Assembly: GCF_003234655.2 (NCBI RefSeq)
Contig: NZ_CP126271.1
Span: 186,001-250,000 of the forward strand
From: Curtobacterium sp. MCLR17_007
GTDB taxonomy: Bacteria; Actinomycetota; Actinomycetes; Actinomycetales; Microbacteriaceae
Direction: 5' to 3'
Length of the DNA stretch: 64,000 nt
Positions within the stretch are counted from its first letter, which is position 1, and each line of letters starts with the position of its first letter. Below, piece by piece: positions 1-64,000 of this stretch. The translations under genes were made by a program, and so were the position numbers. Below the pieces are notes generated by a model. The model did no database searches, was not told the origin of the DNA, and saw nothing but the letters and a program-made list of their open reading frames with translations.

Positions 1-217
1 GCATCGTGGTCATGGTGTTCCCCCAGGTGGATCGGTGGCCGGCGCGTCGGTGGAAGAGCGCCGTGGTGAGTGCGCCGAACGCGAGAGCGGTCGGCGAGAG
101 GTCGAGCTCGTGTGCGTCACGGACGTCGGCGAGCCACTGCTCGTGTCGGGGGGCACGCTGCTCCAGCGGCGAGGCGGCGACGGCAGCGGAGACGAGCAGC
201 CGGTCGAGCGCGCTCAC
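1..217 (-). CDS. Partial gene downstream of padR, unknown product
   Basis: Only the first 72 codons are inside the window; the gene runs off the left edge. It starts with GTG in a GTGA overlap with the stop codon of the padR gene, so the two form one operon. The visible residues are soluble in character, with a charged segment followed by an FGALTTALFHRR stretch. Genes placed directly after a PadR repressor are usually its target, often membrane or transport functions, but no domain can be named from the part that is seen. The product is not recognised. Confidence 0.6.
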   Translation of the reverse strand, partial: MSALDRLLVSAAVAASPLEQRAPRHEQWLADVRDAHELDLSPTALAFGALTTALFHRRAGHRSTWGNTMTTM

Positions 218-552
218 TGGGCCACCGGCCGGTGCGTCGGACGGGCGGTCCCCGCAGTGCGTGCCGCAGCACGGGCCGCATCCCCGCGGGCCTGCACCAG
301 TTCGCGCGCAGCCACCGCGCCGTCGGCCGTGAACTCGTGGAGTCGTCGCCGTGGACCGGAGCGGTCAGCGTCGTCATCCCACGAGGAACGCGTCCAGCCC
401 TGTTGCTCCAGGCGCTCCAGGATCGGGTACACGGTGCCGGCCGGTCGTCCGGTCGCCTTGATGACGAGCAGCCCCCAGGTCGGTCCGTCGCTCGCGAGCA
501 GTGCATCGAGCACCTCGAGCGTGGGAGCGGTCACGCGTCTGATCGGGTCCAT
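214..552 (-). CDS. PadR-family transcriptional regulator
   Basis: A 112-residue winged-helix protein. The segment from about residue 10 to 60 (LEVLDALLASDG, then GLLVIKATGRPAGTVYPILE, then LEQQGW) is the classic PadR fold, in which the recognition helix carries the TVYPIL motif. The short C-terminal helix would form the dimer. It is the first gene of an operon with the truncated gene on its left, which it probably represses. No Shine-Dalgarno precedes the ATG; instead a -10 box ends 6 nt upstream, so the message is probably leaderless. A dyad CTAC-N4-GTAG in that promoter is the likely autoregulatory site. The effector is unknown. Confidence 0.9.
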   Translation of the reverse strand: MDPIRRVTAPTLEVLDALLASDGPTWGLLVIKATGRPAGTVYPILERLEQQGWTRSSWDDDADRSGPRRRLHEFTADGAVAARELVQARGDAARAAARTAGTARPTHRPVAQ

Positions 553-558
553 CCCCTG

Positions 559-587
559 AATCTACCTATGTAGTACAAGAAGGTCAA
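559..587 (-). promoter_or_regulatory. Leaderless promoter and operator of the padR operon
   Basis: Reading leftward there is TTGACC (587-582), a 17-nt spacer and TAGATT (564-559), with only 6 nt before the padR ATG. This places transcription start at or next to the start codon. The dyad CTAC-CTAT-GTAG (562-573) overlaps the -10 box and spacer, where a PadR dimer would block polymerase. The boxes and spacing are read directly; binding by PadR is inferred. Confidence 0.65.
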
Positions 588-649
588 GGGCCTGTAGCAG
601 CTTCTGTGGTGGGCGTCCGGTCGACCATCCCTACCCGGATACTCGGTGC

Positions 650-1090
650 ATGCGACGCAAGAACCGGCACCCTGGCAGCCTCAGCAACTGGCCTGAACCA
701 CGTCCCGAGGTCTTCGAGATCGACCCGCGCGTACCGGCCGCATCGTCCTGGCCTCGCCGCGGCATCATCGGATCAATCGAGTCAGGTCCGCATCGAGGAC
801 AGATGGTCATCGCCCATGCAGCACGCGGATGGACCGGACGACTCGTCGGCTACACCCTGCAACTACCCGTCGACCAGATGTACGACGCCGACGAGTGCCA
901 CCTCATGGACGATGACGTCTTCGACGATCGGATCCCAGGCCGGGAGGGCGGTCTCGTCGACGAGCTCACCCGCCTCGTGGACGTGACGTGGTCGACCGAC
1001 GAGGAAGCGGACGCCGCCATGTGGGCCGAGATCGACGCCCAGCGAGTCCGCTGGCGTGACGAGAAGAAGCGGGCCAAGCGCGTCCGGTAG
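650..1090 (+). CDS. Hypothetical protein
   Basis: A 146-residue, charged, soluble protein with a basic N-terminus (MRRKNRHPG) and a basic C-terminal tail, and an acidic middle (around YDADECHLMDDDVFDD). No domain is recognised. The ATG lacks a Shine-Dalgarno but a GATACT box ends 6 nt upstream (638-643), the same leaderless layout as other genes here, which supports this start. The gene is divergent from padR with a short shared control region. It may belong to a lineage-specific family; function cannot be proposed. Confidence 0.6.
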   Translation: MRRKNRHPGSLSNWPEPRPEVFEIDPRVPAASSWPRRGIIGSIESGPHRGQMVIAHAARGWTGRLVGYTLQLPVDQMYDADECHLMDDDVFDDRIPGREGGLVDELTRLVDVTWSTDEEADAAMWAEIDAQRVRWRDEKKRAKRVR

Positions 1091-1122
1091 GGGACCCTCA
1101 TGCGGACAGCTGCGAGCTCCGT

Positions 1123-2022
1123 TCAGGGTGCCTGTTCTGCCGATACGCCGAGCCGCACCGCCAGCTCCATCGAGCGCAGACGAGCCGGTGAGAAGTCATA
1201 GGGCATGGCCTGGATCGCCTCCGCCGCGCTGGTGACCCGTGTGTCCTTCGCCGTGTCGGAGTCGGGCGCCGTGTCGGTGTCTTTGGGCAGGTGCAGTTCG
1301 TCCCAGGCATCGAAGAGAGCGTCGTCCTCCTCCAGCTGACCGGACTCCTCGATAACGCTCATCAGAGTGGTCTCGAAGGCGTGCCGCTCGGCCGCCACCT
1401 GCGCCACGCGAGGGTCATCGACGGCGACCGTATCGTCGAGTGCCGCTTCAGCGGCGTCGACGCGGTCGGACTCGGTGCGCAGTTCGGGGTGAAGGGCGAG
1501 GGTGAGGAAGCGGCTGGCCTGAGCGATGGCGCCGAGGGGACCGAAGATGCGCTCGGTGACCAGGAGGGTGTCGAGGTCGTCCTGGCGCAGCGAGCCCACG
1601 GGTGCGGCCTCGAGGCGGCTGGAAACGAAGTCGTCGAGCAGCCCCAGCCGGCTGCCGAGGGTACGCATGCGCTGCACGGAGCTCAGCTTCTTCTGCAGCT
1701 CGGCCATCTGCGCGACGAGGGTGTCCTCGAGCCGCGCGAGGACACCGGCGACCTCGTCGTCGCTGTCAGCGTCGGCGGGTGCGCCACCGGTGAACGCATC
1801 GCGGACGTCGTCGAGGGCGATGCCGGCGTCGGCCATGCGTCGGATCCAGAGCAGTCGGATGATCTCTGCATAGCCGTACCGGCGTCGACCGTCGCTGCCT
1901 CGCTTGCGCTCCGGGAGCAGGCCGACCTGGTGGTAGTGGCGGATTGCGCGCGGAGTGGTGCCGACGAAGGCCGCGGCGTCGCCGATCAGGACCTCACGGG
2001 GAGGCGTCGGGAATGGGTGCAT
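1123..2022 (-). CDS. MerR-family transcriptional regulator
   Basis: A 299-residue regulator. Residues about 11-80 hold the MerR winged helix, including the family signature of an arginine followed by HYH and GLLPE (TPRAIRHYHQVGLLPE), and a second part RYGYAEIIRLLWIRRMADAGI. A long helical dimerisation stretch follows (about 90-140), then a helix-rich C-terminal region of unknown ligand. There is no MerR-type cysteine set for metals, so a drug or stress ligand is more likely. The ATG at 2022 has a GGAGG-like site about 7 nt upstream. It stands alone, transcribed toward the hypothetical gene on its left. Confidence 0.88.
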   Translation of the reverse strand: MHPFPTPPREVLIGDAAAFVGTTPRAIRHYHQVGLLPERKRGSDGRRRYGYAEIIRLLWIRRMADAGIALDDVRDAFTGGAPADADSDDEVAGVLARLEDTLVAQMAELQKKLSSVQRMRTLGSRLGLLDDFVSSRLEAAPVGSLRQDDLDTLLVTERIFGPLGAIAQASRFLTLALHPELRTESDRVDAAEAALDDTVAVDDPRVAQVAAERHAFETTLMSVIEESGQLEEDDALFDAWDELHLPKDTDTAPDSDTAKDTRVTSAAEAIQAMPYDFSPARLRSMELAVRLGVSAEQAP

Positions 2023-2364
2023 GGCGGGCCTCCGGGCTGGGGACGAAACTTAACGTGCTTCGAGCAGACCACATGACGCTGCGGCAGGTGCAAGCCGATC
2101 TCACGTAGGACGCTGACGCCGGTCAGCTGGCGTGTACATCGCTCGCCTGCAACACCTGTTGTTGAGGGCTGCTAGATCAGTGGTGAGGATCGGCGACTTA
2201 TTGCTTTACGGGCCGAAGATGTGACCGGTGAGTAATCCCTATCCGGACACCTTCGCAACGCGCTCAGCCGACGGCCTGAAGCCGGTCGACGGGGACCGCT
2301 ATGCAACTAGACGGCACGAGCGATGCGCCCGGTCTCGCCTACCGGAGCCGCACACTGGGTGTTG
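2023..2364. other. Non-coding stretch, nothing recognised
   Basis: About 340 nt between the MerR gene and the small membrane protein gene. Short frames exist but have no ribosome site, protein-like composition or family resemblance. It probably contains the promoter of the MerR gene close to position 2040-2070, where the sequence turns AT-richer (AACTTAACGTG), but no clear -35/-10 pair can be defended. Confidence 0.4.
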
Positions 2365-2598
2365 TCAGCCGGTAGTGCGGGAGTTGCGGCGGTCGAGCCC
2401 GCGCGTCACGGCCCCGAGGACCCAGTCGATGAACCAGCCGACGAACCCGATGACCGGGATGAGCACGATGATGACCACCCATACGACCTTGTTGGTCCCG
2501 CTCCGGCGCCGATCACGAGCAAGCTGAACGAGCGCGACGATGATGAAGGCGAGATAGACGGCGATGACGAGCAGGTGCCATGCGGCGAGGTTGTTCAC
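2365..2598 (-). CDS. Small PLDc_N-type membrane protein
   Basis: A 77-residue protein with two membrane segments: about residues 6-26 (AWHLLVIAVYLAFIIVALVQ) and about 37-58. Between them lies a short basic loop (RDRRRSGTNKVVW). This two-helix layout with the tryptophan and proline pattern (VIIVLIPVIGFVGW) is typical of the PLDc_N domain, found alone in many actinobacterial membrane proteins of unknown role. A GGACCCGG stretch precedes the ATG. It is monocistronic. The family assignment is good; the function is not known. Confidence 0.8.
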   Translation of the reverse strand: MNNLAAWHLLVIAVYLAFIIVALVQLARDRRRSGTNKVVWVVIIVLIPVIGFVGWFIDWVLGAVTRGLDRRNSRTTG

Positions 2599-2888
2599 GG
2601 GCGCCGGGTCCTTTCGTATGTGGAGGGTCGAGAATCAAGGCCTGGTTGAACATTAGAAGGCGACCGCGGCTCGATGCGTCCCCCTGGGGTGTGACGCGAC
2701 ATCGGCACGACGGTACGACGAACGTCGGCCCGTCGAGGACGGTCCGGCACATCCAGGGCTCGGGACTCTCGACCGGGAGACGATCGTCGACCGGGGCTTG
2801 AGGGTCGCCGTCGAAGCCGTGCCGGGTAAGGGTCGGTGCATGGGGCTCAGGCAGCAGAGGGCCATGGGAATGAGCACGAGACCCGGCG

Positions 2889-3599
2889 TCAGCGTGGCCC
2901 GTGCTCAAGCGCACGGTGGACGACGGATAGCTGAATCGGAGTCAGCTGTTGCCTGACATGGAGCTCCAGCGACTCCCCGGCTTCTCGGGTCAGCCGTGTA
3001 GGCGTGAAGAACTGACGTAGCTCTCCGATCGTTTGCACCAGCGCATCCACCGCCGCTTCGATCTCTGCTCCTTGGGCGTCTTCGGTGAGGCCGAGGAGGA
3101 CAGCAGCGGCCTCAACGACCTGTGGGACCTCTTGGCCTGCCAGAACCGCCTCTCCCGCTGACGCCCCCTCCTCGAGGAAGAGCTCGAGAACGACGGCGGC
3201 GTCGCGTTCAGCCTCCACGGATTCCGACGGCACGTCCTCCCGATCGCTTAGGGCAGCGATGTAGGCGTGGGCGTAGGCGGGCGTGTCCGCCTGACGCCCT
3301 TGTCGCTGTAGGTCCCCTATGGCTTCGCGTCGCGCTTGGAGCTCATCGATCTGTTCGGCGTATCGCGCGTCGAGCAGCGCTAGCTCCTCCTCGACATCCA
3401 TCTGCGGATCAATGCGACCCAGCGGCACTCCGAGATCTGCCAGGCGTCGCACCCGGAGGACCCTCACGAGGTCCGCAGCTGTGTACTCCCGGTAGCCGTT
3501 CGTGGACCGCTGCGATTCAGGGACGAGGCCGATCTGGTGGTAGTGGCGAAGGGTGCGCACGGAAACACCCGCCAGCCGAGCAAGGTCGCTGCTTCTCAC
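2889..3599 (-). CDS. MerR-family transcriptional regulator
   Basis: A 236-residue regulator if read from the GTG at 3599. That start forms a GTGA overlap with the stop codon of the CPBP gene and puts the helix-turn-helix directly at the N-terminus (SSDLARLAGVSVRTLRHYHQ). An ATG at 3656 in the same frame would add 19 residues inside the CPBP gene and is less likely. After the HTH and wing (about 1-70) comes a coiled coil rich in Glu and Arg (about 75-120), then a helical C-terminal domain. It is translationally coupled to the membrane protease gene and probably controls that operon. Confidence 0.88.
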   Translation of the reverse strand: MRSSDLARLAGVSVRTLRHYHQIGLVPESQRSTNGYREYTAADLVRVLRVRRLADLGVPLGRIDPQMDVEEELALLDARYAEQIDELQARREAIGDLQRQGRQADTPAYAHAYIAALSDREDVPSESVEAERDAAVVLELFLEEGASAGEAVLAGQEVPQVVEAAAVLLGLTEDAQGAEIEAAVDALVQTIGELRQFFTPTRLTREAGESLELHVRQQLTPIQLSVVHRALEHGPR

Positions 3600-4501
3600 A
3601 CGGGCACCTCTTCTCGCTCTCGGGTGACCTTCGTGAGCCATGGTGTCATCCGCCACAGTACGAAGGTCATTATGGCAAGCACTATGACAGGAACTACGAC
3701 GACAGGGCCGGTCGGTGCCGAGACCGTCGCCAGCTCGCCGGCGAGGATGACCGGCACCAGGAGGACGGTGTTGTTCACGGCATGGATCAGGACAGGGACC
3801 TCCAGGCCCCCGGTCCGCTCTGCCAGGACGGCGAAGCTGATCCCGGCCGCGACGTAGTAGCCGACAGCCCAGCGGTCGGAGGCGCCATGAATCAGTCCGA
3901 ACTGGAGCGCGGTGATGGTGGTGGCAATGATGAACGCGACGACCGGCCGGGCGAAGCGAGCCCCGATGGCTCGGAAGATCAGTCCTCGGAAAAGGAACTC
4001 CTCACCGGCCGATTGCAGGGGGATCGTGACTAAAGCGACCAGGCAGAGAACAATGTTGAGTGCCGTCCAGCGGGGAGAACCAGTTCCGAGTGAGGGCTGG
4101 ATGATGAGCGCGTAGACGAGCCACGGAGGAAGGACGACAGCGGCCGCTCGCGCCAAGACGACCCAGCGGAAACGTCCCGCAATGGACGACAGCGCTCCCG
4201 GGGCGGCCCCGTAGGCGAGCTTGTGCAGCAGCATGCTCACGGGCACGAGGAGGGCGATGAGGAGGTTCCCAGCGGCCCAGAATCCGATCGTGAATGACGG
4301 GTTTGCGGGATCGAACGGGGTGACGCCGATCAGCTTGTCTACCGCCCTGCCGATCGGGACTGCCGCTACGCCAAGCAGGAGGACCATGATGACCAGGCCC
4401 CCGCCGGCGGCCAGGAGGGTGCGCCACAGTTGAGGCCGGTGCCTCAAGGACTGGACGTACCCGGAGAGACTGGATCGTTGTGCTGAAAGCCGTGCGTTCA
4501 T
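3596..4501 (-). CDS. CPBP-family intramembrane glutamic endopeptidase
   Basis: A 301-residue polytopic membrane protein with about eight membrane segments. The CPBP (Abi, type II CAAX protease-like) signature is clear: EEFLFRG near residue 180, FGLIHG about 45 residues later, and HAVNN further on, which supply the glutamates and histidines of the active site. Family members cleave prenylated or other membrane proteins, and some act in bacteriocin self-immunity. Start chosen at the ATG at 4501, preceded by AGAAAG; an upstream frame start lacks a ribosome site. It is the first gene of an operon with the MerR regulator that overlaps its stop codon. Confidence 0.87.
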   Translation of the reverse strand: MNARLSAQRSSLSGYVQSLRHRPQLWRTLLAAGGGLVIMVLLLGVAAVPIGRAVDKLIGVTPFDPANPSFTIGFWAAGNLLIALLVPVSMLLHKLAYGAAPGALSSIAGRFRWVVLARAAAVVLPPWLVYALIIQPSLGTGSPRWTALNIVLCLVALVTIPLQSAGEEFLFRGLIFRAIGARFARPVVAFIIATTITALQFGLIHGASDRWAVGYYVAAGISFAVLAERTGGLEVPVLIHAVNNTVLLVPVILAGELATVSAPTGPVVVVPVIVLAIMTFVLWRMTPWLTKVTREREEVPV

Positions 4502-4658
4502 GAGGGGTTCTTTCTGATGAGAGAGGGTGCACTCCCCAGGCAAGACCGTGACGCTACGTCGGAGTCAAGCGCGGACGGCGAGTTCCTCAGCCAGTTCCAG
4601 GTGCAACTTTGCTGGGCAGGAGGGCGTGCGGTGCTGACGCTCATCGCTGGCGAGACAG

Positions 4659-4693
4659 TTGACTTGCCGCTCCGGCAACACATAGTGTTGCCG
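4659..4693 (+). promoter_or_regulatory. Leaderless promoter with perfect operator palindrome
   Basis: TTGACT (4659-4664), an 18-nt spacer and TAGTGT (4683-4688) are followed after 7 nt by the ATG of the next gene, so the transcript is expected to be leaderless. The -10 box is centred in a perfect inverted repeat: CGGCAACAC (4673-4681), three bases, then GTGTTGCCG (4685-4693). The winged-helix protein encoded second in the operon is the obvious candidate to bind it. Promoter and palindrome are read directly; the binding partner is inferred. Confidence 0.75.
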
Positions 4694-4695
4694 AT

Positions 4696-5172
4696 ATGGA
4701 AACCCCTTCGAACGGTAACCCGTCCCAGCCCATCGACCCAATCGCCGCGCTTCAAGTCGCGAAAGACGCCCAGACCCGTATGGCCGCACGTGTCCGGTCC
4801 CCGTGGTGGGTGCACGTACTCCGGGGCCTCCTCGTCGCGGCTGTCGTCTACGGCCTCGGCGCCCCCGACAGCACCGCCTGGACGCTACTCGGCGTCGTCG
4901 GCCTCATCACCCTTTCCCGCCGACGCGTCCGTGACATCGGCATCGCTCGCGCAAACCCCGAGCGCTGGAGGTTCCTCGCCCTCGGCGCCCCGTGGTCGGT
5001 CATCGCCTTCGTGGTCATCGTCGCCGCGATGGTCTTCGGCGTCGTAGTCCGCGACGAGCCCCTCTGGCAGGTCAGCGCCGTTGCAGCCGTGGCCGGCATC
5101 GTCACCCTCGTCCTCGGACCGGTCGCCGACGCGGCAGCACGTCGCCGCATCGCCGAAAACCTCGGCCTGTGA
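4696..5172 (+). CDS. Integral membrane protein of unknown function
   Basis: A 158-residue protein. The N-terminal 35 residues are soluble and Pro/Gln-rich; then four hydrophobic segments follow, at about 42-56, 61-75, 96-113 and 121-140, ending in a short basic tail (DAAARRRIAENLGL). It is the first gene of a two-gene operon, overlapping the winged-helix regulator by GTGA. Pairs of a small four-helix membrane protein and a winged-helix regulator are common in actinobacteria, where the membrane partner may act as sensor or as target. No specific activity can be assigned. Confidence 0.8.
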   Translation: METPSNGNPSQPIDPIAALQVAKDAQTRMAARVRSPWWVHVLRGLLVAAVVYGLGAPDSTAWTLLGVVGLITLSRRRVRDIGIARANPERWRFLALGAPWSVIAFVVIVAAMVFGVVVRDEPLWQVSAVAAVAGIVTLVLGPVADAAARRRIAENLGL

Positions 5173-5462
5173 GCTCCCCCGAGCCGGTATTCGACGCGGT
5201 CATCCACGCACCGCAACGACTCCAGATATGCGCCATGCTCGCCCGAGGCGGCGAGGTCGAGTTCGGCGTGCTCCGCGAGGGGCTCGACGTCTCGGATGCC
5301 ACCCTCAGCAAGCACCTCCGCACCCTCACCGACGCCGGCTACGTCGACCTCCGCCGCGTCAAACGCACCCAGGGCCAAGCGCGCACCTGGGTCTCGCTGA
5401 CCCCAGCAGGGTTGCAGGCGCTGCGTGGACACTTCGCGTTCCTGCAAAGTATCGCGCCGTAG
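5169..5462 (+). CDS. Winged-helix transcriptional regulator (MarR/ArsR-like, HTH_34 type)
   Basis: A 97-residue protein consisting of little more than one winged helix. HAPQRLQICAMLARGGEVEF is the first helix region, SDATLSKHLRTLTDAGYVD the recognition helix and turn, and QARTWVSLTPAGLQAL the wing and last helix. This matches the short DNA-binding domain often annotated as HTH_34. The GTG start overlaps the upstream stop codon (GTGA), which fixes the start and implies translational coupling with the membrane protein. It is the likely repressor acting on the perfect palindrome in the operon promoter. It has no ArsR metal-binding cysteines. Confidence 0.85.
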   Translation: MSSPEPVFDAVIHAPQRLQICAMLARGGEVEFGVLREGLDVSDATLSKHLRTLTDAGYVDLRRVKRTQGQARTWVSLTPAGLQALRGHFAFLQSIAP

Positions 5463-6026
5463 AACCGCACCCGTCCCAGCAATGGATCCGCTACCGGACT
5501 CGGCAGCGTCGCGCACGCGGGCCACTGGCTACGACCGAGGTCACTGCCTCGCTGAGGCCCTCCTCCGCGCCGGGGCTTCCGGAAGTCTCCGTCTCACATA
5601 GCTGGTCCGCGATCTTTCGCACTGAAGGTGCGTCATGCGGACGTGTCATGCAAGCTGCCCGGTCCTGGCCTTGCGGGCAGGACCGTGGCGACACCCGCCC
5701 GCGCGCACGGCGACAAGTTGCGTGCGGAGGAGACACGTTATTCGCACGGCGACATCAGCCTGTTCTCATGTCACCCCCCGCCTACAGCCTCCGAGAATGC
5801 GTATTATCGGAACTGAGCCGAGTTGCGGTTAAAGAAGCATTGCCGTCGTGCCATGTCGTCTAGTACCTAGCTTGTCCGGGTGTCACCCGTCGGTTCAACG
5901 ACAGGCGTTATCCGCCGGACCTTCCTCGTGCACGAGGGGCCCTCGAAAAGCTGCACGACACTGCGGCAAACAGCCTGCTACCCAAGTAGGGCAAAGGCGG
6001 CCGCCGTGCGAGGATCGTGAAGCTGA
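5463..6026. other. Non-coding stretch, probably decayed DNA
   Basis: About 560 nt with only short, composition-poor frames on both strands. It separates the two-gene regulatory operon from the frameshifted antitoxin. An AT-rich imperfect dyad around 5800-5816 (TCCGA ... TCGGA) stands out against the GC-rich background but could not be assigned to a recombination site or promoter. The stretch is best seen as the left flank of the mobile region; no element end could be fixed in it. Confidence 0.4.
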
Positions 6027-6385
6027 GTGAGACCGTCGGGCGCGACGAGAGTAAAGCGTGAGGCCTTCGCACGCACTTCGGTCTCAAAAGCGCAGTAGTG
6101 GATGGCCTCGTTCGATCGAGTGATGTCTTGTTAGTTGAGTCCTCAGACGGTGAGCGGCTTTACCCGTCGTTCCAGTTTGGAGCAGCTGGTGCGCCGCTTC
6201 CCGGGCTGCGGAATGTGCTTGATGCGCTGGATCCTGAGCGTGAGGATCCCTGGGGAGACGCGGCTTGGCTCAACGCGCCTGCAGAGGAACTTGGCGGAGC
6301 TACTCCTGCGCAGGCGCTTCTGTCCGATCGCATGGTCGCGACCGTGCGACTTGCGGAACGGGCAGGCGAGTTTCGGCTCGGCTAG
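6027..6385 (+). pseudogene. Frameshifted Xre/MbcA/ParS-type antitoxin
   Basis: Two frames join into one recognisable protein. From a GTG at 6027 the first frame gives a helix-turn-helix start (REAFARTSVSK), then hits a stop at 6096. A second frame, open from 6062, continues with GLVRSSDVLLVESSDGERLYP and SFQF, GAPLPGLRNVLDAL, and WLNAPAEELGGATPAQALL. This is the layout of antitoxins with an N-terminal HTH and a C-terminal Xre/MbcA/ParS toxin-binding domain. The shift maps to the four-A run at 6086-6089; one more A would restore a single frame. No RES-type toxin gene follows, so this looks like an orphaned remnant. A sequencing error in the A run is the main alternative. Confidence 0.6.
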
Positions 6386-6410
6386 CAGCACCCAGAACGT
6401 TGCGAACGCG

Positions 6411-7082
6411 TCAGGCGAGGGTCGCGATGTGCGACAGTCCAGCCTCGAGCGCCTGCTCGCCACTCAGCTCACCTCGGGCGATCTGGAGGAGCAGGGCTGT
6501 CAGCGTGGGCTCGACCAACTCGAGCTGGGCGTCGAACGCTTCCGGGCCCGAGGCACGACGGAATGCTCTGTCGACGCGGAACGCCTCTCGCGAGCGAAGC
6601 GATGCCTCCGCCCTCGACACCGTGCCGGCGTCAACCGCGGCGTAGAGCTCGTTGAGCATCGGGGTGGAGTCGACCGTGTAGCCGGGATCGCGATCAGCGT
6701 CCTGCGATAACAGTGCCCCGCTGTCGACCAAAGCTGCAAGGAACAGCACCGCTTCGTCCCCAGTCATCGTCCCGTCGGCAACACGGCGAGCAAGGTCCCG
6801 GGCGTCCGGGTCTGTGACGGCGAGGCCCTCGGCCCCGAGCGCCCCATCGGCGAACGACACCCGGCGCGAGACTTCGTCGGGATCAGCCGTGGCAACCCGA
6901 TGGACGTCCATGTACGCACGCGCGTCATCCAGCGCGTCACCCGCAGAGATACCTCCGGCCACAAAATCCCTCACGATGCCCCGCAACACGGGATCGGTGA
7001 CCTTCTGCTCCATCCTGGCGAGCACAGGATCGACGCCGCGATCCTCGTCGTCGGGTGACGAGTCAGTGGCGTTTCGCTCCAT
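6411..7082 (-). CDS. Hypothetical helical protein
   Basis: A 223-residue, acidic, soluble protein without membrane segments. It seems to contain two similar halves: around residues 30-70 (VRDFVAGGISAGDALDDARA) and around 110-140 (DLARRVADGTMTGDEAVLFLAAL), with another such pattern near the C-terminus (LLLQIARGELSGEQALEAGL). Each has an aliphatic helix, a G-x-x-(S/T)-G-(D/E) turn and a second helix, so it may be an internal helical-hairpin repeat. The ATG at 7082 has GGGAGCG upstream; a longer start at 7142 lacks one. It ends close to the antitoxin remnant and is convergent with it. Function unknown. Confidence 0.6.
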   Translation of the reverse strand: MERNATDSSPDDEDRGVDPVLARMEQKVTDPVLRGIVRDFVAGGISAGDALDDARAYMDVHRVATADPDEVSRRVSFADGALGAEGLAVTDPDARDLARRVADGTMTGDEAVLFLAALVDSGALLSQDADRDPGYTVDSTPMLNELYAAVDAGTVSRAEASLRSREAFRVDRAFRRASGPEAFDAQLELVEPTLTALLLQIARGELSGEQALEAGLSHIATLA

Positions 7083-7280
7083 ACAGCGCTCCCGTCCAGG
7101 CACATCGATTCTACAAGCGAGGTCTCTCGATCGAGGGGGCATCAGGCGTCCGCGTCACGGTCACCATACGGACACACGGTATTGGCTGTCAGTCTCGGAG
7201 GGCGTCAGGAGGCCGCGAAAGGACCACGCTCTGGCCTCCTCGCACCCTCCTATGCAATCGAGCTGCGTAGTGGCCGCATT

Positions 7281-7325
7281 GTGACCGTCTGACGGTCACT
7301 GGGGACCGTCTAGTGACCGTCTCGC
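7281..7325. repeat. Clustered GTGACCGTC repeats at the end of the relaxase gene
   Basis: GTGACCGTC at 7281-7289 faces its exact complement GACGGTCAC (7291-7299) across one base, giving a 19-nt near-perfect palindrome that includes the relaxase stop codon. Another direct copy lies at 7313-7321 and a partial one at 7303-7310. It could be a terminator, an element-end site or a protein-binding cluster; the sequence does not decide. Confidence 0.45.
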
Positions 7326-8468
7326 GTCCCCACGATTCACGTTGCGGGCTTCAGGGAGTGGGCTGTCGTCGTCGATGAGCCGGCGTACCTCGGCGCGTGC
7401 CTTCCGCGCCCGCGCCATGTCATCGTCGAACGCTTCGCGGAGTGGCCGTCCGCCGACCTTCGTCTTATCGAGCCAGCGGTCGACGTCGGCCGGGACGCGC
7501 TGCAGTCGTTCGTTCGTTGCTCGCAGCAGCTCCCGCTCCTGCTCGGTTTCTTCGATCGCCCTTTGCGCTGCGAACCGCGATCGTGAAGCGGCGTGCTGCG
7601 CCGTCTCAGCGGCATCCTGCGCCCGCCGCGCGTCTGCCGAAGCAGCGTCCAGTTCTCGCTCTCTGGCCGCGATCGAGTCCTCACGGCCGTCGAGGTTCTT
7701 TGCCCGGTTCTCAAGGCTGACGAGCAGCGTCTCGTACGTTGACTTTTCCGCTTCCGCGTCCTCCGTCGCGTCGCGGAGACGGTTGGCCTTCGCCTGGAAC
7801 TCGCTGCTGCTCAGGTGCTCCCTTGACCGCTCGGTGACGCGCATTTCAACGTCGTAGCCCACCGACTCCATGTGCTCACGGAGTTCCTTGTGCTGCCGCC
7901 GGAGGTCAGCCGGCGACTTGAAGAAGTCCTTCTGAGAGAGCCGACCATCGGCCGTGACCGGTGTCACGAGGACCTGTAGCTGGGGGCTGTACTCGTCGAG
8001 ATGCAGCGAGAACCCGACGATGTTCTCGTGGCTGAACTCCTTGCAAGCCCACACCAGCGACGCATCCATGAACTCGATGGCGTCCTCGTTGGGTCCGGTG
8101 GTCTTCCACTCCGGGTTGTGATCGTCGAACCACTTCGGATCCAGCTGCAAGATCAGGCCTCGGATCGGCACGGCGTCCTTCCGCTTCCGCCCCGTGACGG
8201 TTGCTCGTCGCGATACGAGGTAGTCCTCGAGCTCCTGCGAGGGAGGCCGGCCGTCGACGGACTCGAGGGCTCGGAACCCGCCGGCGCCATCGTTGACACG
8301 CGTGAAGTTGAACCGGGTGCGCTCGGGAACGATGTTCTTGTTGGCGTGCGCGAAGGCGAAGCCCGCCTTCTCGTCCGCGTCGCGCGCGATGTGGCGGAAG
8401 AAACTCTGGCGGTGCCCGCCTCCGTCTCCCACCTTGTGGGAGGCGTCGAACGTCATCGTGTAGCTCAT
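7296..8468 (-). CDS. mob: MobV-family relaxase (plasmid mobilization protein)
   Basis: A 390-residue protein. The N-terminal half (about 1-220) is the Pre/Mob relaxase domain. It has a histidine-containing motif near residue 26 (FFRHIARD), then KDAVPIRG near 97, and motif III near 156 (HLDEYSPQLQVLVTP), followed by DGRLSQKDFF. The C-terminal half (about 225-340) is a long Arg/Glu/Ala-rich coiled coil, as in other MobV proteins. The protein would nick oriT and pilot single-stranded DNA into a secretion channel supplied by another element. Oddly, motif III normally reads HLDE-x-TPHxH; here both histidines after the proline are glutamine, so metal binding may be altered. Start is the ATG at 8468. 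Confidence 0.82.
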   Translation of the reverse strand: MSYTMTFDASHKVGDGGGHRQSFFRHIARDADEKAGFAFAHANKNIVPERTRFNFTRVNDGAGGFRALESVDGRPPSQELEDYLVSRRATVTGRKRKDAVPIRGLILQLDPKWFDDHNPEWKTTGPNEDAIEFMDASLVWACKEFSHENIVGFSLHLDEYSPQLQVLVTPVTADGRLSQKDFFKSPADLRRQHKELREHMESVGYDVEMRVTERSREHLSSSEFQAKANRLRDATEDAEAEKSTYETLLVSLENRAKNLDGREDSIAARERELDAASADARRAQDAAETAQHAASRSRFAAQRAIEETEQERELLRATNERLQRVPADVDRWLDKTKVGGRPLREAFDDDMARARKARAEVRRLIDDDSPLPEARNVNRGDARRSLDGPQ

Positions 8469-8490
8469 GCTTCACCAGGCTCGACGTCGA

Positions 8491-8527
8491 TCGTGGGGTG
8501 CACCGACTTCGTCGCTGCACCCCACGA
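8491..8527. repeat. Hairpin in the relaxase leader
   Basis: TCGTGGGGTGCA (8491-8502) and TGCACCCCACGA (8516-8527) are exact complements with a 13-nt loop. It lies 23 nt upstream of the relaxase ATG, with no T run on either side. It may be a second structural part of the transfer origin or an mRNA hairpin that limits relaxase translation. Confidence 0.55.
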
Positions 8528-8624
8528 TGCCTTCGGCGACTCTCCCGAGGGGCTTCCGTTGCCGCGACTCCGACCACCACCCCAGTGCACCTTCGGGAGG
8601 GTGGCGGTCTCCTTCGCGGCAACG

Positions 8625-8647
8625 AAAGGTGTAGCCCCATACACTTT
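8625..8647 (-). other. Candidate oriT of the MobV (pMV158-like) type
   Basis: Reading leftward the site has the arm AAAGTGTA, a 6-nt G-rich centre (TGGGGC), and the arm TACACCTTT. pMV158-type transfer origins have the same plan: AAAGTATA, a GTGTGT or GTGGGT centre where MobM nicks, then TATACTTT. The position also fits, about 160 nt upstream of the relaxase start and in the same orientation. The match is by eye from known MobV origins; nicking is not shown. Confidence 0.55.
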
Positions 8648-8987
8648 GGCGTCGCTTCGCTCGTCAAAGCTCCTGGTGCCCTGCGGGGCGCCGACACGCT
8701 GAGCGCGTCGAGGGCACCCTGAGACGGGTGCCTTAGGCCGAGCGCGCTGGTCGCGCGCACGGCTGCCGCGAACGTCCGAACGATGAAGTGCGACAACGCT
8801 CGACCGTCCGTTGTACGAACCGCACGAGGTGTCCGCCGTGACCGCGTGCTGAGCGGCTGCTTCAGGAATCCGAGCAGTTGTGCTCGCCGATCTCCAGAAG
8901 TCGGGGACGCCGTTGGTGCTGACGATGCTCCTCAGGGCGCAGGGTGTGTTGGACCGACTGACATACACGTCGATGTCTCCTCAGGTC

Positions 8988-10427
8988 CTAGGCTGCGCTC
9001 TGGTCGACGATGAGACCGGTGCGTACGGCACCCTTGTTCGTTCGCGTCGCGGTCACCCCAAGCCGGTCGAGGGCCTCGCCGAACTTGGTTCGGCCGAGCA
9101 CATGGACTCCGTGGATGCCCTCCTTGTCCGCCCAGTCCAAGAACGCGTAGTGGAGGATGGTCGTGGTGTCGCCTCCCGAGGAGGTGTCCGTGCAGCGCGC
9201 CTCTACAAATCGGCGAACGTCGTCCTGCGACTCGGCATAGTCCTGAGTCGCCGCGAGGACCGACGCGGGTTCATCAAGGCCGTTCGCGAGGTAGTCGGCC
9301 AAGCCCTCGACGGCCCACGCGAGCACCGCGTCAGCGTCGTCCTTCAGCTTCGAGCCGAGGTACGGGTCCTGCTGGTCCTTCGGCACTACAACCCTGAACG
9401 GCACGACACGGACGCGCGCCCACGTAGCCGGGTCGTTCGCCGGAAGCTTCGGCAGGTAGTTCGTGATCATCAGGATCAGGAAGGCCGGCGAGAACTCGAA
9501 CGGGGATCCGTAGAGCTCACGGGCGGTGATGCGGTCGCCCCCGGTCATGCGCTTCATGAAGGCGGCCGAGATCCGCGCCTTCTCCTCGAGCTCCGACGCG
9601 ACAAGGAGGCGGACGCCGCGGAGCTTGGCCAGCCCAGGCGATGCGCTCTGCGAATTGCCGCCCCGCTGCACCTCGAAGAGACCGTCCTCGGCCACAGCCG
9701 CGTAGTCGCCCAGCGAGTGCATAACGGCGCCGTAGGCCACGCCCTTGCCGTTACGGCCAGTTCCGGTCGCGATGGTGAAGATGTTCTCGATCACCTCGCC
9801 GATCAGGGCAAGACCGTTGATCCGCTGGAAGAACCCCTGCACATCGGCATCGGGCAGTACCTGGTTCAGGAACCCGTCCCATACGGAGGACTGCCGCGGA
9901 TGCGTCGGGTCGAAGGAACCGCGCGTGATCCTCGTGATGAGGTCTTCTGGGTCGTGCGGGCGGACCTGCATGGTGTTCAGGTCCAACGTGCCGTTCGGCA
10001 TGTTGAGGACGTGTCCATCGGCGTCGAGCTGGTCGATCGTCGCGGTCATCCCCTGCAGGTTCGACGCGATCTTCAAGACCCCTGCGAGGCCGCTCGCGCT
10101 CTCGCATGCCTTGACCAGAGTGAGGAGGTTCTTGCCCTGTCGCTCCAAGATCTCATCGTGGTCGAACCTGCCCGACGCCATCATCTCCGTCCCCTGCTCC
10201 CGGAGGCGGAGGAGGGTCTTGAGGAGCGCATCCTGGGTGAGGCCAGTGTCGTCGACCCAACGCTGGCCGTTGAAGGCCATCCATCCCTTGTTGCGGACGA
10301 ACAGGAAGCGGCCGCGGTGGTCGACCGCGAATTCGTGGGCGACCTGCGCCTGGTTTCGGTGCGACTTCGCTCCTCCCTCCAGCTGCTCCTGAAGGGTCGG
10401 CTGCGATACGGTTGCGGTGTTGTTCAT
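8988..10427 (-). CDS. P4-type primase/helicase (phage or plasmid replication protein)
   Basis: A 479-residue replication protein of the D5/P4 primase C-terminal helicase group. Residues about 30-150 match the D5_N region, ending in LNMPNGTLDL (141-150). The superfamily 3 helicase domain follows: Walker A TGTGRNGKG (221-229), an acidic Walker B-like stretch (RLLVASELEEKA), GDRITARELYG, and LMITNYLPKLP. No N-terminal primase (TOPRIM/AEP) domain is present, so it is shorter than P4 alpha. The protein likely unwinds the element origin. The ATG at 10427 is chosen because AGAAAG sits 6 nt upstream; a second ATG six bases earlier is less well placed. Confidence 0.85.
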   Translation of the reverse strand: MNNTATVSQPTLQEQLEGGAKSHRNQAQVAHEFAVDHRGRFLFVRNKGWMAFNGQRWVDDTGLTQDALLKTLLRLREQGTEMMASGRFDHDEILERQGKNLLTLVKACESASGLAGVLKIASNLQGMTATIDQLDADGHVLNMPNGTLDLNTMQVRPHDPEDLITRITRGSFDPTHPRQSSVWDGFLNQVLPDADVQGFFQRINGLALIGEVIENIFTIATGTGRNGKGVAYGAVMHSLGDYAAVAEDGLFEVQRGGNSQSASPGLAKLRGVRLLVASELEEKARISAAFMKRMTGGDRITARELYGSPFEFSPAFLILMITNYLPKLPANDPATWARVRVVPFRVVVPKDQQDPYLGSKLKDDADAVLAWAVEGLADYLANGLDEPASVLAATQDYAESQDDVRRFVEARCTDTSSGGDTTTILHYAFLDWADKEGIHGVHVLGRTKFGEALDRLGVTATRTNKGAVRTGLIVDQSAA

Positions 10428-10451
10428 CGTCATCTTTCTGGGTGATCGATC

Positions 10452-10483
10452 GGCCCCGGTGTCTTCAGCACCGGGGCCTTTTT
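10452..10483 (+). terminator. Rho-independent terminator
   Basis: GGCCCCGGTG (10452-10461), a 7-nt loop, CACCGGGGCC (10469-10478), then five T. The T run is on the plus strand, so it stops rightward transcripts. In the leftward message of the replication gene the same hairpin lies in the 5' leader, about 25 nt before the ribosome site. Confidence 0.75.
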
Positions 10484-10730
10484 CGTTGTGAGTTGAGGGC
10501 ACGAGAAGCGAGCCGTCCAGGCGGCCCTCGAAGCGGTGCTGCGTCGGCGTCGGCGGCGTGCGGTCGCGCACCCCCTCCCGCACGGGTAACCGGTGCAGGG
10601 CATGCCTGTCGGAGTCGCTCGGACGACGTTTTGAAGCCAAGCGGGCGCTGTGCGGGTCGGCGGTGCCGATCACAGAGGTGCACAGGACGATCGGTTACCT
10701 GGTGTTGGTCGCGCAGAACATTGGCACGCG

Positions 10731-10853
10731 CGCCGCCCTGCAGGGCGGCGTCGGGTGTGACGTTTGTGACGTTCTGGTCCCGAACTCTCGAAGGAAGAAA
10801 GATCGAGGAGAGTAGGGAGTGAAAGTTCGGTTGCAAGACGTCACTAACGTCAC
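10731..10853. other. Candidate replication origin with iterons
   Basis: A perfect 20-bp palindrome, CGCCGCCCTGCAGGGCGGCG (10731-10750), is followed at once by GTGACGTTTGTGACGTTC (10757-10774). About 60 nt further lies the inverted partner GACGTCACTAACGTCAC (10837-10853), whose complement reads GTGACGTTAGTGACGTC. Each arm is itself a tandem GTGACGTT repeat with a 9-nt period. Such paired iterons next to the gene for a P4-type helicase suggest its origin, or alternatively an operator for the element's regulator. Confidence 0.5.
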
Positions 10854-11092
10854 GGGACTGAGATACGGCGCCGTCGGCGTCTCGCTGGGCGCGACTCCCT
10901 ACGAGCGCTGAAACAGGGTGGGCGAGCCCCACGGAGCACTCTTGCGGAGCGGCGGCCCGCGAGCAGCTCGCCGCCGCCCAGGCAGCCCGCCCGACCGTGC
11001 CCGAGCATGGCTTGCTGGAGTCCACGCTGCCGTGGAGTGCGGCGACTCCGCTTTGCAGAGTGCTCGTGACGCTTGAAGTGGGCATACCTGTT

Positions 11093-11114
11093 CCTTGAAT
11101 CGATGGATTCAAGG
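11093..11114. repeat. Inverted repeat, possible operator
   Basis: CCTTGAATC (11093-11101) and GATTCAAGG (11106-11114) are exact complements separated by GATG. It lies just before the first 33-nt inverted repeat. Its AT-rich centre and symmetry suit a dimeric regulator; no promoter can be assigned with certainty. Confidence 0.45.
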
Positions 11115-11123
11115 AGACCGAAG

Positions 11124-11489
11124 TAGCCGATCCCGTTAGCGGATGCTTGGCGTGTCTCTCAAGTCAGGACGCCGTTGTCCCTAGCCCGTTTACGTCATTG
11201 AGGCCGATGCCAGGTTACAACAGGTGTGGCCGTTTGCTTCCAACTCTTTACCAATCGGTGTGTCCTCGAAGGAGGGAGTGGCAGTACTTTCCGGAATTCG
11301 GCGGTACATCCGGTACATCCCACCGACGCGATCGTCCGCTTCCGCGCCAAGCGCTCGAAGCGGCATCAATTGTCGCGAAGCGGTCCGTTCTTGCTGTATT
11401 ATGGGAGCCAAGCCCAAATGACAGAAAAGGGCCAGAGTCAACGGGCTCGACGAGTGGACACGCCAAGCAACCGCTAACGGGTTCGGCTA
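11124..11489. repeat. Module bracketed by 33-nt inverted repeats
   Basis: The arm at 11124-11156 (begins TAGCCGATCCCGTTAGCGG) and the complement of 11457-11489 (begins TAGCCGAACCCGTTAGCGG) agree at 31 of 33 positions. They enclose 300 nt that include the tandem repeat CGGTACATC CGGTACATC (11302-11319) and no convincing gene. The module sits directly upstream of xis and int. It may be the attP/arm-site region bound by integrase and excisionase, a miniature inverted-repeat element, or paired regulatory sites. Confidence 0.6.
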
Positions 11490-11498
11490 CACAGGTCC

Positions 11499-11522
11499 CC
11501 TCGAAAGTTCAAGCTTTCGAGG
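11499..11522 (+). promoter_or_regulatory. Dyad overlapping the xis ribosome-binding site
   Basis: CCTCGAAAG (11499-11507) and CTTTCGAGG (11514-11522) pair exactly around TTCAAG. The right arm contains GAGG, the Shine-Dalgarno of xis, 7 nt before its ATG. As RNA, the hairpin would hide the ribosome site; as DNA, it is a plausible operator for the HTH protein that follows. Either would limit integrase expression. Confidence 0.55.
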
Positions 11523-11529
11523 TTCAACT

Positions 11530-11757
11530 ATGTCCACTGCCCCTGTCATTGCAGCTTCCCCGCTCGACTCGCTTCTCACGGCTGATGAACTCGCCGAGCA
11601 GCTGCACACTACGACCCGCAATCTGCGTGAGTGGCGCTCGACGGGACGAGGCCCACGCTTCGTCAGAGTAGGACGCCTGCCGCTCTATAGGCGAGAAGCC
11701 GTCGAGCTTTGGCTGGGCGAACAGGAGTACGCCAGCACCGCCGACGAGCTGTGCTAA
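11530..11757 (+). CDS. xis: Excisionase-type helix-turn-helix protein
   Basis: A 75-residue protein of the MerR-like HTH_17 (excisionase) family. SLLTADELAEQLHTTTRNLREW is the helix-turn-helix and GPRFVRVGRLPLYRREAVELWL is the wing and last helix, all within residues 14-65. Proteins of this kind bind next to the attachment site and turn the integrase reaction toward excision; some also repress their own promoter. The stop is 3 nt before the integrase ATG, so the two genes are one unit. The ATG has GAGG in an inverted repeat upstream. Confidence 0.85.
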   Translation: MSTAPVIAASPLDSLLTADELAEQLHTTTRNLREWRSTGRGPRFVRVGRLPLYRREAVELWLGEQEYASTADELC

Positions 11758-11760
11758 CCG

Positions 11761-12873
11761 ATGGGCACCGTGAAGCCGTACGCGACGAAGACGCGGGGCC
11801 GGCTCTACGAGGTCTGGTACACCAAGCCAGACGGCACCCGCGGCCATGACCGCGGGTTCAGGCTCAAGCGTGAAGCTGAGGCGCACCTTGCGACCGTCGA
11901 GGTGTCAAAGCTCAAGGGCTCCTACGTCGACCCTTCGGACGCTCGCGTCACGATCGGCGAACTCGGGCCAGCCTGGCTCGAGCGTCATCGGGCGAAGCTG
12001 ACCGAGAGCAGCTTCCATTCTGTTGAGAGCAGCTGGCGCGTGAACGTCGAGCCGCAGTGGGGCAAGTACGCGGTCGGAAGGGTCTCGAGACGCGACGTGC
12101 AAGTGTGGCTCAACGAGCTCGCCGGGCGGCTCTCTCACACCTCTATCGCGCGTGCACGAGACCTGCTCGCCGGCATCTTCGACGACGCGATCGAAGACAA
12201 CCGCGTCACGAAGAACCCCGCGCGCGGGCTCGCCATCAAGAAGAAGCCGATTCCCGATGAGGTGTTCCTCACGCATGCACAGGTCGAGGCACTCGCCCTC
12301 GAAGCGCGTTACGCGGACCTCGTGCGCGTCCTTGCGTACACGGGACTTCGGTGGGGAGAAGCGACGGCGCTCCGTGTGCGCAACATTGACCTCCAGCGCC
12401 GCCGGATCAACATCCGCGAGGGCGTCACGGAGGTCAACGGGCAGCACGTCCTCGGCGGCGTGAAGTCCCACGAACGCCGATCCGTGGCGTTCCCCGACTT
12501 CCTCGATGACGCCCTCGCGGCTGCATGCGACGGCAGGGACCACGACGAGCGCCTCTGGTCGTCCCCAAGCGGCGGGTTCCTCCGGCCCGGCCACTCGCAG
12601 CAGGGCTGGTTCGCGCAAGCGGTGAAGCGCGCAATGGCGGCTGATCCGAGATTCCGTCGAGTCACGCCGCACGACCTCCGGCATACTGCTGCGTCGTTGG
12701 CGATCAGCGCCGGCGCAAACGTGAAGGTGGTCCAGCGCATGCTCGGTCACAAGTCGGCGAAGGTGACGCTCGACACGTACGCGGCTTTGTTCCCGGACGA
12801 CTTGGACAACGTGACCGCGGCGCTCAGCCAGCAGCGGACGCAACACCTTTCGCATCGCCCGTCGGGTAATTGA
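11761..12873 (+). CDS. int: Tyrosine-type site-specific integrase
   Basis: A 370-residue integrase of the actinobacterial phage/ICE type. An N-terminal arm-binding domain (about 1-55, RLYEVWYTKPDGTRGHDRGF) is followed by a SAM-like core-binding domain (about 65-155) and the catalytic domain (about 170-350). The catalytic set is complete: Arg197 (TGLRWGE), Lys in GGVKSHERRSV, His304 and Arg307 (HDLRH), His330 (LGHKS) and Tyr340 (LDTYAALF). It would integrate and, with Xis, excise the element. It directly follows xis and stops just before a DUF1016 remnant. No tRNA gene adjoins it, so the target site is not a neighbouring tRNA. Confidence 0.93.
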   Translation: MGTVKPYATKTRGRLYEVWYTKPDGTRGHDRGFRLKREAEAHLATVEVSKLKGSYVDPSDARVTIGELGPAWLERHRAKLTESSFHSVESSWRVNVEPQWGKYAVGRVSRRDVQVWLNELAGRLSHTSIARARDLLAGIFDDAIEDNRVTKNPARGLAIKKKPIPDEVFLTHAQVEALALEARYADLVRVLAYTGLRWGEATALRVRNIDLQRRRINIREGVTEVNGQHVLGGVKSHERRSVAFPDFLDDALAAACDGRDHDERLWSSPSGGFLRPGHSQQGWFAQAVKRAMAADPRFRRVTPHDLRHTAASLAISAGANVKVVQRMLGHKSAKVTLDTYAALFPDDLDNVTAALSQQRTQHLSHRPSGN

Positions 12874-12876
12874 GAT

Positions 12877-13119
12877 GTGTACGAGAGCGGCGCTGTTTGT
12901 TCGGTCACCTCTCGAATTCGCGGACGAAGTCTCCACCGAGAGCAGCTACAGGTCGTGGTCGTCGAACTCAAGACAAGGATCTTCAAATCGGAGTACCTCG
13001 GCCGGGTCGGTTTCGTCGTTGCTCTCATCGGCGATCAAGTCTGCCGAAGGCACAACCACCCGACGAGCTCGGTGGTGAACTCAGGGATGAAGAGCTGGTC
13101 CGTGGCCAGGTGCTACTGA
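12877..13119 (+). pseudogene. DUF1016 (YhcG-type PDDEXK nuclease) fragment
   Basis: An 80-residue open stretch whose middle, LQVVVVELKTRIFKSEYLGR followed by VGFVVALIGDQVC, resembles the catalytic end of DUF1016/YhcG nucleases (typically VVVELKTGxFKPEYxGxLxFY). The Glu-x-Lys of the nuclease core is present, but the rest of the domain and the whole N-terminal half are missing, and the sequence after it loses similarity. It starts 4 nt after the integrase stop. It is probably what remains of a host or element gene cut by recombination at the right end of the mobile element. Confidence 0.5.
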
Positions 13120-14304
13120 GCTCTGGAGCACGAGGGCGGCTGCGCCGATGGCCGCTGAATCGCGGGGGTTGGCTGCGATCTCGATCGTGGTCCCGTGAGC
13201 TTGCCGTGCGAACGACGTCTGTTCGATCCGTGCTCTGGCAGCGCGTGCGTACATCGAGCCAGCAATGGCGAAGCTGGGCCCGGCCAGCACGATGCTGTCC
13301 AGGTCGAACACGTTGTTGAACGACACCACGGCGGCTGCGAGTCGATCCGCAGAGTGTTCCAGGAGCCCTCTGGCTGCTTCGTGCCCGTTGACGGCGGCGC
13401 GCGCGAGTCGATCGAAGTCTGAACCCGTGGTGTGCTCAGTGAACTCCAGACCGAGTCCGGCGAAGCGCCTCGGTGCCGTTCCGGCATCGGAGAGGACCGC
13501 AGCGGGGGCGGCGTACCGCTCGACGCATCCGACGTTGCCGCAGGAGCACGCAACGCCGTCGGCATCGATGGTCATGTGTCCGAGCTCGGCAGCGTTGGAG
13601 CTCGATCCGCGCAGGAGCGCACCGTCGAGGACCACTCCGGCACCGATGCCGGTCCCCATGTAGACGGTCGCGAACGTCTCGGTACGGGCGATGCGTCGCG
13701 TCCAGAACTCACCGACCGCGGCGGCGGCGGCGTCGTTGTCGAGGAGCACCGGGACGGGCAGGAGCGCCGCGAGACGTTCGAGCAATGGGAAGCCCTCCCA
13801 CCGGCGCAGGGTCGGGGACCGGAACATCGTCCCGCCGGCGGGGGAGAGGGGCCCGGGAACCACCACCCCGACGCCAGCGATCGTGTCCACCGAGATGCCC
13901 GCGATGTCGATGAAGGATGCGAACTGCGCTGCGAGACGCTCGACCACGTCCTGCGGCTCGGCCACGGCGGCGCCGTCGACCAGTTGCCGTGCGACGGTCC
14001 CGCCTCCGGCGCCCGCGGCGACGAAGGTCATCGCCTCGAACCCCAGCTGGATGCCGACGGCGTAGAGCGCAGTCGGGTTGATCTCGAGGAGCGTCCGTGG
14101 CTTCCCGCCGGTCGACGCGACGCGTCCGCTCTCGCGGAGCACCCCCGTCTCGAGGAGGTGCCGCACGATGTTCGAGATCGAGGGCTGGGTCAGCCCAGTC
14201 GCCTGGGTGAGTTCCACACGGCTGATCGGGCCGGAGGACCGGACGATGTCGACGACCAGGGCTCGGCTCCCTGGACCGGAGGCGATCATCTCGGGCCGCG
14301 CCAT
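13081..14304 (-). CDS. ROK-family transcriptional regulator
   Basis: A 407-residue NagC/XylR-type regulator. Residues about 10-75 form the winged helix (SRVELTQATGLTQPSISNIV). The rest is the ROK sugar-binding domain with LLDNDAAAAAVGEF, MGTGIGAGVVLDG, and the zinc motif ELGHMTID then CSCGNVGC. Sugars or sugar phosphates normally release such repressors from DNA. The ATG at 14304 has a strong GGAGGAGG upstream. The gene is divergent from the LacI-like sensor and the first sugar transporter operon, which it most likely controls. An AGTGTCACACT dyad in the intergenic region (14360-14370) is a possible site. Confidence 0.9.
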   Translation of the reverse strand: MARPEMIASGPGSRALVVDIVRSSGPISRVELTQATGLTQPSISNIVRHLLETGVLRESGRVASTGGKPRTLLEINPTALYAVGIQLGFEAMTFVAAGAGGGTVARQLVDGAAVAEPQDVVERLAAQFASFIDIAGISVDTIAGVGVVVPGPLSPAGGTMFRSPTLRRWEGFPLLERLAALLPVPVLLDNDAAAAAVGEFWTRRIARTETFATVYMGTGIGAGVVLDGALLRGSSSNAAELGHMTIDADGVACSCGNVGCVERYAAPAAVLSDAGTAPRRFAGLGLEFTEHTTGSDFDRLARAAVNGHEAARGLLEHSADRLAAAVVSFNNVFDLDSIVLAGPSFAIAGSMYARAARARIEQTSFARQAHGTTIEIAANPRDSAAIGAAALVLQSSVAPGHGPALHP

Positions 14305-14409
14305 CGATCGCCTCCTCCGTGGTCTCATCGGGTGGTGCAGGCGCGAGGGTCGTGTCCGCAGTGTCACACTAGCTGCGCCCCAGCAGCCCGGAGACGACAG
14401 GATGAGTAC

Positions 14410-15246
14410 ATGGGACTCCCGATCGGCTTGACGTTGGTCCGCACGAGTGAGATCTACGGAGCCGAGCCCTGGTTCCACGAACTGACTGCCGGGATCGACC
14501 AGGTCGTCCGTCCCCTCGGCCGCTCCGTGCTGCTCCGCGTCCTCGCGACTCGGGAGGACGAACTCCGGTGGCTGCGGCAGTGGCGCGAACGTGACGCTGT
14601 CGCCGGGGTGGTCCTCGTCGACCTGATCGCCGATGACCCTCGAGTGGATCTGGTCAGGACGATCGGCCTGCCCGCGGTCTCCGTGTCGTCGCCGGACGTG
14701 TCCGACGGCCTCCCCGCTGTCTGGACGAACGACGACGCCGCGATGCGCTCAGCGGTCCGCGCACTCCACGACCTCGGTCACACCTCGATCGGACTCGTGA
14801 GCGGACCGCTCGAGCTCGCGCACACCGTGACCCGCGCGCTGGCGTTCACCGCGGTGTGCGACGAACTGCAGCTCGAACGGCACTTGGTCTCGGGCGACTA
14901 CTCGACGGAATCGGGCGAGCGGGCCTTCGCCGCGCTCCTCGCCATCGACGAGCCGCCGACCGCTGTCGTCTTCGACAACGACCTCATGGCCCTCGGCGGT
15001 CTGGCTGAATCGCGTCGGCGAGTGATCGCGATCCCGGACGAGATGTCCCTCGTCGCGTGGGACGACTCGGCACTCTGCCAGCTCTCCGAGCCGCCGCTGT
15101 CGGCGCTCGGCCACGATGTGCAGCGAATCGGACGCATGGTGGGCGAGGCGCTTGTGGCGGTCCTGGCCGGAGAAGAGCCACCCACGCTCGAAGCCCCTGC
15201 GATCGAGTTCGTGGCACGGGAGAGCGTGGCCGCCCTCCACCGTTGA
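14410..15246 (+). CDS. LacI-type sugar-sensing domain protein without a DNA-binding domain
   Basis: A 278-residue protein that is the periplasmic-binding-like core of LacI/GalR regulators (TNDDAAMRSAVRALHDLGHTS, then GLVSGPL; later VVFDNDLMALGGL and SLVAWDDSALCQ). LacI members are usually 330-345 residues with about 60 N-terminal residues of HTH and hinge; here the core starts at residue 4. Only 105 nt separate it from the divergent ROK gene, so no HTH is hidden upstream. No signal peptide is present, so it is cytoplasmic. It might sense sugar and act through another protein, or be a degenerate regulator. A GGAGACGACAGG stretch precedes the ATG. Confidence 0.8.
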   Translation: MGLPIGLTLVRTSEIYGAEPWFHELTAGIDQVVRPLGRSVLLRVLATREDELRWLRQWRERDAVAGVVLVDLIADDPRVDLVRTIGLPAVSVSSPDVSDGLPAVWTNDDAAMRSAVRALHDLGHTSIGLVSGPLELAHTVTRALAFTAVCDELQLERHLVSGDYSTESGERAFAALLAIDEPPTAVVFDNDLMALGGLAESRRRVIAIPDEMSLVAWDDSALCQLSEPPLSALGHDVQRIGRMVGEALVAVLAGEEPPTLEAPAIEFVARESVAALHR

Positions 15247-15272
15247 CGGTCCGCCTCGATGATCTGTGTGCC

Positions 15273-15331
15273 TCAACAGTACATCGATTACTAATCTAAG
15301 TATTGACAGCGGGTCTGTTGCCGGTCAGTCT
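15273..15331 (+). promoter_or_regulatory. Probable promoter and operator of the first sugar-transport operon
   Basis: The 147 nt before the transporter operon contain an AT-rich island (ATTACTAATCTAAGTATTGA, 15287-15306) unusual for this genome. TTGACA occurs at 15303-15308, but the only downstream -10 candidates are weak; alternatively TCAACA (15273-15278) with TAAGTA (15297-15302) gives an 18-nt spacer. A GTCAG-N6-CTGAC dyad follows (15324-15339). The island is a good candidate binding site for the ROK or another sugar regulator. Confidence 0.4.
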
Positions 15332-15393
15332 TGCCTGACGCTCGCCGCACCGCCCCCCGGGCACCCGAGCGCCGATGAACGAAGGAGTTCGCC

Positions 15394-16692
15394 ATGAAGA
15401 AGACCGTGATCGCTGCAACCGGAGGCATCGTCGTCGCGGCGCTCGCACTCGCCGGGTGTTCCGCTGGTTCCGCTCAGGACAGCGGCAAGCCGTCCGGCGC
15501 CATCACCGTGCTCACGAACCGCACCGACCTCGTCAACACGACCTTCAAGGACTACGCCAAGGAGTTCGAGAAGAAGTACCCGGGGACGACGGTCAAGTTC
15601 GAAGCGCTCACGGACTACGAGGGTGACGCGAAGATCCGTCTGAGTTCGAAGGACTACGGCGATGCGCTCCTGATCCCGAGCTCGACGGTGACGAAGGACA
15701 AGTACGCGTCCTACTTCGAACCGCTCGGCAAGACCACCGACCTGGAGAAGAAGTACAACTTCATCGGTGACGGGTCGTACGACGGCGAGGTCTACGGCCT
15801 GTCGACGTTCGGGTCCGCGATGGGCATGGTGATCAACAAGACCGTCTGGAAGGAAGCCGGGATCACCACCCCGCCGACGACGCAGGACGAGTACTTCCAG
15901 GACCTCCAGGCAATCAAGGACAAGACCTCCGCCATCCCGTACTACACGAACTACAAGGACGGATGGCCGCTGGCGACGCTCGAGGGGAACCTCGGCACCA
16001 CACAGGGCGCTGACGTGCGGATGAAGCTCGCCAGCGAGAACAGCCCCTGGAAGCCGGGCACCGACCAGTACAAGATCGATGACCTGCTCTACAAGACCGT
16101 TGCGAAGAAGCTCAGCGAGCCGGACCCCACCACGACGAACTGGGAAGAGTCGAAGGACCTGCTTGCGCAGGGGAAGGTCGGCTCGATGATCCTCGGCTCC
16201 TGGGCTGTGACCCAGATGCAGGACGCAGCGAAGAAGGCCGGCAAGTCCGCGGACGAGATCGGCTTCTGGCCGATGCCCTGGCAGACCGACGGCAAGTTCA
16301 CCTCCGTCACCGCGACCGACAAGCTCCTCGCGGTGAGCAAGAACTCCGACAACAAGGCCACTGCGCGCGCCTGGGTGAACTGGTTCATCAACGACTCCGG
16401 CTACGCGAAGAGTCAGGGTGCCATCAGCCCCGTCAAGGCCGACCCGACGCCGGACACGCTCAGTGACTTCAAGACCCTGGGCGTGAAGTACCTCCAGCTG
16501 AACCCCGACCCCAAGGGCAAGGAAGCGCTCTTGACCAACATCGCCAATGCCGCGCAGGTGGACGTCTTCGGCAACATCTACCGCCAGAAGCTCATCGACA
16601 CCGCTCGTGGAGCCGCTTCCGGCGACGAGACGTCCTTCTTCGCGAACCTCAACAAGGAGTGGGCAGCAGCACGGAGTCAGGTGTCGAAGTGA
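15394..16692 (+). CDS. ABC transporter sugar-binding lipoprotein
   Basis: A 432-residue extracellular solute-binding protein of family 1. The signal peptide ends in the lipobox LALAGC with the lipidated cysteine at residue 22. The mature part has the usual features of carbohydrate binders: AITVLTNRTDL at its start, KFEALTDYEGDAKIRL, YGLSTFGSAMGMVINKTVWK, and a C-terminal EWAAARSQVSK. AAGGAG lies 7 nt before the ATG. It heads a five-gene operon with two permeases, a beta-mannosidase and a ROK kinase, joined by start/stop overlaps. Substrate is probably a manno-oligosaccharide, judged from the enzyme in the same operon; this is inference. Confidence 0.92.
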   Translation: MKKTVIAATGGIVVAALALAGCSAGSAQDSGKPSGAITVLTNRTDLVNTTFKDYAKEFEKKYPGTTVKFEALTDYEGDAKIRLSSKDYGDALLIPSSTVTKDKYASYFEPLGKTTDLEKKYNFIGDGSYDGEVYGLSTFGSAMGMVINKTVWKEAGITTPPTTQDEYFQDLQAIKDKTSAIPYYTNYKDGWPLATLEGNLGTTQGADVRMKLASENSPWKPGTDQYKIDDLLYKTVAKKLSEPDPTTTNWEESKDLLAQGKVGSMILGSWAVTQMQDAAKKAGKSADEIGFWPMPWQTDGKFTSVTATDKLLAVSKNSDNKATARAWVNWFINDSGYAKSQGAISPVKADPTPDTLSDFKTLGVKYLQLNPDPKGKEALLTNIANAAQVDVFGNIYRQKLIDTARGAASGDETSFFANLNKEWAAARSQVSK

Positions 16693-17651
16693 CCGGTCTC
16701 GCACCGACGCCCTCCTCGGCCGGGGCCGCAGCCGCTGCCCCGGCCGAGGGGCGGACCCGATCCAGGAAGGTCCAGCCGCGCTCCAGCCGCGGATGGCGCA
16801 GCACCCCGTGGCTCTTCCTCGTCGTCCCGCTGGCGTTCCTGATCGTCCTGACCTACGTCCCCGTGGTCAACATGTTCTGGTACAGCGTCACCGACTGGGA
16901 CGGCCTCGCACCGCAGAAGACCTTCGTCGGACTCGACAACTACCTCCAGATCTTCACGAAGCCGGCCATCTTCCAGGTCTTCTTCGTCAGCCTCTACTAC
17001 CTCGTCGGAGCGCTCGCGCAGCTCATCATCGCGCTCTACCTCGCGACGCTGCTCAGCTTCAAGACCCGACTGGGCAACCTGTTCAAGGGCATCATCTTCT
17101 TCCCGTACCTGATCAACGGCGTCGCCATCGGGCTGGTGTTCCTCTACTTCTTCCGCCCTGGAGGCACCCTCGACGCACTCCTCGGCGCTGCCGGACTGCA
17201 GCACACACCGCAGTGGCTCGGCGACCCGTCCGTGGTGAACGTCTCCCTCGCAGCATCCAGCGTCTGGCGGTACATGGGACTGAACTTCGTGCTGTTCCTC
17301 GGCGCCATCCAATCCGTGCCCGCTGAGCAGTACGAAGCCGCAGACCTCGACGGGGCGACTTCATTCGACAAGTTCCGGTACATCATCGTGCCGAGCATCC
17401 GACGCATCCTCGGGCTCTCGTTCATCCTGGCCATCGCCGGCGCACTGTCGGCCTTCGAGATGCCCTACATCATGACCGGCGGTGCGAACGGATCCGAGAC
17501 GTTCGTGATCCAGACCGTCAACACCGCGTTCAAGTTCTCCCAGGTGGGCCTCGCATCCGCGATGGCGGTGGTGCTGCTGGCGATCGTGCTCGTCATCACC
17601 GGCATCCAACGATGGCTGTTCCCCGACGAGAAGAAGGAGCAGGCAGCATGA
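16689..17651 (+). CDS. ABC sugar transporter permease (MalF/UgpA type)
   Basis: A 320-residue inner-membrane permease with six membrane segments. The soluble Ala/Pro-rich N-terminus (about 1-40) precedes the first helix (TPWLFLVVPLAFLIVLTYVP). The coupling loop EAADLDGATSFDKFRYIIVP carries the EAA-x3-G motif that docks on the ATPase. GTG at 16689 is chosen because it forms a GTGA overlap with the binding-protein stop; a longer start would lie in that gene. No ATPase gene is nearby, as is common for actinobacterial sugar importers that share one MsiK-like ATPase. Confidence 0.92.
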   Translation: MTGLAPTPSSAGAAAAAPAEGRTRSRKVQPRSSRGWRSTPWLFLVVPLAFLIVLTYVPVVNMFWYSVTDWDGLAPQKTFVGLDNYLQIFTKPAIFQVFFVSLYYLVGALAQLIIALYLATLLSFKTRLGNLFKGIIFFPYLINGVAIGLVFLYFFRPGGTLDALLGAAGLQHTPQWLGDPSVVNVSLAASSVWRYMGLNFVLFLGAIQSVPAEQYEAADLDGATSFDKFRYIIVPSIRRILGLSFILAIAGALSAFEMPYIMTGGANGSETFVIQTVNTAFKFSQVGLASAMAVVLLAIVLVITGIQRWLFPDEKKEQAA

Positions 17652-18502
17652 CGACTGCGACACCGTTGCGGACCCGGATCAGCAGGCGTTCCGGAACCAC
17701 CGCCAAGTACCTCAGCCTCATCGTGGCGTGCCTGTTCGCGGTGGTCCCGCTCCTGACCATCGTGATGCTCGCCTTCAAGACCGACCGCGAGTACCGGACG
17801 ACCAGCCCGCTGACGCCGCCGTCGAACTGGCTGAACTTCAGCAACTTCGTGACCGCCTTCACCCAGGGCGGCATGGTGCAGGGGTTCATCAACACCGGGA
17901 TCATCCTGGTCGTCTCCGTCAGCGGCACGATCCTGATCGGGACGATGGCCGCATACGCCATCGACCGGTTCCGGTTCCGCGGCCGTCGACTGGTGTTCGG
18001 CGCGTTCCTCCTGGCCACGTTGGTGCCGTCGGTGACCACGCAGGTCGCGACGTTCCAGGTCATCAACACCCTCGACCTGTTCAACACCCGCGGCGCAGCG
18101 ATCGTGCTCTTCATGGGCACCGACATCGTCGCGATCTACATCTTCCTCCAGTTCATGCAGTCGATCCCGGTCTCCCTCGACGAAGCCGCGATGCTCGACG
18201 GCGCCAACCGGTTCACGGTGTACTGGCGGATCATCCTGCCGCTGCTCCGACCGGCTATCGCGACGGTGGTCATCATCAAGGGCATCGCCGTCTACAACGA
18301 GTTCTACATACCGTTCCTCTACATGCCCTCGCAGGACCTCGGCGTCATCTCGACGTCCCTCTTCCGCTTCATGGGCCCGTTCGGCGCCCAGTGGGAAGTC
18401 ATCGCTGCAGGCACGCTGCTGGTCATCATCCCCACGTTGATTGTCTTCCTCTTCCTCCAGCGTCACATCTACAACGGCCTCACGGCAGGAGCAACCAAGT
18501 GA
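17648..18502 (+). CDS. ABC sugar transporter permease (MalG/UgpE type)
   Basis: A 284-residue permease with six membrane segments and the EAA loop EAAMLDGANRFTVYWRIILP near residue 180. It is the MalG-type partner of the upstream permease. Its ATG overlaps the upstream stop (ATGA) and its own stop overlaps the GTG of the beta-mannosidase (GTGA), so the three genes are translationally coupled. The usual LxxRHxxxGLTAGAxK ending is present (LQRHIYNGLTAGATK). Confidence 0.92.
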   Translation: MTTATPLRTRISRRSGTTAKYLSLIVACLFAVVPLLTIVMLAFKTDREYRTTSPLTPPSNWLNFSNFVTAFTQGGMVQGFINTGIILVVSVSGTILIGTMAAYAIDRFRFRGRRLVFGAFLLATLVPSVTTQVATFQVINTLDLFNTRGAAIVLFMGTDIVAIYIFLQFMQSIPVSLDEAAMLDGANRFTVYWRIILPLLRPAIATVVIIKGIAVYNEFYIPFLYMPSQDLGVISTSLFRFMGPFGAQWEVIAAGTLLVIIPTLIVFLFLQRHIYNGLTAGATK

Positions 18503-20997
18503 GCACAACCGCCCCGACCACCACTGCCGAGACCCGACGCGCACTCCATGACGGCTGGACACTCCGCGCCACCAGCGGTGACGCTCCCGTCGACGTCGCA
18601 CTGCGCTCCATCCCGGCCACCGTTCCCGGGCTGGTCCACACCGACCTGCTCGCTGCGGGCATCATCCCCGACCCGTACCTGGACCGGAACGAGCAGAAGG
18701 TCACCTGGATCGGTGAGACCGACTGGGAGTACCGCACCACCTTCGCGTGGGAGCCGGACGGGCACGACAACCACGACCTCGTCTTCGAAGGCCTCGACAC
18801 CGTCGCAACGGTCACCCTGAACGGCCGGGAGCTCGCCCGCACGTTCAACCAGCACCGCACCTACCGTCTGCCTGCGGACGGGGTCCTCATCTCCGGCAGC
18901 AACGACCTCGTCGTGCACTTCGCATCACCCGTGGCGTACGCGGACCAGGCCAGTCTCGATCTCGGGTACCGGCCCCACACCTACTTCCACCCCTTCAACG
19001 CGATCCGCAAGGCAGCGTGCAACTTCGGCTGGGACTGGGGGCTCGACGCCGCCTCATCCGGCATCTTCAAGCCCGTCACGCTGCACGCCTGGTCTGGTGC
19101 TCGCATCGATGCCATTAGGCCGACCGTCACCACCGACGGAACGGACGGCGACGTCGAGATCGCGATCACGCTGCACCACGCCGGGGACGTCCGACCCGTC
19201 ACCGCCACCGCCACGCTCACCGCCCCCGACGGAACCGAGCACACCGTCGATGCGATCATCGACGGCACGGACGGCACCATCTCCATGCACGTCGACGACG
19301 TCGCGCTGTGGTGGCCTCGCGGTCACGGCGATGCGGTCCTCTACGACCTCGAGGTCAGCATCGCCGCCGCTGGCGACGACGCCGGCAACGTCCTCGCCTC
19401 GTGGCAGAAGCGGATCGGCTTCCGTACCGCCACCGTCGAGATGCTCCCCGATGCTGACGGAACGAGCTTCCAGGTCGTTGTCAACGGCCAGCCAATCTGG
19501 ATCCGGGGCGCGAACTGGATCCCCGACGATGCATTCGTCACCCGGGTCACGCGGGACCGGGTCGCCGCTCGCCTCGACCAAGCCGAGTTCGCCAACATGA
19601 ACCTGTTGCGCATCTGGGGCGGCGGCTACTACGAGTCCGACGACTTCTACGACCTCTGCGACGAACGCGGCCTCCTCACCTGGCAGGACTTCCTGTTCGC
19701 CTGCGCCTCCTACGCCGAGGAGGAGCCACTGCGTTCCGAGATCGAAGCGGAGGTCCGCGACAACGTCACACGGATCATGTCGCATCCGTCCCTGGTGCTC
19801 TGGAACGGCAACAACGAGAACATCTGGGGCTACGAGGAATGGGGCTGGGAGAAGCGCGTGCAGGGCCGCACCTGGGGCCTTGGCTACTACCTCGACCTGC
19901 TGCCCCGCGTCGTCGCCGAGCTCGACCCGCAGCGTTCCTACACGCCCGCAAGCCCATGGTCCGGCAGCATCGACCGTCCCGCGAACGAGAACGATCACGG
20001 CTCCGTCCACCTGTGGGAGATGTGGAACCGTGTCGACTACCCGCACTACCGCGACACTGTGCCTCGCTTCGTCGCGGAGTTCGGCTGGCAGGGGCCCGCC
20101 ACGTGGTCGACCATCAACCAGGCCATCTCGGACACCCCGCTCACTCCGGAGTCGCCGGGCATGATCTGGCACCAGAAGGCGCAGGACGGCAACGACAAGC
20201 TCACCGACGGCCTCGTAGCGCACCTGCCCCTCCCGGACCACACCGAGGACTGGCACTGGGCGATGTCCCTCAACCAGGCCAACGCCGTCGCCTTCGCGAT
20301 CGAGCACTGGCGGTCCTGGTCACCGAAGAACACGGGGTCGATCGTCTGGCAGCTCAACGACTGCTGGCCCGTCACGTCCTGGGCTGCAGTCGACGGCTAC
20401 GGCCGCGCGAAGCCCCTGCTCTACGCCCTGAAGCACGTCTACGCCGACCGCCTCGTCACGATCCAGCCGCGCGGCACCGGCCTCGTCACGGCCGTAGTGA
20501 ACGACTCGTCGGCTGCGTGGAACGGCGACGTGATCCTCCGCCGCCTCGCCTACGACGGCACCGAACTCGCCACGACGACCGTGACCGTGGCACTGCCAGC
20601 ACGGAGCACACAGACCGTGGACGTTCCCGCTGACGTCGCCGCATTCGGCGAGGCCGCGGCCGAGTTGCTCGTCGCAGAACTCGACGGCGAGCGTGGATTC
20701 TGGTTCCCGGTGGAGCAGCGCCACTCGCAGCTGCCAGCAGCGAACCTACGCACGGAAGTCGCTGCGGTCGCCGGCGGGTACGACGTCACGGTGACGGCGG
20801 CATCGCTTGTGCGCGACCTCGCGCTCCTGGTCGACAAGGTCGACGTCGACGCAACCGTCAGCGACATGATCGTCACACTCCTTCCCGGAGACAGCGTCAC
20901 GTTCCACGTCACGACGGCGAGGACGTTGACCCCGGAAGTGCTGACATCGGCAAGCGTCCTGCGCACGTCGAACCAGCTCGTCACTGACTGGGCATGA
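18499..20997 (+). CDS. Beta-mannosidase, glycoside hydrolase family 2
   Basis: An 832-residue cytoplasmic enzyme (no signal peptide) with the GH2 order: sugar-binding jelly roll (about 1-190), immunoglobulin-like domain (about 195-300), TIM barrel (about 305-650) and C-terminal beta domains. The acid/base is Glu440 in WNGNNE and the nucleophile Glu527 in VAEFGWQGP. The tryptophan-rich segment after WNGNNE (WGYEEWGW) and the NFGWDWG motif near residue 175 are typical of beta-mannosidases rather than beta-galactosidases. It would release mannose from imported beta-mannosides. The GTG start overlaps the upstream stop. It links the transporter to mannan or N-glycan-type substrates. Confidence 0.92.
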   Translation: MSTTAPTTTAETRRALHDGWTLRATSGDAPVDVALRSIPATVPGLVHTDLLAAGIIPDPYLDRNEQKVTWIGETDWEYRTTFAWEPDGHDNHDLVFEGLDTVATVTLNGRELARTFNQHRTYRLPADGVLISGSNDLVVHFASPVAYADQASLDLGYRPHTYFHPFNAIRKAACNFGWDWGLDAASSGIFKPVTLHAWSGARIDAIRPTVTTDGTDGDVEIAITLHHAGDVRPVTATATLTAPDGTEHTVDAIIDGTDGTISMHVDDVALWWPRGHGDAVLYDLEVSIAAAGDDAGNVLASWQKRIGFRTATVEMLPDADGTSFQVVVNGQPIWIRGANWIPDDAFVTRVTRDRVAARLDQAEFANMNLLRIWGGGYYESDDFYDLCDERGLLTWQDFLFACASYAEEEPLRSEIEAEVRDNVTRIMSHPSLVLWNGNNENIWGYEEWGWEKRVQGRTWGLGYYLDLLPRVVAELDPQRSYTPASPWSGSIDRPANENDHGSVHLWEMWNRVDYPHYRDTVPRFVAEFGWQGPATWSTINQAISDTPLTPESPGMIWHQKAQDGNDKLTDGLVAHLPLPDHTEDWHWAMSLNQANAVAFAIEHWRSWSPKNTGSIVWQLNDCWPVTSWAAVDGYGRAKPLLYALKHVYADRLVTIQPRGTGLVTAVVNDSSAAWNGDVILRRLAYDGTELATTTVTVALPARSTQTVDVPADVAAFGEAAAELLVAELDGERGFWFPVEQRHSQLPAANLRTEVAAVAGGYDVTVTAASLVRDLALLVDKVDVDATVSDMIVTLLPGDSVTFHVTTARTLTPEVLTSASVLRTSNQLVTDWA

Positions 20998-21965
20998 TCG
21001 TGACCGATCTTGCACTGGCCGTCGATCTCGGCGGCACGAAGGTCGAGACCGCGCTCGTCGAAGCGTCCGGCGCGATCGTCGACGGAAGTCGGCACCGTGT
21101 GCCGACGGGTCGCGATGCCGAACCCGACGCTTTCGCTGAAGCCCTGTCGCACGCGATCCGACAGACGCTCGCCCTGACTCCGGCCGACTCGACGCTCATC
21201 GGGGTGGGCGTCGGTTCGGCCGGGCCAATCGATCTCGCACGAGGCAGGGTCAGCCCGAAGAACCTCCCGGCCCTGGCCGGCTTCAACCTCCGGGACGCCG
21301 TCTCCAGAGAACTGCCGGGCCTGGCAGTGCAGCTGCGTCTCGACGGCACCTGCATCGCGCTTGCCGAACACTGGCTGGGCGCAGCTGCCGGATCCGCGAA
21401 TTCGATGTCCATGGTGGTCTCCACCGGTGTCGGCGGTGGCCTCATCCTGGGCGGAAAGCTCGTCTCCGGCCGAAGCGGCAACGCAGGCCACATCGGTCAG
21501 ATCCACGTCGCTGGCTTCGGCGCGGAGTCGAGCAGCGCCGACGCGACCACGCTTGAGGCGAGCGCATCCGGGACCAGCGCGGTCGGATGGGCGCAGCGCC
21601 TGGGCTGGCCGGGACGTTCCGGGGAAGACCTCGCGGTGTCCTGCGCAGCAGGAGACGACATCGCCTGGCGGGCCGTGCGGCGTTCCGCCGCAGCCGTCGG
21701 TCAAGCCATCGCCAGCGCGACGACCTTGCTCGACCTCGAGATCGTCGCCATCGGCGGCGGCTTCTCCCTGGTCGTCCCCGACTACATCGATCTCGTCCGT
21801 ACCGCAGCGCTGGAAGCAACCGTGTTCGAGTACGCGACCACGGTCCGCATCGAGCCCGCGCGTCTCGGCGCCGACGCGCCCCTCCTCGGCGCAGCCGCGT
21901 TGATCCACCGGTCTGCGATGGCGGCCACCGACTCTCCCATCAGCCACCTCGTCACCATCAGCTGA
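20994..21965 (+). CDS. ROK-family sugar kinase-like protein
   Basis: A 323-residue ROK protein without an HTH. It has the phosphate-1 motif (AVDLGGTKVETAL), the catalytic-region Asp in RLDGTCIALAEHW, and VVSTGVGGGLILGGK. A sugar kinase producing mannose or glucose 6-phosphate after the beta-mannosidase is the natural role. Unusually, the segment that normally carries the zinc motif (GEIGH followed by CxCGxxGCLE) reads GHIGQIHVAGFGAESSS with no cysteine, so it belongs to a divergent branch. The ATG overlaps the beta-mannosidase stop (ATGA); it ends the operon. Confidence 0.85.
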   Translation: MIVTDLALAVDLGGTKVETALVEASGAIVDGSRHRVPTGRDAEPDAFAEALSHAIRQTLALTPADSTLIGVGVGSAGPIDLARGRVSPKNLPALAGFNLRDAVSRELPGLAVQLRLDGTCIALAEHWLGAAAGSANSMSMVVSTGVGGGLILGGKLVSGRSGNAGHIGQIHVAGFGAESSSADATTLEASASGTSAVGWAQRLGWPGRSGEDLAVSCAAGDDIAWRAVRRSAAAVGQAIASATTLLDLEIVAIGGGFSLVVPDYIDLVRTAALEATVFEYATTVRIEPARLGADAPLLGAAALIHRSAMAATDSPISHLVTIS

Positions 21966-22224
21966 TCTGTTGCGGCAGCCGTCTACCCGCTCCTCCAGCC
22001 GCAGAAGTCTGAGCACCGATGCAGCGCACAACATCCCACACCACGACGGCCAGTCCAAGTCCGCCGCGCCGAAGCTGGGTCCGTTCTGCACAAGGGAACC
22101 TCACGATGCCGCGATGCGGCCTTCGTGACCCTGCTGCGGGGGAGCAGCGCCGCCAGTGACGCCCTGCTCTCCCGCGGCGACCACCCGGGTGGCACTTCCC
22201 TCCCGTGGAACGCGACAGCGAGTC

Positions 22225-23445
22225 TCAGCGTGCGGCCTCGAGCAGGTCGCCGCGGGGACCGAACGGTCGAACCACGAACCAGAGGGCGACGACCACGAAG
22301 ACCTGCGCGAAGAGGATGACGCCGACGGTGGCTGCCAGCGGGGGAAGCAGTGAAGCTCCGATGACTGCTGTCGACAGCACCCCCAGACCCTGGCGGCTTG
22401 CGTTCAACCAACTGGCGGCGGTACCGATGTCGCTTCCGCGGCGCGACAACGCCCAGGTCTGCACGGCTGGGGTGTTGAGCCCGAGGAAGAGTGTGAAGCT
22501 CCAGAGCAGCGCCAACACGCCCCAGAAGCTCGCGGTTCCGGTCGCGACCATCGTCGCGAGCCCAATCGCTGAGACGAGGAGGCCCGAGGTGGACAGCGCG
22601 ACCAGCCATCGTAATTCCACCCGCGATGCGAGCCGAGCACCGAGCTGCGACCCGACCATCATGCACAGTGCGTGCGAGGCAAAGGCCACACCGTATCCGG
22701 TCGTAGTCAAGCCGAAGTGGCGTTGGAAGATCACCGATGAAGCCGACAGGTACCCGTACATGCCGCCCCACGACGCCGCTGTCACCGCGACCAACCCCAC
22801 GAACTGTCGATCGCGGAGCAGGGACACGACACCGCTGATGCGAGTCCGCATAACGTTGACGCGAACCGTTGGCCGAAGCATGGTCTCGCCTGCGATCGAC
22901 CGCGTCGCGACGCCGAGGACGAGCCCGTACACGGCCAGCAGGACAAACACACCCCGCCACGTCACAACGGTCAGCAGGAACGATCCCAGGAGCGGCCCGA
23001 CCGCGATCGCGATGCCCGACACGAGTGTCATCGAGGCGATGGTCCGCAGCATGCGAACGCCGCTGAACCGGTCCCGGACCATCGCTATTGCGAGCACTCC
23101 CACGGAGGCCGACGCCGCACCTTGGAGGACGCGCGCAACGGTCAGGACCGTGATGTCCGGCGCCAGCGCGCACGCGAAAGACGCAGCCACGTGTACGGCT
23201 GTGGCGACCGTCAGCGGCGTGCGGCGCCCGACGACATCGCTCCACGCTCCCGCGAGCAGCTGCCCGACGACCATGCCGATCATCGCGCCGGTGAAGGTGA
23301 ACTGGATCGACGACTCGGGCACCGCGAGTTCCGCCGCGATTCGCGGAAACGCAGGAAGGTAGATGTCGATCGTGAGCGTACTGAGGGTCTGCAGGAAACC
23401 GAGGGCTGCCGCGAGGACTGCCGGGCGAGGCTCTGACCGCATCAC
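22225..23445 (-). CDS. MFS transporter (drug-efflux Bcr/CflA-like)
   Basis: A 406-residue protein with twelve predicted membrane segments. The start of the first helix (TLTIDIYLPAFPRIAAEL) and the loop after helix 2 (AGAWSDVVGRRTPL, the MFS motif A) are those of the Bcr/CflA/EmrB-type exporters, including the D-x-Y-L-P signature. It is coupled to the upstream ROK regulator by an ATGA overlap, so sugar-responsive control is likely. Export of a sugar analogue or by-product, rather than a general drug, is a reasonable inference from that position. It converges on the ROK kinase gene. Confidence 0.88.
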   Translation of the reverse strand: MMRSEPRPAVLAAALGFLQTLSTLTIDIYLPAFPRIAAELAVPESSIQFTFTGAMIGMVVGQLLAGAWSDVVGRRTPLTVATAVHVAASFACALAPDITVLTVARVLQGAASASVGVLAIAMVRDRFSGVRMLRTIASMTLVSGIAIAVGPLLGSFLLTVVTWRGVFVLLAVYGLVLGVATRSIAGETMLRPTVRVNVMRTRISGVVSLLRDRQFVGLVAVTAASWGGMYGYLSASSVIFQRHFGLTTTGYGVAFASHALCMMVGSQLGARLASRVELRWLVALSTSGLLVSAIGLATMVATGTASFWGVLALLWSFTLFLGLNTPAVQTWALSRRGSDIGTAASWLNASRQGLGVLSTAVIGASLLPPLAATVGVILFAQVFVVVALWFVVRPFGPRGDLLEAAR

Positions 23446-24632
23446 AACGTCGCGCCGACCCGCTCCCGACGCATCGGGTCGGTGATGAACGCACTGAACG
23501 CCACAGCGCCGGCACCGATCACCAGTTGCTGCTCTCCGAGCGCGGGTGTCTTCAAAACCGGCGGTTCGCTGGATGACATCAGGTTCGCGCTCACCGCACG
23601 CTCGAGGTGCTCACGGCCGTGATCGAGCAGGACACCGAAGAATCCGCCGAGCAGGATCAGTTGCGGGTCGTACGCGAAGGTCGCAGCTCGCAGCGCCACA
23701 CCGAGGTAGTCAGCCTGGCGTACGAGGAAGCGTTCGAAGGCGGCACTGGGGTCGGCACGGATGGCATCACGGATGCGCTGAAGACTCCCGTCTCGCGCTC
23801 CGAACACAGATGCCAGCTGATGCTGCGATACGACCGTCGTGAGGCACCCAACGCTCCCGCAGATACATGTTGGGCCGTCGTTTGCGACGGTGACATGCCC
23901 AAGACGCGCGGCGGATCCCGAGCGGCCGTCGAGGATGTGGCCGTCGACCATCGCGGCGGCTCCGATGCCGCCGGGGCCGCCGTAGAAGGAGACGATGTCA
24001 TCCGCACCGCGGGCTGCGCCCCAGAGCGTCTCCGCGTGGAGCCCGACCTGCGAGTCGAACGCCAAGACGGACGGGAAACCAGTGGCGTCCTGCAGCAACT
24101 GAGCGAAGGGTGCGTTCCGCCACCGCAGATGCGGGGCGTTCAGGACGAAAGTCTTGTCTTTCGTCACGCGCCCCGGGATGGCCGCGCACAAGCCGACGAC
24201 GACCGCGTCACCGTGTCGCTGGCGAAGTTGCTGCAGAAGCTCCCCAACCAGAGCGGCAGCTTCTTCGGGAGTGGGTACGTCCGAAGAAGCCGCGTGGGCC
24301 TCGTCGACCACCCTGCCGTCGAGCGATACGAACGCGACGTGGACACCGTCGACATCGGTGTTGACGCCGACGCCGAGGTAGCGATCCGTCGCAGCCACCG
24401 ACGCGGACGGACGCCCCTTCGCTCCGAGGTGATCGTCGAAGCGCTGCGTGACGATGCCTGCCGATTCCAACTCCTCGACCAGAGAAGCAACGCTTGAGCG
24501 TGCAAGACCCGTTGCTCGCGTGATTTGAGACCGAGTCGTTGCACCATCGCGGTGCAGAACGGACACAACCGATGACAGGTTCTGGCGACGAACAGCGTCG
24601 ATGCTTCGACCGACTGGCGGGATGAGCGACAT
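23442..24632 (-). CDS. ROK-family transcriptional regulator of the esterase/transport operon
   Basis: A 396-residue ROK repressor. The winged helix is at about 15-75 (TRSQITRATGLARSSVASLV). The sugar-binding part has VLAFDSQVGLHAE, GPGGIGAAAMVDG and the zinc motif RLGHVTVANDGPTCICG then SVGC. A GGAGG lies 6 nt before the ATG at 24632. The first gene of an operon with the MFS exporter, divergent from the ThuA-like gene. A TGTTC-N7-GAACA dyad in its own promoter and a second copy over the promoter of the rightward esterase operon make it the probable regulator of both. Confidence 0.9.
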   Translation of the reverse strand: MSLIPPVGRSIDAVRRQNLSSVVSVLHRDGATTRSQITRATGLARSSVASLVEELESAGIVTQRFDDHLGAKGRPSASVAATDRYLGVGVNTDVDGVHVAFVSLDGRVVDEAHAASSDVPTPEEAAALVGELLQQLRQRHGDAVVVGLCAAIPGRVTKDKTFVLNAPHLRWRNAPFAQLLQDATGFPSVLAFDSQVGLHAETLWGAARGADDIVSFYGGPGGIGAAAMVDGHILDGRSGSAARLGHVTVANDGPTCICGSVGCLTTVVSQHQLASVFGARDGSLQRIRDAIRADPSAAFERFLVRQADYLGVALRAATFAYDPQLILLGGFFGVLLDHGREHLERAVSANLMSSSEPPVLKTPALGEQQLVIGAGAVAFSAFITDPMRRERVGATL

Positions 24633-24658
24633 GGTTCCTCCGAAGACCGAATGGTGTC

Positions 24659-24688
24659 ATAGTAGCCATATGTTCACGTCTCGAACAA
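24659..24688 (-). promoter_or_regulatory. Promoter of the ROK/MFS operon with operator copy 1
   Basis: Reading leftward: TTGTTC (24688-24683), an 18-nt spacer and TACTAT (24664-24659), followed by a short leader with GGAGG before the ROK ATG. The dyad TGTTC-ACGTCTC-GAACA (24671-24687) covers the -35 box and spacer. It is the mirror image of copy 2 at 25352-25368, with a shared 17-nt identical core (CATATGTTCACGTCTCG). The same copy includes the ATG of the divergent ThuA-like gene, whose own -10 (CATAGT, 24658-24663) ends 6 nt before it. Confidence 0.65.
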
Positions 24689-25365
24689 GCGACCGTCGGC
24701 CTCAAGCGCGTCTCTGGACCGGAAACGGGAGCTTCCAAGACGAGTACCACGACTTCGATTCGACGTCTGCGCACATCGCCGCCATCCTCGAAGCCGTCGG
24801 CGTCGAGGTGCTCACCGAACCGATTGACCAGGCCATCGCGACCGAGCCACACGCCGATCTGATCCTGGTGAATACGGCAAAACGTCGACCAGCATCGCGG
24901 GAGTCCGACGCACTCGTGAACGCGCGTTTGGCGGACATGCTCCATTCGAGCACGCCCCTGCTTGCCTTCCACGTATCAGCGACGGCGTTCGCAGAGGTGC
25001 CAGCATGGGAACAGCTACTCGGCGGGCGATGGGTTGCGGAACAGACCTGGCACCCGCCGATCGGTCCAGCACGGATCGAGCCCACGGAAGCTGGAACAGA
25101 GCTTCGTGCTCCAGCGCGAACGTTCTCGCTCTTCGACGAGCGCTACACGGACCTGCGAGTGTCTCCATGGACGCGGATCCTCGCCGAGCATGAGCAGGAC
25201 GGGAACAGGCATCCAGTCGTCTGGACGCACGAGTTCCGCGGACTCCGAACGGCGTACGACGGACTCGGACACGACCTCCGCTCCTATGAGTCCGACGAGC
25301 ACATCCAACTCATCCAGGCTATCGTTCGGTGGCTCCTCCCAGATTTTTCTTTGTCCGAGACGTGA
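24670..25365 (+). CDS. ThuA-like domain protein
   Basis: A 231-residue cytoplasmic protein of the ThuA (trehalose-utilization-like) fold, a relative of class I glutamine amidotransferases. Seen: an N-terminal beta strand (ARLWTGNGSFQDEYHDF), STSAHIAAILEAVGVEVL, LLAFHVSATAFAEVPAWEQL followed by LGGRW, and PVVWTHEFRGLRTAYDGLGHD, which is the ThuA signature PVxWxxxxGxGRVFYxxxGH in diverged form. ThuA proteins take part in catabolism of disaccharides through 3-keto sugars. The start and stop codons lie inside two inverted operator copies. It has no Shine-Dalgarno and is probably leaderless. It lies between the ROK gene and the esterase operon. Confidence 0.85.
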   Translation: MFTSRTSDRRPQARLWTGNGSFQDEYHDFDSTSAHIAAILEAVGVEVLTEPIDQAIATEPHADLILVNTAKRRPASRESDALVNARLADMLHSSTPLLAFHVSATAFAEVPAWEQLLGGRWVAEQTWHPPIGPARIEPTEAGTELRAPARTFSLFDERYTDLRVSPWTRILAEHEQDGNRHPVVWTHEFRGLRTAYDGLGHDLRSYESDEHIQLIQAIVRWLLPDFSLSET

Positions 25366-25378
25366 ACATATGTATGCT
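25351..25378 (+). promoter_or_regulatory. Promoter of the esterase/transport operon with operator copy 2
   Basis: TTGTCC (25351-25356), a 16-nt spacer and TATGCT (25373-25378) form a rightward promoter upstream of the carboxylesterase. The operator TGTCC-GAGACGT-GAACA (25352-25368) covers the -35 box and most of the spacer, one base short of a perfect TGTTC-N7-GAACA dyad. The identical 17-nt core CGAGACGTGAACATATG (25356-25372) is the inverse of the copy in the ROK promoter. Repression by the neighbouring ROK protein is inferred. Confidence 0.65.
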
Positions 25379-25405
25379 CGACTCACACCATTGGAGGAGA
25401 CCGCG

Positions 25406-26896
25406 ATGACGCGCACGAACACCGGCTTGACCGCTCGGACACCACAGGGGACCGTCGTCGGACGCTCCGTCTCCACCCCAGACGGCAGCGCAGTCGCCTT
25501 CCTCGGCATTCCGTATGCACACGCTGAGCGCTTCAAGGCTCCGCAGCCTGCGATGTCGTGGCCGGGGGAGCGTCTCTGCGTCGCCGCCGGGCCGGCAGCT
25601 CCGCAGGATCCGATACGCGCAGACGTCATGGATGAGTCGGGGTGCTTGAACGCCAACGTCTGGGTTCCGGCAAATGCCGCAGCTTCACCGCTTCCCGTCC
25701 TCGTCTGGATCCACGGCGGAGGGCACCTGTACGGGTCGAACACGAATGCGCTGTGCGACGGCGCTCGACTCGCGGCGGCAGAGGGAATCATCGTGGTCGC
25801 GATCAACTACCGGCTCGGCGCTCTTGGCTACCTCAGCCTTGCGAGCGTCCTGGGATCCGAATACGCCGACAGTTCGAATCTGGCGCTGCTCGACGCAGTC
25901 GCAGCGCTGCGCTGGGTGAGCGTGAGCATCGCAGAGTTCGGCGGGGATCCTGCGCGGGTCACCATCATGGGGCAGTCCGCCGGCGCCGTCATGGTCGCGA
26001 GTCTTCTCGCGATGCCATCGGCTAGCGGACTCTTCTCTCGGGCGCTCATCGAGAGCGGCAGCGGAGAACGGGCGCGGGATGCAGGTCACGGCGAGCGTCT
26101 CACCGCAGATCTCCTCACGGAACTCGCTGCAACGCCGACCGATCTGCTCACGATGCCCGCCGAGCAGATCGTGGCTGGTCAAGAGGCGCTGGTCAGGAGA
26201 CGTTCCGCCGGCCGCCCGAACCTCGATCTCGCCTTCGCGCCACTCATCGACGGCCGGACGCTTACCGCCCGACCAGTCGACTTGATCCGAGAAGGCGCCT
26301 CCGCAGACGTCGAGCTTGTCATCGGCACCAACCGCAACGAAGCATCCGGGTTCGTCGACCTTCGAGCCGAACCCGCCGTCGACGTGCTCGAAGCGCACGT
26401 CGAGCAGCTCATGCACGGGTCGCCCGCAGCGTCGGTCGTGACCTACCGCGCCGCGCTCGATGCAGACACCAACCGCCCGAACAGCCTCGCCGAGACCCTA
26501 GAAGCCTGCATGGCAGACCTCATCTACCGGCAGCCCTCCCAACGTCTGCTCGACGCGCGTCGAGACGCGTCAGCGTGGACACGCTCGTACCTCTTCGAAT
26601 GGCAACGCCCGGACGCCGATTGGATCAGGCGTGCCGGCCACTCGCTCGAGCTCCCGTTCATCTTCCGACACATCGACGACAGCGCCGATGCGGAAGCCGA
26701 AGTAGGGGTCGAGCCGCCACTGCAACTGCGGGACCAGATGAGCGCCATGTGGGGCGCGCTGGTTCGCGACGAGGATCTCCAACCCTGGCCGACCTATGGA
26801 GAGCACCGCCGCACCGCGATCTTCAGCGAACACTTCCGCATCGAATCTGACCCCCGCGGCTCCATCCGTCGACTGGTCGCGCAGCACAACGCCTGA
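25406..26896 (+). CDS. Type B carboxylesterase
   Basis: A 496-residue alpha/beta hydrolase of the carboxylesterase type B family. Seen: the N-terminal GxVxG region (TPQGTVVGRSV), FLGIPYAHAERFKAP, the oxyanion motif WIHGGGH, NYRLGALGYL, and the nucleophile elbow GQSAGA (usually GESAGA). Later, NRNEASGF is in place of the acid region and GHSLELPFIF supplies the histidine. It is cytoplasmic by sequence. In this operon it may remove acetyl or other acyl groups from imported mannan or xylan oligosaccharides. Start at the ATG at 25406, which follows GGAGGAG; it is the first gene of a run ending with ManD. Confidence 0.9.
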   Translation: MTRTNTGLTARTPQGTVVGRSVSTPDGSAVAFLGIPYAHAERFKAPQPAMSWPGERLCVAAGPAAPQDPIRADVMDESGCLNANVWVPANAAASPLPVLVWIHGGGHLYGSNTNALCDGARLAAAEGIIVVAINYRLGALGYLSLASVLGSEYADSSNLALLDAVAALRWVSVSIAEFGGDPARVTIMGQSAGAVMVASLLAMPSASGLFSRALIESGSGERARDAGHGERLTADLLTELAATPTDLLTMPAEQIVAGQEALVRRRSAGRPNLDLAFAPLIDGRTLTARPVDLIREGASADVELVIGTNRNEASGFVDLRAEPAVDVLEAHVEQLMHGSPAASVVTYRAALDADTNRPNSLAETLEACMADLIYRQPSQRLLDARRDASAWTRSYLFEWQRPDADWIRRAGHSLELPFIFRHIDDSADAEAEVGVEPPLQLRDQMSAMWGALVRDEDLQPWPTYGEHRRTAIFSEHFRIESDPRGSIRRLVAQHNA

Positions 26897-26955
26897 GCGG
26901 CCACCCTCCACCCACTCACCCCGCACCGCCACTGACACTTCGAAGGAGAAGTGAC

Positions 26956-28659
26956 ATGCCTGAATCCCCGACCCGAACCTCGTTCTCACGCCGAAGCATC
27001 CTCGCGTTCGGAATGGCGAGCGCTGCCGGGCTCGCGCTCACCGCCTGCACCGGCGGCGGCGCCGTCATCTCCCAGAGCCTCCTCGCGGGCGGCGCAGTGC
27101 GGCTGCCAACGTACCGGAAGGCTCGAGCCGCGATCGGCGCGAACCGCTTGACCAGCACTGTCGAAGGGCTGCCGGACATCTACACGTCGTCTCCGACGAG
27201 GTACTTCACGAGTGTCGACGCGCCTCCAGCGGCGGGCTCCACGATTCGCACACTGCAAATGCTCTGGTTCTCCCCTCCCGCGCCCGAGGGAAAGAACCCA
27301 GTGTGGAGGCGACTCAACCGAGACCTCCGCGCAAGTTTTGACCCGCTGCTCGCCAGTGCGGACAACTACAACAGCAAGCTCGCGACCGTCCTCGCCGGCG
27401 GGAAACTCCCCGACCTGATGTTCGTACAGGACCAGGTGCCCGTCGGTGCCCAAGCCTTCACCGCTGGGGCGTTCGCTGACCTCAGCCACTATCTCTCCGG
27501 CGACAAGATCCTCGACTACCCGAACCTGGCGAACATCCCGACGTACGCCTGGAAGGCCGCGCTGAAGAACGGTCGTATCGCCGGGATCCCACACGTCAAC
27601 CCAGCGGTCACCTCCGCTCCGACCATTCGGACTGACCTGATGCAGCTCGCCGGCTTCTCTCAACAGCCGACGTCGACGACGGAGCTGCTGGACATGTTCA
27701 CCGCGATCGGGAAGATCGGGTCCCATCAAGGCAAACGCGTCTGGGCCATCGGCGGACTCGGCACCGGTCAGATCCAGACGCTCGCACGATGGATGTTCGG
27801 CGTGGGTGCGGACTGGAGGATCGACAACCGCGGAAATCTCACCTACTTCCTCGAGACGGACGAGTTCGAAGAGGCCGTCGGCTACCTCCGACTGCTTTGG
27901 CAACGCGGCGCATTCCACCCCGACGCGCTCGCGCTCGGTACCGACGTGCAGCGCAGCAAGGAGAAGCAGCTCTGGACGGAGGGGCACTTCGCGTTCGAGC
28001 ACGACTCGCCACCATGGCTGGCGCAGCAAGGTATGGAACAGGTCGAAGAGGGCACGAAGGGGGCCGCAGTCGACTTCCTCGTCCCGCCGGTGGCTCCCGG
28101 CCGTTCTCTGGCCGTCGCACAGGATCCCGGCTACTGGGGCATCGTCGCCATCGCCGCCGCCGCGGAGAAGGACCCGCGGCGGATGCGGGAACTCCTCGGC
28201 GTCTGCAACTACTTCGCCGCGCCGTACGGATCGTCCGAGGCGCTCTTCCTCGGCAGCGGCATCGAGGGATACAACTTCCGGTTCGGCACCGGGCACGCCG
28301 TCGAGCCCATCGACAACGCTGATGCCACCACCAATCTGCAAGGCCTCCGATGGCTCGGGGCGAACGCACCGTCGTACATCGCGCTCGATGCGAAGAACGC
28401 CAAGCGGAAGGACAGCCTCCTACACGAGTTGGAGCTCCTGACCACTGCAGCGAAGGTCGACCCGACCGTCGGGATGTACTCCCCGACACAGGTCAGCACG
28501 TCCGCGCAACTCACCGCCCTCAACGAGGACTGGCGCAACAAAGTGGTCTCCGGCCGCGCACCGCTTTCAGCCATCGCGACGTGGCGCAAGCAATGGCGCG
28601 CCAACGGCGGCGACCAGGTCCGGCACGAATTCGAGAAAGCGATCCGCGATGCGAAGTGA
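26956..28659 (+). CDS. ABC transporter solute-binding lipoprotein (LplA-like)
   Basis: A 567-residue binding protein, longer than the first one in this locus, as is usual for LplA/aldouronate-type binders. The N-terminus has a twin-arginine-like start (SFSRRSILAF) and a lipobox ending at Cys31 (LALTAC), so it may be exported folded by Tat and then lipidated. The mature region contains LQMLWFSPPAPEGKNPVWRR and KLPDLMFVQDQVPVGAQAF. GAAGGAG precedes the ATG. It overlaps the first permease gene by 11 nt. Substrate is likely an oligosaccharide with uronic acid or mannose, inferred from the permease family and from ManD downstream. Confidence 0.9.
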   Translation: MPESPTRTSFSRRSILAFGMASAAGLALTACTGGGAVISQSLLAGGAVRLPTYRKARAAIGANRLTSTVEGLPDIYTSSPTRYFTSVDAPPAAGSTIRTLQMLWFSPPAPEGKNPVWRRLNRDLRASFDPLLASADNYNSKLATVLAGGKLPDLMFVQDQVPVGAQAFTAGAFADLSHYLSGDKILDYPNLANIPTYAWKAALKNGRIAGIPHVNPAVTSAPTIRTDLMQLAGFSQQPTSTTELLDMFTAIGKIGSHQGKRVWAIGGLGTGQIQTLARWMFGVGADWRIDNRGNLTYFLETDEFEEAVGYLRLLWQRGAFHPDALALGTDVQRSKEKQLWTEGHFAFEHDSPPWLAQQGMEQVEEGTKGAAVDFLVPPVAPGRSLAVAQDPGYWGIVAIAAAAEKDPRRMRELLGVCNYFAAPYGSSEALFLGSGIEGYNFRFGTGHAVEPIDNADATTNLQGLRWLGANAPSYIALDAKNAKRKDSLLHELELLTTAAKVDPTVGMYSPTQVSTSAQLTALNEDWRNKVVSGRAPLSAIATWRKQWRANGGDQVRHEFEKAIRDAK

Positions 28660-29662
28660 TGCGAGCACCGTCAACCCCGCGGTTGAATCCGCCATCGAAG
28701 AGTCGATCGTCGCCCAGAGCGCACCGGACGTCCGCGCCGAGTCAGGTCCAGTCCGGGGGAAGCGCTCGCTTCTCGCGCGGATGAAGCGAGAACGGTCGAT
28801 GTACCTGTTCATCCTCCCCGGGATGCTCTTCTTCCTCGTCTTCTGCTACGTCCCACTCCTCGGCAACGTCATCGCGTTCCAAAACTTCTCACCCTTCCTG
28901 GGGATCAGCCGCTCCCCTTGGGTCGGGCTACAGAACTTCGCGAACATGTTCACCGACCCCGAGCTCGTCCGCGCGATCATCAACACGATCGAGATCTCGT
29001 TCCTACAGATCGTCTTCTCGTTCCCAGCGCCGATCCTGCTCGCGTTGCTGCTGAACAGCTTGCTATCGGACCGGCTGCGCCGATTCGTGCAGTCGGTGGT
29101 CTACCTGCCGCACTTCATCTCATGGGTGATCGTAATCGCGATCTGGCAGCAGATCCTCGGCGGCGCCGGCCCTGTGGCCGGGCTCTTCGCGAGCATCGGC
29201 TTGGACCACGTCAACATCATGGCCAACCCCGATACGTTTAAGATCCTGGCCACGTCCCAAGTCATCTGGAAAGACATGGGTTGGGGAACGATCATCTTCT
29301 TCGCCGCGATCTCCGGCATCCCCCGAGAACTCTACGAAGCAGCAGCGTGCGACGGCGCGAGCTCGTGGCGCCGCACCTGGCACGTCACCCTTCCAGGGCT
29401 CGTTCCCGTCACCTCGCTCCTGCTCGTGCTCACCGTCGGGAACGTGCTTTCCGTCGGTTTCGAGCAGCTGCTCCTGCAGCAGCCCATCGTCGGAGCCGAC
29501 GCCTCGCAAGTCATTGACACGTTCGTTTACTTCCGCGGTGTCGTCGGAGGCGACTGGGGCCTCGCAGCCGCGGCCGGCCTGGTCAAGGGCGCCATCGGCA
29601 CACTTCTCGTCCTCGGGGCCAACAAGGTCGCCAAGAAGATCGGAACAGGAGGGATTTTCTGA
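28649..29662 (+). CDS. ABC transporter permease (LplB/YtcP-type)
   Basis: A 337-residue permease with six membrane segments. The opening RERSMYLFILPGMLFFLVFCYVP-type helix (LFILPGMLFFLVFCY), then LLGNVIAFQNFSPFLGISRS and the EAA loop ELYEAAACDGASSWRRTWHV, are typical of the LplB branch that carries aldotetraouronic acids and other complex oligosaccharides. The soluble N-terminus is about 45 residues. It overlaps the binding-protein gene and is coupled to the next permease by a TGATG junction. No ATPase gene lies in the operon. Confidence 0.9.
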   Translation: MRSDASTVNPAVESAIEESIVAQSAPDVRAESGPVRGKRSLLARMKRERSMYLFILPGMLFFLVFCYVPLLGNVIAFQNFSPFLGISRSPWVGLQNFANMFTDPELVRAIINTIEISFLQIVFSFPAPILLALLLNSLLSDRLRRFVQSVVYLPHFISWVIVIAIWQQILGGAGPVAGLFASIGLDHVNIMANPDTFKILATSQVIWKDMGWGTIIFFAAISGIPRELYEAAACDGASSWRRTWHVTLPGLVPVTSLLLVLTVGNVLSVGFEQLLLQQPIVGADASQVIDTFVYFRGVVGGDWGLAAAAGLVKGAIGTLLVLGANKVAKKIGTGGIF

Positions 29663-30588
29663 TGGTCGCCATCGAAGCCCGTCACGCACGACGCCAACGA
29701 CCGCAACGCGCCCGCGACGCACGACCGCCATGGGTCGAAGTCCCATCCGTCGCCATCCGACTCGCGAAGATCACCGTCATCGCCATCATCGTGGTCGTGA
29801 TGCTCTACCCCTTCATCTACATCATCGCCATGAGCTTCGCGTCCGCGAACTCCGACCTCAGCGGCTTCTGGCCCACGGCGTTCTCATTCGACGCCTATCA
29901 GTCCATCCTCGGCGGCGGCGTGGTCACCCGAGCGTTGATGGTGAGCGCCTTCGTGACGATCGTCGGTACGTTCTGCTCGTTGGCACTCACGACCACCCTG
30001 GCTTACGGACTCACACGGACCCGCGACGTGCCCTTCGCACGCGCAATCCTCCTCCTCGTGCTCGCCACCATGTTCTTCGGCGCCGGCATCATCCCCAACT
30101 TCCTCGTCGTGAAGTCCCTCGGACTCATCGACTCGCTCTGGTCGCTCATCCTGCCCGTGATGGTTTCGGCCTTCAACGTGGTCGTCGTCCGGAACTTCTT
30201 CATGGGCATCCCCGCAAGCCTCCTCGAAGCAGCACGCATTGACGGAGCATCGAACTGGACCATCTTCCGAAGCATCATCCTGCCGTTGTCCAAGCCGGTC
30301 CTCGCCGTCATAGGGCTGTTCTCCGCCGTGGGTTACTGGAACAGCTACTTCAACGCTCTGCTCTACATCAGCGACACGGCGAAGTGGCCGATCCAAGTCG
30401 TCCTGAACCAGTACGTGATCCAGGGGTCGCTCCTCGCGAACCTGCAGGGAAGCAACATCGTCACTCCGCCATCGCAATCCGTCCAGATGGCAGTCGTGGT
30501 CCTCGCAACGCTGCCCATCCTGATCGTCTACCCCTTCCTGCAGCGGCACTTCGCCCACGGGATGCTCACGGGGGCGGTCAAGGAATGA
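29662..30588 (+). CDS. ABC transporter permease (LplC/YtcP-type)
   Basis: A 308-residue permease with six membrane segments, partner of the LplB-type protein. Recognisable parts are MLYPFIYIIAMSFAS after the first helix, FFGAGIIPNFLVVKSLGLID, and the EAA loop SLLEAARIDGASNWTIFRSI. It ends YPFLQRHFAHGMLTGAVKE, the standard LplC-type C-terminus. The ATG follows the upstream stop as TGATG, and its stop overlaps the aldo/keto reductase ATG (ATGA). Confidence 0.92.
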   Translation: MVAIEARHARRQRPQRARDARPPWVEVPSVAIRLAKITVIAIIVVVMLYPFIYIIAMSFASANSDLSGFWPTAFSFDAYQSILGGGVVTRALMVSAFVTIVGTFCSLALTTTLAYGLTRTRDVPFARAILLLVLATMFFGAGIIPNFLVVKSLGLIDSLWSLILPVMVSAFNVVVVRNFFMGIPASLLEAARIDGASNWTIFRSIILPLSKPVLAVIGLFSAVGYWNSYFNALLYISDTAKWPIQVVLNQYVIQGSLLANLQGSNIVTPPSQSVQMAVVVLATLPILIVYPFLQRHFAHGMLTGAVKE

Positions 30589-31526
30589 GCGGTCGATCAG
30601 AAGCCGCGCGGCCGTTCGGCGCCACCGGCCTTCAAGTACCCCCGATCACCATCGGAACCGCCCGTTGGCGCGATGGGACCGGGCGGGTGGCTCGCGCGGC
30701 ACACACGGACGCGTTGCTGACGAGCCTGACCGACGCTGACCAACCGTTCGTATTGGACACAGCGAACAGCTACGGCAACAGCGAGCAGCGCATCGGCGAC
30801 TTCTACGCGTCCCGAGGAGGCGTGCCAGGACACGCCCTCATCCAGACCAAGGCCGATCGCGACTTCGCGACCGGGGACTTCTCCGGCGCCCGGATGCGAC
30901 AGTCCCTGCAGGAGAGCTGCGATCGGCTCCGACTCCCGGCGCTGCCCATGGTCTACATCCATGACCCAGAGAACACATCGTGGGATCAAGCGATGGCAGC
31001 CGACGGGCCGGTCGGAGCCCTGATCGAAGCACGGGAGGAAGGGCTCATCGAGCACCTGGGGCTCTCGGGAGGAACCGTCGATGTGATGGAGCGGTACGTG
31101 AGGACGGGCCACTTCGAGGCGCTGGTCACCCACATGCGTTGGACGCTCGTTGACCGATCCGCCGACGCGCTGCTCTCTGCCGCACACGAGCGCGGAATGG
31201 GCATCATGAACGCTGCCCCCTACGGAGGGGGGCTCCTCGCCCAGTACCCGGCAGCCACGTCGCGGTACGCATACGGCGAGGCAGCTCCCGAGGTGGCCGC
31301 CGCCGCAGATTCGATCGGCCGCGCCTGTGCCGATCACGACATCCCCATCGCAGCCGCAGCACTCCAGTTCTCCGCGCGAGACGACCGCATCGACTCCACG
31401 ATCGTCGGTGTGCTCGAGCAGAACGACTGGAACGCGACGAGCGAGCTCCTCCGCGTCGCCGTGCCGCAGTCGTTGTGGGACACCGTGGAGGCGGTCCTGC
31501 CGCCGGCGTCGCTCTGGCAGCGCTAG
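30585..31526 (+). CDS. Aldo/keto reductase
   Basis: A 313-residue NADPH-dependent oxidoreductase with an (alpha/beta)8 barrel. Catalytic residues can be placed: Asp and Tyr in LDTANSYGNSEQRIG, Lys in IQTKAD, and His in VYIHDPE. The ending DSTIVGVLEQND is the cofactor-binding part of the family. It is most like the D-threo-aldose 1-dehydrogenase/L-fucose dehydrogenase group, which oxidises free sugars to lactones, a role that would fit a route to aldonic acids such as mannonate for ManD. The ATG overlaps the upstream permease stop. Confidence 0.88.
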   Translation: MSGRSEAARPFGATGLQVPPITIGTARWRDGTGRVARAAHTDALLTSLTDADQPFVLDTANSYGNSEQRIGDFYASRGGVPGHALIQTKADRDFATGDFSGARMRQSLQESCDRLRLPALPMVYIHDPENTSWDQAMAADGPVGALIEAREEGLIEHLGLSGGTVDVMERYVRTGHFEALVTHMRWTLVDRSADALLSAAHERGMGIMNAAPYGGGLLAQYPAATSRYAYGEAAPEVAAAADSIGRACADHDIPIAAAALQFSARDDRIDSTIVGVLEQNDWNATSELLRVAVPQSLWDTVEAVLPPASLWQR

Positions 31527-31620
31527 GTCGAGAAGCTCGGGCAGAACCTCATCACGCGTGCCGCCGAGTGCGGGAGCTCAACCAGCTCGCGATCGCAGCT
31601 CGCATCGAGACAGCGCGCAT

Positions 31621-31652
31621 GCCGGCGCCGGCGCCGGCGCCGGCGCCGGCGC
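31621..31652. repeat. Hexanucleotide tandem repeat (GCCGGC)5
   Basis: Five perfect copies of GCCGGC plus GC, in the 181-nt gap between the aldo/keto reductase and the GH5-like gene. It is non-coding as read here. The tract is self-complementary, may fold in RNA, and could change length by slippage, which might tune expression of the downstream hydrolase and ManD. Confidence 0.8.
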
Positions 31653-31707
31653 GAGCAACGCGACGAGCGGCGCTGCACCGAACCACCATCGAACGAAAGG
31701 ACCACGT

Positions 31708-33651
31708 ATGAGACGCGCTGCAACCCACCTCCCCGTTGACGGAGGCAAGCAGGCCTGGATCGGGGTGAACTTCTGGTCGAAGACCGGTGGGCCGCTGATG
31801 TGGCGCCACTACGACGGGGAGGTCATCAGTGCGGAACTCGCGCAGCTCAAGCAACACGGGATCAACCTCACCAGGAGCTTCCTCTTCTGGCCCGATTTCC
31901 ATCCGCAGCCGGATGAGCTGTCTGAGGAGATGCTGGCCAAGTTCGCGGACTTCCTGCGTCGGCACGAGCGTGCAGGCGTCCAGACCATACCAACGTTCAT
32001 CGTCGGGCACATGTCCGGTGAGAACTGGGACCCTGTGTGGCGGAACGGTCGAGACGTATTCGGCGACGTGTGGTTCGTCGGCCGCCAGGCTTGGTACATC
32101 AAGGAAGTCGTACGACGATTCGCCGCCGACCCCGTCATCGCTGGCTGGCTCTTGACCAACGAGGTGCCCATCTACGCCGATTGGCAGTCACGCGGTGTCG
32201 GCACCCTGGACGCCGATGACGTCTCGGCGTGGGCACAGATCCTGATCGACGCAGTCCGTGCTGGCGGCGGACAGCAACCGGTCTCGATCGGCGATGGTTC
32301 GTGGGGTGTGGAGGTCACCGGGAAGGACAATGGGTTCCGGAGCCGTCAGCTCGAGCCGCTCGTCGACTTCCTCGGCCCGCATGTCTACCGCATGGAAGAC
32401 GACCAGGTCCGACAGCATCTCGGAGCCGCGTTCATCTGCGAGCTCCTCGACTTCCATGAGAAACCGGTCGTGCTCGAGGAGTTCGGCGTCACCAGTGACT
32501 ACGTCGGGGAAGAGAACGCTGCGCACTACTACCGACAGGTCCTGCACAACACACTGCTCGCCGGTGCGACCGGCTGGATCCCCTGGAACAACGTCGACTA
32601 CGACGCGCAAGCCGAGATCGCACCGTACTCGCATCACCCGTTCGAGATGCACTTCGGGCTCATCGATGACCAGGGGAGACCGAAGCTCCAGCTGCTCGAG
32701 GTGCAGAAGTTCGCGGCGCTGCTCGAACGAGTCCAGTTCTCCCAACTCCAGCGGCCTGACACATCGACCGCGATACTGGTCTCGTCGTTCTTGGAGGCGA
32801 TGTACCCGTTCACCACACCCGAGGACGGACCGACCGTGTTCACTGTCGCACGGCAGTCCTACGTCGCCGCGCGAGAAGCTGACCTGCCCGTGGCAGTGGT
32901 CCGAGAAGCAGATGGAGTGCCGAGGGATGTGCGGCTCATCATTGTGCCCGCGACGAAAGCCCTCCGGGCCGACACATGGCCGGAGCTCATGGACCGGGCG
33001 GAGAGCGGAGCGCTCGTGTATGCCTCGTACTTCAACGGCGTTCATGCCAATCAACGAGGGTCCTGGTGGCCGAAGCTCGATGAGACATTCGGTGTGAAGA
33101 AGCAGCTCCGGTATGGTCTCATCGCTCCAGTGGAGCACGACACCGTCACGATCGAGTTCCTCACGGATCTCGGTGACATCGCCCGCGGGGAACGCCTCAC
33201 CTTCGCCGTCGGAGGTACCGCAGACGGGCGCTCGTTCCTCCCGGTTGAGCTCGACGGTGCTGAGGTGATCGCGGTCGACGGCGATGGTTGGCCTGCGCTC
33301 GTTCGTCGGAACGTCGGTGCGGGAGCACTGGTCCTGTCGACCTACCCGTTCGAGTACTTCGCGGCGTCGACGCCCCGGGTCAACCCGGAACCGACAGCGC
33401 GCCTCTACGCTGCTCTCGCCAACGAGGCAGGAGCGACTCCTGAAGTCACCGTGGAGAGCCCACTTGTCCTCACCGCAGTCATGGAGCACTCCGACGGCCG
33501 CCGGTTTGTCTGGTTCGTGAACCAGAGCGATTCGACGATGGACGTCGGTCCAAAGACCTCCGCGACGATGCGGACTCTCGACAGTGGGGCTCCTATCGCC
33601 ACGGTGCGGCTCGAGCCGTTCGGCGTGGAAGTGTTGGAGTTGCTTTCGTGA
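31708..33651 (+). CDS. GH5-like glycoside hydrolase with C-terminal GATase-like domain
   Basis: A 647-residue cytoplasmic enzyme. Residues about 10-350 form a clan A TIM barrel of GH5/GH42-like type: WIGVNFWSKTGGPLMWRHYD at the start, an acid/base Glu152 in LLTNE, and a nucleophile Glu258 in VLEEFGV. Residues about 400-570 (TAILVSSFLEAMYPFTTPED, VRLIIVPATKAL) resemble the flavodoxin/GATase-like trimerisation domain of GH42 proteins. Beta-mannanase or beta-mannosidase activity is the best guess given the neighbours; exo-glucosidase or galactosidase activity is possible. GAAAGGA precedes the ATG. It overlaps ManD by GTGA. Confidence 0.82.
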   Translation: MRRAATHLPVDGGKQAWIGVNFWSKTGGPLMWRHYDGEVISAELAQLKQHGINLTRSFLFWPDFHPQPDELSEEMLAKFADFLRRHERAGVQTIPTFIVGHMSGENWDPVWRNGRDVFGDVWFVGRQAWYIKEVVRRFAADPVIAGWLLTNEVPIYADWQSRGVGTLDADDVSAWAQILIDAVRAGGGQQPVSIGDGSWGVEVTGKDNGFRSRQLEPLVDFLGPHVYRMEDDQVRQHLGAAFICELLDFHEKPVVLEEFGVTSDYVGEENAAHYYRQVLHNTLLAGATGWIPWNNVDYDAQAEIAPYSHHPFEMHFGLIDDQGRPKLQLLEVQKFAALLERVQFSQLQRPDTSTAILVSSFLEAMYPFTTPEDGPTVFTVARQSYVAAREADLPVAVVREADGVPRDVRLIIVPATKALRADTWPELMDRAESGALVYASYFNGVHANQRGSWWPKLDETFGVKKQLRYGLIAPVEHDTVTIEFLTDLGDIARGERLTFAVGGTADGRSFLPVELDGAEVIAVDGDGWPALVRRNVGAGALVLSTYPFEYFAASTPRVNPEPTARLYAALANEAGATPEVTVESPLVLTAVMEHSDGRRFVWFVNQSDSTMDVGPKTSATMRTLDSGAPIATVRLEPFGVEVLELLS

Positions 33652-34940
33652 TCGGCACGACCTCGGGCCGCCCCGACACCTGGGCCAGCGCCGACCGCGG
33701 GCAGCTCATCGACAGGGCCGAGGTGATCGTCACCAGTCCCGACCGCAACTTCGTCACGCTGAAGGTGACGACGGCCGACGGGGTCACCGGTCTCGGCGAC
33801 GCGACGCTGAACGGTCGCGAGCTGTCGGCTGCCGCGTACCTCACCGAGCACGTCGTGCCGCTGATGCTCGGGCGCGATGCCAGCCGCATCGAGGACGCCT
33901 GGCAGTTCCTCTACCGCTCGTCGTACTGGCGTCGCGGCCCGGTCACGATGGCCGCGATCGCCGCCGTGGACATGGCGCTCTGGGACATCAAGGCGAAGGT
34001 CGCAGGGATGCCGCTGTACCAGTTGCTCGGCGGAGCGTCGCGGACCGGGCTGATGGCGTACGGGCACGCGTCCGGCAAGGAGCTGCCGGAGCTCTTCGAC
34101 TCGATCCGGGCGCACCAGGAAGAGGGCTACCGCTCGATCCGCGTGCAGACGGGTGTGCCGGGGCTGGAGTCGATCTACGGCATCGCCTCGAACGCGACCA
34201 CCGAGGGCAACTCCGGCGTCCGCTACGACTTCGAGCCCGCCCAGCGTGGTGCGTTCCCGGCGATGGAGGACTGGGACACCCGCGCGTACCTGCGGCACCT
34301 CCCGACCGTCTTCGAGGCAGTCCGCAACGAGTTCGGTCCCGAGCTGCCGCTCCTGCACGACGGGCACCACCGGATGACCCCGCTGCAGGCCGCGAAGCTC
34401 GGCAAGTCGCTCGAGCCGTACGACCTGTTCTGGCTCGAGGACTGCACCCCGGCGGAGAACCAGGAAGCCCTCCGGCTCGTCCGGCAGCACACCACGACGC
34501 CGCTCGCGATCGGTGAGGTCTTCAACACGATCTGGGACTTCAAGGACATCATCCGCGACCAGCTCATCGACTACGTCCGCGGTGCCGTCACGCACATGGG
34601 TGGCGTGACACCGCTGAAGAAGACGATGGACTACGCGGCGATGTACCAGATCAAGTCCGGGTTCCACGGGCCGACGGACATCTCGCCGGTCGGTCTCGCG
34701 GCGCAGATGCACCTCGGGATGGCGATCCACAACTTCGGCATCCAGGAGTACATGCAGCACGGCGACCGCACGAACCAGGTCTTCCAGCAGACCTTCACGT
34801 TCACCGACGGCTACCTGCACCCGGGCGACCAGCCGGGTCTCGGTGTCTCGCTCGACGTGGACGAAGCGGACAAGTACCCCTACGAGCAGGCGTACCTGCC
34901 GTTCAACCGCCTGGCCGACGGCACCGTCCACGACTGGTAG
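33648..34940 (+). CDS. manD: D-mannonate dehydratase, enolase superfamily
   Basis: A 430-residue ManD/RspA-type enzyme that dehydrates D-mannonate (some members D-gluconate) to 2-keto-3-deoxygluconate. The capping domain is at about 15-125, then the barrel. The metal ligands have the exact ManD spacing: Asp238 (LHDGHH, with His240 the likely general acid), Glu264 (WLEDCTP) and Glu290 (AIGEVFN). ASGKELPELFDSIRAHQEEG and VRYDFEPAQRG are also ManD features. The GTG start overlaps the GH5-like stop. It shows that the operon reaches the level of aldonic acids; the following 2-keto-3-deoxygluconate kinase and aldolase are not in the window. Confidence 0.93.
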   Translation: MIGTTSGRPDTWASADRGQLIDRAEVIVTSPDRNFVTLKVTTADGVTGLGDATLNGRELSAAAYLTEHVVPLMLGRDASRIEDAWQFLYRSSYWRRGPVTMAAIAAVDMALWDIKAKVAGMPLYQLLGGASRTGLMAYGHASGKELPELFDSIRAHQEEGYRSIRVQTGVPGLESIYGIASNATTEGNSGVRYDFEPAQRGAFPAMEDWDTRAYLRHLPTVFEAVRNEFGPELPLLHDGHHRMTPLQAAKLGKSLEPYDLFWLEDCTPAENQEALRLVRQHTTTPLAIGEVFNTIWDFKDIIRDQLIDYVRGAVTHMGGVTPLKKTMDYAAMYQIKSGFHGPTDISPVGLAAQMHLGMAIHNFGIQEYMQHGDRTNQVFQQTFTFTDGYLHPGDQPGLGVSLDVDEADKYPYEQAYLPFNRLADGTVHDW

Positions 34941-34951
34941 GAGCCAGGGCA

Positions 34952-34971
34952 GCTGCCGTCCGGACGGCAGC
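34952..34971. terminator. Terminator palindrome after manD
   Basis: GCTGCCGTCCGGACGGCAGC is a perfect 20-bp palindrome 11 nt after the manD stop, flanked by an outer imperfect match (CAGGGCA ... TTGCCCTG). There is no T run, as is usual for terminators in this genome. It marks the end of the esterase-to-manD operon. Confidence 0.6.
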
Positions 34972-35093
34972 GTGGGTACGCGCGTGGTCGGACGGGACAG
35001 TTGCCCTGCGCGACTACCGCCTTGTGCAAGTCTGAGTCGGCCTGTCCCAACAGCGTGACGCTCATCACGAAGTTGAATGCACCGATCATTCCC

Positions 35094-35465
35094 TCAGCGG
35101 CCTCTGAGCACTGCCTCCGCCTCGGTCGTCATCGCGCAGAGTTCAACAGCCGGCTCTGACAGCACCGGCCTCACCGCGTCGAGGAGCGGAGCCATGAACT
35201 TCGTCGCGACAGCGACGAGGTCGGGATCGGCAGTGAGCGGTGAGCCGCTGTTGAACGGCGGCTCCGGGTCGTACTCCATCGAGAGCTGCGCGAGCTCGGC
35301 CGCCTCCGTGTTGACGAGTTCAGCGAGCAACGTCAGTCCGAAGTCGATGCCCGCGGTGACGCCGCCGCCAGTGATGAGGTTTCCGTCCGTCACCACTCGA
35401 GCGCTCGTCGGCTCCGCTCCGAAGATGGAAAGGAGATCCCTCAGGGCGACCAGATGAGTGGCCAT
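35094..35465 (-). pseudogene. C-terminal fragment of a DJ-1/PfpI family protein
   Basis: The frame encodes 123 residues matching only the second half of DJ-1/PfpI (isonitrile hydratase/ThiJ-like) proteins: RDLLSIFGAEPTSARVVTDG, NLITGGGVTAGIDFGLTLLAEL, and MEYDPEPPFNSGSP. The N-terminal half with the nucleophilic cysteine elbow is missing, and a stop codon lies directly before the first ATG. It is therefore a truncated gene, cut where the sequence turns into the decayed region to the right. Expression as a stable protein is doubtful. Confidence 0.75.
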
Positions 35466-36083
35466 TCACGTGCAGGCCGACTCCCACGCAACACCGTGAC
35501 CAGTAAGCGACGCGCGAATTGAGAGCGCAGAAGAAATCCGCTCTCTGCCGTCCGCGGTGATCGTTCCGCGCAACGCTTCACCCACCGATGATCTCGCGGT
35601 GTCTGCCGGTTCAGCGAGAACCCATGCGAGGTGTCACTGCTTGCGACGATTGGGCAGTACGCAGGCGTGCACTTCCCTGCCGGGACGCAGATGCTTCGAC
35701 CACACGCCGCCCCCGACGGTCAGGGCGGCTTCGGTGTGCAGAGTGTGCCCGCGGTGGTTCGACTGGCCTGAGGGCGTGCCCTTCCTGCGCTGCCGGACGC
35801 TGAACCGGCCATCCCGGACGACCAGACGCGGACTGCGTTCCGCCGAGAGGGCGTGTCGAGGATCACCGGCATGCCCATCGGGAGCGCAATGGGGGCCGCG
35901 GCCGAGCAACGCGTACCGGATGCTGCACCGTCATCCAGAAGTGGCGCCGTCCGCGGGAGCCGTGGTGCATTTTGGTGCACCATCACCTGGCGTGGGCCGG
36001 CTTCGACCGGCCGGACTTGGCAGCAACACGCCTGTGTTTGCGGCGACCGGGCGCTCGGTCGAGGCCGGATGGACGCGCGCGAA

Positions 36084-36110
36084 TGGGTTCAAATCCCACC
36101 GGTACCGCCA
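36084..36110 (+). other. 3' end of a serine-type tRNA, probable attachment-site scar
   Basis: The T stem and loop (TGGG TTCAAAT CCCA), the 3' acceptor strand CGGTACC, discriminator G and CCA are all in order, ending at 36110. Discriminator G fits tRNA-Ser. No matching 5' acceptor (GGTACCG) or anticodon arm is found upstream, so only the last 27 nt exist. Pairing fails at the outer T-stem position, which sets the left edge. Integration of an element into a tRNA gene leaves exactly such a 3' copy at the far end. Confidence 0.6.
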
Positions 36111-36112
36111 CA

Positions 36113-36148
36113 GAGAACCCCCGCTCTTGCGGGGGTTCTCTTCTTTGT
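36113..36148 (+). terminator. Rho-independent terminator behind the tRNA fragment
   Basis: GAGAACCCCCGC (36113-36124) pairs with GCGGGGGTTCTC (36129-36140) around TCTT, followed by TTCTTTGT. The 12-bp stem and T-rich tail on the plus strand fit the natural terminator of the tRNA gene, left in place after integration. Confidence 0.85.
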
Positions 36149-36290
36149 GGCAGCAGCTCTTGTGCGAACGCGATGCGCCCCTCGCCGCTGATGGAGAGCC
36201 GGCCTCCTACCAGGACCCAGGCTCGCGGGAGTCCAGGCCAGCTGGTGATCGCTGCCCCGGGACCGACAGCGCACACCCAGGTGCGCACAG

Positions 36291-36336
36291 ACGGACGGGA
36301 GGCGCGGTGCCAGCCGGCACCGCGCCTCCCGTCCGT
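36291..36336. terminator. Long palindromic terminator, repeat family copy 1
   Basis: Two perfect 21-nt arms (left arm ACGGACGGGAGGCGCGGTGCC) separated by four bases, just downstream of the membrane-protein gene stop (leftward gene). Close relatives occur at 38381-38430 and 49386-49433, and a looser one at 57941-57981. Each lies at a gene end. Confidence 0.75.
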
Positions 36337-36342
36337 CAGTTG

Positions 36343-36837
36343 CTAGCGCTGCTTCGCGGCGAGCTTGCGCTCCTTGACCGCACGGAACCACGCGTTCGAG
36401 GCCGGCAGGAAGGTCAGCACGGCCGCGACGATCGACGCGAGGACGCCGAGGATGGCGACGACGCCCCCCACGACCCCGGTGAGGCCGAGGATCGTGATGA
36501 TCAGCAGCACGATGCGGGCCCAGTTCGCACCACGGCGCATGAGCAGGTCGAACACCACGAACGCGATGATGAACAGCACGCCGACCACGATGCTGGCCAC
36601 GAACGACGCCTGCACCACGGCGTCCACGTCGATGCCGTTCGTCGATCCGCCGGTCCGGTCGATCGCGTCCTGGGCAGCCTGCTTGGCCTGCGGCAGCTGC
36701 GTGGCGCTGACGATGATGCTGATGATGTGGATCAGTGCCGTGACCAGGTACAACCAGAACGCGATGGTGACGAGCCGGGGTGCGGCCGCGGGCGCGGACG
36801 ACTGGTACGGGTTCGACTGGTAGGGGTTCGACGTCAT
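36343..36837 (-). CDS. Integral membrane protein of unknown function
   Basis: A 164-residue protein. The N-terminus has a short repeat (SNPYQSNPYQS) and Ala/Pro-rich linker, then four membrane segments, at about 24-43, 78-97, 106-124 and 127-146, and a basic C-terminal tail (FRAVKERKLAAKQR). A GGAGGAGG lies about 9 nt before the ATG at 36837. The Pro/Gln/Tyr-rich cytosolic head with four helices is frequent in small actinobacterial membrane proteins; no activity is known. A strong palindromic terminator follows. Confidence 0.8.
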   Translation of the reverse strand: MTSNPYQSNPYQSSAPAAAPRLVTIAFWLYLVTALIHIISIIVSATQLPQAKQAAQDAIDRTGGSTNGIDVDAVVQASFVASIVVGVLFIIAFVVFDLLMRRGANWARIVLLIITILGLTGVVGGVVAILGVLASIVAAVLTFLPASNAWFRAVKERKLAAKQR

Positions 36838-36958
36838 GCTGGTGGTCCTCCTCCGGCCTCGACCTTCGGGACCGTCCGCTCAGATACTGCCCGGTTCCCG
36901 GCGTTCGTGACCGGAAGTCGCGTTCGGAGCGGCGCGGGCCGGGCTGGCGGGGGCCCGA

Positions 36959-37282
36959 CTACCGCCCCTCGACGTCGAAGACGACCACGCGCTCGCTGTT
37001 CGCACCGATGTGCTCGGCGACCGGCCGGTGCTCGGGGTGCGGCAGGTAGCCGGCCAGGGCGTCGCGGTCGCGGAACCCGACGACGAGCATCCAGTCGAAG
37101 TCGCCCTCCTTGCCCTCGGTGCTGATGCTCGTGCCGGACGACACGGAGAGGACGCCGTCGACCAGGGGCAGGTGCTCCTGCGCGATCGCGTCGGCCTCGG
37201 CGGAAGGGTCGGTGCCGTCCCGCCACTGCACCAGGACAACATGGGTCACGCCGGGCGTGCTGACTGCGTCTTCGTCGGTCAT
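36959..37282 (-). CDS. Dabb (stress-responsive alpha/beta-barrel) family protein
   Basis: A 107-residue protein of the dimeric ferredoxin-like Dabb fold: GVTHVVLVQWRDG as strand 1, IAQEHLPLVDGVLSVSSG as helix 1 and strand 2, and DWMLVVGFRDRDALAGYLPH with PEHRPVAEHI as the conserved C-terminal part. Proteins of this family are small dimeric enzymes or stress proteins without one shared reaction. The ATG at 37282 gives the expected family length. It stands between a membrane protein and a RibD-like reductase, all leftward. Confidence 0.85.
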   Translation of the reverse strand: MTDEDAVSTPGVTHVVLVQWRDGTDPSAEADAIAQEHLPLVDGVLSVSSGTSISTEGKEGDFDWMLVVGFRDRDALAGYLPHPEHRPVAEHIGANSERVVVFDVEGR

Positions 37283-37317
37283 GCCCTGCAGCCTGCCACG
37301 GCCGTCGACCGCGACCC

Positions 37318-37902
37318 TCAGCCCCGCGCGCTCGCCGGTCGGCGCACCAGGTAGTGCAGCGCCACGGCCCCTGTCTGGAAGGTGCGCGAACCGAGCAGCT
37401 CCAGGTCGACCCGTCGCTCCGCCATCGCGAAGAAGGGGATGCCGCCGCCCACGAGCACCGGCGAGACCCGGACGCGGTACTCGTCGATCAGCCCGAGCCC
37501 CGCCGCCGCGGCCGCGAGGGTCGCCCCGCCGATCGCGATCTCGCCGTCGCCGGGTTCGGCGCGCAGCCGTTCGACCTCCTCGCGGAGCGTTCCGGTCGCC
37601 AGCCGGGTGTTGCTCGCGTCGACGCTGGTGAGCGTGCGGGAGAACACGACCTTGGGCAGCGCGTTCCACAGTGCCGCCCACTCGCGCTCGGCATCGCCCC
37701 ACGTGGCCGCCTGCACCGGGTCCTCCCAGTACACCATCGTCTCGTGCAGGCGCCGCCCGAGCAGGTGCACGTCGACGCCGCGGACCTCGTCGATCGACGC
37801 GCGGAACTCCTCGGCGTCCGGGGCGCCCCAGTCGAAGCGCCCGTCCGGCCCGACGACGAAACCGTCGGCGGTCATGCCCATGGAGTACGTCACGCGTTTC
37901 AT
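37318..37902 (-). CDS. RibD C-terminal/dihydrofolate reductase-fold protein
   Basis: A 194-residue protein of the dihydrofolate-reductase-like RibD_C family. It begins MKRVTYSMGMTADGFVVGPD, has HLLGRRLHETMVYWED in the middle, KVVFSRTLTS, DGEIAIGGATLAAAAAGLGL and LIDEYRVRVSPVLVGGGIPFF. It probably binds NADPH and reduces an unknown substrate. The ATG at 37902 is preferred over an upstream start because it is the family start, and a TAGGTT box ends 7 nt upstream, suggesting a leaderless message. Confidence 0.87.
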   Translation of the reverse strand: MKRVTYSMGMTADGFVVGPDGRFDWGAPDAEEFRASIDEVRGVDVHLLGRRLHETMVYWEDPVQAATWGDAEREWAALWNALPKVVFSRTLTSVDASNTRLATGTLREEVERLRAEPGDGEIAIGGATLAAAAAGLGLIDEYRVRVSPVLVGGGIPFFAMAERRVDLELLGSRTFQTGAVALHYLVRRPASARG

Positions 37903-38003
37903 GCCGCGGAACCTACGCCGGTGGTGCGGTCGGCGCACCTTCCTGAGCCGGTGCGCATCACCCCTGCCTAGCGTTCGGACCACCACTCACGAGAGGCATC
38001 ATC

Positions 38004-38360
38004 ATGGCAACAGGAGTTGCAGCAGTCTGGGTCCCCGTCACCGACATGGCCCGTGCGGTCGCCTTCTACCGCGACACCCTCGGGCTCGAGGTCACCAGCC
38101 AGGACGACGACTGGAGCGAGATCGACGCGAACGGCCTGCGCATCGGCCTGAACGCGCGCGAGTCCGCCAGCGCGTCGAGCGACGGCGGCGCAGTCGTGTC
38201 GTTCCAGCCCAACGGCAGCATCGAGGACGAGGTCGCATCGCTCAAGGAGCGCGGCGCCGACATCCAGGGCGAGATCAGCGAGCACCCGTGGGGCAAGATC
38301 GTCCCGTTCAAGGACAGCGAGGGCAACGACCTGCAGCTGTACGCACCGCCGACCAGCTGA
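38004..38360 (+). CDS. VOC-family (glyoxalase/bleomycin-resistance-like) protein
   Basis: A 118-residue protein with the paired beta-alpha-beta-beta-beta repeats of the vicinal oxygen chelate fold. WVPVTDMARAVAFYRDTLGL opens the first repeat, and PWGKIVPFKDSEGNDLQLY closes the second with the typical DxxGNxxxL ending. Such proteins act as lyases, dioxygenases or antibiotic-binding proteins; the substrate cannot be told. GAGAGG lies 10 nt before the ATG. It is divergent from the RibD-like gene and followed by a palindromic terminator. Confidence 0.88.
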   Translation: MATGVAAVWVPVTDMARAVAFYRDTLGLEVTSQDDDWSEIDANGLRIGLNARESASASSDGGAVVSFQPNGSIEDEVASLKERGADIQGEISEHPWGKIVPFKDSEGNDLQLYAPPTS

Positions 38361-38380
38361 CCGGTCGCGTCGCGACCACG

Positions 38381-38430
38381 GAACGGACGGGAGGCCCGGT
38401 GCCAGCTGGCACCGGGCCTCCCGTCCGTTC
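38381..38430. terminator. Long palindromic terminator, repeat family copy 2
   Basis: Two perfect 23-nt arms (the left one begins GAACGGACGGGAGGCCCGG) around AGCT, 21 nt after the VOC gene stop. Same family as the palindromes at 36291 and 49386. Confidence 0.8.
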
Positions 38431-38487
38431 TCCACGACGTCCCGCGACGCTGCCATCCGTGGCCGTCGTCCCGCTACCGTGGTCCCC

Positions 38488-39825
38488 ATGACGACGACGG
38501 GGGTGGCCGCGCACGAGGGCTGGTCGCGCCTGCCCGTCGGCCGCCGTGAGTACCGGCAGGACGTGGTCGTCGCGCTGGTGCTCGCCGGCGGGATCGCGAT
38601 CTCGGCCGTCCTGTCCGGCGCTGCCGGCATGTACGACGACCAGGCACCGTGGTGGGTCTCCGCGCTCATGGTCGTCGCGAACGCCGGGCCGCTGGCGTTC
38701 CGTCGCCGCTTCCCGATGACGGTGGCGGTGCTCGTCGCGCTGGCGTTCGTCGGCACGCAGCTGCTGCGCGTGCCCGAGGCCATCTTCATCAACTTCACGC
38801 TGTTCATCGGCCTGTACACGGTGGGGGCGTGGTGCTCCGACCGGGTCCGTGCCGAGTTCGTCCGGTGGTTCGTCATCGTCGGCATGTTCATCTGGCTGTT
38901 CCTGGCGATCGTGTTCCGCTGGTCGGTCCCCAGCGCACTGCCGAACCAGGGCGACTCGCTCATCCCGCCGTTCGTCGCCAACGCGCTGCTGTCGATCATC
39001 ATCAACCTGGTGTACTTCGGTGCCGCCTGGTACTCGGGCAACCGGGCGTGGACGTCCGCGGTGGCGAAGCACGCGCTGCAGGAGCGCACAGCCGAACTCG
39101 CCGTCGAGCGGGAGCGCACGGCGGCCCAGGCCATCACGCTCGAACGGGTGCGCATCGCCCGTGAACTGCACGACGTCGTCGCCCACCACGTGTCGCTGAT
39201 GGGGGTGCAGGCCGGCGCCGCTCGTCGGGTGCTCGAGCGCGATCCGGACCAGGCCGCGGCGTCGCTCGGCGTGGTCGAGGCCAGCGCGCGCACGGCGGTC
39301 GAGGAACTGCGGCGGATGCTCGGCACCCTGCGCGAGGGCGATGCGGCCGCCGGGTCCGACGGACCTGACTCGGAGCGGATCGCCCGCACCACCGCACCGA
39401 GCACGGACAGCATCGCGCGGATCGCCGAGCTCGCCGACGCCGCCACGACCGCCGGGCACCCCGCCCGGTACTCCGTCGTCGGCGACGTCCGACCGGTGCC
39501 GCCGACCGTCGCGACCGTCGCCTTCCGCATCGCACAAGAGGCAGTGACCAACGTCCTGAAGCACGCCGGGCCAGACGCGCGCGCGGACCTGCGGCTGCGG
39601 TACCTGCCGGACGCGATCGAGGTCGAGGTGACGGACACCGGGATCGGGAGCCGCGCCTCCCGTCCGACCACCGTGGACGCGACCGGTGACCCGGACCGTC
39701 CCGCGGGCAGTGGCCTCGGTCACGTCGGGATGCGGGAGCGGGTGTCCGCCGTCGGTGGCACGGTCGAGATCGGGCCACGTGCCCGAGGAGGGTTCCTGGT
39801 GCGCGCATGGCTGCCGACGACGTGA
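38488..39825 (+). CDS. Two-component sensor histidine kinase (NarL/LuxR-linked type)
   Basis: A 445-residue kinase. Five or so membrane segments fill residues about 25-185, then a coiled coil, the HisKA_3 phosphoacceptor (RIARELHDVVAHHVSLMGVQ, phosphorylated His in ELHD), and the HATPase domain with AFRIAQEAVTNVLKHA and DTGIGS then GLGHVGMRERV. There is no extracellular sensor domain, so it probably senses within the membrane. The ATG at 38488 is chosen: TACCGT ends 7 nt before it, giving a leaderless start. It overlaps its response regulator gene. An ABC exporter follows, the likely target. Confidence 0.92.
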   Translation: MTTTGVAAHEGWSRLPVGRREYRQDVVVALVLAGGIAISAVLSGAAGMYDDQAPWWVSALMVVANAGPLAFRRRFPMTVAVLVALAFVGTQLLRVPEAIFINFTLFIGLYTVGAWCSDRVRAEFVRWFVIVGMFIWLFLAIVFRWSVPSALPNQGDSLIPPFVANALLSIIINLVYFGAAWYSGNRAWTSAVAKHALQERTAELAVERERTAAQAITLERVRIARELHDVVAHHVSLMGVQAGAARRVLERDPDQAAASLGVVEASARTAVEELRRMLGTLREGDAAAGSDGPDSERIARTTAPSTDSIARIAELADAATTAGHPARYSVVGDVRPVPPTVATVAFRIAQEAVTNVLKHAGPDARADLRLRYLPDAIEVEVTDTGIGSRASRPTTVDATGDPDRPAGSGLGHVGMRERVSAVGGTVEIGPRARGGFLVRAWLPTT

Positions 39826-40481
39826 CCGTGCGGGTGGTGCTGGCCGACGACCAGGACCTGGTGCGGGCGGGGTTCCGCATCATCCTCGAGTCGGAGCCGG
39901 GCATCGTCGTGGTCGCCGAGGCGGCCGACGGCGCTGCGGCGGTCCGGGCGGTCGAGCAGCACCGCCCCGACGTGGTGTGCCTGGACGTCCAGATGCCGAC
40001 GGTCGACGGCATCGAGGCCGCGCGTCGCATCACGGCACTGCGGGAGCCGCCCGCGGTCCTGATCCTGACCACGTTCGACAACGACGACACCCTGTTCGAC
40101 GCGCTCGACGCCGGAGCCAGCGGCTTCCTGCTCAAGAACGCGACCCCGGAGCAGCTGGTCGACGCCGTCCTGACGGTCGCGGCGGGCGATGCGCTGCTCG
40201 CCCCCGACGTCACGCGGCGGGTGATCAGCCGTGCGACGACGGGGACGGTGCCGGTCATCGCACCGCACGCCGCGGTCCCGGGGCTGACGGAGCGCGAGAC
40301 CGAGGTGCTCCGGTTGCTCGGTCGCGGGTGCAGCAACGCCGAGATCGCGACGCAGCTGTTCGTCGGCGAGGCCACGGTGAAGACCCACGTGTCGAACGTG
40401 CTGCAGAAGCTGCAGCTGCGCGACCGCGTGCAGGCCGTCGTGTGGGCGTACGAGCACGGGGTGGTCCGCTCCGGCGGGTGA
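39822..40481 (+). CDS. Response regulator, NarL/FixJ type
   Basis: A 219-residue regulator with an N-terminal receiver (acidic pair in VLADDQD, phosphoacceptor Asp in VVCLDVQMP, TTFDNDD, LLKNATP) and a C-terminal LuxR-type HTH (LTEREVLRL-like: LTERETEVLRLLGRGCSNAE, then VKTHVSNVLQKLQLRDR). The GTG at 39822 gives the GTGA overlap with the kinase stop seen throughout this region; an ATG or GTG at 39807 is the alternative. It is cotranscribed with the kinase and lies just upstream of the ABC transporter genes. Confidence 0.92.
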   Translation: MTVRVVLADDQDLVRAGFRIILESEPGIVVVAEAADGAAAVRAVEQHRPDVVCLDVQMPTVDGIEAARRITALREPPAVLILTTFDNDDTLFDALDAGASGFLLKNATPEQLVDAVLTVAAGDALLAPDVTRRVISRATTGTVPVIAPHAAVPGLTERETEVLRLLGRGCSNAEIATQLFVGEATVKTHVSNVLQKLQLRDRVQAVVWAYEHGVVRSGG

Positions 40482-40517
40482 GGCGCGCCCGGTCGTGCTC
40501 GAGCTCGGCATCGTCCC

Positions 40518-40655
40518 GGCTCCGTCTCGGCTCCGTCTCGGCTCCGTCCGGCTCGTCTCCGTCTCGGGGTGGAGGCCCGGGTTCCGCCCGGCGTGGGAGG
40601 TGCGGACCGCGGGTCCTCCGTAGCGTCGGAGGTGCGGTGGGAAGCCTCCCACCGC
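40518..40655 (+). repeat. Short tandem repeat and leader hairpin before the ABC operon
   Basis: GGCTCCGTCTC occurs twice in tandem with a third partial copy (40518-40549). Further on, GCGGTGGGA (40634-40642) and TCCCACCGC (40647-40655) form a hairpin 15 nt before the ABC ATPase start, just upstream of its GGAAGGGG ribosome site. The hairpin may affect translation of the exporter; the tandem repeat has no evident role. Confidence 0.5.
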
Positions 40656-40669
40656 CGGAAGGGGACACG

Positions 40670-41551
40670 ATGCTCAGGGTCGAGGGAGTGACGAAGCACT
40701 TCGGCGAACGCCGGGTGCTCGACGACGTGACGTTCGAGGTGGGCCGAGGCCGCCTCACCGGCTTCGTCGGCGGCAACGGCGCCGGCAAGACCACCACCAT
40801 GCGGATCATGCTCGGCGTGCTCGACGCCGACGGCGGGTCCGTGTCCATCGACGGTCAGGCGATCGGTCCGGCCGACCGCCGTCGCTTCGGGTACATGCCC
40901 GAGGAACGCGGCCTGTACCCGAAGATGCCCGTCGCCGAACAGGTCACCTACCTGGCGCGGCTGCACGGGGTCGACCGTCGGGCGGCGGCGGCGCGCACCG
41001 CAGAACTGCTCGACCGGCTCGAGCTCGGTCAGCACGCCGACGACCCGGTCGAGAAGCTCTCGCTCGGCAACCAGCAGCGCGTGCAGGTCGCCGCCGCGCT
41101 CGCACACCGGCCCGAGGTCCTGGTGCTCGACGAGCCGTTCTCCGGGCTTGACCCGATGGCGGTCGACGTCGTGCTGGGCGTCCTGCGCGAAGCAGCGGCC
41201 GACGGGGTCCCGGTGCTCTTCTCCAGCCACCAGCTCGACGTCGTCGAACGGCTGTGCGACGACGTCGTGGTCATCGCCGACGGCAGCATCCGCGCCGCCG
41301 GTCCGCAGGACGAACTCCGTCGGGCCGCTGGCCCCGCGGCGTGGGAACTGCTCGTCGACGGCGACGCCGCGTGGCTGCGCGACGAGCCCGGTGTGCACGT
41401 GCGCGAGTTCGACGGCGGCTACGCGGTCTTCGAGGCCGACGAGGCCGTTGCCCAGCGCGTGCTCCAGCGCGCCGTCACCACCGGGACGGTCGGGTCGTTC
41501 GGCCCGCGCGTGCCCCGGCTCAGCGAGGTCTTCCGGGAGGTCGTCCGATGA
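40670..41551 (+). CDS. ABC transporter ATP-binding protein (NatA-like)
   Basis: A 293-residue ATPase. Walker A GGNGAGKTT, Q-loop region YMPEERGLYPKMPV, signature LSLGNQQRVQ (LSxGxQQR variant), and Walker B VLVLDEPFSGLD are present. The PEERGLYP segment and the C-terminal extension after about residue 215 are typical of the NatA/YhaQ group that pairs with NatB-type permeases. Exports sodium or an unknown substrate. The ATG at 40670 follows GGAAGGGGAC. It is coupled by ATGA to the permease gene and follows a two-component system. Confidence 0.92.
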   Translation: MLRVEGVTKHFGERRVLDDVTFEVGRGRLTGFVGGNGAGKTTTMRIMLGVLDADGGSVSIDGQAIGPADRRRFGYMPEERGLYPKMPVAEQVTYLARLHGVDRRAAAARTAELLDRLELGQHADDPVEKLSLGNQQRVQVAAALAHRPEVLVLDEPFSGLDPMAVDVVLGVLREAAADGVPVLFSSHQLDVVERLCDDVVVIADGSIRAAGPQDELRRAAGPAAWELLVDGDAAWLRDEPGVHVREFDGGYAVFEADEAVAQRVLQRAVTTGTVGSFGPRVPRLSEVFREVVR

Positions 41552-42624
41552 ACAACTCCTTCACCATGGCGGTCCGCCTGGTCACCGTCCGCGAGATCCA
41601 GGCCCGGCTGCGCAGCAAGGCCTTCGTCGTCTCGGCGGTCATCCTGCTCGTGATGGTCGTGGCGTCGATCGTCGTCGGCGGGATCGTCGGCAAGTCCACC
41701 GCCGGCAGCACCACCCCGGTGGCGGTCGTGAACGGCGTCACGCTGCCCTCGTCCGGCGGCCTCGACGTGACGCAGGTCGACGACCGAGCCGCGGCCGAGA
41801 AGCTCGTCCGGTCCGGGGACGTCGACGCCGCGATCGTGCCGGAGTCCGGGCCGCTCGGCTTCGAGGTGATCGGCCTCGACCAGGCGCCGACCGACGTGAT
41901 CCAGGCGCTCAGCGTCTCGCCCAGGGTCGAGCTCCTCGACCCGAACGCGATGGCGCCCGGGTTGATCTCGCTCATCGGGATCGCGTTCGGCATCGTGTAC
42001 TTCGCCGCTGCCGTGACCTTCGGGCAGTCGATCGCGCAGAGCGTCGTCGAGGAGAAGTCCACCCGGGTGGTGGAGATCCTGATGGCGGCGATCCCGGCCC
42101 GTGCGCTGCTCGCCGGCAAGGTGATCGGCAGCAGCATCATGGCGCTCGGGCAGGTGGTGGCCATCGCGATCGCCGCAGCCGTGACGCTCGCCGTGACCGG
42201 GCAGGACAACCTGTTCGGACTGCTCGGACCGAGCATGCTGTGGTTCGTCGTGTTCTTCGCGTTCGGGTTCGTGCTGGTGGCGTCGCTGTTCGCGGCCTCG
42301 GCAGCGCTGGTCTCGCGGCAGGAGGACGTCGGCAGCGTCACGACCCCGGTGATGATGCTGCTGATGATCCCGTACTTCCTGATCATCTTCGCGGCGGACA
42401 ACCCGACGGTGCTCGGCATCATGTCGTACGTGCCGTTCAGTGCCCCGATCGGCATGCCCATGCGGATCTTCCTGGGGACCGCCGAGTGGTGGGAGCCGAT
42501 CCTGTCGCTCCTCGTGGTCGTCGTGTCCGCCGCCCTCGTGGTGGTCGTCGGTGCCCGGGTCTACGAGAACGCCCTGCTCCGCACCGGTGGCCGCGTGAAG
42601 CTCACGGAGGCCATGCGTCGCTGA
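41548..42624 (+). CDS. ABC transporter permease (NatB-like)
   Basis: A 358-residue membrane protein. One N-terminal helix (about 27-45), a soluble extracytoplasmic domain of about 130 residues, then five C-terminal helices (about 140-350). FGQSIAQSVVEEKSTRVVEI is the hallmark EEK-x-x-R-x-x-E motif of ABC2-type NatB/YhaP permeases, and SRQEDVGSVTTPVMM is the second conserved segment. It pairs with the upstream ATPase. The ATG overlaps the ATPase stop (ATGA). Confidence 0.92.
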   Translation: MNNSFTMAVRLVTVREIQARLRSKAFVVSAVILLVMVVASIVVGGIVGKSTAGSTTPVAVVNGVTLPSSGGLDVTQVDDRAAAEKLVRSGDVDAAIVPESGPLGFEVIGLDQAPTDVIQALSVSPRVELLDPNAMAPGLISLIGIAFGIVYFAAAVTFGQSIAQSVVEEKSTRVVEILMAAIPARALLAGKVIGSSIMALGQVVAIAIAAAVTLAVTGQDNLFGLLGPSMLWFVVFFAFGFVLVASLFAASAALVSRQEDVGSVTTPVMMLLMIPYFLIIFAADNPTVLGIMSYVPFSAPIGMPMRIFLGTAEWWEPILSLLVVVVSAALVVVVGARVYENALLRTGGRVKLTEAMRR

Positions 42625-42647
42625 CGCGCAGCCCGGTCGTCCTGGTG

Positions 42648-43673
42648 TCAGTCGGCGACCGACACCGTCCGGCCCGTCCGGACCGACTCCTGTGCGGCGA
42701 GCACGATCGCCAGGGTCCGCAGCCCCACCCGGACATCGGGCTGGGGCTGCGTGCCGTTGCGCACCGCGTCGAGGAACGTGCGGAGCATCGCCTGGTCGAG
42801 GTCCGCGCCGTAGCGGGCCTCGATCGGCAGGCCGGTGTCCGCGGCGATCCCGTGTGCGGCCGGCCCGAACGGGTCGATCGACACGGTGCCGCCGGTGCCG
42901 GCGACGTCGAGGGTCAGCCCGCCCCACACCGCCGAGGTGTCCGGCTTGCTCCACGAGCAGTCGATCGCGGCCACGACGCCGTTGTCGTACGTGATGGTCA
43001 CGAGCGCTGCCGTCTCGGCTCGGGCTCGGTCGGCGTGCAGGGTGCGGTTCGCGACCGCCGTGACGGTGAGCGCCCGGGCGCCCATCAGCGCGTCGAGCAG
43101 GTCGGCGAGGTGCACGACGTGGTCCGCGAGCGCTCCACCGCCGGACAGCGCCGGGTCCGTGAACCACGCCCGGGTCAGCGGGAGCATGCCGTTGTTGGTC
43201 CCGCGCACGGCGAACAGCTGCCCGATCGCGCCGGCGTCGTGGGTGGCCTGCAGCCGTGCGAACGACGACGCGAACCGCACCGGGAACGCGACCATGAGCA
43301 TGACCCCGGCGGCCTCGACCGCGTGCCGGATGGCCAGCCCGTCGGCCCACGTGGTCGCGAGCGGCTTCTCGCAGAGCACATGGGCGCCGGCTGCTGCTGC
43401 GCGCTCCACGAGCTCGCGGTGACGGGCGTTCTCGCTCGCGACCACGACAGCGTCGGGCGCCCAGGCCAGCAGCTCGTCGACCGACTCCGCGTACCCGACC
43501 CCGAGCGCGTCGGCCAGGTCCCGCCCGCGCAGTTCGCCCACCGAGTCACCGGTGCTGACGCCGTCGGGGTCCGAGCCGCGCACCTCGACGTCGGGCATCG
43601 CCGCGAGCGCCTGCAGGTACCCGATCGCGTGCGTGTGCGCGAAGGACAGCACGCCGATCCGCAGCGCCGTCAC
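42648..43673 (-). CDS. Gfo/Idh/MocA-family oxidoreductase
   Basis: A 341-residue NAD(P)-dependent sugar or cyclitol dehydrogenase-like protein. Nucleotide-binding start LRIGVLSFAHTHAIGYLQAL is unusual in that the GxGxxG loop is replaced by a THA-type loop; then VVVASENARHRELVERAA and the catalytic Lys motif CEKPLAT. A conserved HVVHLADLL-type segment sits in the C-terminal domain. GTG at 43673 overlaps the stop of the next oxidoreductase (GTGA). The two enzymes probably act on one substrate in two steps or as a heteromer. Confidence 0.88.
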   Translation of the reverse strand: MTALRIGVLSFAHTHAIGYLQALAAMPDVEVRGSDPDGVSTGDSVGELRGRDLADALGVGYAESVDELLAWAPDAVVVASENARHRELVERAAAAGAHVLCEKPLATTWADGLAIRHAVEAAGVMLMVAFPVRFASSFARLQATHDAGAIGQLFAVRGTNNGMLPLTRAWFTDPALSGGGALADHVVHLADLLDALMGARALTVTAVANRTLHADRARAETAALVTITYDNGVVAAIDCSWSKPDTSAVWGGLTLDVAGTGGTVSIDPFGPAAHGIAADTGLPIEARYGADLDQAMLRTFLDAVRNGTQPQPDVRVGLRTLAIVLAAQESVRTGRTVSVAD

Positions 43674-44674
43674 GACAGCACCACCGGCTGTCCGGTCTCG
43701 ATCGACGTGATCGCCGCGTTCGCGATCCGGACCGCGGCCGCGCCGTCCTCGGCGGTCACGCGCGCTGCCGGGCCGCCGCGGAACGACCCGATGAACTCGG
43801 CGAGCTCTGCCGCGTACGGGTCGTCCGCCGGGTCGATCGCGGGCAGGAACCCGTCGACGTCGCCGGGTACGGCCAGGTCGGCGCGCAGGTCGAGCTCGTC
43901 GCGGGAACGGTGGGACAGGCTGCCGCGGGTGCCCGTCACCGCGTACTCGGTGGTGAACGGCAGGTGCTGCGGACCCCAGATCCCCGCCACGTGGCTGATC
44001 GCACCCGAGGCGTGGGTCAGGAGCACGTGTGCGGCCTCGACGGGCTCGTCGGCGGTGCCGGACCGCACGCGGACGGCTGACACGTCGGTCACCTCGCCCG
44101 CGACCCACCGGGCGATGTCGAGGTCGTGGATCATCTGGTCGAGCACGATCCCGCCGGACAGCGCGTGGTCCGCGAACCACGGCGTCCGGATCGGGAACGC
44201 GCCGGACCGGACGAAGCGCAGGACCGCCAGGTCGCCCAGGAGGCCCGTGGTGACTGCCTCGTGCAGCCGCACGTACGCGGGGAAGAAGCGCACCACGTGG
44301 GCCGGCACGAGCTGCCGGCCGGCGTCACGAGCGCACCGGACCAGGTCTGCCGCGTCGGCGTCGGTGCGCGCGAGGGGCTTCTCGGACACGACGTCCTTGC
44401 CGGCGGCCAGCGCGGCGCGGACCACCTGGGCGTGCGTGGCGGTCGGCGTCACCACGTCCACCACGTCGACGGCGTCGAACAGCTCCTGCAGCGAGTCCAC
44501 CACGGTGATCGACGTGCCCGCGGCCCGTGCGGCATCGGCGTTCGCGTCGGCGAGCTGCTGGGCTCCGGCGTGGGCGAACACGGTGACCGGGCCGAGCCGC
44601 AGCAACCCGGGCAGGTGGGCCACTGCGATGCCGCCGGCGCCGACGAGTCCGATCCGGACGGGGGTCGGTGACAC
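43670..44674 (-). CDS. Gfo/Idh/MocA-family oxidoreductase
   Basis: A 334-residue dehydrogenase-like protein with the standard Rossmann loop VRIGLVGAGGIAVAHLPGLL, VVDVVTPTATHAQVVRAAL, and the catalytic motif SEKPLART. The C-terminal domain has GGIVLDQMIHDLDIARWVAG, where Asp and His act in catalysis of inositol or glucose-fructose dehydrogenases. GGAG lies 8 nt before the GTG start. First gene of a two-gene operon with a second member of the family. Substrate not predictable; cyclitols or keto sugars are typical. Confidence 0.9.
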   Translation of the reverse strand: MSPTPVRIGLVGAGGIAVAHLPGLLRLGPVTVFAHAGAQQLADANADAARAAGTSITVVDSLQELFDAVDVVDVVTPTATHAQVVRAALAAGKDVVSEKPLARTDADAADLVRCARDAGRQLVPAHVVRFFPAYVRLHEAVTTGLLGDLAVLRFVRSGAFPIRTPWFADHALSGGIVLDQMIHDLDIARWVAGEVTDVSAVRVRSGTADEPVEAAHVLLTHASGAISHVAGIWGPQHLPFTTEYAVTGTRGSLSHRSRDELDLRADLAVPGDVDGFLPAIDPADDPYAAELAEFIGSFRGGPAARVTAEDGAAAVRIANAAITSIETGQPVVLS

Positions 44675-44772
44675 GGGGGCTCCTTCGCGTGGGCCGGGTC
44701 GACGGTTGTCGGGTGTCGACGCTGACGGCCAGTCGCCATGCTAGTCAGCGCACGCGACGCCCGGGTGCCGGC

Positions 44773-45459
44773 TCAGACGTCCGACCGACGCAGGCGGACG
44801 GCGGCGGCGACGCCGGCGACCGCGAGCCACAGGGCCACCGTGCCGAACGGCTGGCTCCAGTCCGGCGTGCCGGCGACGAGCGCCACCGTGCTGTCCGTGA
44901 AGAGCGAGTCGGTCAGGTAGCCGTCGCCGATCCGGACGCCGCCCAGCAGCCCGCTGACCAGGAAGAGCCCGAACACCGCGGTGACCGCGGTCGGTGCGAC
45001 GCGACGGATGAGGAAGCCGAGGAACAGCCCGAACAGCCCGGTGGCGGCGACTGCGGGGCCGGTCGCGAGCACGGGCAATGCCGCAGAGCCGAGGATGCCG
45101 TTCGCAGCGGCTCCGACGAGACCGCCGACCCAGCCGACAGCCAGGCCGATCAGCACGACGGCCAGGCTCTTCGCGAGGAAGAGCGCGGTGCGCCGGGGTG
45201 CGGCGGTGACGGTCGTCCGGACGGCCCCGGTGGCGTACTCACCCGCGATCGACAGGCCGCCCACGAGCGCGAGGACCGCACCGCCGACCATCGAACCGCT
45301 GGCGACAGAGACGCCGGGGCTGAAGTGCGCCGCCGCGATCGTGGTCAGTGCGGCGGCGGGAGCGGCGAGCAGGACCAGCCAGCGCAGCGCCGGCACGGAC
45401 CATGTCCCGTGCAGTTCGGAGCGCAGCGTGCCGGCGAAGGAGAGGGAGGTGGTGGTCAT
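44773..45459 (-). CDS. ABC transporter permease
   Basis: A 228-residue membrane protein with six membrane segments and no large extracellular domain, of the ABC-2 type (for example AGEYATGAVRTTVTAAPRRT, the conserved first cytoplasmic loop). It is the partner of the upstream ATPase, with which it overlaps by ATGA. The pair lies directly beside a LuxR-type two-component system on the same strand, so drug or lantibiotic-type export under its control is a common arrangement. Confidence 0.88.
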   Translation of the reverse strand: MTTTSLSFAGTLRSELHGTWSVPALRWLVLLAAPAAALTTIAAAHFSPGVSVASGSMVGGAVLALVGGLSIAGEYATGAVRTTVTAAPRRTALFLAKSLAVVLIGLAVGWVGGLVGAAANGILGSAALPVLATGPAVAATGLFGLFLGFLIRRVAPTAVTAVFGLFLVSGLLGGVRIGDGYLTDSLFTDSTVALVAGTPDWSQPFGTVALWLAVAGVAAAVRLRRSDV

Positions 45460-46193
45460 CGGATGGCTCCTGCGTCGTGGGTGGTGTGGCCGGCGGTGAG
45501 GTCGAAGAAGACGTCCTCGAGGGTGGCGTCGCGGCGGGGGGACGCGGCGAGCAGCTGGTCGGTGGTGCCGTCGGCGACCTTGCGGCCGTTCCCGATGACC
45601 ACCAGGCGGTCGGCGGTCGCGGCGGTCTCGGCCATGTTGTGGCTGGAGAGCAGCACGGTGCGGCCCTGGGCGGCGTACGAGCGGCACAGCTGCCGGACCC
45701 ACACGACGCCCTGGGGGTCGAGACCGTTGACCGGCTCGTCGAGCATCAGCACCTGCGGGTCGCCGAGCAGTGCGGTCGCGATGCCGAGCCGCTGACCCAT
45801 GCCGAGCGAGAAGGTGCGGATCCGCTTCGTGGCGACGCTCGCCAGGCCGGTCATCTCGAGGACGGTGTCGACCCGGCGGCGGCCGATGCCGTGCGTCAGG
45901 GCGAGCCCGGTCAGGTGCGCCCGGGCGGTCCGGGCGGGATGGACGGCCTTCGCGTCGATCATCGCGCCGAGCAGCTGCATCGGGGCGGGCGACTCGACGT
46001 AGGGACGGCCGCCGACGGTGACGGTGCCGGAGGTCGGGCGGTCGAGGCCGACGACCATCCGCATCGTGGAGGACTTGCCGGCGCCGTTCGGGCCGAGGAA
46101 GCCGGTCACCGTCCCCGGCTGGAGCGCGAACGTCAGGTCCTCGACCACGGTCTGGGCGCCGTGCCGCTTGGTCAGGTTGCGTGCTTCGATCAT
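45456..46193 (-). CDS. ABC transporter ATP-binding protein
   Basis: A 245-residue ATPase with Walker A GPNGAGKSST, signature FSLGMGQRLG and Walker B VLMLDEPVNGLDP, then the H-loop SSHNMAE. The N-terminus MIEARNLTKRHGAQTVVEDL begins at the ATG at 46193, where TAGCGT ends 7 nt upstream (leaderless layout); an in-frame start 12 codons earlier has no support. It belongs to the BcrA/drug-resistance-like group and pairs with the next permease. Confidence 0.92.
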   Translation of the reverse strand: MIEARNLTKRHGAQTVVEDLTFALQPGTVTGFLGPNGAGKSSTMRMVVGLDRPTSGTVTVGGRPYVESPAPMQLLGAMIDAKAVHPARTARAHLTGLALTHGIGRRRVDTVLEMTGLASVATKRIRTFSLGMGQRLGIATALLGDPQVLMLDEPVNGLDPQGVVWVRQLCRSYAAQGRTVLLSSHNMAETAATADRLVVIGNGRKVADGTTDQLLAASPRRDATLEDVFFDLTAGHTTHDAGAIR

Positions 46194-46269
46194 GGGTTCG
46201 ACGCTACGGAGCGCGTCGACGTGGCCCATCGCCCCGCAGGGCCGCCGCAGTGGTACCCGGGTACCGCCG

Positions 46270-46914
46270 TCAGACCAGACCGAGGTCGTGCGCGCGGATC
46301 ACGGCGTGCACCCGGTCCCGCAGCTCGAGCTTCGCCAGGACCCGGCCGACGTGGGTCTTCACCGTCGACTCGGACAGGAACAGCTCGGCCGCGATCTCGG
46401 TGTTGTTGCGGCCGCGCCCGATCGCGACGAACACCTCGCGTTCGCGGTCGGTCAGTGTGCCCATCCGCGGGTCCTCGGTGGTCGGGCCGGGGAACTTCCC
46501 GCGGTGCAGTTCGATCATCTGGCGGGTGACCCGCGGCGACACGATCGCGTCCCCGGCGGCGACGGTCCGGACGGCGTGCACGAGCTCGTCGGGGCGGGCG
46601 TCCTTGAGCAGGAAGCCGCTCGCTCCGGCGTTCAGCGCGCCGAAGGCGTACTCGTCGAGGTCGAAGGTGGTGAGGACGAGCACCGCTGCCCGGGACCCCG
46701 AGGCCACGATGCGCCGGGTTGCCTCGAGGCCGTCCATCCCGGGCATGCGGACGTCCATCACGACGACGTCCGGGTCGAGTGCGGCGGTGCGTTCGACGGC
46801 CTCGTGCCCGTTCGCCGCCTCGCCGACCACGCTGATGTCCTCGGTCGCGCCGAGCACCATCGCGGTCCCCATCCGGATGAGGTCCTGGTCGTCGACGAGC
46901 AGGACCCGGGTCAT
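46270..46914 (-). CDS. Response regulator, NarL/FixJ type
   Basis: A 214-residue regulator: receiver with VLLVDDQDL, phosphoacceptor in VVVMDVRMPGMDG, LTTFDLDEY, LLKDARP; and a LuxR HTH with LTDREREVFVAIGRGRNNTE and VKTHVGRVLAKLELRDR. It overlaps the histidine kinase stop (ATGA) and is followed on the same strand by the ABC ATPase and permease, its likely targets. Confidence 0.93.
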   Translation of the reverse strand: MTRVLLVDDQDLIRMGTAMVLGATEDISVVGEAANGHEAVERTAALDPDVVVMDVRMPGMDGLEATRRIVASGSRAAVLVLTTFDLDEYAFGALNAGASGFLLKDARPDELVHAVRTVAAGDAIVSPRVTRQMIELHRGKFPGPTTEDPRMGTLTDREREVFVAIGRGRNNTEIAAELFLSESTVKTHVGRVLAKLELRDRVHAVIRAHDLGLV

Positions 46915-48086
46915 GCGTCTCCCTCTGCACGCAGGACCACGCGCACCCGCCAGCCGTGGGGTGCCACCGGTCCTGCTTCCACGTCGCCATCGTAGAGCGC
47001 CGCCCGTTCCCGCAGCCCGACGAGTCCGCGTTCCGATCCCTGCGACGGCACCGGTCCGGGCGCTCGGCCGTCGTCCTGCACGACCACGACGACCTGATGG
47101 CCGGTCCGTGTGACCTCGACGTCGACGGTCGTGACGTCCGCCGCGTACCGGGAAGCGTTCGTCAGGGACTCCTGCACGATCCGGTAGACGGTGCCGGCCA
47201 GGCTGCTCGGCAGGGTCTCGACACCGTCCGTGCGCAGCGTGACGGGGAGCCCGGCCGCGCGCTGGTCGGCGACCAGGCGCTGCAGGTCGTCGATCGACGG
47301 CTGGGGCAGCTCCGGCGTCCCCGGTTCGTCCACGGGGGCGGACCGCAGCACCCCGAGCACCCGGCGCATGTCGGCGAGCGACTCCCGCCCGACCGTACCG
47401 ACCCGCCGGACGGCCTCCCGCGAGCGCTCGGGGTCCTGGACGGCGAGGGCGTCCGCGCCGTCAGCCAGCCGGATCATCACCGAGAGCCCGTGGGCCACGA
47501 CGTCGTGCATCTCGCGGGCGATCCGGGCACGTTCGTCGGCGACGGCGTCCTCCGCCCGCCGCTCCTGTTCGGCGCGCGCCCGGTCGGCCAGTTCGACGAG
47601 CGCCTGCACGTAGGCCCGACGCGTGCGGATCCAGAGCCCGAGCACCATGCCGACCAGCAGCACGACGGCCCCGAGGAACGCGCGGGTCGGGTCGTGGAAC
47701 CCGACGACGCCCGCGACGACGAGCACGACGACGGTCGCGGCCGCGCCGGTCCAGGCCGTCCGGACACCGACCCGGGTGACGACGGTGACCACGACCAGCA
47801 GGACGAGGGGTGGCAGCGGGATCGGGAGCGCGACTGCTGCGGCGACGGCGGCCACCGCGAGCGCGACGACCGGTGTCCGTCGCCGGAGCGCGCCGACGAC
47901 GACCCCCGCGACGAGCAGCACCGCCGCGCCGAGGGGTGCGCGGTCGAACGCCTGCAGCGACAGGAGCTGGCTCGCGGTCACCAGTTCGTAGACGATCACG
48001 AGCAGCACGTCGACGGTGCCGGGCCGCTCGGCGACCCAGCGCTCCAGGGCACCCGGGCGCGGTGGTGCAGGGGACGCGGTCGTCAC
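46911..48086 (-). CDS. Two-component sensor histidine kinase
   Basis: A 391-residue kinase. Five or six membrane segments lie in residues about 25-150, followed by a coiled coil, the phosphoacceptor box RIAREMHDVVAHGLSVMIRL and an HATPase domain with TVYRIVQESLTNASRY and ERGLVGLRERAALY. The GTG at 48086 is chosen: an ATG upstream would add an implausible basic stretch, while TACCGT ends 6 nt before the GTG, the leaderless layout used elsewhere. It forms a kinase-regulator-ABC unit with the genes to its left and is divergent from the AAA ATPase gene. Confidence 0.9.
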   Translation of the reverse strand: MTTASPAPPRPGALERWVAERPGTVDVLLVIVYELVTASQLLSLQAFDRAPLGAAVLLVAGVVVGALRRRTPVVALAVAAVAAAVALPIPLPPLVLLVVVTVVTRVGVRTAWTGAAATVVVLVVAGVVGFHDPTRAFLGAVVLLVGMVLGLWIRTRRAYVQALVELADRARAEQERRAEDAVADERARIAREMHDVVAHGLSVMIRLADGADALAVQDPERSREAVRRVGTVGRESLADMRRVLGVLRSAPVDEPGTPELPQPSIDDLQRLVADQRAAGLPVTLRTDGVETLPSSLAGTVYRIVQESLTNASRYAADVTTVDVEVTRTGHQVVVVVQDDGRAPGPVPSQGSERGLVGLRERAALYDGDVEAGPVAPHGWRVRVVLRAEGDA

Positions 48087-48136
48087 GCGCCCACGGTACC
48101 GCGCGCTCAGGAGCCAGGCTCCGGGAAGGCACGAAA

Positions 48137-48165
48137 AATAAACACAATAAACACGGATTTGATAT
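48137..48165 (+). promoter_or_regulatory. AT-rich promoter with tandem AATAAACAC repeat
   Basis: AATAAACAC occurs twice without a gap (48137-48154), a striking AT-rich block in this genome. TGATAT (48160-48165) ends 9 nt before the GTG of the AAA ATPase gene, which has no Shine-Dalgarno, so a leaderless start is likely. The tandem repeat covers the -35 zone and may be a regulator site. Confidence 0.5.
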
Positions 48166-48174
48166 CGTGTCCCA

Positions 48175-49380
48175 GTGACATCGCGTACCGGACCCGAGCC
48201 GAGCCCCTTCAGCCCAGGATACGGGCGGCGCCCGTTGGTGTTCGGCGGGCATGACGAGGAACTCGCCGAGTTGACGGCCGTCTTCGAGACGCTGGACTTC
48301 GGCGAGAACCAGTCCGTCCTCATCTCGGGTCTCCGTGGCGCAGGCAAGACCTCCATGTTGGCCAAGCTCCAGGACTCCGCGAAGGACAACGGGTGGCTCG
48401 TCATCAGTGACGATGCGAGCGCGGGGCTCATGGACCGAGTCATGGAGACCGCTGTCCCCACACTGCTCTCGGAACTGAGCCACGAAGCTCGAGGGCGTCT
48501 GACCGGCCTCGGTATCTGGCAGCTCAATGCCCAGTGGGAGTACGTGGATCGTCATCGGGAGGTCAAACCGCTCCTCCGCCGGGATCTCGTCGCACTGTCC
48601 GCCGAACTCGCCACGCAACGCCGTCCCGCCGGCCTGTTGATCACGATCGACGAGGTGTCGTCTGGCAAGGTGCGGCTGCGTGAGCTCTCGCGGTTCGCTC
48701 TCGAGGTGTCGCACGCGATCAGCGAGGGCGCGAACGTGATGATCGTGTTCGCAGGCATCAAGGTAGACCTCGATGCGCTCGTCGAACAGGAGCACACGAC
48801 GTTCCTCCGTCGATCACGCGAACTCGACTTCCGACGGCTGACTCCTCGACAGACCCAGCACGTGCTCGCCGAGTCGATCCACATCGGTGGGAAGCAGATC
48901 GAACCCGAGGCGCTCACGCTGCTCGTGACGATCTCGCAGGGCTACCCGTACCTCGTTCAACTGGCCGGGGACTTCGCCTGGCGGAGCAGCGGATCGTCCT
49001 CGACGATCACCACCGCAGACGCGCATGCAGCGCACAGTCGTGCCATCACCGCCGTCGAACGCCGGGTCATCAGCCGGGTGTACCAGGACCTGTCGGACAA
49101 GGACCAGGAGTTCGTCACCGCGATGGCAGCGGACGAGGGTGGCAGGAGCAAGATCGCTGACATCGTGCGGCGCATGGGGGTGTCGGACCAGTACGTGCAG
49201 GTCTACAAGAAACGCCTCATCGAGAGTGGCTACGTGCAGGCAGACGGTCGCGGCCACGTCGTCTTCTCACTGCCGTACCTCGGGGACTACATCCGATCGA
49301 TGACCGCGGAGCCATCCGGCGCGCCGGTGTCGGACGACTGGGGTGACTTCCCGCCGCCGAGCGCGCACGCTCCCGCGTGA
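48175..49380 (+). CDS. AAA/ORC-like ATP-binding protein with C-terminal winged helix
   Basis: A 401-residue protein. Residues about 20-250 form a STAND/ORC-like AAA ATPase: PLVFGGHDEELAELTAVFET at the start, Walker A GLRGAGKTS (52-60), Walker B LLITIDE ending at Asp159-Glu160, and a sensor region (VMIVFAG). A winged helix follows at about 310-370 (GGRSKIADIVRRMGVSDQYV). The order resembles archaeal-type ATPases and ATP-binding proteins sometimes tied to defence or to a toxin-like partner, but no partner gene adjoins it here. The GTG start has no ribosome site. Role unknown. Confidence 0.82.
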   Translation: MTSRTGPEPSPFSPGYGRRPLVFGGHDEELAELTAVFETLDFGENQSVLISGLRGAGKTSMLAKLQDSAKDNGWLVISDDASAGLMDRVMETAVPTLLSELSHEARGRLTGLGIWQLNAQWEYVDRHREVKPLLRRDLVALSAELATQRRPAGLLITIDEVSSGKVRLRELSRFALEVSHAISEGANVMIVFAGIKVDLDALVEQEHTTFLRRSRELDFRRLTPRQTQHVLAESIHIGGKQIEPEALTLLVTISQGYPYLVQLAGDFAWRSSGSSSTITTADAHAAHSRAITAVERRVISRVYQDLSDKDQEFVTAMAADEGGRSKIADIVRRMGVSDQYVQVYKKRLIESGYVQADGRGHVVFSLPYLGDYIRSMTAEPSGAPVSDDWGDFPPPSAHAPA

Positions 49381-49385
49381 CCCGA

Positions 49386-49433
49386 GACGGACGGGAGGCC
49401 CGGTGCCAGCTGGCACCCGGCCTCCCGTCCGTC
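49386..49433. terminator. Long palindromic terminator, repeat family copy 3
   Basis: 22-nt arms (left GACGGACGGGAGGCCCGG...) around AGCT, with one mismatch. It lies between the convergent AAA ATPase and MATE genes and can serve both. Same family as the copies at 36291 and 38381. Confidence 0.8.
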
Positions 49434-49450
49434 ACCGCGGTGCATGCGGA

Positions 49451-50875
49451 TCAGGCGGCCGCCTGTTCCAGCACCGCCTCGGCCCGCTCCGCGCTCCCCG
49501 CGGCCAGCCCGCGGTCGATCCGTCCGCGCGAGGCCAGCCAGATGACGACGCCGGCGAGGAAGACCAGGACCTCGGTGATCGTCAGCGCCCAGATGATGCC
49601 GGCGAGGCCGAACCACAGGTTGCCGAGCAGCACGATCGGGATGAAGAGGATGCCCTGCGCCATGGACATCGCGATCGCCGGGGTGACGAGGCCGGCCGCC
49701 TGGAACAGGGACGTGAACAGGCCGGTGAAGCCGTTCACGACCGTGGCGACGAGCTGCGCGACCAGGATCGTCAGGCCGATGGCCAACACCGAGTGGTCCG
49801 AGGAGAAGACCGTGAAGACCTGCTCGCGGAAGACGAACACCGTGCCCGAGAACAGCAGCACGATCGCCCCCACGGTCAGCGCCGATGCCCGCAGCGCCGA
49901 GCGCAGGCGCTCCCGGTCGCCCTTGCCGTAGGCGTAGGCGAGCAGCGGCAGCACCCCGATCGTGACGCCCATCACCAGGAACTCCGGCACCTGGGCGATC
50001 CGGACGGCGACGCCCATCGCCGCCAGCGGGTCGTCGCCGTACTGCGCCGCGAGGTTGTTGAGCACGAGGGTCGTCACGATGAGGAACCCGGCCTGCAGCA
50101 GCTCGCTGACGCCGATGCCGAAGACCGGCCCGAGGACGGCGGGACGGAGCGTGAACCAGCGGACCGACAGGGAGACGTTCTCGCTGTGCTTCCCGAGCCA
50201 CAGCACCCAGTAGACGATGCTCACGGCGTTGGCGAGGCCCACCGCGAGTGCGGCGCCGGCGACGCCCCAGTGCAGCACCAGGATGAAGAGCACGTCGAAG
50301 ACCAGGTTGCCGATCGTCGACAGGACCAGGCCGACCATCGCCTGGCGGGCGGCACCCTCGGCCCGGACCATCTGTTCGAGACAGAACGCGGCGGCCAGGA
50401 CCGGGACGAAGACGAGCATCACGCTGACGTAGGCGCTCGTGGCGGGCACGGCGGCGGCATCGGCACCGAGGACGCCGACGAGGGGCCCCAGGAACAGCAG
50501 GCCCAGGCCGCCCAGGACGATCCCGGTGACGACCGAGCCCCAGACCGCGAAGGACGCGACGTGCTTGATCTCGCCCGCCTGGGCCGGATCCTGCTCGGAG
50601 GCTCCGAGCAGGCGGGACATCAGCGCGCTGCCACCCACCCCGAAGACGCCGCCGATGGCCATGACGAGACCGAGGAGCGGCGTGCCGAAGGTGATCGCGG
50701 CGAGGAGCGCGGTGTCGTGCTGCGCGCCGATGAACCCCGCGTTGATGACGTTGTACAGCGCGCTGACGACCATCGCCGCGGCCATCGGCACACACAGGTG
50801 CACGAGGGCGCGGGCGATGGGGGCAGCGGACAGGTACCAGCGGTTCGACTGCGCTGCGGTGGTGGTGGAGCTCAT
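49451..50875 (-). CDS. MATE-family multidrug efflux transporter
   Basis: A 474-residue transporter with twelve predicted membrane segments in two similar halves. The MATE opening is clear (SAAPIARALVHLCVPMAAAM, then SALYNVINAGFIGA), as is GVGGSALMSRLLGA in the first half. Such proteins export cationic drugs with Na+ or H+. GGAAGGGGG precedes the ATG at 50875. The MarR regulator lies upstream on the same strand and probably controls it. Confidence 0.92.
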   Translation of the reverse strand: MSSTTTAAQSNRWYLSAAPIARALVHLCVPMAAAMVVSALYNVINAGFIGAQHDTALLAAITFGTPLLGLVMAIGGVFGVGGSALMSRLLGASEQDPAQAGEIKHVASFAVWGSVVTGIVLGGLGLLFLGPLVGVLGADAAAVPATSAYVSVMLVFVPVLAAAFCLEQMVRAEGAARQAMVGLVLSTIGNLVFDVLFILVLHWGVAGAALAVGLANAVSIVYWVLWLGKHSENVSLSVRWFTLRPAVLGPVFGIGVSELLQAGFLIVTTLVLNNLAAQYGDDPLAAMGVAVRIAQVPEFLVMGVTIGVLPLLAYAYGKGDRERLRSALRASALTVGAIVLLFSGTVFVFREQVFTVFSSDHSVLAIGLTILVAQLVATVVNGFTGLFTSLFQAAGLVTPAIAMSMAQGILFIPIVLLGNLWFGLAGIIWALTITEVLVFLAGVVIWLASRGRIDRGLAAGSAERAEAVLEQAAA

Positions 50876-51009
50876 GGACCGCCCCCTTCCGGGCAGGACG
50901 GAGCGCGCGCCGACGGTGTCGGCACGGCAGGACGATGGGGCGCGTGCGGCGGGTGCCGTCGCGTGGGCAGGCTGGCGCCACCGACGGAGGCCGGGAGGCT
51001 CGGCTGCGG

Positions 51010-51447
51010 TTACCGGGTGGGTTCCGGCAGCTCCGCGGTCACCTTGCGGAGGAGGTCGCGGAGCGTGGCGCGCTCGTCCGGACTGAGCGGCGCGAGCAGG
51101 CGGTCGTCGAGGGCGAGCATCGCGTCCTCGAACCCGGCGATCAGTTCGATGCCGGTGGGTGTGGCGTACACGAGCTTGGTCCGGGCGTTGCCGGCGTCGG
51201 CTCGTCGTTCGACGAGGCCGCGTTTCTCGAGCCCCTGCAGCAGGCTCGAGACGCTGGCGGCACTGGTCCGGGTCATCGCGGCGATGTCACGCTGGATGGC
51301 TCCGGGGTTCTGCTGCAGGTACCCGAGCACGAAGCTCTGCTCGTGCGTCAGCTCGCGCTCACGCACCCAGTCCTCGGCGGCCTTGCGCTGGGCCCACCCG
51401 ATCCAGCGCATGAGCTGGAGGGGTGTGTCGAAGTGCGGTGCCTGCAT
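51010..51447 (-). CDS. MarR-family transcriptional regulator
   Basis: A 145-residue MarR regulator. A dimerisation helix is followed by the winged helix: IQRDIAAMTRTSAASVSSLL as recognition region, GLEKRGLVERRADAGNARTK as the wing with the typical D-x-R-x-K, and a C-terminal dimer helix (LSPDERATLRDLLRKVT). It lies upstream of the MATE exporter and likely represses it. The ATG follows a -10 box by 7 nt (leaderless), and a GAATTC-centred dyad lies between its -35 and -10. Confidence 0.92.
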   Translation of the reverse strand: MQAPHFDTPLQLMRWIGWAQRKAAEDWVRERELTHEQSFVLGYLQQNPGAIQRDIAAMTRTSAASVSSLLQGLEKRGLVERRADAGNARTKLVYATPTGIELIAGFEDAMLALDDRLLAPLSPDERATLRDLLRKVTAELPEPTR

Positions 51448-51454
51448 GATCAGG

Positions 51455-51483
51455 ACTCTAACTGTTCGAATTCAAACTGTCAA
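51455..51483 (-). promoter_or_regulatory. Leaderless promoter and operator of the marR-MATE unit
   Basis: Reading leftward: TTGACA (51483-51478), a 17-nt spacer and TAGAGT (51460-51455), then 7 nt to the MarR ATG. The spacer holds GTTTGAATTCGAAC (51464-51477), a 14-bp dyad with one mismatched pair, placed where a MarR dimer would exclude polymerase. This is the best -35/-10 match in the window. Confidence 0.8.
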
Positions 51484-52366
51484 CGCCCTCGTGCCCACGT
51501 GCGGGGCGGAGGCGTCGGACGGCCGTGACGACCAGGACCACGACGGCTCCGAGCAACAGGCCGAAGACCGCCGACGCTGCCGTGTCCACGAGCCACTCGA
51601 CGACCGGTCCGGCGGGCTCGACCGCGTGGGTCAGGACGTGCAGCAGGTCGTACGGGCCGTGCCAGAACGTCTCGGCCAGGTTCGCGATCACCAGGTGTCC
51701 GCCGACCCAGAGCATCGCGACGGTGCCGACGATCCCGATCGTCCGGAACACGGCGGGCATCGAGCGCACCACGCGGTCGCCGAGTCGTCGCAGCCCCTGG
51801 GACGGGTGTGCCATGAGCCGCAGCCCGACGTCGTCGATCTTCACGAGCAGTGCCACCGCGCCGTAGACCAGCGCCGTCATGCCCAGGGCGATGAGGGCCA
51901 GGGCGGCGAGCGTGAGCCAGAAGCCCAGGCTGGTGTCGAGGCTCGCGAGGGAGATGAGCATGATCTCGGTGCTGAGGATCAGGTCCGTGCGGATCGCGCC
52001 GAACACGAGCTTGCGTTCGTCGCGGGAGTCGTCGTCGGCGGACACGTGGTGGTGTCCGAACCACTCGGCGACCTTCTCGGCGCCCTCGAAGCACAGGTAC
52101 GTGCCGCCGACCACGAGCAGCCACGGCAGCACCCACGGCGCGAACGTCGACAGCAGCAGCGCCACCGGGATGATGATGACGAACTTGTTGAACAGGCTGC
52201 CGAGGGCGATCTTCCCGACCACGGGGAGCTCCCGAGCGGGCGCGAGGCCCTGCACGTACTGCGGCGTGACCGCGGCGTCGTCGATGACGACGCCGGCGGT
52301 CTTCGCGCTCGCCTTGAGCGCGGCGGAGAGGATGTCGTCGACGACGGCGAGCAGTCCAACGGACAT
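51458..52366 (-). CDS. DUF808 family membrane protein
   Basis: A 302-residue protein. The N-terminal part (LLAVVDDILSAALKASAKTA, then GVVIDDAAVTPQYVQGLAPARELP) and GGTYLCFEGAEKVAEWFGHH are diagnostic of DUF808 (YedI-like). Six or so membrane segments follow from about residue 55 to the end. The function of the family is not known. GGGAG lies 8 nt before the ATG at 52366. Its end runs into the promoter of the marR gene. Confidence 0.9.
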   Translation of the reverse strand: MSVGLLAVVDDILSAALKASAKTAGVVIDDAAVTPQYVQGLAPARELPVVGKIALGSLFNKFVIIIPVALLLSTFAPWVLPWLLVVGGTYLCFEGAEKVAEWFGHHHVSADDDSRDERKLVFGAIRTDLILSTEIMLISLASLDTSLGFWLTLAALALIALGMTALVYGAVALLVKIDDVGLRLMAHPSQGLRRLGDRVVRSMPAVFRTIGIVGTVAMLWVGGHLVIANLAETFWHGPYDLLHVLTHAVEPAGPVVEWLVDTAASAVFGLLLGAVVVLVVTAVRRLRPARGHEGVDSLNSNS

Positions 52367-52478
52367 GTGCGGCTCCCGGTCTCAGGCGGCGGGGGTCGGT
52401 GTCGGCATGCTGTGCACTCTAGGCGGTCCGGTTCCTCACCGCGGGCGGCGTCTCGCGGCCACGGCGCAGCGGCGCGGG

Positions 52479-53216
52479 TCAGGCGTCGAGCGCGGCCCGA
52501 GCCGCGGCGACGACCGCCGCGTCGGTGACGAAGTGCGCCGAGCCGTCGTCGCCCGCACCCATCGGCACGCCGTCGTGCGCGCCGCCCGACGACCGCTTCG
52601 CCGACAGGTGCACGGCAGCGACTCCGGTGGCGACCAGCGCGGGGACGTCGTGCGGGGTCACCCCGGCGCCGGCCATCACCTGCACGGGCCCGGCGGCGGG
52701 CACCATGCGGGCGATCGTCGACGCGCCGGCCGCGGCCGTGGGGGCGCCGCCCGACGTCAGCACGCGGGTGAACCCGAGGTCGGCGAGCAGGGCGACGGCG
52801 GCGACGGGGTCGGCGGCGTGGTCGACCGCGCGGTGCAGGGTGACCTCGGCCGAGGAACGGACGGAGCGGGCCGCGTCCACGAAGCGCCGGAGGGCGTCGA
52901 CGTCGAGCGTGTGGTCCGGGCGCAGCGCACCGACCACGACGCCGGCGGCACCCGAGCGGAGCACCGCGGTGACCTCACGGACCATCAGGTCGATCTCGTC
53001 GCCGTCGTGCACGAACCCGCCGGGACGGCACCGGACGAGCGCGTGCGCGGCGATGCCCGTCTCGTGGGTGGCCTCGACGAGGGCCTGCGACGGGGTCAAC
53101 CCACCGAGCTCGAGACCGACGCACAGCTCCACCCGGTCGGCCCCGGCGTCCCGGGCGACGACCGCACCGGCCGGCGACGTGACCGCGATCTCGAGGGCAA
53201 CTGGGGCAGTGGTCAC
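52479..53216 (-). CDS. cutC: CutC-family protein
   Basis: A 245-residue TIM-barrel protein of the CutC family. Seen: EIAVTSPAGAVVARDAGADR followed by VELCVGLELGGLTPS, LVRCRPGGFVHDGDEIDLMV, TLHRAVDHAADP, RVLTSGGAPTAAAG and VMAGAGVT. CutC was named for copper tolerance, but that role is poorly supported; in actinobacteria it often sits with sugar genes. Here it is the last gene of an operon after a ROK regulator and an M81 peptidase, and overlaps the latter by GTGA, which suggests a metabolic role in that pathway. Confidence 0.9.
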   Translation of the reverse strand: MTTAPVALEIAVTSPAGAVVARDAGADRVELCVGLELGGLTPSQALVEATHETGIAAHALVRCRPGGFVHDGDEIDLMVREVTAVLRSGAAGVVVGALRPDHTLDVDALRRFVDAARSVRSSAEVTLHRAVDHAADPVAAVALLADLGFTRVLTSGGAPTAAAGASTIARMVPAAGPVQVMAGAGVTPHDVPALVATGVAAVHLSAKRSSGGAHDGVPMGAGDDGSAHFVTDAAVVAAARAALDA

Positions 53217-54760
53217 GCGATGTCTCCGAGCGGTTCGTTCGACGGGGGGATGATCCGGGCACCGAGGTCCGGTGCCGTGGGGAACACTCGATCGTAGGGG
53301 TACATCGGCCGGACGATCCGGTGGTGGCCGAGGCGCTCCAGGTCCTGGTCGACCCCGCCCGGCGTCAGCGCGAGCATCCAGTCGGCGGCCATGTCGAACA
53401 GCTCGGGCTCGAGGTACCCGATCTTCACGACGACGACGTCGGCCTCGCGCGGGTTCAGGTCCAGGTCGGTGAAGTCGTGCTCGTGGTGGTACGGCTTGCG
53501 CAGCGCCGTCAGGATCGCGAACACGCTGCCGACCTGCAGCACGACCTCGGTCTCGGCGTCGCGGTCGCCGTGCTTGATCGCGTGCACGCGACCGGTCATC
53601 GTGATCGGTCCAGCGTGGATGTCGTCCACCGCGGCGCCGGCGGTCACGGTGACGGTCGCACCGACGCCCGCCTCGACGGCCGTGGCAACCGCAGCCGGTC
53701 CCGGCACACTCGCGTAGATGACGACCGGGCCGCTCGGATCGGCGAACGCGGGGTGCGCCAACACCTGCGTCAGCCCCCAGGTCATGTCGCCCGAACCGCC
53801 GGCGGTCGGGTTGTCGCCCGAGTCGGAGATGAAGTACGGCCGGGCGGCACCGGGTGCCAGCGCCGCGGCGAGGCACTCGTCGAACGAGCCCGTCGGCGCC
53901 ACGAACACGAAGTCCTCGCGCACGTCCCAGAACGCGCGTGCCAGCCGTTCGGCGCCGGCGGCCACGGCGTCCTGGTCCCATCCGGTCACGACCGTGACGG
54001 CACGGTCGCGCGGCTGGTCGGCCCACGCGTACCCGACCCAGATCGCGGCGTCGAGCACACCGGCGGTCGCCTCGACCTCCGGTACCTGGGCGTACAGCGA
54101 AGCGGCGGGCTCGAGCCGTGTCGACGTCTGTTCGCCGGGCAGCAGCACCGGGATCGGCACCCAGGCCTTGACCGGACGCTGCGAGCCGACCGGGCGTGTC
54201 GAGAGGACCTCGACCAGGTTGCGGACGGCGCGCTCCTTGGTGTCCATCGCGTCCTCGTGCGGGGCCATCCGGTAGCAGGTGACCAGGTCGACCTGGTGCG
54301 CGAGCTCGGCGGTGACGTTGCCGTGCAGGTCCATCGACGCCGACACGATCACGTCGGGGCCGATCACGTCGCGGATGCGTCCGAGCAGGTCGGACTCGGC
54401 GTCGTCCAGCCCCTCGACGACCATTGCCCCGTGGATGTCGTACCAGAGGCCGTCCACGGACGTCGTCGCCACGATGGAGGACAGCCGCGCGACGATCTCG
54501 TCCGCGAGTGCCTCGTAGGAGTCCCGCGCGACGATCCCGCCGGGCAGCGCGTGCCCGATCAGTGCGCCGTGGAAGTCCGCGTCCAGCGACGCCAGGAACG
54601 GGTACCGCGCCACGACCTCGTCCCCGCGGTCCGGGTGGAAGGCCGGCGCGAGGGTCCTGGTCGGGGTGAAGGTCGAGGTCTCGATGGCCAGCCCGGCGAT
54701 GGCGATGACCGGGCGGCGGTCCGGCGACGCGGACGATGCGATGGTGGTCGTGTCAGACAC
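53213..54760 (-). CDS. M81-family metallopeptidase (MlrC-like)
   Basis: A 515-residue protein of the MlrC (microcystinase C) family. The N-terminal domain is DUF1485-like with AGLAIETSTFTP, DADFHGALIGHALPGG, and metal-ligand candidates in LWYDIHGAMVVEGLDDAE and VSASMDLHGNVTAELA. The C-terminal domain has FISDSGDNPTAGGSGDMTW. Family members hydrolyse small peptides or amide bonds in opine- or peptide-like compounds. The GTG start overlaps the ROK stop by 8 nt. Divergent peptide-type ABC genes imply that its substrate is imported by that system. Confidence 0.9.
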   Translation of the reverse strand: MSDTTTIASSASPDRRPVIAIAGLAIETSTFTPTRTLAPAFHPDRGDEVVARYPFLASLDADFHGALIGHALPGGIVARDSYEALADEIVARLSSIVATTSVDGLWYDIHGAMVVEGLDDAESDLLGRIRDVIGPDVIVSASMDLHGNVTAELAHQVDLVTCYRMAPHEDAMDTKERAVRNLVEVLSTRPVGSQRPVKAWVPIPVLLPGEQTSTRLEPAASLYAQVPEVEATAGVLDAAIWVGYAWADQPRDRAVTVVTGWDQDAVAAGAERLARAFWDVREDFVFVAPTGSFDECLAAALAPGAARPYFISDSGDNPTAGGSGDMTWGLTQVLAHPAFADPSGPVVIYASVPGPAAVATAVEAGVGATVTVTAGAAVDDIHAGPITMTGRVHAIKHGDRDAETEVVLQVGSVFAILTALRKPYHHEHDFTDLDLNPREADVVVVKIGYLEPELFDMAADWMLALTPGGVDQDLERLGHHRIVRPMYPYDRVFPTAPDLGARIIPPSNEPLGDIA

Positions 54761-55937
54761 GGACGCTCCTGTTCCTGGTGGTCGACTGGGGGATCGGGGC
54801 GGACAGTTCCTGCAGCGAGGCCGTCAGACCGCGCTGCAGGGCGAACTGTCCCGCGCCGACGAGACCCGCGTCCGCGCCGAGCGACACGCGCTCGATGGCG
54901 AGGTGCTCGGTCATGAGCGGGTGGCAGCTCTCGTAGAGCTGGCTCCGCACGGCCGCGACGAACGGGTCGAGGGTGGAGAGGATGCCGCCGAGGTACACGG
55001 CATCCGGGTTGAAGAAGTTCACGTTGGCGGCGAGGACCTCGCCCAGGTACCGCCCGGCCAGTCGGACCGCCCGCGTGGCCTCGGGGTCGGCGTCCGAGGC
55101 GAGCCGGACGACGTCGGCGGTCGAGGTGACGGGGGCGCCGGCGGCGGACAGGATCCGGACGAGCGCCGCCCCGGACGCCACGGTCTCCAGGCACCCGGTG
55201 TTGCCGCAGGAGCAGGGGGTGTCGCCCGCCGCGTCGATGCGCACGTGCGTGATGTCGCCCGCCGCCCCGGTCGAGCCGCGGTACAGCCGGCCGTCGATGA
55301 CGATGCCGGCGCCGATCGCCGACCCGGCCTTGATCGTGATGGCCTGGCGTCGGCGCGGGTCCTGCACGGTCTGTTCGCCGGCGGCCATGCAGTTCGCGTC
55401 GTTGTCGACGGCCGCGGGGACCCCGAACCGCTCCTCGAGCCACGACGCCACCGGGAAGCCGTTCCACCCGGGCATGCGGCTGGGCAGGTCGACGACCCCG
55501 GCCTCGACGTCGACCGGCCCGGGCAGGCTCAGCCCGACACCGCGCAGGCCGTCGCGTCCACGCGACTCGACCAGCTGTTCCAGCAACTCCGCCAGCCGTG
55601 TCAGCCCGGCGGTGGGGCCGTCGGAGAGCGCGAACGGGACGTTCGCGACCGACTCGAGCGAGCCTCCCGGCAGGACGATGCCGATCCGCGCGTGTCCGCC
55701 ACCGACGTCGGCGGCCACCGCGTACTCGTCCGCCCCGCCGATCCGCAGCACCTTGCGGGGGCGACCACCGGTCGAGACGTCGGTGCCCTCCTCGGCGAGG
55801 ATGCCGTGTTCGAGCAGCTGCCCGACGACGTGCGAGACGGTCGAGGGCGCGGCGCCGAGCAGCTGCGCGATCTCGGTGCGGCTGGACGCCTGACCCGATG
55901 CGACGAGTTCCAACACCCGCGAACTGAGGTCGGCCAC
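54753..55937 (-). CDS. ROK-family transcriptional regulator
   Basis: A 394-residue ROK repressor with a winged helix at about 10-65 (SRTEIAQLLGAAPSTVSHVV) and a ROK domain with AVDNDANCMAAGE, GSAIGAGIVIDG and the zinc motif CSCGNTGCLETVASG. The usual EIGH is GDITH. GTG at 55937 has GGAGAAAG at a proper distance; a TTG four codons upstream overlaps that site and is rejected. It is the first gene of an operon with the M81 peptidase and CutC, divergent from the Dpp-type transporter, and probably controls both. Confidence 0.9.
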   Translation of the reverse strand: MADLSSRVLELVASGQASSRTEIAQLLGAAPSTVSHVVGQLLEHGILAEEGTDVSTGGRPRKVLRIGGADEYAVAADVGGGHARIGIVLPGGSLESVANVPFALSDGPTAGLTRLAELLEQLVESRGRDGLRGVGLSLPGPVDVEAGVVDLPSRMPGWNGFPVASWLEERFGVPAAVDNDANCMAAGEQTVQDPRRRQAITIKAGSAIGAGIVIDGRLYRGSTGAAGDITHVRIDAAGDTPCSCGNTGCLETVASGAALVRILSAAGAPVTSTADVVRLASDADPEATRAVRLAGRYLGEVLAANVNFFNPDAVYLGGILSTLDPFVAAVRSQLYESCHPLMTEHLAIERVSLGADAGLVGAGQFALQRGLTASLQELSAPIPQSTTRNRSVRV

Positions 55938-56004
55938 GACTTTCTCCAATCAGGCACGAAGCACGACCGGAACGGCCGTCTGGCAGGAACTCTACGGTCC
56001 GGGC

Positions 56005-56060
56005 AGACACGTTCCGTTTCGCCCGTTCGGCAGAAACAGACTATTTACACGGGAACGTTT
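56005..56060. promoter_or_regulatory. Candidate ROK binding region between divergent operons
   Basis: ACGTTCC (56009-56015) and its complement GGAACGT (56052-56058) lie 43 nt apart, near four helical turns, each within an ACACG...CGTTT context, and are followed by an AT-rich stretch (GTTTGTTTTTCC). This is the only obviously symmetric sequence between the ROK and binding-protein genes. A regulator site is a guess. Confidence 0.35.
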
Positions 56061-56123
56061 GTTTTTCCAACGACTTTGGCCATTGACTGTGCGCATCCCG
56101 ACGTCCCTGTTCAAGGAGTCCAC

Positions 56124-57920
56124 ATGATGAAGCCCCGTCGCTGGGCACTGCTCACCGGAGCCGCGCTCGCGGTGAGCGCCCTGCTCGCCGGCTGTTCCGG
56201 GGGCGGTTCCGCCACCTCGAACGCGAAGTCCGACGAGATCAACTACGCGCTGCCGGCCAACTTCACGCCGAACTGGATCCTGCCGATCGGCACCGCGGCG
56301 CACCTCAACACGAACAACGGCTCGATCGCGCAGTCGCTGTACGAGCCCCTGGTGGCGTACGACGGCTCGACGGGCAAGATCGCGTGGAACAAGGCGGGAT
56401 CGGTCGCCACGGCCGCCGACTTCGCCAGCGACGGCACCAGCGTCACGATGACGCTCGGGGACCGGCACTGGTCGGACGGCAAGCCCATCACCAGTCGCGA
56501 CGTGGAGTTCTGGTTCAACCTGATCAAGGCGAACAAGGACCAGTGGGGCTCGTACTCCGAGGGCAAGGCACCGGACAACTGGACCTCGTTCAAGGCCGTC
56601 GACGACACGCACTTCACGATCACGTTCGACAAGGCCTACAACGCCGACTGGATGCTCGCCAACCAGCTGAGCCACATCATCCCGCTGCCGCAGCACGCCT
56701 GGGACAAGACCAGTGCCGGCGCGAAGGTGACCGACGCGGACGAGACCACCGCCGGCGCCAAGTCCGTGTGGAAGTACCTCAACACCGCCGCAGGCAAGAT
56801 CTCGGACTACGCCAGTGACGACCTGTGGAAGACGATCTCCGGCCCCTACGGCGTGACCTCGTTCACGACCGCCGGCAAGGTGCAGCTCACCGCCAACAAG
56901 CAGTACGACGGCGGCGAGAAGCCGTCGATCACGACGGTGAACCTGCTGCCGTACACGACCACCGATGCCGAGACCAACGCGGTCCGCTCGGGTGCGGTCG
57001 ACTACGGCTACATCAACGCCACCGACCTCGACCAGAAGGACTCCTTCACGTCGAAGGGCTACGACGTCAAGCCGTGGACCGGCTGGGCGATCACGTACAT
57101 GCCGTACAACTTCAACAACCCGACCATGGGCGCCGTCTTCAAGCAGCTGTACGCCCGCCAGGCCGTGCAGATGTCGATCGACCAGGCCTCGCTCTCCAAG
57201 GTCGTGTTCAACGGCACCGCCACCTCGACCTACGGTCCGATCCCGCAGGCGCAGGAGTCCGACTACGTGTCCAGCACGCAGAAGGACAACCCGTACCCGT
57301 TCAGCACGTCGAAGGCCAAGGCCCTGCTCACCAGCCACGGCTGGACCGCGAAGGGCGGCACGATGGTCTGCACCGACGCCGGATCCGGCGACAGCCAGTG
57401 CGGCGAGGGCGTGGCAGCCGGCACGAAGTTCACGATGTCCGTCCTGTCGCAGTCCGGCTCGACCGTCACCGACAACATGATGAGCGCGATCCAGTCGTCG
57501 CTGCAGAAGACCGGCATCGGCTTCACGATCAAGACCGCGCCGGTGTCGAGCGTGCTGTCGCAGACCCCGACCTGCACCTCGGACCAGGCGAGCTGCGACT
57601 GGGACCTGTCGTTCTTCGGCACGGCGGGCAGCTGGTACTTCCCGGCCTACCCGACCGGTGAGTCGCTCTTCCAGACCGGCGGTTCGGCCAACTTCGGCTC
57701 GTACTCCAACAAGGAGGTCGACTCGCTGATCAACGCGACGACGACCTCGACGGACGCCGCAGCGGTGCAGGACTACAGCGCCGCCGTCGCCAAGGACCTG
57801 CCGGTGATCTGGCTGCCCAGCCCGGACTACCAGATCTCGGTGGTCAAGCAGGGTCTGACCGGGTTCGACCAGGACTCGCTCGCCAACTTCCACCCGGCCC
57901 AGTGGAAGTGGAGCAAGTAG
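56124..57920 (+). CDS. Peptide/nickel-type ABC substrate-binding lipoprotein (family 5)
   Basis: A 598-residue binding protein of the DppA/OppA family. The signal peptide ends in the lipobox SALLAGC (Cys24). The mature protein shows the family markers NGSIAQSLYEPLVAYDG, GDRHWSDGKPITSRDVEFWF (the SBP_bac_5 signature) and QLYARQAVQMSIDQ. AAGGAG lies 7 nt before the ATG. It heads an operon with two permeases, a double ATPase and a ROK kinase. An imperfectly related GC palindrome follows its stop, which may protect its mRNA. The ligand may be a peptide or an amino-sugar-containing oligomer; ROK proteins on both sides favour a sugar-linked ligand. Confidence 0.92.
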   Translation: MMKPRRWALLTGAALAVSALLAGCSGGGSATSNAKSDEINYALPANFTPNWILPIGTAAHLNTNNGSIAQSLYEPLVAYDGSTGKIAWNKAGSVATAADFASDGTSVTMTLGDRHWSDGKPITSRDVEFWFNLIKANKDQWGSYSEGKAPDNWTSFKAVDDTHFTITFDKAYNADWMLANQLSHIIPLPQHAWDKTSAGAKVTDADETTAGAKSVWKYLNTAAGKISDYASDDLWKTISGPYGVTSFTTAGKVQLTANKQYDGGEKPSITTVNLLPYTTTDAETNAVRSGAVDYGYINATDLDQKDSFTSKGYDVKPWTGWAITYMPYNFNNPTMGAVFKQLYARQAVQMSIDQASLSKVVFNGTATSTYGPIPQAQESDYVSSTQKDNPYPFSTSKAKALLTSHGWTAKGGTMVCTDAGSGDSQCGEGVAAGTKFTMSVLSQSGSTVTDNMMSAIQSSLQKTGIGFTIKTAPVSSVLSQTPTCTSDQASCDWDLSFFGTAGSWYFPAYPTGESLFQTGGSANFGSYSNKEVDSLINATTTSTDAAAVQDYSAAVAKDLPVIWLPSPDYQISVVKQGLTGFDQDSLANFHPAQWKWSK

Positions 57921-57940
57921 GTCGCTCACGCGACCACGGC

Positions 57941-57981
57941 CGGGAGGCGCGGTGCGGGTCCGACCCGCACCGCGCCTCCCG
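57941..57981 (+). terminator. Intra-operon palindrome (attenuator or mRNA-stabilising hairpin)
   Basis: Two perfect 20-nt arms (left CGGGAGGCGCGGTGCGGGTC) around one base, 20 nt after the binding-protein stop and 34 nt before the first permease gene. Such hairpins after binding-protein genes raise their level over that of the permeases. It shares the GGGAGGCGCGGTGC core with the terminator palindromes at 36291. Confidence 0.7.
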
Positions 57982-58015
57982 GGTCCCACCGTCGGAATCG
58001 ACCAACGGAAGCCGC

Positions 58016-58975
58016 ATGACCACAGTCCTCTACCTGACCAGGCGGGTGCTCCAGGCACTCGCGGTGGTCCTCATCGTCACGATCGTCGTGTTCTGCCTGC
58101 TGCACGCCCTGCCGGGCGGCCCTGCCCGCGGCGTGCTCGGTGTCTCCGCGACCCCCGCGCAGATCGCCGCGTTCAACCAGCAGCAGGGACTCGACCAGGC
58201 GCTGCCGATCCAGTACTTCCGGTTCCTCGGGCGGCTGTTGAGCGGCGACCTCGGCACCTCGTACACGCTCAACGAACCGGTGTCGCAGCTGATCCGCGAA
58301 CGCCTGCCGAAGACCCTCGTGCTCACCGGCCTGTCCGCGGTGGTCGGGCTCGTCATCGCGATCCCGGTCGGCATGTGGCAGGCAGCCCGTCGCAACGGCG
58401 CGGTGGACTACACGGTCACGGCACTGGCGTTCGTCTTCTACTCGACGCCGGCCTTCTTCCTCGGCCTGATCCTGATCGTGGTGTTCACCCAGCAGCTGCC
58501 CTGGCTGCCGTCGCAGGCGCCGACCGGCTCCACGCTCGCCGAGGTCTTCCAGGACCCCGCCGGACTCGTGCTCCCGGTGCTGACCGGTGCGCTCGCGATG
58601 ATCGCGGTGTTCAGCCGGTACATGCGGGCCTCGACGCTCGAGAACCTGCAGGAGGACTACGTGCGCACGGCCCGCGCCGGCGGGGCGTCGACGGCGACGA
58701 TCCTGCGCCGGCACGTGTTCCGGAACTCGCTGACGCCGGTCGTCGCGATGCTCGGCTACTACCTGCCGGTGCTGTTCGGCGGCGCGCTCGTCACCGAGCA
58801 GCTGTTCAACTACCCGGGGATGGGGCTGCTGTTCTGGAACGCGGCCCAGTCCTCGGACTACCCGACGCTGCTCGGCTGCGTCCTCGTCATCTCGATCGCG
58901 ACGGTGATCGGCACGCTGCTGGCCGACGTCGCGCAGTCCCTGATCGATCCCCGAGTGAAGGCGGACCGCGCATGA
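58016..58975 (+). CDS. Dipeptide-type ABC permease (DppB-like)
   Basis: A 319-residue permease with six membrane segments. N-terminal YLTRRVLQALAVVLIVTIVV and LLHALPGGPARG are the DppB hallmarks (LLPGDPxxxxxG variant), and EDYVRTARAGGASTATILRR is the EAA-type loop (coupling to the ATPase). Coupled to the DppC-like gene by an ATGA overlap. Confidence 0.93.
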   Translation: MTTVLYLTRRVLQALAVVLIVTIVVFCLLHALPGGPARGVLGVSATPAQIAAFNQQQGLDQALPIQYFRFLGRLLSGDLGTSYTLNEPVSQLIRERLPKTLVLTGLSAVVGLVIAIPVGMWQAARRNGAVDYTVTALAFVFYSTPAFFLGLILIVVFTQQLPWLPSQAPTGSTLAEVFQDPAGLVLPVLTGALAMIAVFSRYMRASTLENLQEDYVRTARAGGASTATILRRHVFRNSLTPVVAMLGYYLPVLFGGALVTEQLFNYPGMGLLFWNAAQSSDYPTLLGCVLVISIATVIGTLLADVAQSLIDPRVKADRA

Positions 58976-59868
58976 CCACCGTGCAGATCGCACCGGAAGC
59001 CCCCGGCGCCCCCGTCTCGGTCGCCGCGACCGGGTTCCGCCTCGCCGCCCGCCGGTTCTCGCACAACACGCTGGCGGTCATCGGCCTCGTCGTGATCGTG
59101 GTCATCGTCCTGTTCTGCTTCGTCGGCCCGTTCCTGTACCCGACCGACCAGACCCACACGCAGCTGTCCCAGGCGAACCTCGGCCCGAGTGCCGGACACT
59201 GGCTCGGCACCGACGCCGTCGGCCACGACGTGGTCGGCCGGCTGATGTACGGGGGCAAGGTCTCGCTGCTGGTCGGCATCGCAGCCGGGGTCCTCGCGAC
59301 GGTCGTCGGCACCCTGTGGGGCTCGATCGCCGGGTACGTCGGCGGCTGGGTCGACGCGGTCATGATGCGCATCGTCGACGCCGGCATCGCGATCCCCGCG
59401 CTGTTCATCCTGCTCGTCATCTCGGCGATCACCACGCCCGGTGTCGCGGGGCTCATCGTGATCCTCGGCCTGGTGTCGTGGCTCGTGCCCTCGCGCCTGA
59501 TCCGCGCCGAGACCCTGACGCTGAAGAACCGCGACTACGTCCTGACGCTCCGTGCGATCGGCGGCTCGCACGCCCGTGCCATCGGCAAGCACCTGCTGCC
59601 CAACTCCGTGTCGACGATCGTGGTCGCCGCGACGTTCCAGGTCGCCGACGCGATCCTGCTGGTCGCCTACGTGTCCTACCTCGGCCTCGGGGTGCAGCCG
59701 CCGGCGACGGACTGGGGCGGGATGCTCTCGGCGGGACTCACCGCCGCGTACTCGGGACGGTGGTGGCTGATCGTGCCACCGGGTCTCGCCGTGATCCTGG
59801 TCGTCTGCGCGTTCAACGCCGTGGGCGACGGGCTGCGGGACGCCTTCGACGTGAGGGGACGAGGATGA
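58972..59868 (+). CDS. Dipeptide-type ABC permease (DppC-like)
   Basis: A 298-residue permease with six membrane segments. HWLGTDAVGHDVVGRLMYGG is the diagnostic GTDxxGRDxxSR-type motif of DppC/OppC proteins, and TLKNRDYVLTLRAIGGSHAR is the coupling loop. It ends in the NAVGDGLRDAFDVRGRG-type tail (FNAVGDGLRDAFDVR). Both junctions are ATGA overlaps. Confidence 0.93.
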   Translation: MTTVQIAPEAPGAPVSVAATGFRLAARRFSHNTLAVIGLVVIVVIVLFCFVGPFLYPTDQTHTQLSQANLGPSAGHWLGTDAVGHDVVGRLMYGGKVSLLVGIAAGVLATVVGTLWGSIAGYVGGWVDAVMMRIVDAGIAIPALFILLVISAITTPGVAGLIVILGLVSWLVPSRLIRAETLTLKNRDYVLTLRAIGGSHARAIGKHLLPNSVSTIVVAATFQVADAILLVAYVSYLGLGVQPPATDWGGMLSAGLTAAYSGRWWLIVPPGLAVILVVCAFNAVGDGLRDAFDVRGRG

Positions 59869-61574
59869 CCGACATCCTGCAGATGACCGACCTCGGGGTC
59901 ACGTTCACCACCGAGTCCGGCCCGGTCGACGCCGTCCGCGGGGTCTCGCTGGCGGTCGCTCCCGGGGAGACCCTGGCGCTCGTCGGCGAGTCCGGCTCGG
60001 GCAAGTCCACCGTGGCGCTCGCCGCGATGGGGCTGCTCTCCGGCAACGCGACGGCCACCGGCAGCGCCGTGGTCGACGGCCATCAGGTGATCGGTGCCGG
60101 GGAACCCGCACTGCGCGGACTGCGCGGCAGCACGGTGTCGATGGTGTTCCAGGAGCCGGCGACGGCCCTCGACCCCCTGACCCGGGTCGGTGCGCAGATC
60201 GCCGAGGTCATCCGGAACCACCGGCAGGCGTCGGTGTCCCAGGCGTCCGCCGAAGCCGTCGAACTGCTCCGCAAGGTCGGGATCCCGGAGCCCGAGCAGC
60301 GCGCGAAGGCCTTCCCGTTCCAGCTCTCCGGCGGGCAGCGGCAGCGCGTCGTCATCGCGATGGCGATCGCGAACGCGCCGAAGCTCCTGATCGCGGACGA
60401 ACCCACCACGGCGCTCGACGTCACGGTGCAGGCCGAGGTCCTCGAGCTGCTGCGCGCGCTCGCCGTGGACAGCGGCACCGGCGTGTTGCTCGTCACGCAC
60501 AACATGGGCGTGGTCGCGGACTTCGCCGACCGGGTCGCCGTGATGCTGCAGGGCGAGATCGTCGAGACCGGCAGCGTCGAGGACGTGCTGCTCCGCCCGC
60601 AGCACGAGTACACGAAGCGGCTGCTCGCCGCCGTGCCGCGGCTCGACACCCCCGAGACGGTCGCGATCCGCGAGCGGGCAGCGGCACCGGCATCGGGACC
60701 GGGCGCGCCAGGCGTCCCGGCCGGTCCGGACGGGAGGCCCGATGCGGCTCCGGTCGTCGACCTGCGGGACGTCTCGGTGACGTTCGGGCGCGGTGCGCGG
60801 GCGGTCCACGCCCTGCAGGGCATCGACGTCGTGGTCCACGCGGGCGAGACCGTCGGCCTGGTCGGCGAGTCCGGTTCGGGCAAGTCCACGGCGGCGCGGG
60901 TCGCCCTCGGGCTCATCCCGCCGACCTCCGGCACCGTGAGCCTGTTCGGGCAGGACCTGCGCCGGACGCCCCGACGCGACCGGCGGGCACTGCGCGCGGG
61001 CATCGGCGTCGTGCTGCAGGACCCCGTGGCCTCGCTGGACGCCCGCATGTCGGTCGGCGAGTGCATCGCCGAACCCCTCGCAGTGCACCGTCGCGGCATG
61101 TCGGCATCCGAGCGGCGCACGCGCGTCGACGAGGTCCTCGACGCCGTCCGGCTTCCCCGGGCGCTGGCGAACCGGGCACCGCGCGAGCTGTCCGGTGGGC
61201 AGCGTCAGCGCGTCAGCCTTGCCCGGGCGCTCGTGCTCGAGCCGCGGTTGCTCGTCGCCGACGAACCGACCTCGGCGCTCGACGTCAGCGTGCAGGAGGC
61301 GGTGCTCGAGGTCCTCACCGAGCTGCAGGCCGACTTCGGGTTCGCGTGCCTGTTCGTCTCGCACGACCTGGCCGTCGTGCAGCACTTCGCCGAGCGGGTC
61401 GTCGTGATGCGGCGCGGGGTCATCGAGGAGCAGGGCACGACGGACACGACCCTGCTGCACCCGACGACCGACTACACGCGTCGGCTGCTCGCCGCCGTCC
61501 CCGTGCCCGATCCCGTGCTGCAACGCCGGCGGCGGACCGAGCGTCTCGCGACGCTCGCGGCGGTGTCCTCGTGA
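59865..61574 (+). CDS. Fused double ABC ATPase for peptide-type import (DppD-DppF fusion)
   Basis: A 569-residue protein with two complete ATPase domains. Domain 1 (about 5-260): Walker A GESGSGKST, signature LSGGQRQR, Walker B LLIADEPTTALD. Domain 2 (about 300-550): Walker A GESGSGKST, signature LSGGQRQRVSLARAL, Walker B LLVADEPTSALD. A Pro/Ala/Gly-rich linker (about 265-295) joins them. In many species these are two proteins; the fusion is common in actinobacteria. It energises uptake by the two permeases. The start overlaps the upstream stop (ATGA) and the stop overlaps the ROK kinase start (GTGA). Confidence 0.95.
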   Translation: MTDILQMTDLGVTFTTESGPVDAVRGVSLAVAPGETLALVGESGSGKSTVALAAMGLLSGNATATGSAVVDGHQVIGAGEPALRGLRGSTVSMVFQEPATALDPLTRVGAQIAEVIRNHRQASVSQASAEAVELLRKVGIPEPEQRAKAFPFQLSGGQRQRVVIAMAIANAPKLLIADEPTTALDVTVQAEVLELLRALAVDSGTGVLLVTHNMGVVADFADRVAVMLQGEIVETGSVEDVLLRPQHEYTKRLLAAVPRLDTPETVAIRERAAAPASGPGAPGVPAGPDGRPDAAPVVDLRDVSVTFGRGARAVHALQGIDVVVHAGETVGLVGESGSGKSTAARVALGLIPPTSGTVSLFGQDLRRTPRRDRRALRAGIGVVLQDPVASLDARMSVGECIAEPLAVHRRGMSASERRTRVDEVLDAVRLPRALANRAPRELSGGQRQRVSLARALVLEPRLLVADEPTSALDVSVQEAVLEVLTELQADFGFACLFVSHDLAVVQHFAERVVVMRRGVIEEQGTTDTTLLHPTTDYTRRLLAAVPVPDPVLQRRRRTERLATLAAVSS

Positions 61575-62494
61575 CCCGGCTGCTGGCCGGCATCGACGTC
61601 GGCGGGACGAACACCAAGGTCGTGCTCGCGACCGCCGCGCTGCAGGTGGTGGACCGCATCGACCTGCCGACACCCGCCCACGCGGGTGGGGCGGCGATCG
61701 TGGCGAGCGCCCTCGGCGCCGTCAGCGGTCTGCTCGAGTCGCACCGGGCCTCCCTGGCGGGCGTCGGGATCGGCGCGGCCGGCGTGGTCGACGCGGCCAC
61801 GGGCACGGTCCTGGTGACCGGGAACTCGTTCACCGGCTGGGCCGGGTACGGGGTGACCGAGGCGGTGACGCAGGCACTCGGTGTCCCGGCGACGCTCGAC
61901 AACGACGTGAACGCGTTCCTGCTCGGCGAGATCGCCGCCGGAGCGGTCGTGGGGGAGCGCAACGTGCTCGGCATGACGCTCGGCACCGGTGTCGGCGGAG
62001 CCCTCGTGCTCGACGGCACGCTGTTCGCCGGACCGCGCGGTGCCGCCGGCGAGATCGGCCACGTGCCGGGGTTCGGCGACGGGCTGTGCACCTGCGGGCA
62101 GCACGGGCACCTCGAGACCATCGCCGCCGCGCGTGGCATGGCCGACCGGTACGAGGCCGTGACCGGCCGCCGCTTGCCCGTGCACGCGATCGCCGACGCC
62201 GCACGCGCGGGTGACCCCGAGGCCGCGTCGGTGTTCCGGACCGCCGGGTGGGGGATCGCCCGCGGCATCCTGCTCACCGCGGGGATCCTGGACGTGACGA
62301 CGGTCGTCATCGGGGGCGGTGTCGCGCGCTCGTGGGACCTGCTCGCTCCGGCGATCGAGGCGGCGATCGCCGCCGAACCGCCCGTCTCCGGGGCGGCCAT
62401 CCGGGTCGAGCCGGCCCTGCTCGGGTCGGACGCGGTCGCGCTCGGGGCCGCGGCACAGGTGCGCGCCCGGGTGCTCGACGCCGAGCTCGCGTAG
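61571..62494 (+). CDS. ROK-family sugar kinase
   Basis: A 307-residue ROK kinase without HTH: phosphate motif AGIDVGGTNTKVVLA, catalytic Asp in ATLDNDVNAFLLGE, GTGVGGALVLDG, and the zinc region GEIGHVPGFGDGLCTCGQHG with His in place of the third cysteine. It may phosphorylate N-acetylglucosamine, N-acetylmannosamine, glucose or a related sugar. The last gene of the uptake operon; GTGA overlap with the ATPase gene. A sugar kinase in a peptide-type transporter operon suggests that the imported compound releases a sugar, for example a glycopeptide or muropeptide (inference). Confidence 0.9.
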   Translation: MTRLLAGIDVGGTNTKVVLATAALQVVDRIDLPTPAHAGGAAIVASALGAVSGLLESHRASLAGVGIGAAGVVDAATGTVLVTGNSFTGWAGYGVTEAVTQALGVPATLDNDVNAFLLGEIAAGAVVGERNVLGMTLGTGVGGALVLDGTLFAGPRGAAGEIGHVPGFGDGLCTCGQHGHLETIAAARGMADRYEAVTGRRLPVHAIADAARAGDPEAASVFRTAGWGIARGILLTAGILDVTTVVIGGGVARSWDLLAPAIEAAIAAEPPVSGAAIRVEPALLGSDAVALGAAAQVRARVLDAELA

Positions 62495-62530
62495 CGGCGC
62501 GCGGCGCTTGGCGCTCCCCACGGAACCACA

Positions 62531-62574
62531 GAACGGACACAGCATCGTGCGCTTGCACGGTGCTGTGTCCGTTC
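62531..62574. terminator. Bidirectional terminator hairpin
   Basis: 20-nt arms (left GAACGGACACAGCATCGTGC) around GCTT with a single G-U type mismatch, 36 nt after the ROK kinase stop, between convergent genes. It is unrelated in sequence to the ACGGACGGGAGGC palindromes. Confidence 0.75.
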
Positions 62575-62619
62575 CGTGGTGCTGACCCCGTCGACCTGAT
62601 CGTGACGGGGTCGACTGGG

Positions 62620-63078
62620 TCAGGCTCGGCGGGTTCCGACGCGGGGCAGGACCAGTCCGAGCACGATCATGGCGACCGCGAGGACCGCGTGCAGCACGTT
62701 GTCAGCGCTGTTCAGCGGGACGAAGTTCGCGGCGCTCGCCATGTTCGCGGTGAACAGGCCGTAGACGAAGAGCACCGCGTAGACGATGCCGCCGACGAGC
62801 AGGTACAGCCGGGCACCCGTGGCGGTGCGTGCGGCGAGCAGCCCGACGATGCCGAACAGCAGGTGGACGATGTTGTGCAGGACCGAGACCTGGAACAGGC
62901 CGAGCAGGTGCGCCATCGAGCCGTTGCCCGCGGCCGACATCGTGCCCATGTCCATCGTGAGTCCGGGGACGAAGCCGGCGATGCCGACGATGAGGAACAC
63001 GACGCCGAAGACGAGGGCGCCCTTCTGGGTCCAGGTGGAGCCGTAGCCGGTGCGGCCGGCTGCTGTGTGCGCTGTCAT
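62620..63078 (-). CDS. DUF4383 membrane protein
   Basis: A 152-residue protein with four membrane segments. The DUF4383 pattern is clear: FGVVFLIVGIAGFVPGLT, LGLFQVSVLHNIVHLLFGIV (the HNxVHLLFG motif), ARLYLLVGGIVYAVLFVYG and NSADNVLHAVLAVAMIVLG (DxxLHxxL). The function is unknown. GAAAGG lies 7 nt before the ATG at 63078; longer frames upstream are rejected. Divergent from the pyroglutamyl peptidase. Confidence 0.92.
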   Translation of the reverse strand: MTAHTAAGRTGYGSTWTQKGALVFGVVFLIVGIAGFVPGLTMDMGTMSAAGNGSMAHLLGLFQVSVLHNIVHLLFGIVGLLAARTATGARLYLLVGGIVYAVLFVYGLFTANMASAANFVPLNSADNVLHAVLAVAMIVLGLVLPRVGTRRA

Positions 63079-63176
63079 GACGAGACCTTTCGTGGTGGTG
63101 AGTCGTCGTGTTCGGCAACCCGTGGCAGATCGTATGCACAGGGGATTCGGAGCGCTCGCCGTGCCGGTTTGCAGCC

Positions 63177-63207
63177 TTGACCAGGAACAGGTCCCGACTC
63201 GTACGAT
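63177..63207 (+). promoter_or_regulatory. Leaderless promoter of pcp
   Basis: TTGACC (63177-63182), a 19-nt spacer and TACGAT (63202-63207), then 6 nt to the GTG start of the peptidase gene. No Shine-Dalgarno is present. The spacer is a little long; the -10 to start distance matches the other leaderless genes. Confidence 0.55.
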
Positions 63208-63213
63208 CGACGA

Positions 63214-63864
63214 GTGGCCACCAGCGCAGATCCCGTCGTCCTCCTGACCGCGTTCGAGCCCTTCGGTGGTGCAGCGCGCAACCCCTCGTGGGATGCCGTC
63301 CAGGCCGTCGCATCCGCGTGGGACGGGCCCGGACGGGTCGTCGTCGAGCAGCTGCCGGTCGTCTTCGCCGAGGTCCGCGCCGCGATCGTCGCCGCGGTCA
63401 CGGAGCACCGGCCGACGCTCGTGATCGCCACCGGTGTCGCCGAGGGCCGGACGACCGTGTCCCCCGAACGGGTGGCCGTCAACATCGACGATGCGCGCAT
63501 CCCGGACAACGCCGGAGCTCAGCCCATCGACGAACCGATCGATCCGCGCGGCCCCGACGGCTTCCTGACGACCCTGCCGATCAAGCGCATCGTGCGTGCC
63601 GCGACCCGGGCCGGTGTGCCGGCGGCTGTGTCGAACACCGCGGGCACCTTCACCTGCAACCACGCCTTCTACGAGCTCATGTCGATCGCCGCCAACGAGG
63701 GCTTCCGTGCCGGTTTCGTCCACGTCCCGGCGACGCCCGAGTCGGCGACCGGCGACGTCCCGACCCTGCCGCTCGACGACCTGGTGACCGCGCTCACCCT
63801 CGCCGTCCGCGAGTCGCTCGACCCCGCCCCCGACGCCGTCGTCACGGGCGGCACCGAGCACTAG
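63214..63864 (+). CDS. pcp: Pyroglutamyl-peptidase I
   Basis: A 216-residue cysteine peptidase of family C15, which removes N-terminal pyroglutamate from peptides in the cytoplasm. VVLLTAFEPFGGAARNPSW opens the family; the catalytic Glu is in ATGVAEGRTTVSPERVAVN, the Cys in SNTAGTFTCNHAFYELM and the His in FVHVPATPE. The length is normal for the family (about 210-220). GTG start at 63214 with a leaderless promoter. It stands alone. Confidence 0.95.
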   Translation: MATSADPVVLLTAFEPFGGAARNPSWDAVQAVASAWDGPGRVVVEQLPVVFAEVRAAIVAAVTEHRPTLVIATGVAEGRTTVSPERVAVNIDDARIPDNAGAQPIDEPIDPRGPDGFLTTLPIKRIVRAATRAGVPAAVSNTAGTFTCNHAFYELMSIAANEGFRAGFVHVPATPESATGDVPTLPLDDLVTALTLAVRESLDPAPDAVVTGGTEH

Positions 63865-63996
63865 CACCCCGATGCGTCCGTCGAAGTGCGGACTGGTGCG
63901 ACCCCTGAACGGGGGATGAAGATGCTCTTCAGTTGCACAGCGCAACGGGTCAGTCCCGGTCAGTGGAGTGGGTCCGACCCCGACAGAGGAGTCGTC

Positions 63997-64000
63997 ATGA
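63997..64000 (+). CDS. Start of the next gene (partial)
   Basis: Only the ATG and one further base are in the window. AGAGGAG lies 6-12 nt upstream, a good ribosome site, so a rightward gene very probably starts here. Nothing can be said about its product. Confidence 0.5.

Follow-up and report, generated by a model that had tools for sequence, protein, structure and literature searches.

The locus studied here raises the question of what two mirror-image copies of a short sequence are doing on either side of a ThuA-like gene, and which protein reads them. Each copy stands in front of an operon that points away from that gene, one led by a ROK-family regulator gene and the other by a carboxylesterase gene. 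The genes and predicted sites in this part of the window (the whole 64-kb stretch of DNA that was analyzed) are as follows.

22225..23445, minus strand: MFS transporter (PF07690); overlaps the end of the ROK gene and is presumably cotranscribed with it
23442..24632, minus strand: ROK-family transcriptional regulator, presumed repressor (396 aa; PF00480, E 3.2e-36, and HTH_24)
24659..24688, minus strand: predicted ROK/MFS promoter (-35 box TTGTTC at 24688-24683, 18-nt spacer, -10 box TACTAT at 24664-24659); overlaps copy 1
24669..24689, minus strand: predicted operator copy 1, CTTGTTC-GAGACGT-GAACATA read toward the ROK gene
24670..25365, plus strand: ThuA-like gene (PF06283, E 1.2e-13), between both predicted operators
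25350..25370, plus strand: predicted operator copy 2, TTTGTCC-GAGACGT-GAACATA read toward the esterase operon
25351..25378, plus strand: predicted esterase-operon promoter (-35 box TTGTCC at 25351-25356, 16-nt spacer, -10 box TATGCT at 25373-25378); overlaps copy 2
25406..26896, plus strand: carboxylesterase (PF00135, E 1.5e-77), the first gene behind copy 2
26956..30588, plus strand: solute-binding protein and two ABC permeases (PF13416/PF01547; PF00528 twice)
30585..31526, plus strand: aldo/keto reductase (AKR; PF00248); relatives at 49 to 52% after the second site in 4 of 4 loci of genera g50 and g79
31693..33651, plus strand: GH5-like protein, start codon provisional (PF00150; nearest solved structures 7bob and 7lr1)
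33648..34940, plus strand: D-mannonate dehydratase ManD (NF043051, 679 bits, cut-off 550)

RESULTS

Gene content and the ROK protein

A sequence-only reading of this DNA had named the neighbors as a ROK/MFS operon, a ThuA-like gene, and an esterase-transporter-AKR-GH5-ManD operon, and all of these assignments stood, the transporter being a solute-binding protein with two permeases. The nearest solved relatives of the GH5-like protein are an endo-beta-mannanase and GH5_18 enzymes, and the gene content as a whole points to a mannoside or mannonate as the substrate. The adjacency of the MFS and ROK genes was retained in all four orthologous loci of g50 and g79.

The ROK domain (PF00480) covers residues 89 to 377 of the regulator and scored 125.8 bits against a cut-off of 22.9. 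An N-terminal winged helix-turn-helix was also recognized, with HTH_24 and HTH_IclR barely above their cut-offs. From residue 10 onward the protein aligns with another ROK regulator and with Mlc, which is among its nearest solved structures. A cysteine-rich CxCGxxGC motif defines the ROK family, and it is present here as CICGSVGC, aligned with CYCGNHGC of Mlc. The protein is an equivalog of neither Mlc nor NagC, its NCBIfam scores being 107.7 bits versus a cut-off of 530 and 91.9 bits versus a cut-off of 650, respectively. In a tree of 20 chosen sequences, the six ROK orthologues formed a clade with a support of 1.000, and their recognition-helix region reads RSSVA, compared to RST[IVT] in 14 of 14 aligned paralogues.

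Inverted copies of an extended core

The 17-nt core CATATGTTCACGTCTCG was found, as the earlier reading had it, in inverted copies at 24667-24683 on the plus strand and at 25356-25372 on the minus strand. With up to three mismatches allowed, these two were its only matches in the window, compared to a chance expectation of 0.10, and 0 of 100 shuffled windows had two matches. The 3.8-Mb genome (2 contigs) held one further match, with three mismatches, and only the two exact copies. The likeness between the copies spans 22 bases with one mismatch. The dyad TGTTC-N7-GAACA was likewise where it had been reported, perfect at 24671-24687 and with one mismatch at 25352-25368. By itself, this short dyad is no rarity: allowing one mismatch, it matched three times in the window, compared to 1.0 expected, and 9 of 100 shuffles reached three matches. 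Because the short dyad is close to chance, the argument depends on the extended core, which is identical in both copies, and on conservation. The inverted dyad of the proposed operator was upheld, but the unit itself had to be redrawn, from TGTTC-N7-GAACA to the 21-bp TTTGTYC-N7-GAACATA. This unit is an imperfect dyad with the promoter-orientation consensus YTTGTBC-N7-GAACWTA, and it has the sequence attributes expected of a ROK operator: its inverted halves are T-rich and A-rich at their outer ends, and it lies over the -35 box and spacer of predicted promoters.

In genome G000, the two copies were the only exact matches to the extended operator patterns. Looser matches were more numerous than in reversed-pattern controls, with 34 versus 17 for TTGTYC-N7-GAACAWW at up to two mismatches and 9 versus 0 for TTTGTBC-N7-GAACWTA. 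A like excess (28 versus 12 and 3 versus 0) was seen in genome G025, which has no orthologue of the ROK gene. All three G025 matches to TTTGTBC-N7-GAACWTA recur in G000, and four two-mismatch matches to this pattern in G000 are absent from G025. Weaker members of the regulon may be among the looser G000 matches.

Conservation in a close relative

The congener G011 carries a ROK orthologue with 91% identity, and its DNA around the sites is 82% identical (a Microbacteriaceae bacterium PS02333 contig, L004, is 100% identical to L007 of G011 over 4188 bases). The arms and adjoining bases of both copies are unchanged in G011 (9/9, 6/6, 7/7, and 9/9), two of the seven spacer bases are changed in each copy, and the ThuA body is identical at 505 of 652 positions. 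Beside copy 1, the ROK leader (32/34) and the ROK start (33/33) show almost no change either, and both spacer changes fall at third codon positions of ThuA, where they are synonymous. Given these near-unchanged flanks and silent changes, copy 1 makes no stand-out footprint in the window-G011 pair. Copy 2 is the cleaner footprint; its spacer changes alter the last two ThuA residues, and identity in the DNA past the promoter drops to 19/26. The caution about copy 1 does not apply to the other genera.

Conservation in other genera

Among 398 genomes of the family, the best ROK matches by E-value besides the window's own, at 50 to 52% identity, were in G237, G362, and G285 of genus g50 and in G143 of genus g79, and the next-best match was at 42% among the matches listed. 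In these four loci, MFS and ROK genes are divergent from ThuA, and a site lies both before and after ThuA. Sites were found beside all five orthologues of the ROK gene, so the earlier reading passed the sequence part of its check: both positions have clear sites in G011, G237, G362, and G285, and the post-ThuA site is clear in G143. The sole exception is the G143 site before ThuA, which is degenerate and ambiguous in orientation. The post-ThuA site reads TTTGTCC-N7-GAACATA in the three g50 genomes and TTTGTCC-N7-GTACATA in G143, and the pre-ThuA site, read toward ROK, is TTTGTGC-N7-GAACTTA in g50 and TTTGTGC-N7-TGACAAA in G143. In G011 and g50, the sites are clearly mirror images; the pre-ThuA site of G143 is nearly symmetric and scores 13.5 when reversed versus 11.5 in the expected orientation. 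Center-to-center distances are 681 bp in the window and G011, 727 bp in each of the g50 genomes, and 706 bp in G143.

In g50 and g79, a different operon follows the second site, with permeases only 28 to 33% alike and then the AKR gene. A GH5 gene comes after the AKR gene in G237 and G362, and none was found within the fetched stretch of G285 or G143. The window's esterase and transporter have relatives at other places in the three g50 loci; the fetched stretch of G143 showed none. What is conserved is the placement of this site, which directly follows ThuA and precedes a transporter-AKR operon.

A cross-genus model used only the arms, not the spacers, of six distinct sites from g50 and g79, and both strands of the 64-kb window were scored with it. 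Copy 2 ranked first (25.4) and copy 1 second (18.3), compared to 14.3 for the best other place. In 15 runs with simulated windows, the mean maximum was 13.8 and the highest was 17.0, a value slightly exceeded by copy 1. Conversely, with a model of the four window and G011 sites, the two top-ranking places in each of the four g50 and g79 loci were those expected.

The best other place of the first model, at 15265 in front of an ABC-GH2 operon, was tried as a third site of the window and rejected, its score being within the simulated range. The sole part of 15151-15450 that aligned with G011 was 15368-15450. The ABC-GH2 operon has no credible site and was left out of the regulon. Nearby, a second ROK regulator gene (13084-14478, minus strand) faces a gene for a LacI-type sensor domain protein (scanned over 14404-15243, plus strand), which precedes an ABC-GH2-ROK kinase operon; a Pfam scan of this sensor protein found no DNA-binding domain.

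The sequence-only reading also held that the start and stop codons of ThuA lie inside the two copies. The ATG (24670-24672) and the TGA (25363-25365) are indeed within the cores, but the overlap seems to be lineage-specific. In g50 and g79, as judged by eye, the ThuA ATG and a ribosome-binding-like stretch are downstream of the first site, and the gene ends before the second; for instance, the ThuA open frame of L085 ends at 10733, and the second site begins at 10735. Since ThuA seems to start and end outside the sites in these genera, the codon overlaps look incidental. ThuA itself looks selected as a protein, because its changes relative to G011 are biased to the third codon position (32, 25, and 94 of 231 at each position; protein identity, 78%).

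Co-occurrence of the sites with the ROK gene

The search pattern was derived from known sites, which makes the positives partly circular but not the negatives: within the genus, the ROK orthologue was present in 2 of 66 genomes (that of the window included), the exact site pair in precisely those two, and not even one exact site in any of the 64 congeners without the orthologue (0/64). The conspecific G025 lacks both the orthologue (best match, 37%) and the exact site. In g50, 3 of 7 genomes have the orthologue; these three have the site pair, and none of the other four has any site. Exact matches were found in 13 of the 398 family genomes, four with two sites, all of which have the orthologue, and nine with one. 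G143, the fifth genome with the orthologue, had no exact match to the pattern. An order-wide sample searched at E 1e-85 yielded the window and G143 (2/396) and no further orthologue.

None of the 12 locus proteins is encoded within ~1.5 kb on each side of the nine single matches. The reversed pattern gave 8 single-match family genomes (counted by eye) versus 9 for the real pattern, so most of the nine may be due to chance. The sequence TTTGTCCACGGAGAGAACATA occurs at about position 1500 of both L120 and L121, which are from two species of genus g45, and in L120 it is near the start of a gene resembling an ABC sugar-binding protein (read from the translation). It is possibly an operator of another ROK regulator with like half-sites.

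Window positions 13097-31528 are nearly all collinear with G011 contig C249, in pieces that are 78 to 87% identical. Given that the orthologue and the exact site are absent from 64 congeners, the locus is probably a patchily distributed carbohydrate island.

Predicted promoters under the sites

The copies had been placed over two outward promoters. The boxes are present (TTGTTC-18-TACTAT and TTGTCC-16-TATGCT), but these promoters are weak by E. coli standards, and neither was found in a sigma-70 consensus scan with a threshold of at least 9 of 12 bases. All four hexamers are identical in the 82%-identical relative G011. The g50 equivalent of the esterase-operon promoter is TTGTCC-17-TACTGT, and no clear -10 box toward ROK was seen by eye in g50 and g79.

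On the opposite strand, CATAGTAGCCATATG at window positions 24658-24672 contains a hexamer resembling a -10 box, 6 nt ahead of the ThuA ATG, and is identical in G011; no ribosome-binding site is visible. To judge from the spacing, our guess is that this hexamer, CATAGT (24658-24663), would suit a leaderless ThuA start at 24670. A leaderless ThuA mRNA overlapping the ROK -10 box on the opposite strand is possible.

Sites at other ROK loci

The dyad TGTTC-N7-GAACA, with up to one mismatch, was found at none of the 28 loci of the genus's 37 to 40% ROK paralogue. Spacer length was surveyed in 49 other ROK-bearing loci, which were chosen and include six overlapping pairs, using a TTTGTT/AACAAA dyad with up to two mismatches; there were nine matches at spacer 7, compared to 0 to 3 at each other spacer from 1 to 15. 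Seven of the nine were assigned a place: two before a ROK gene (L018 and L084), one before a LacI-like gene (L091), and four between ROK and solute-binding protein genes (L090 and L092; genes named from translations). Eight of the nine have a left arm ending in G, compared to C in the clade, and the innermost G and C both hold in 4 of the 9. TTTGTTG-N7-CAACAAA-like sites were seen at 882 and 994 of L090, 2110 and 2209 of L092, and 1426 of L084, with an innermost left base of G, not C, in 4 of these 5. The survey suggests that spacer 7 might be usual between TTTGT-type half-sites of ROK operators in the family and that the altered recognition helix may be linked to the inner operator base. However, a search upstream of the ROK gene gave no TTTGTT/AACAAA dyad in any of six larger 40%-type loci, which argues against the generality of spacer 7. 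Nor was one found at the same stringency in the three g50 loci, where the first site is far from the consensus.

DISCUSSION

Known ROK operators

Published work offers several parallels. In Streptomyces coelicolor, RokB (Sco6115) binds both its own promoter and a PnovH site, TTTGTTC-N11-GAACAAA, that overlaps a start codon (PMC4856308). Like the regulator studied here, it is an actinobacterial ROK protein; each of its half-sites is one base from that of the window, and an overlap with a start codon is common to both. However, the novH spacer is 11 rather than 7, so the window sites are alike to the RokB type and not of it. Given these half-sites, the operator that had been called new is so only in part. 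NagR of Bifidobacterium longum subsp. infantis is a negative regulator of the ROK family whose palindromic operators over promoter boxes were predicted by comparative genomics and then tested (PMC9599254). Of its 11 predicted operators, 10 overlap a -10 or -35 box (PMC9599254); for ROK regulators, an operator in such a position is read as pointing to repression. It differs in having a global regulon of 29 genes and GlcNAc-type effectors (PMC9599254). In Streptomyces lividans, the ROK repressor CsnR likewise has a palindromic operator, which lies at the promoter of a glycoside hydrolase gene (PMC3048496, PMC4856308), but its quoted binding sequence has other half-sites (PMC4856308). ManR, a mannose-responsive ROK regulator of Thermotoga maritima, resembles the present case in having two operons and two candidate sites, and its operons encode mannan and mannoside hydrolases plus an ABC transporter (PMC3750489). 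It belongs to another phylum, however, and the likeness is drawn from its role and target genes. Searches of open-licence papers found no ROK-ThuA operator.

A model for the two copies

From the position over the -35 box and spacer, together with the NagR and RokB parallels, the pair is read as ROK operators. Very probably, both copies are operators of the adjacent ROK regulator, which would repress the two outward operons until a sugar binds. The comparison of genomes shows the sites as such, where they lie, that they are conserved and occur together with the ROK gene, and, save at one degenerate site, how they are oriented; binding by the adjacent ROK protein, repression, and the identity of the inducer are what we infer. 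A ROK dimer would read the half-sites TTTGTYC and GAACATA across the 7-bp spacer. At copy 1, the bound dimer would sit over the ROK-MFS promoter, on its -35 box and spacer, which would amount to autoregulation; at copy 2, it would do likewise at the esterase-ABC-AKR-GH5-ManD promoter. The half-site facing ThuA would also serve as the -35 box, and the copies would be mirror images because both promoters point outward. Both operons would stay off until the regulator binds its sugar, probably a mannoside breakdown product, and releases the DNA. The regulator would be a local, probably autoregulated repressor. An unlikely elaboration is that a ROK tetramer joins both operators, so that repression includes looping and ThuA, enclosed in the DNA loop, is silenced by the loop and by copy 1 over its start codon.

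The sites might instead belong to another regulator, a LacI-type protein or another ROK paralogue, with the adjacent ROK gene merely a target. Candidates are at hand: other ROK proteins are encoded at 13084-14478 and 54837-55931 of the window, the scan of 14404-15243 gave a LacI-type sensor domain, and a dyad of the same geometry precedes a LacI-like gene in L091 (named from the translation). Nevertheless, this is improbable: in the samples searched, the exact pair is confined to genomes with the orthologue of the adjacent ROK gene, the recognition-helix stretch is specific to the clade (RSSVA versus RST[IVT] in 14/14 paralogues), and the half-sites are one base off those of a proven ROK site. 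The repeat could also be shared promoter sequence, the same -35 box and spacer with no repressor involved, as the half-site TTGTYC is the -35 box in both copies. A promoter spacer needs no fixed sequence, yet conservation extends into it (GAACATA); the two arms complement each other over most of their length; and none of the sampled genomes that lack the ROK gene has the exact pair, which makes this very improbable. Hardly credible is chance or a recent micro-duplication. The likeness does look like a small copied patch, being limited to 22 bases with one mismatch, but in three genera sites recur at these two positions, and their spacers have diverged.

Operators of the adjacent ROK regulator thus remain the preferred reading of the two copies. 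They would provide a defined operator, supported across genera, for a ROK regulator to which no role was assigned in the searches made, and this operator stands at an apparent mannoside-use locus.
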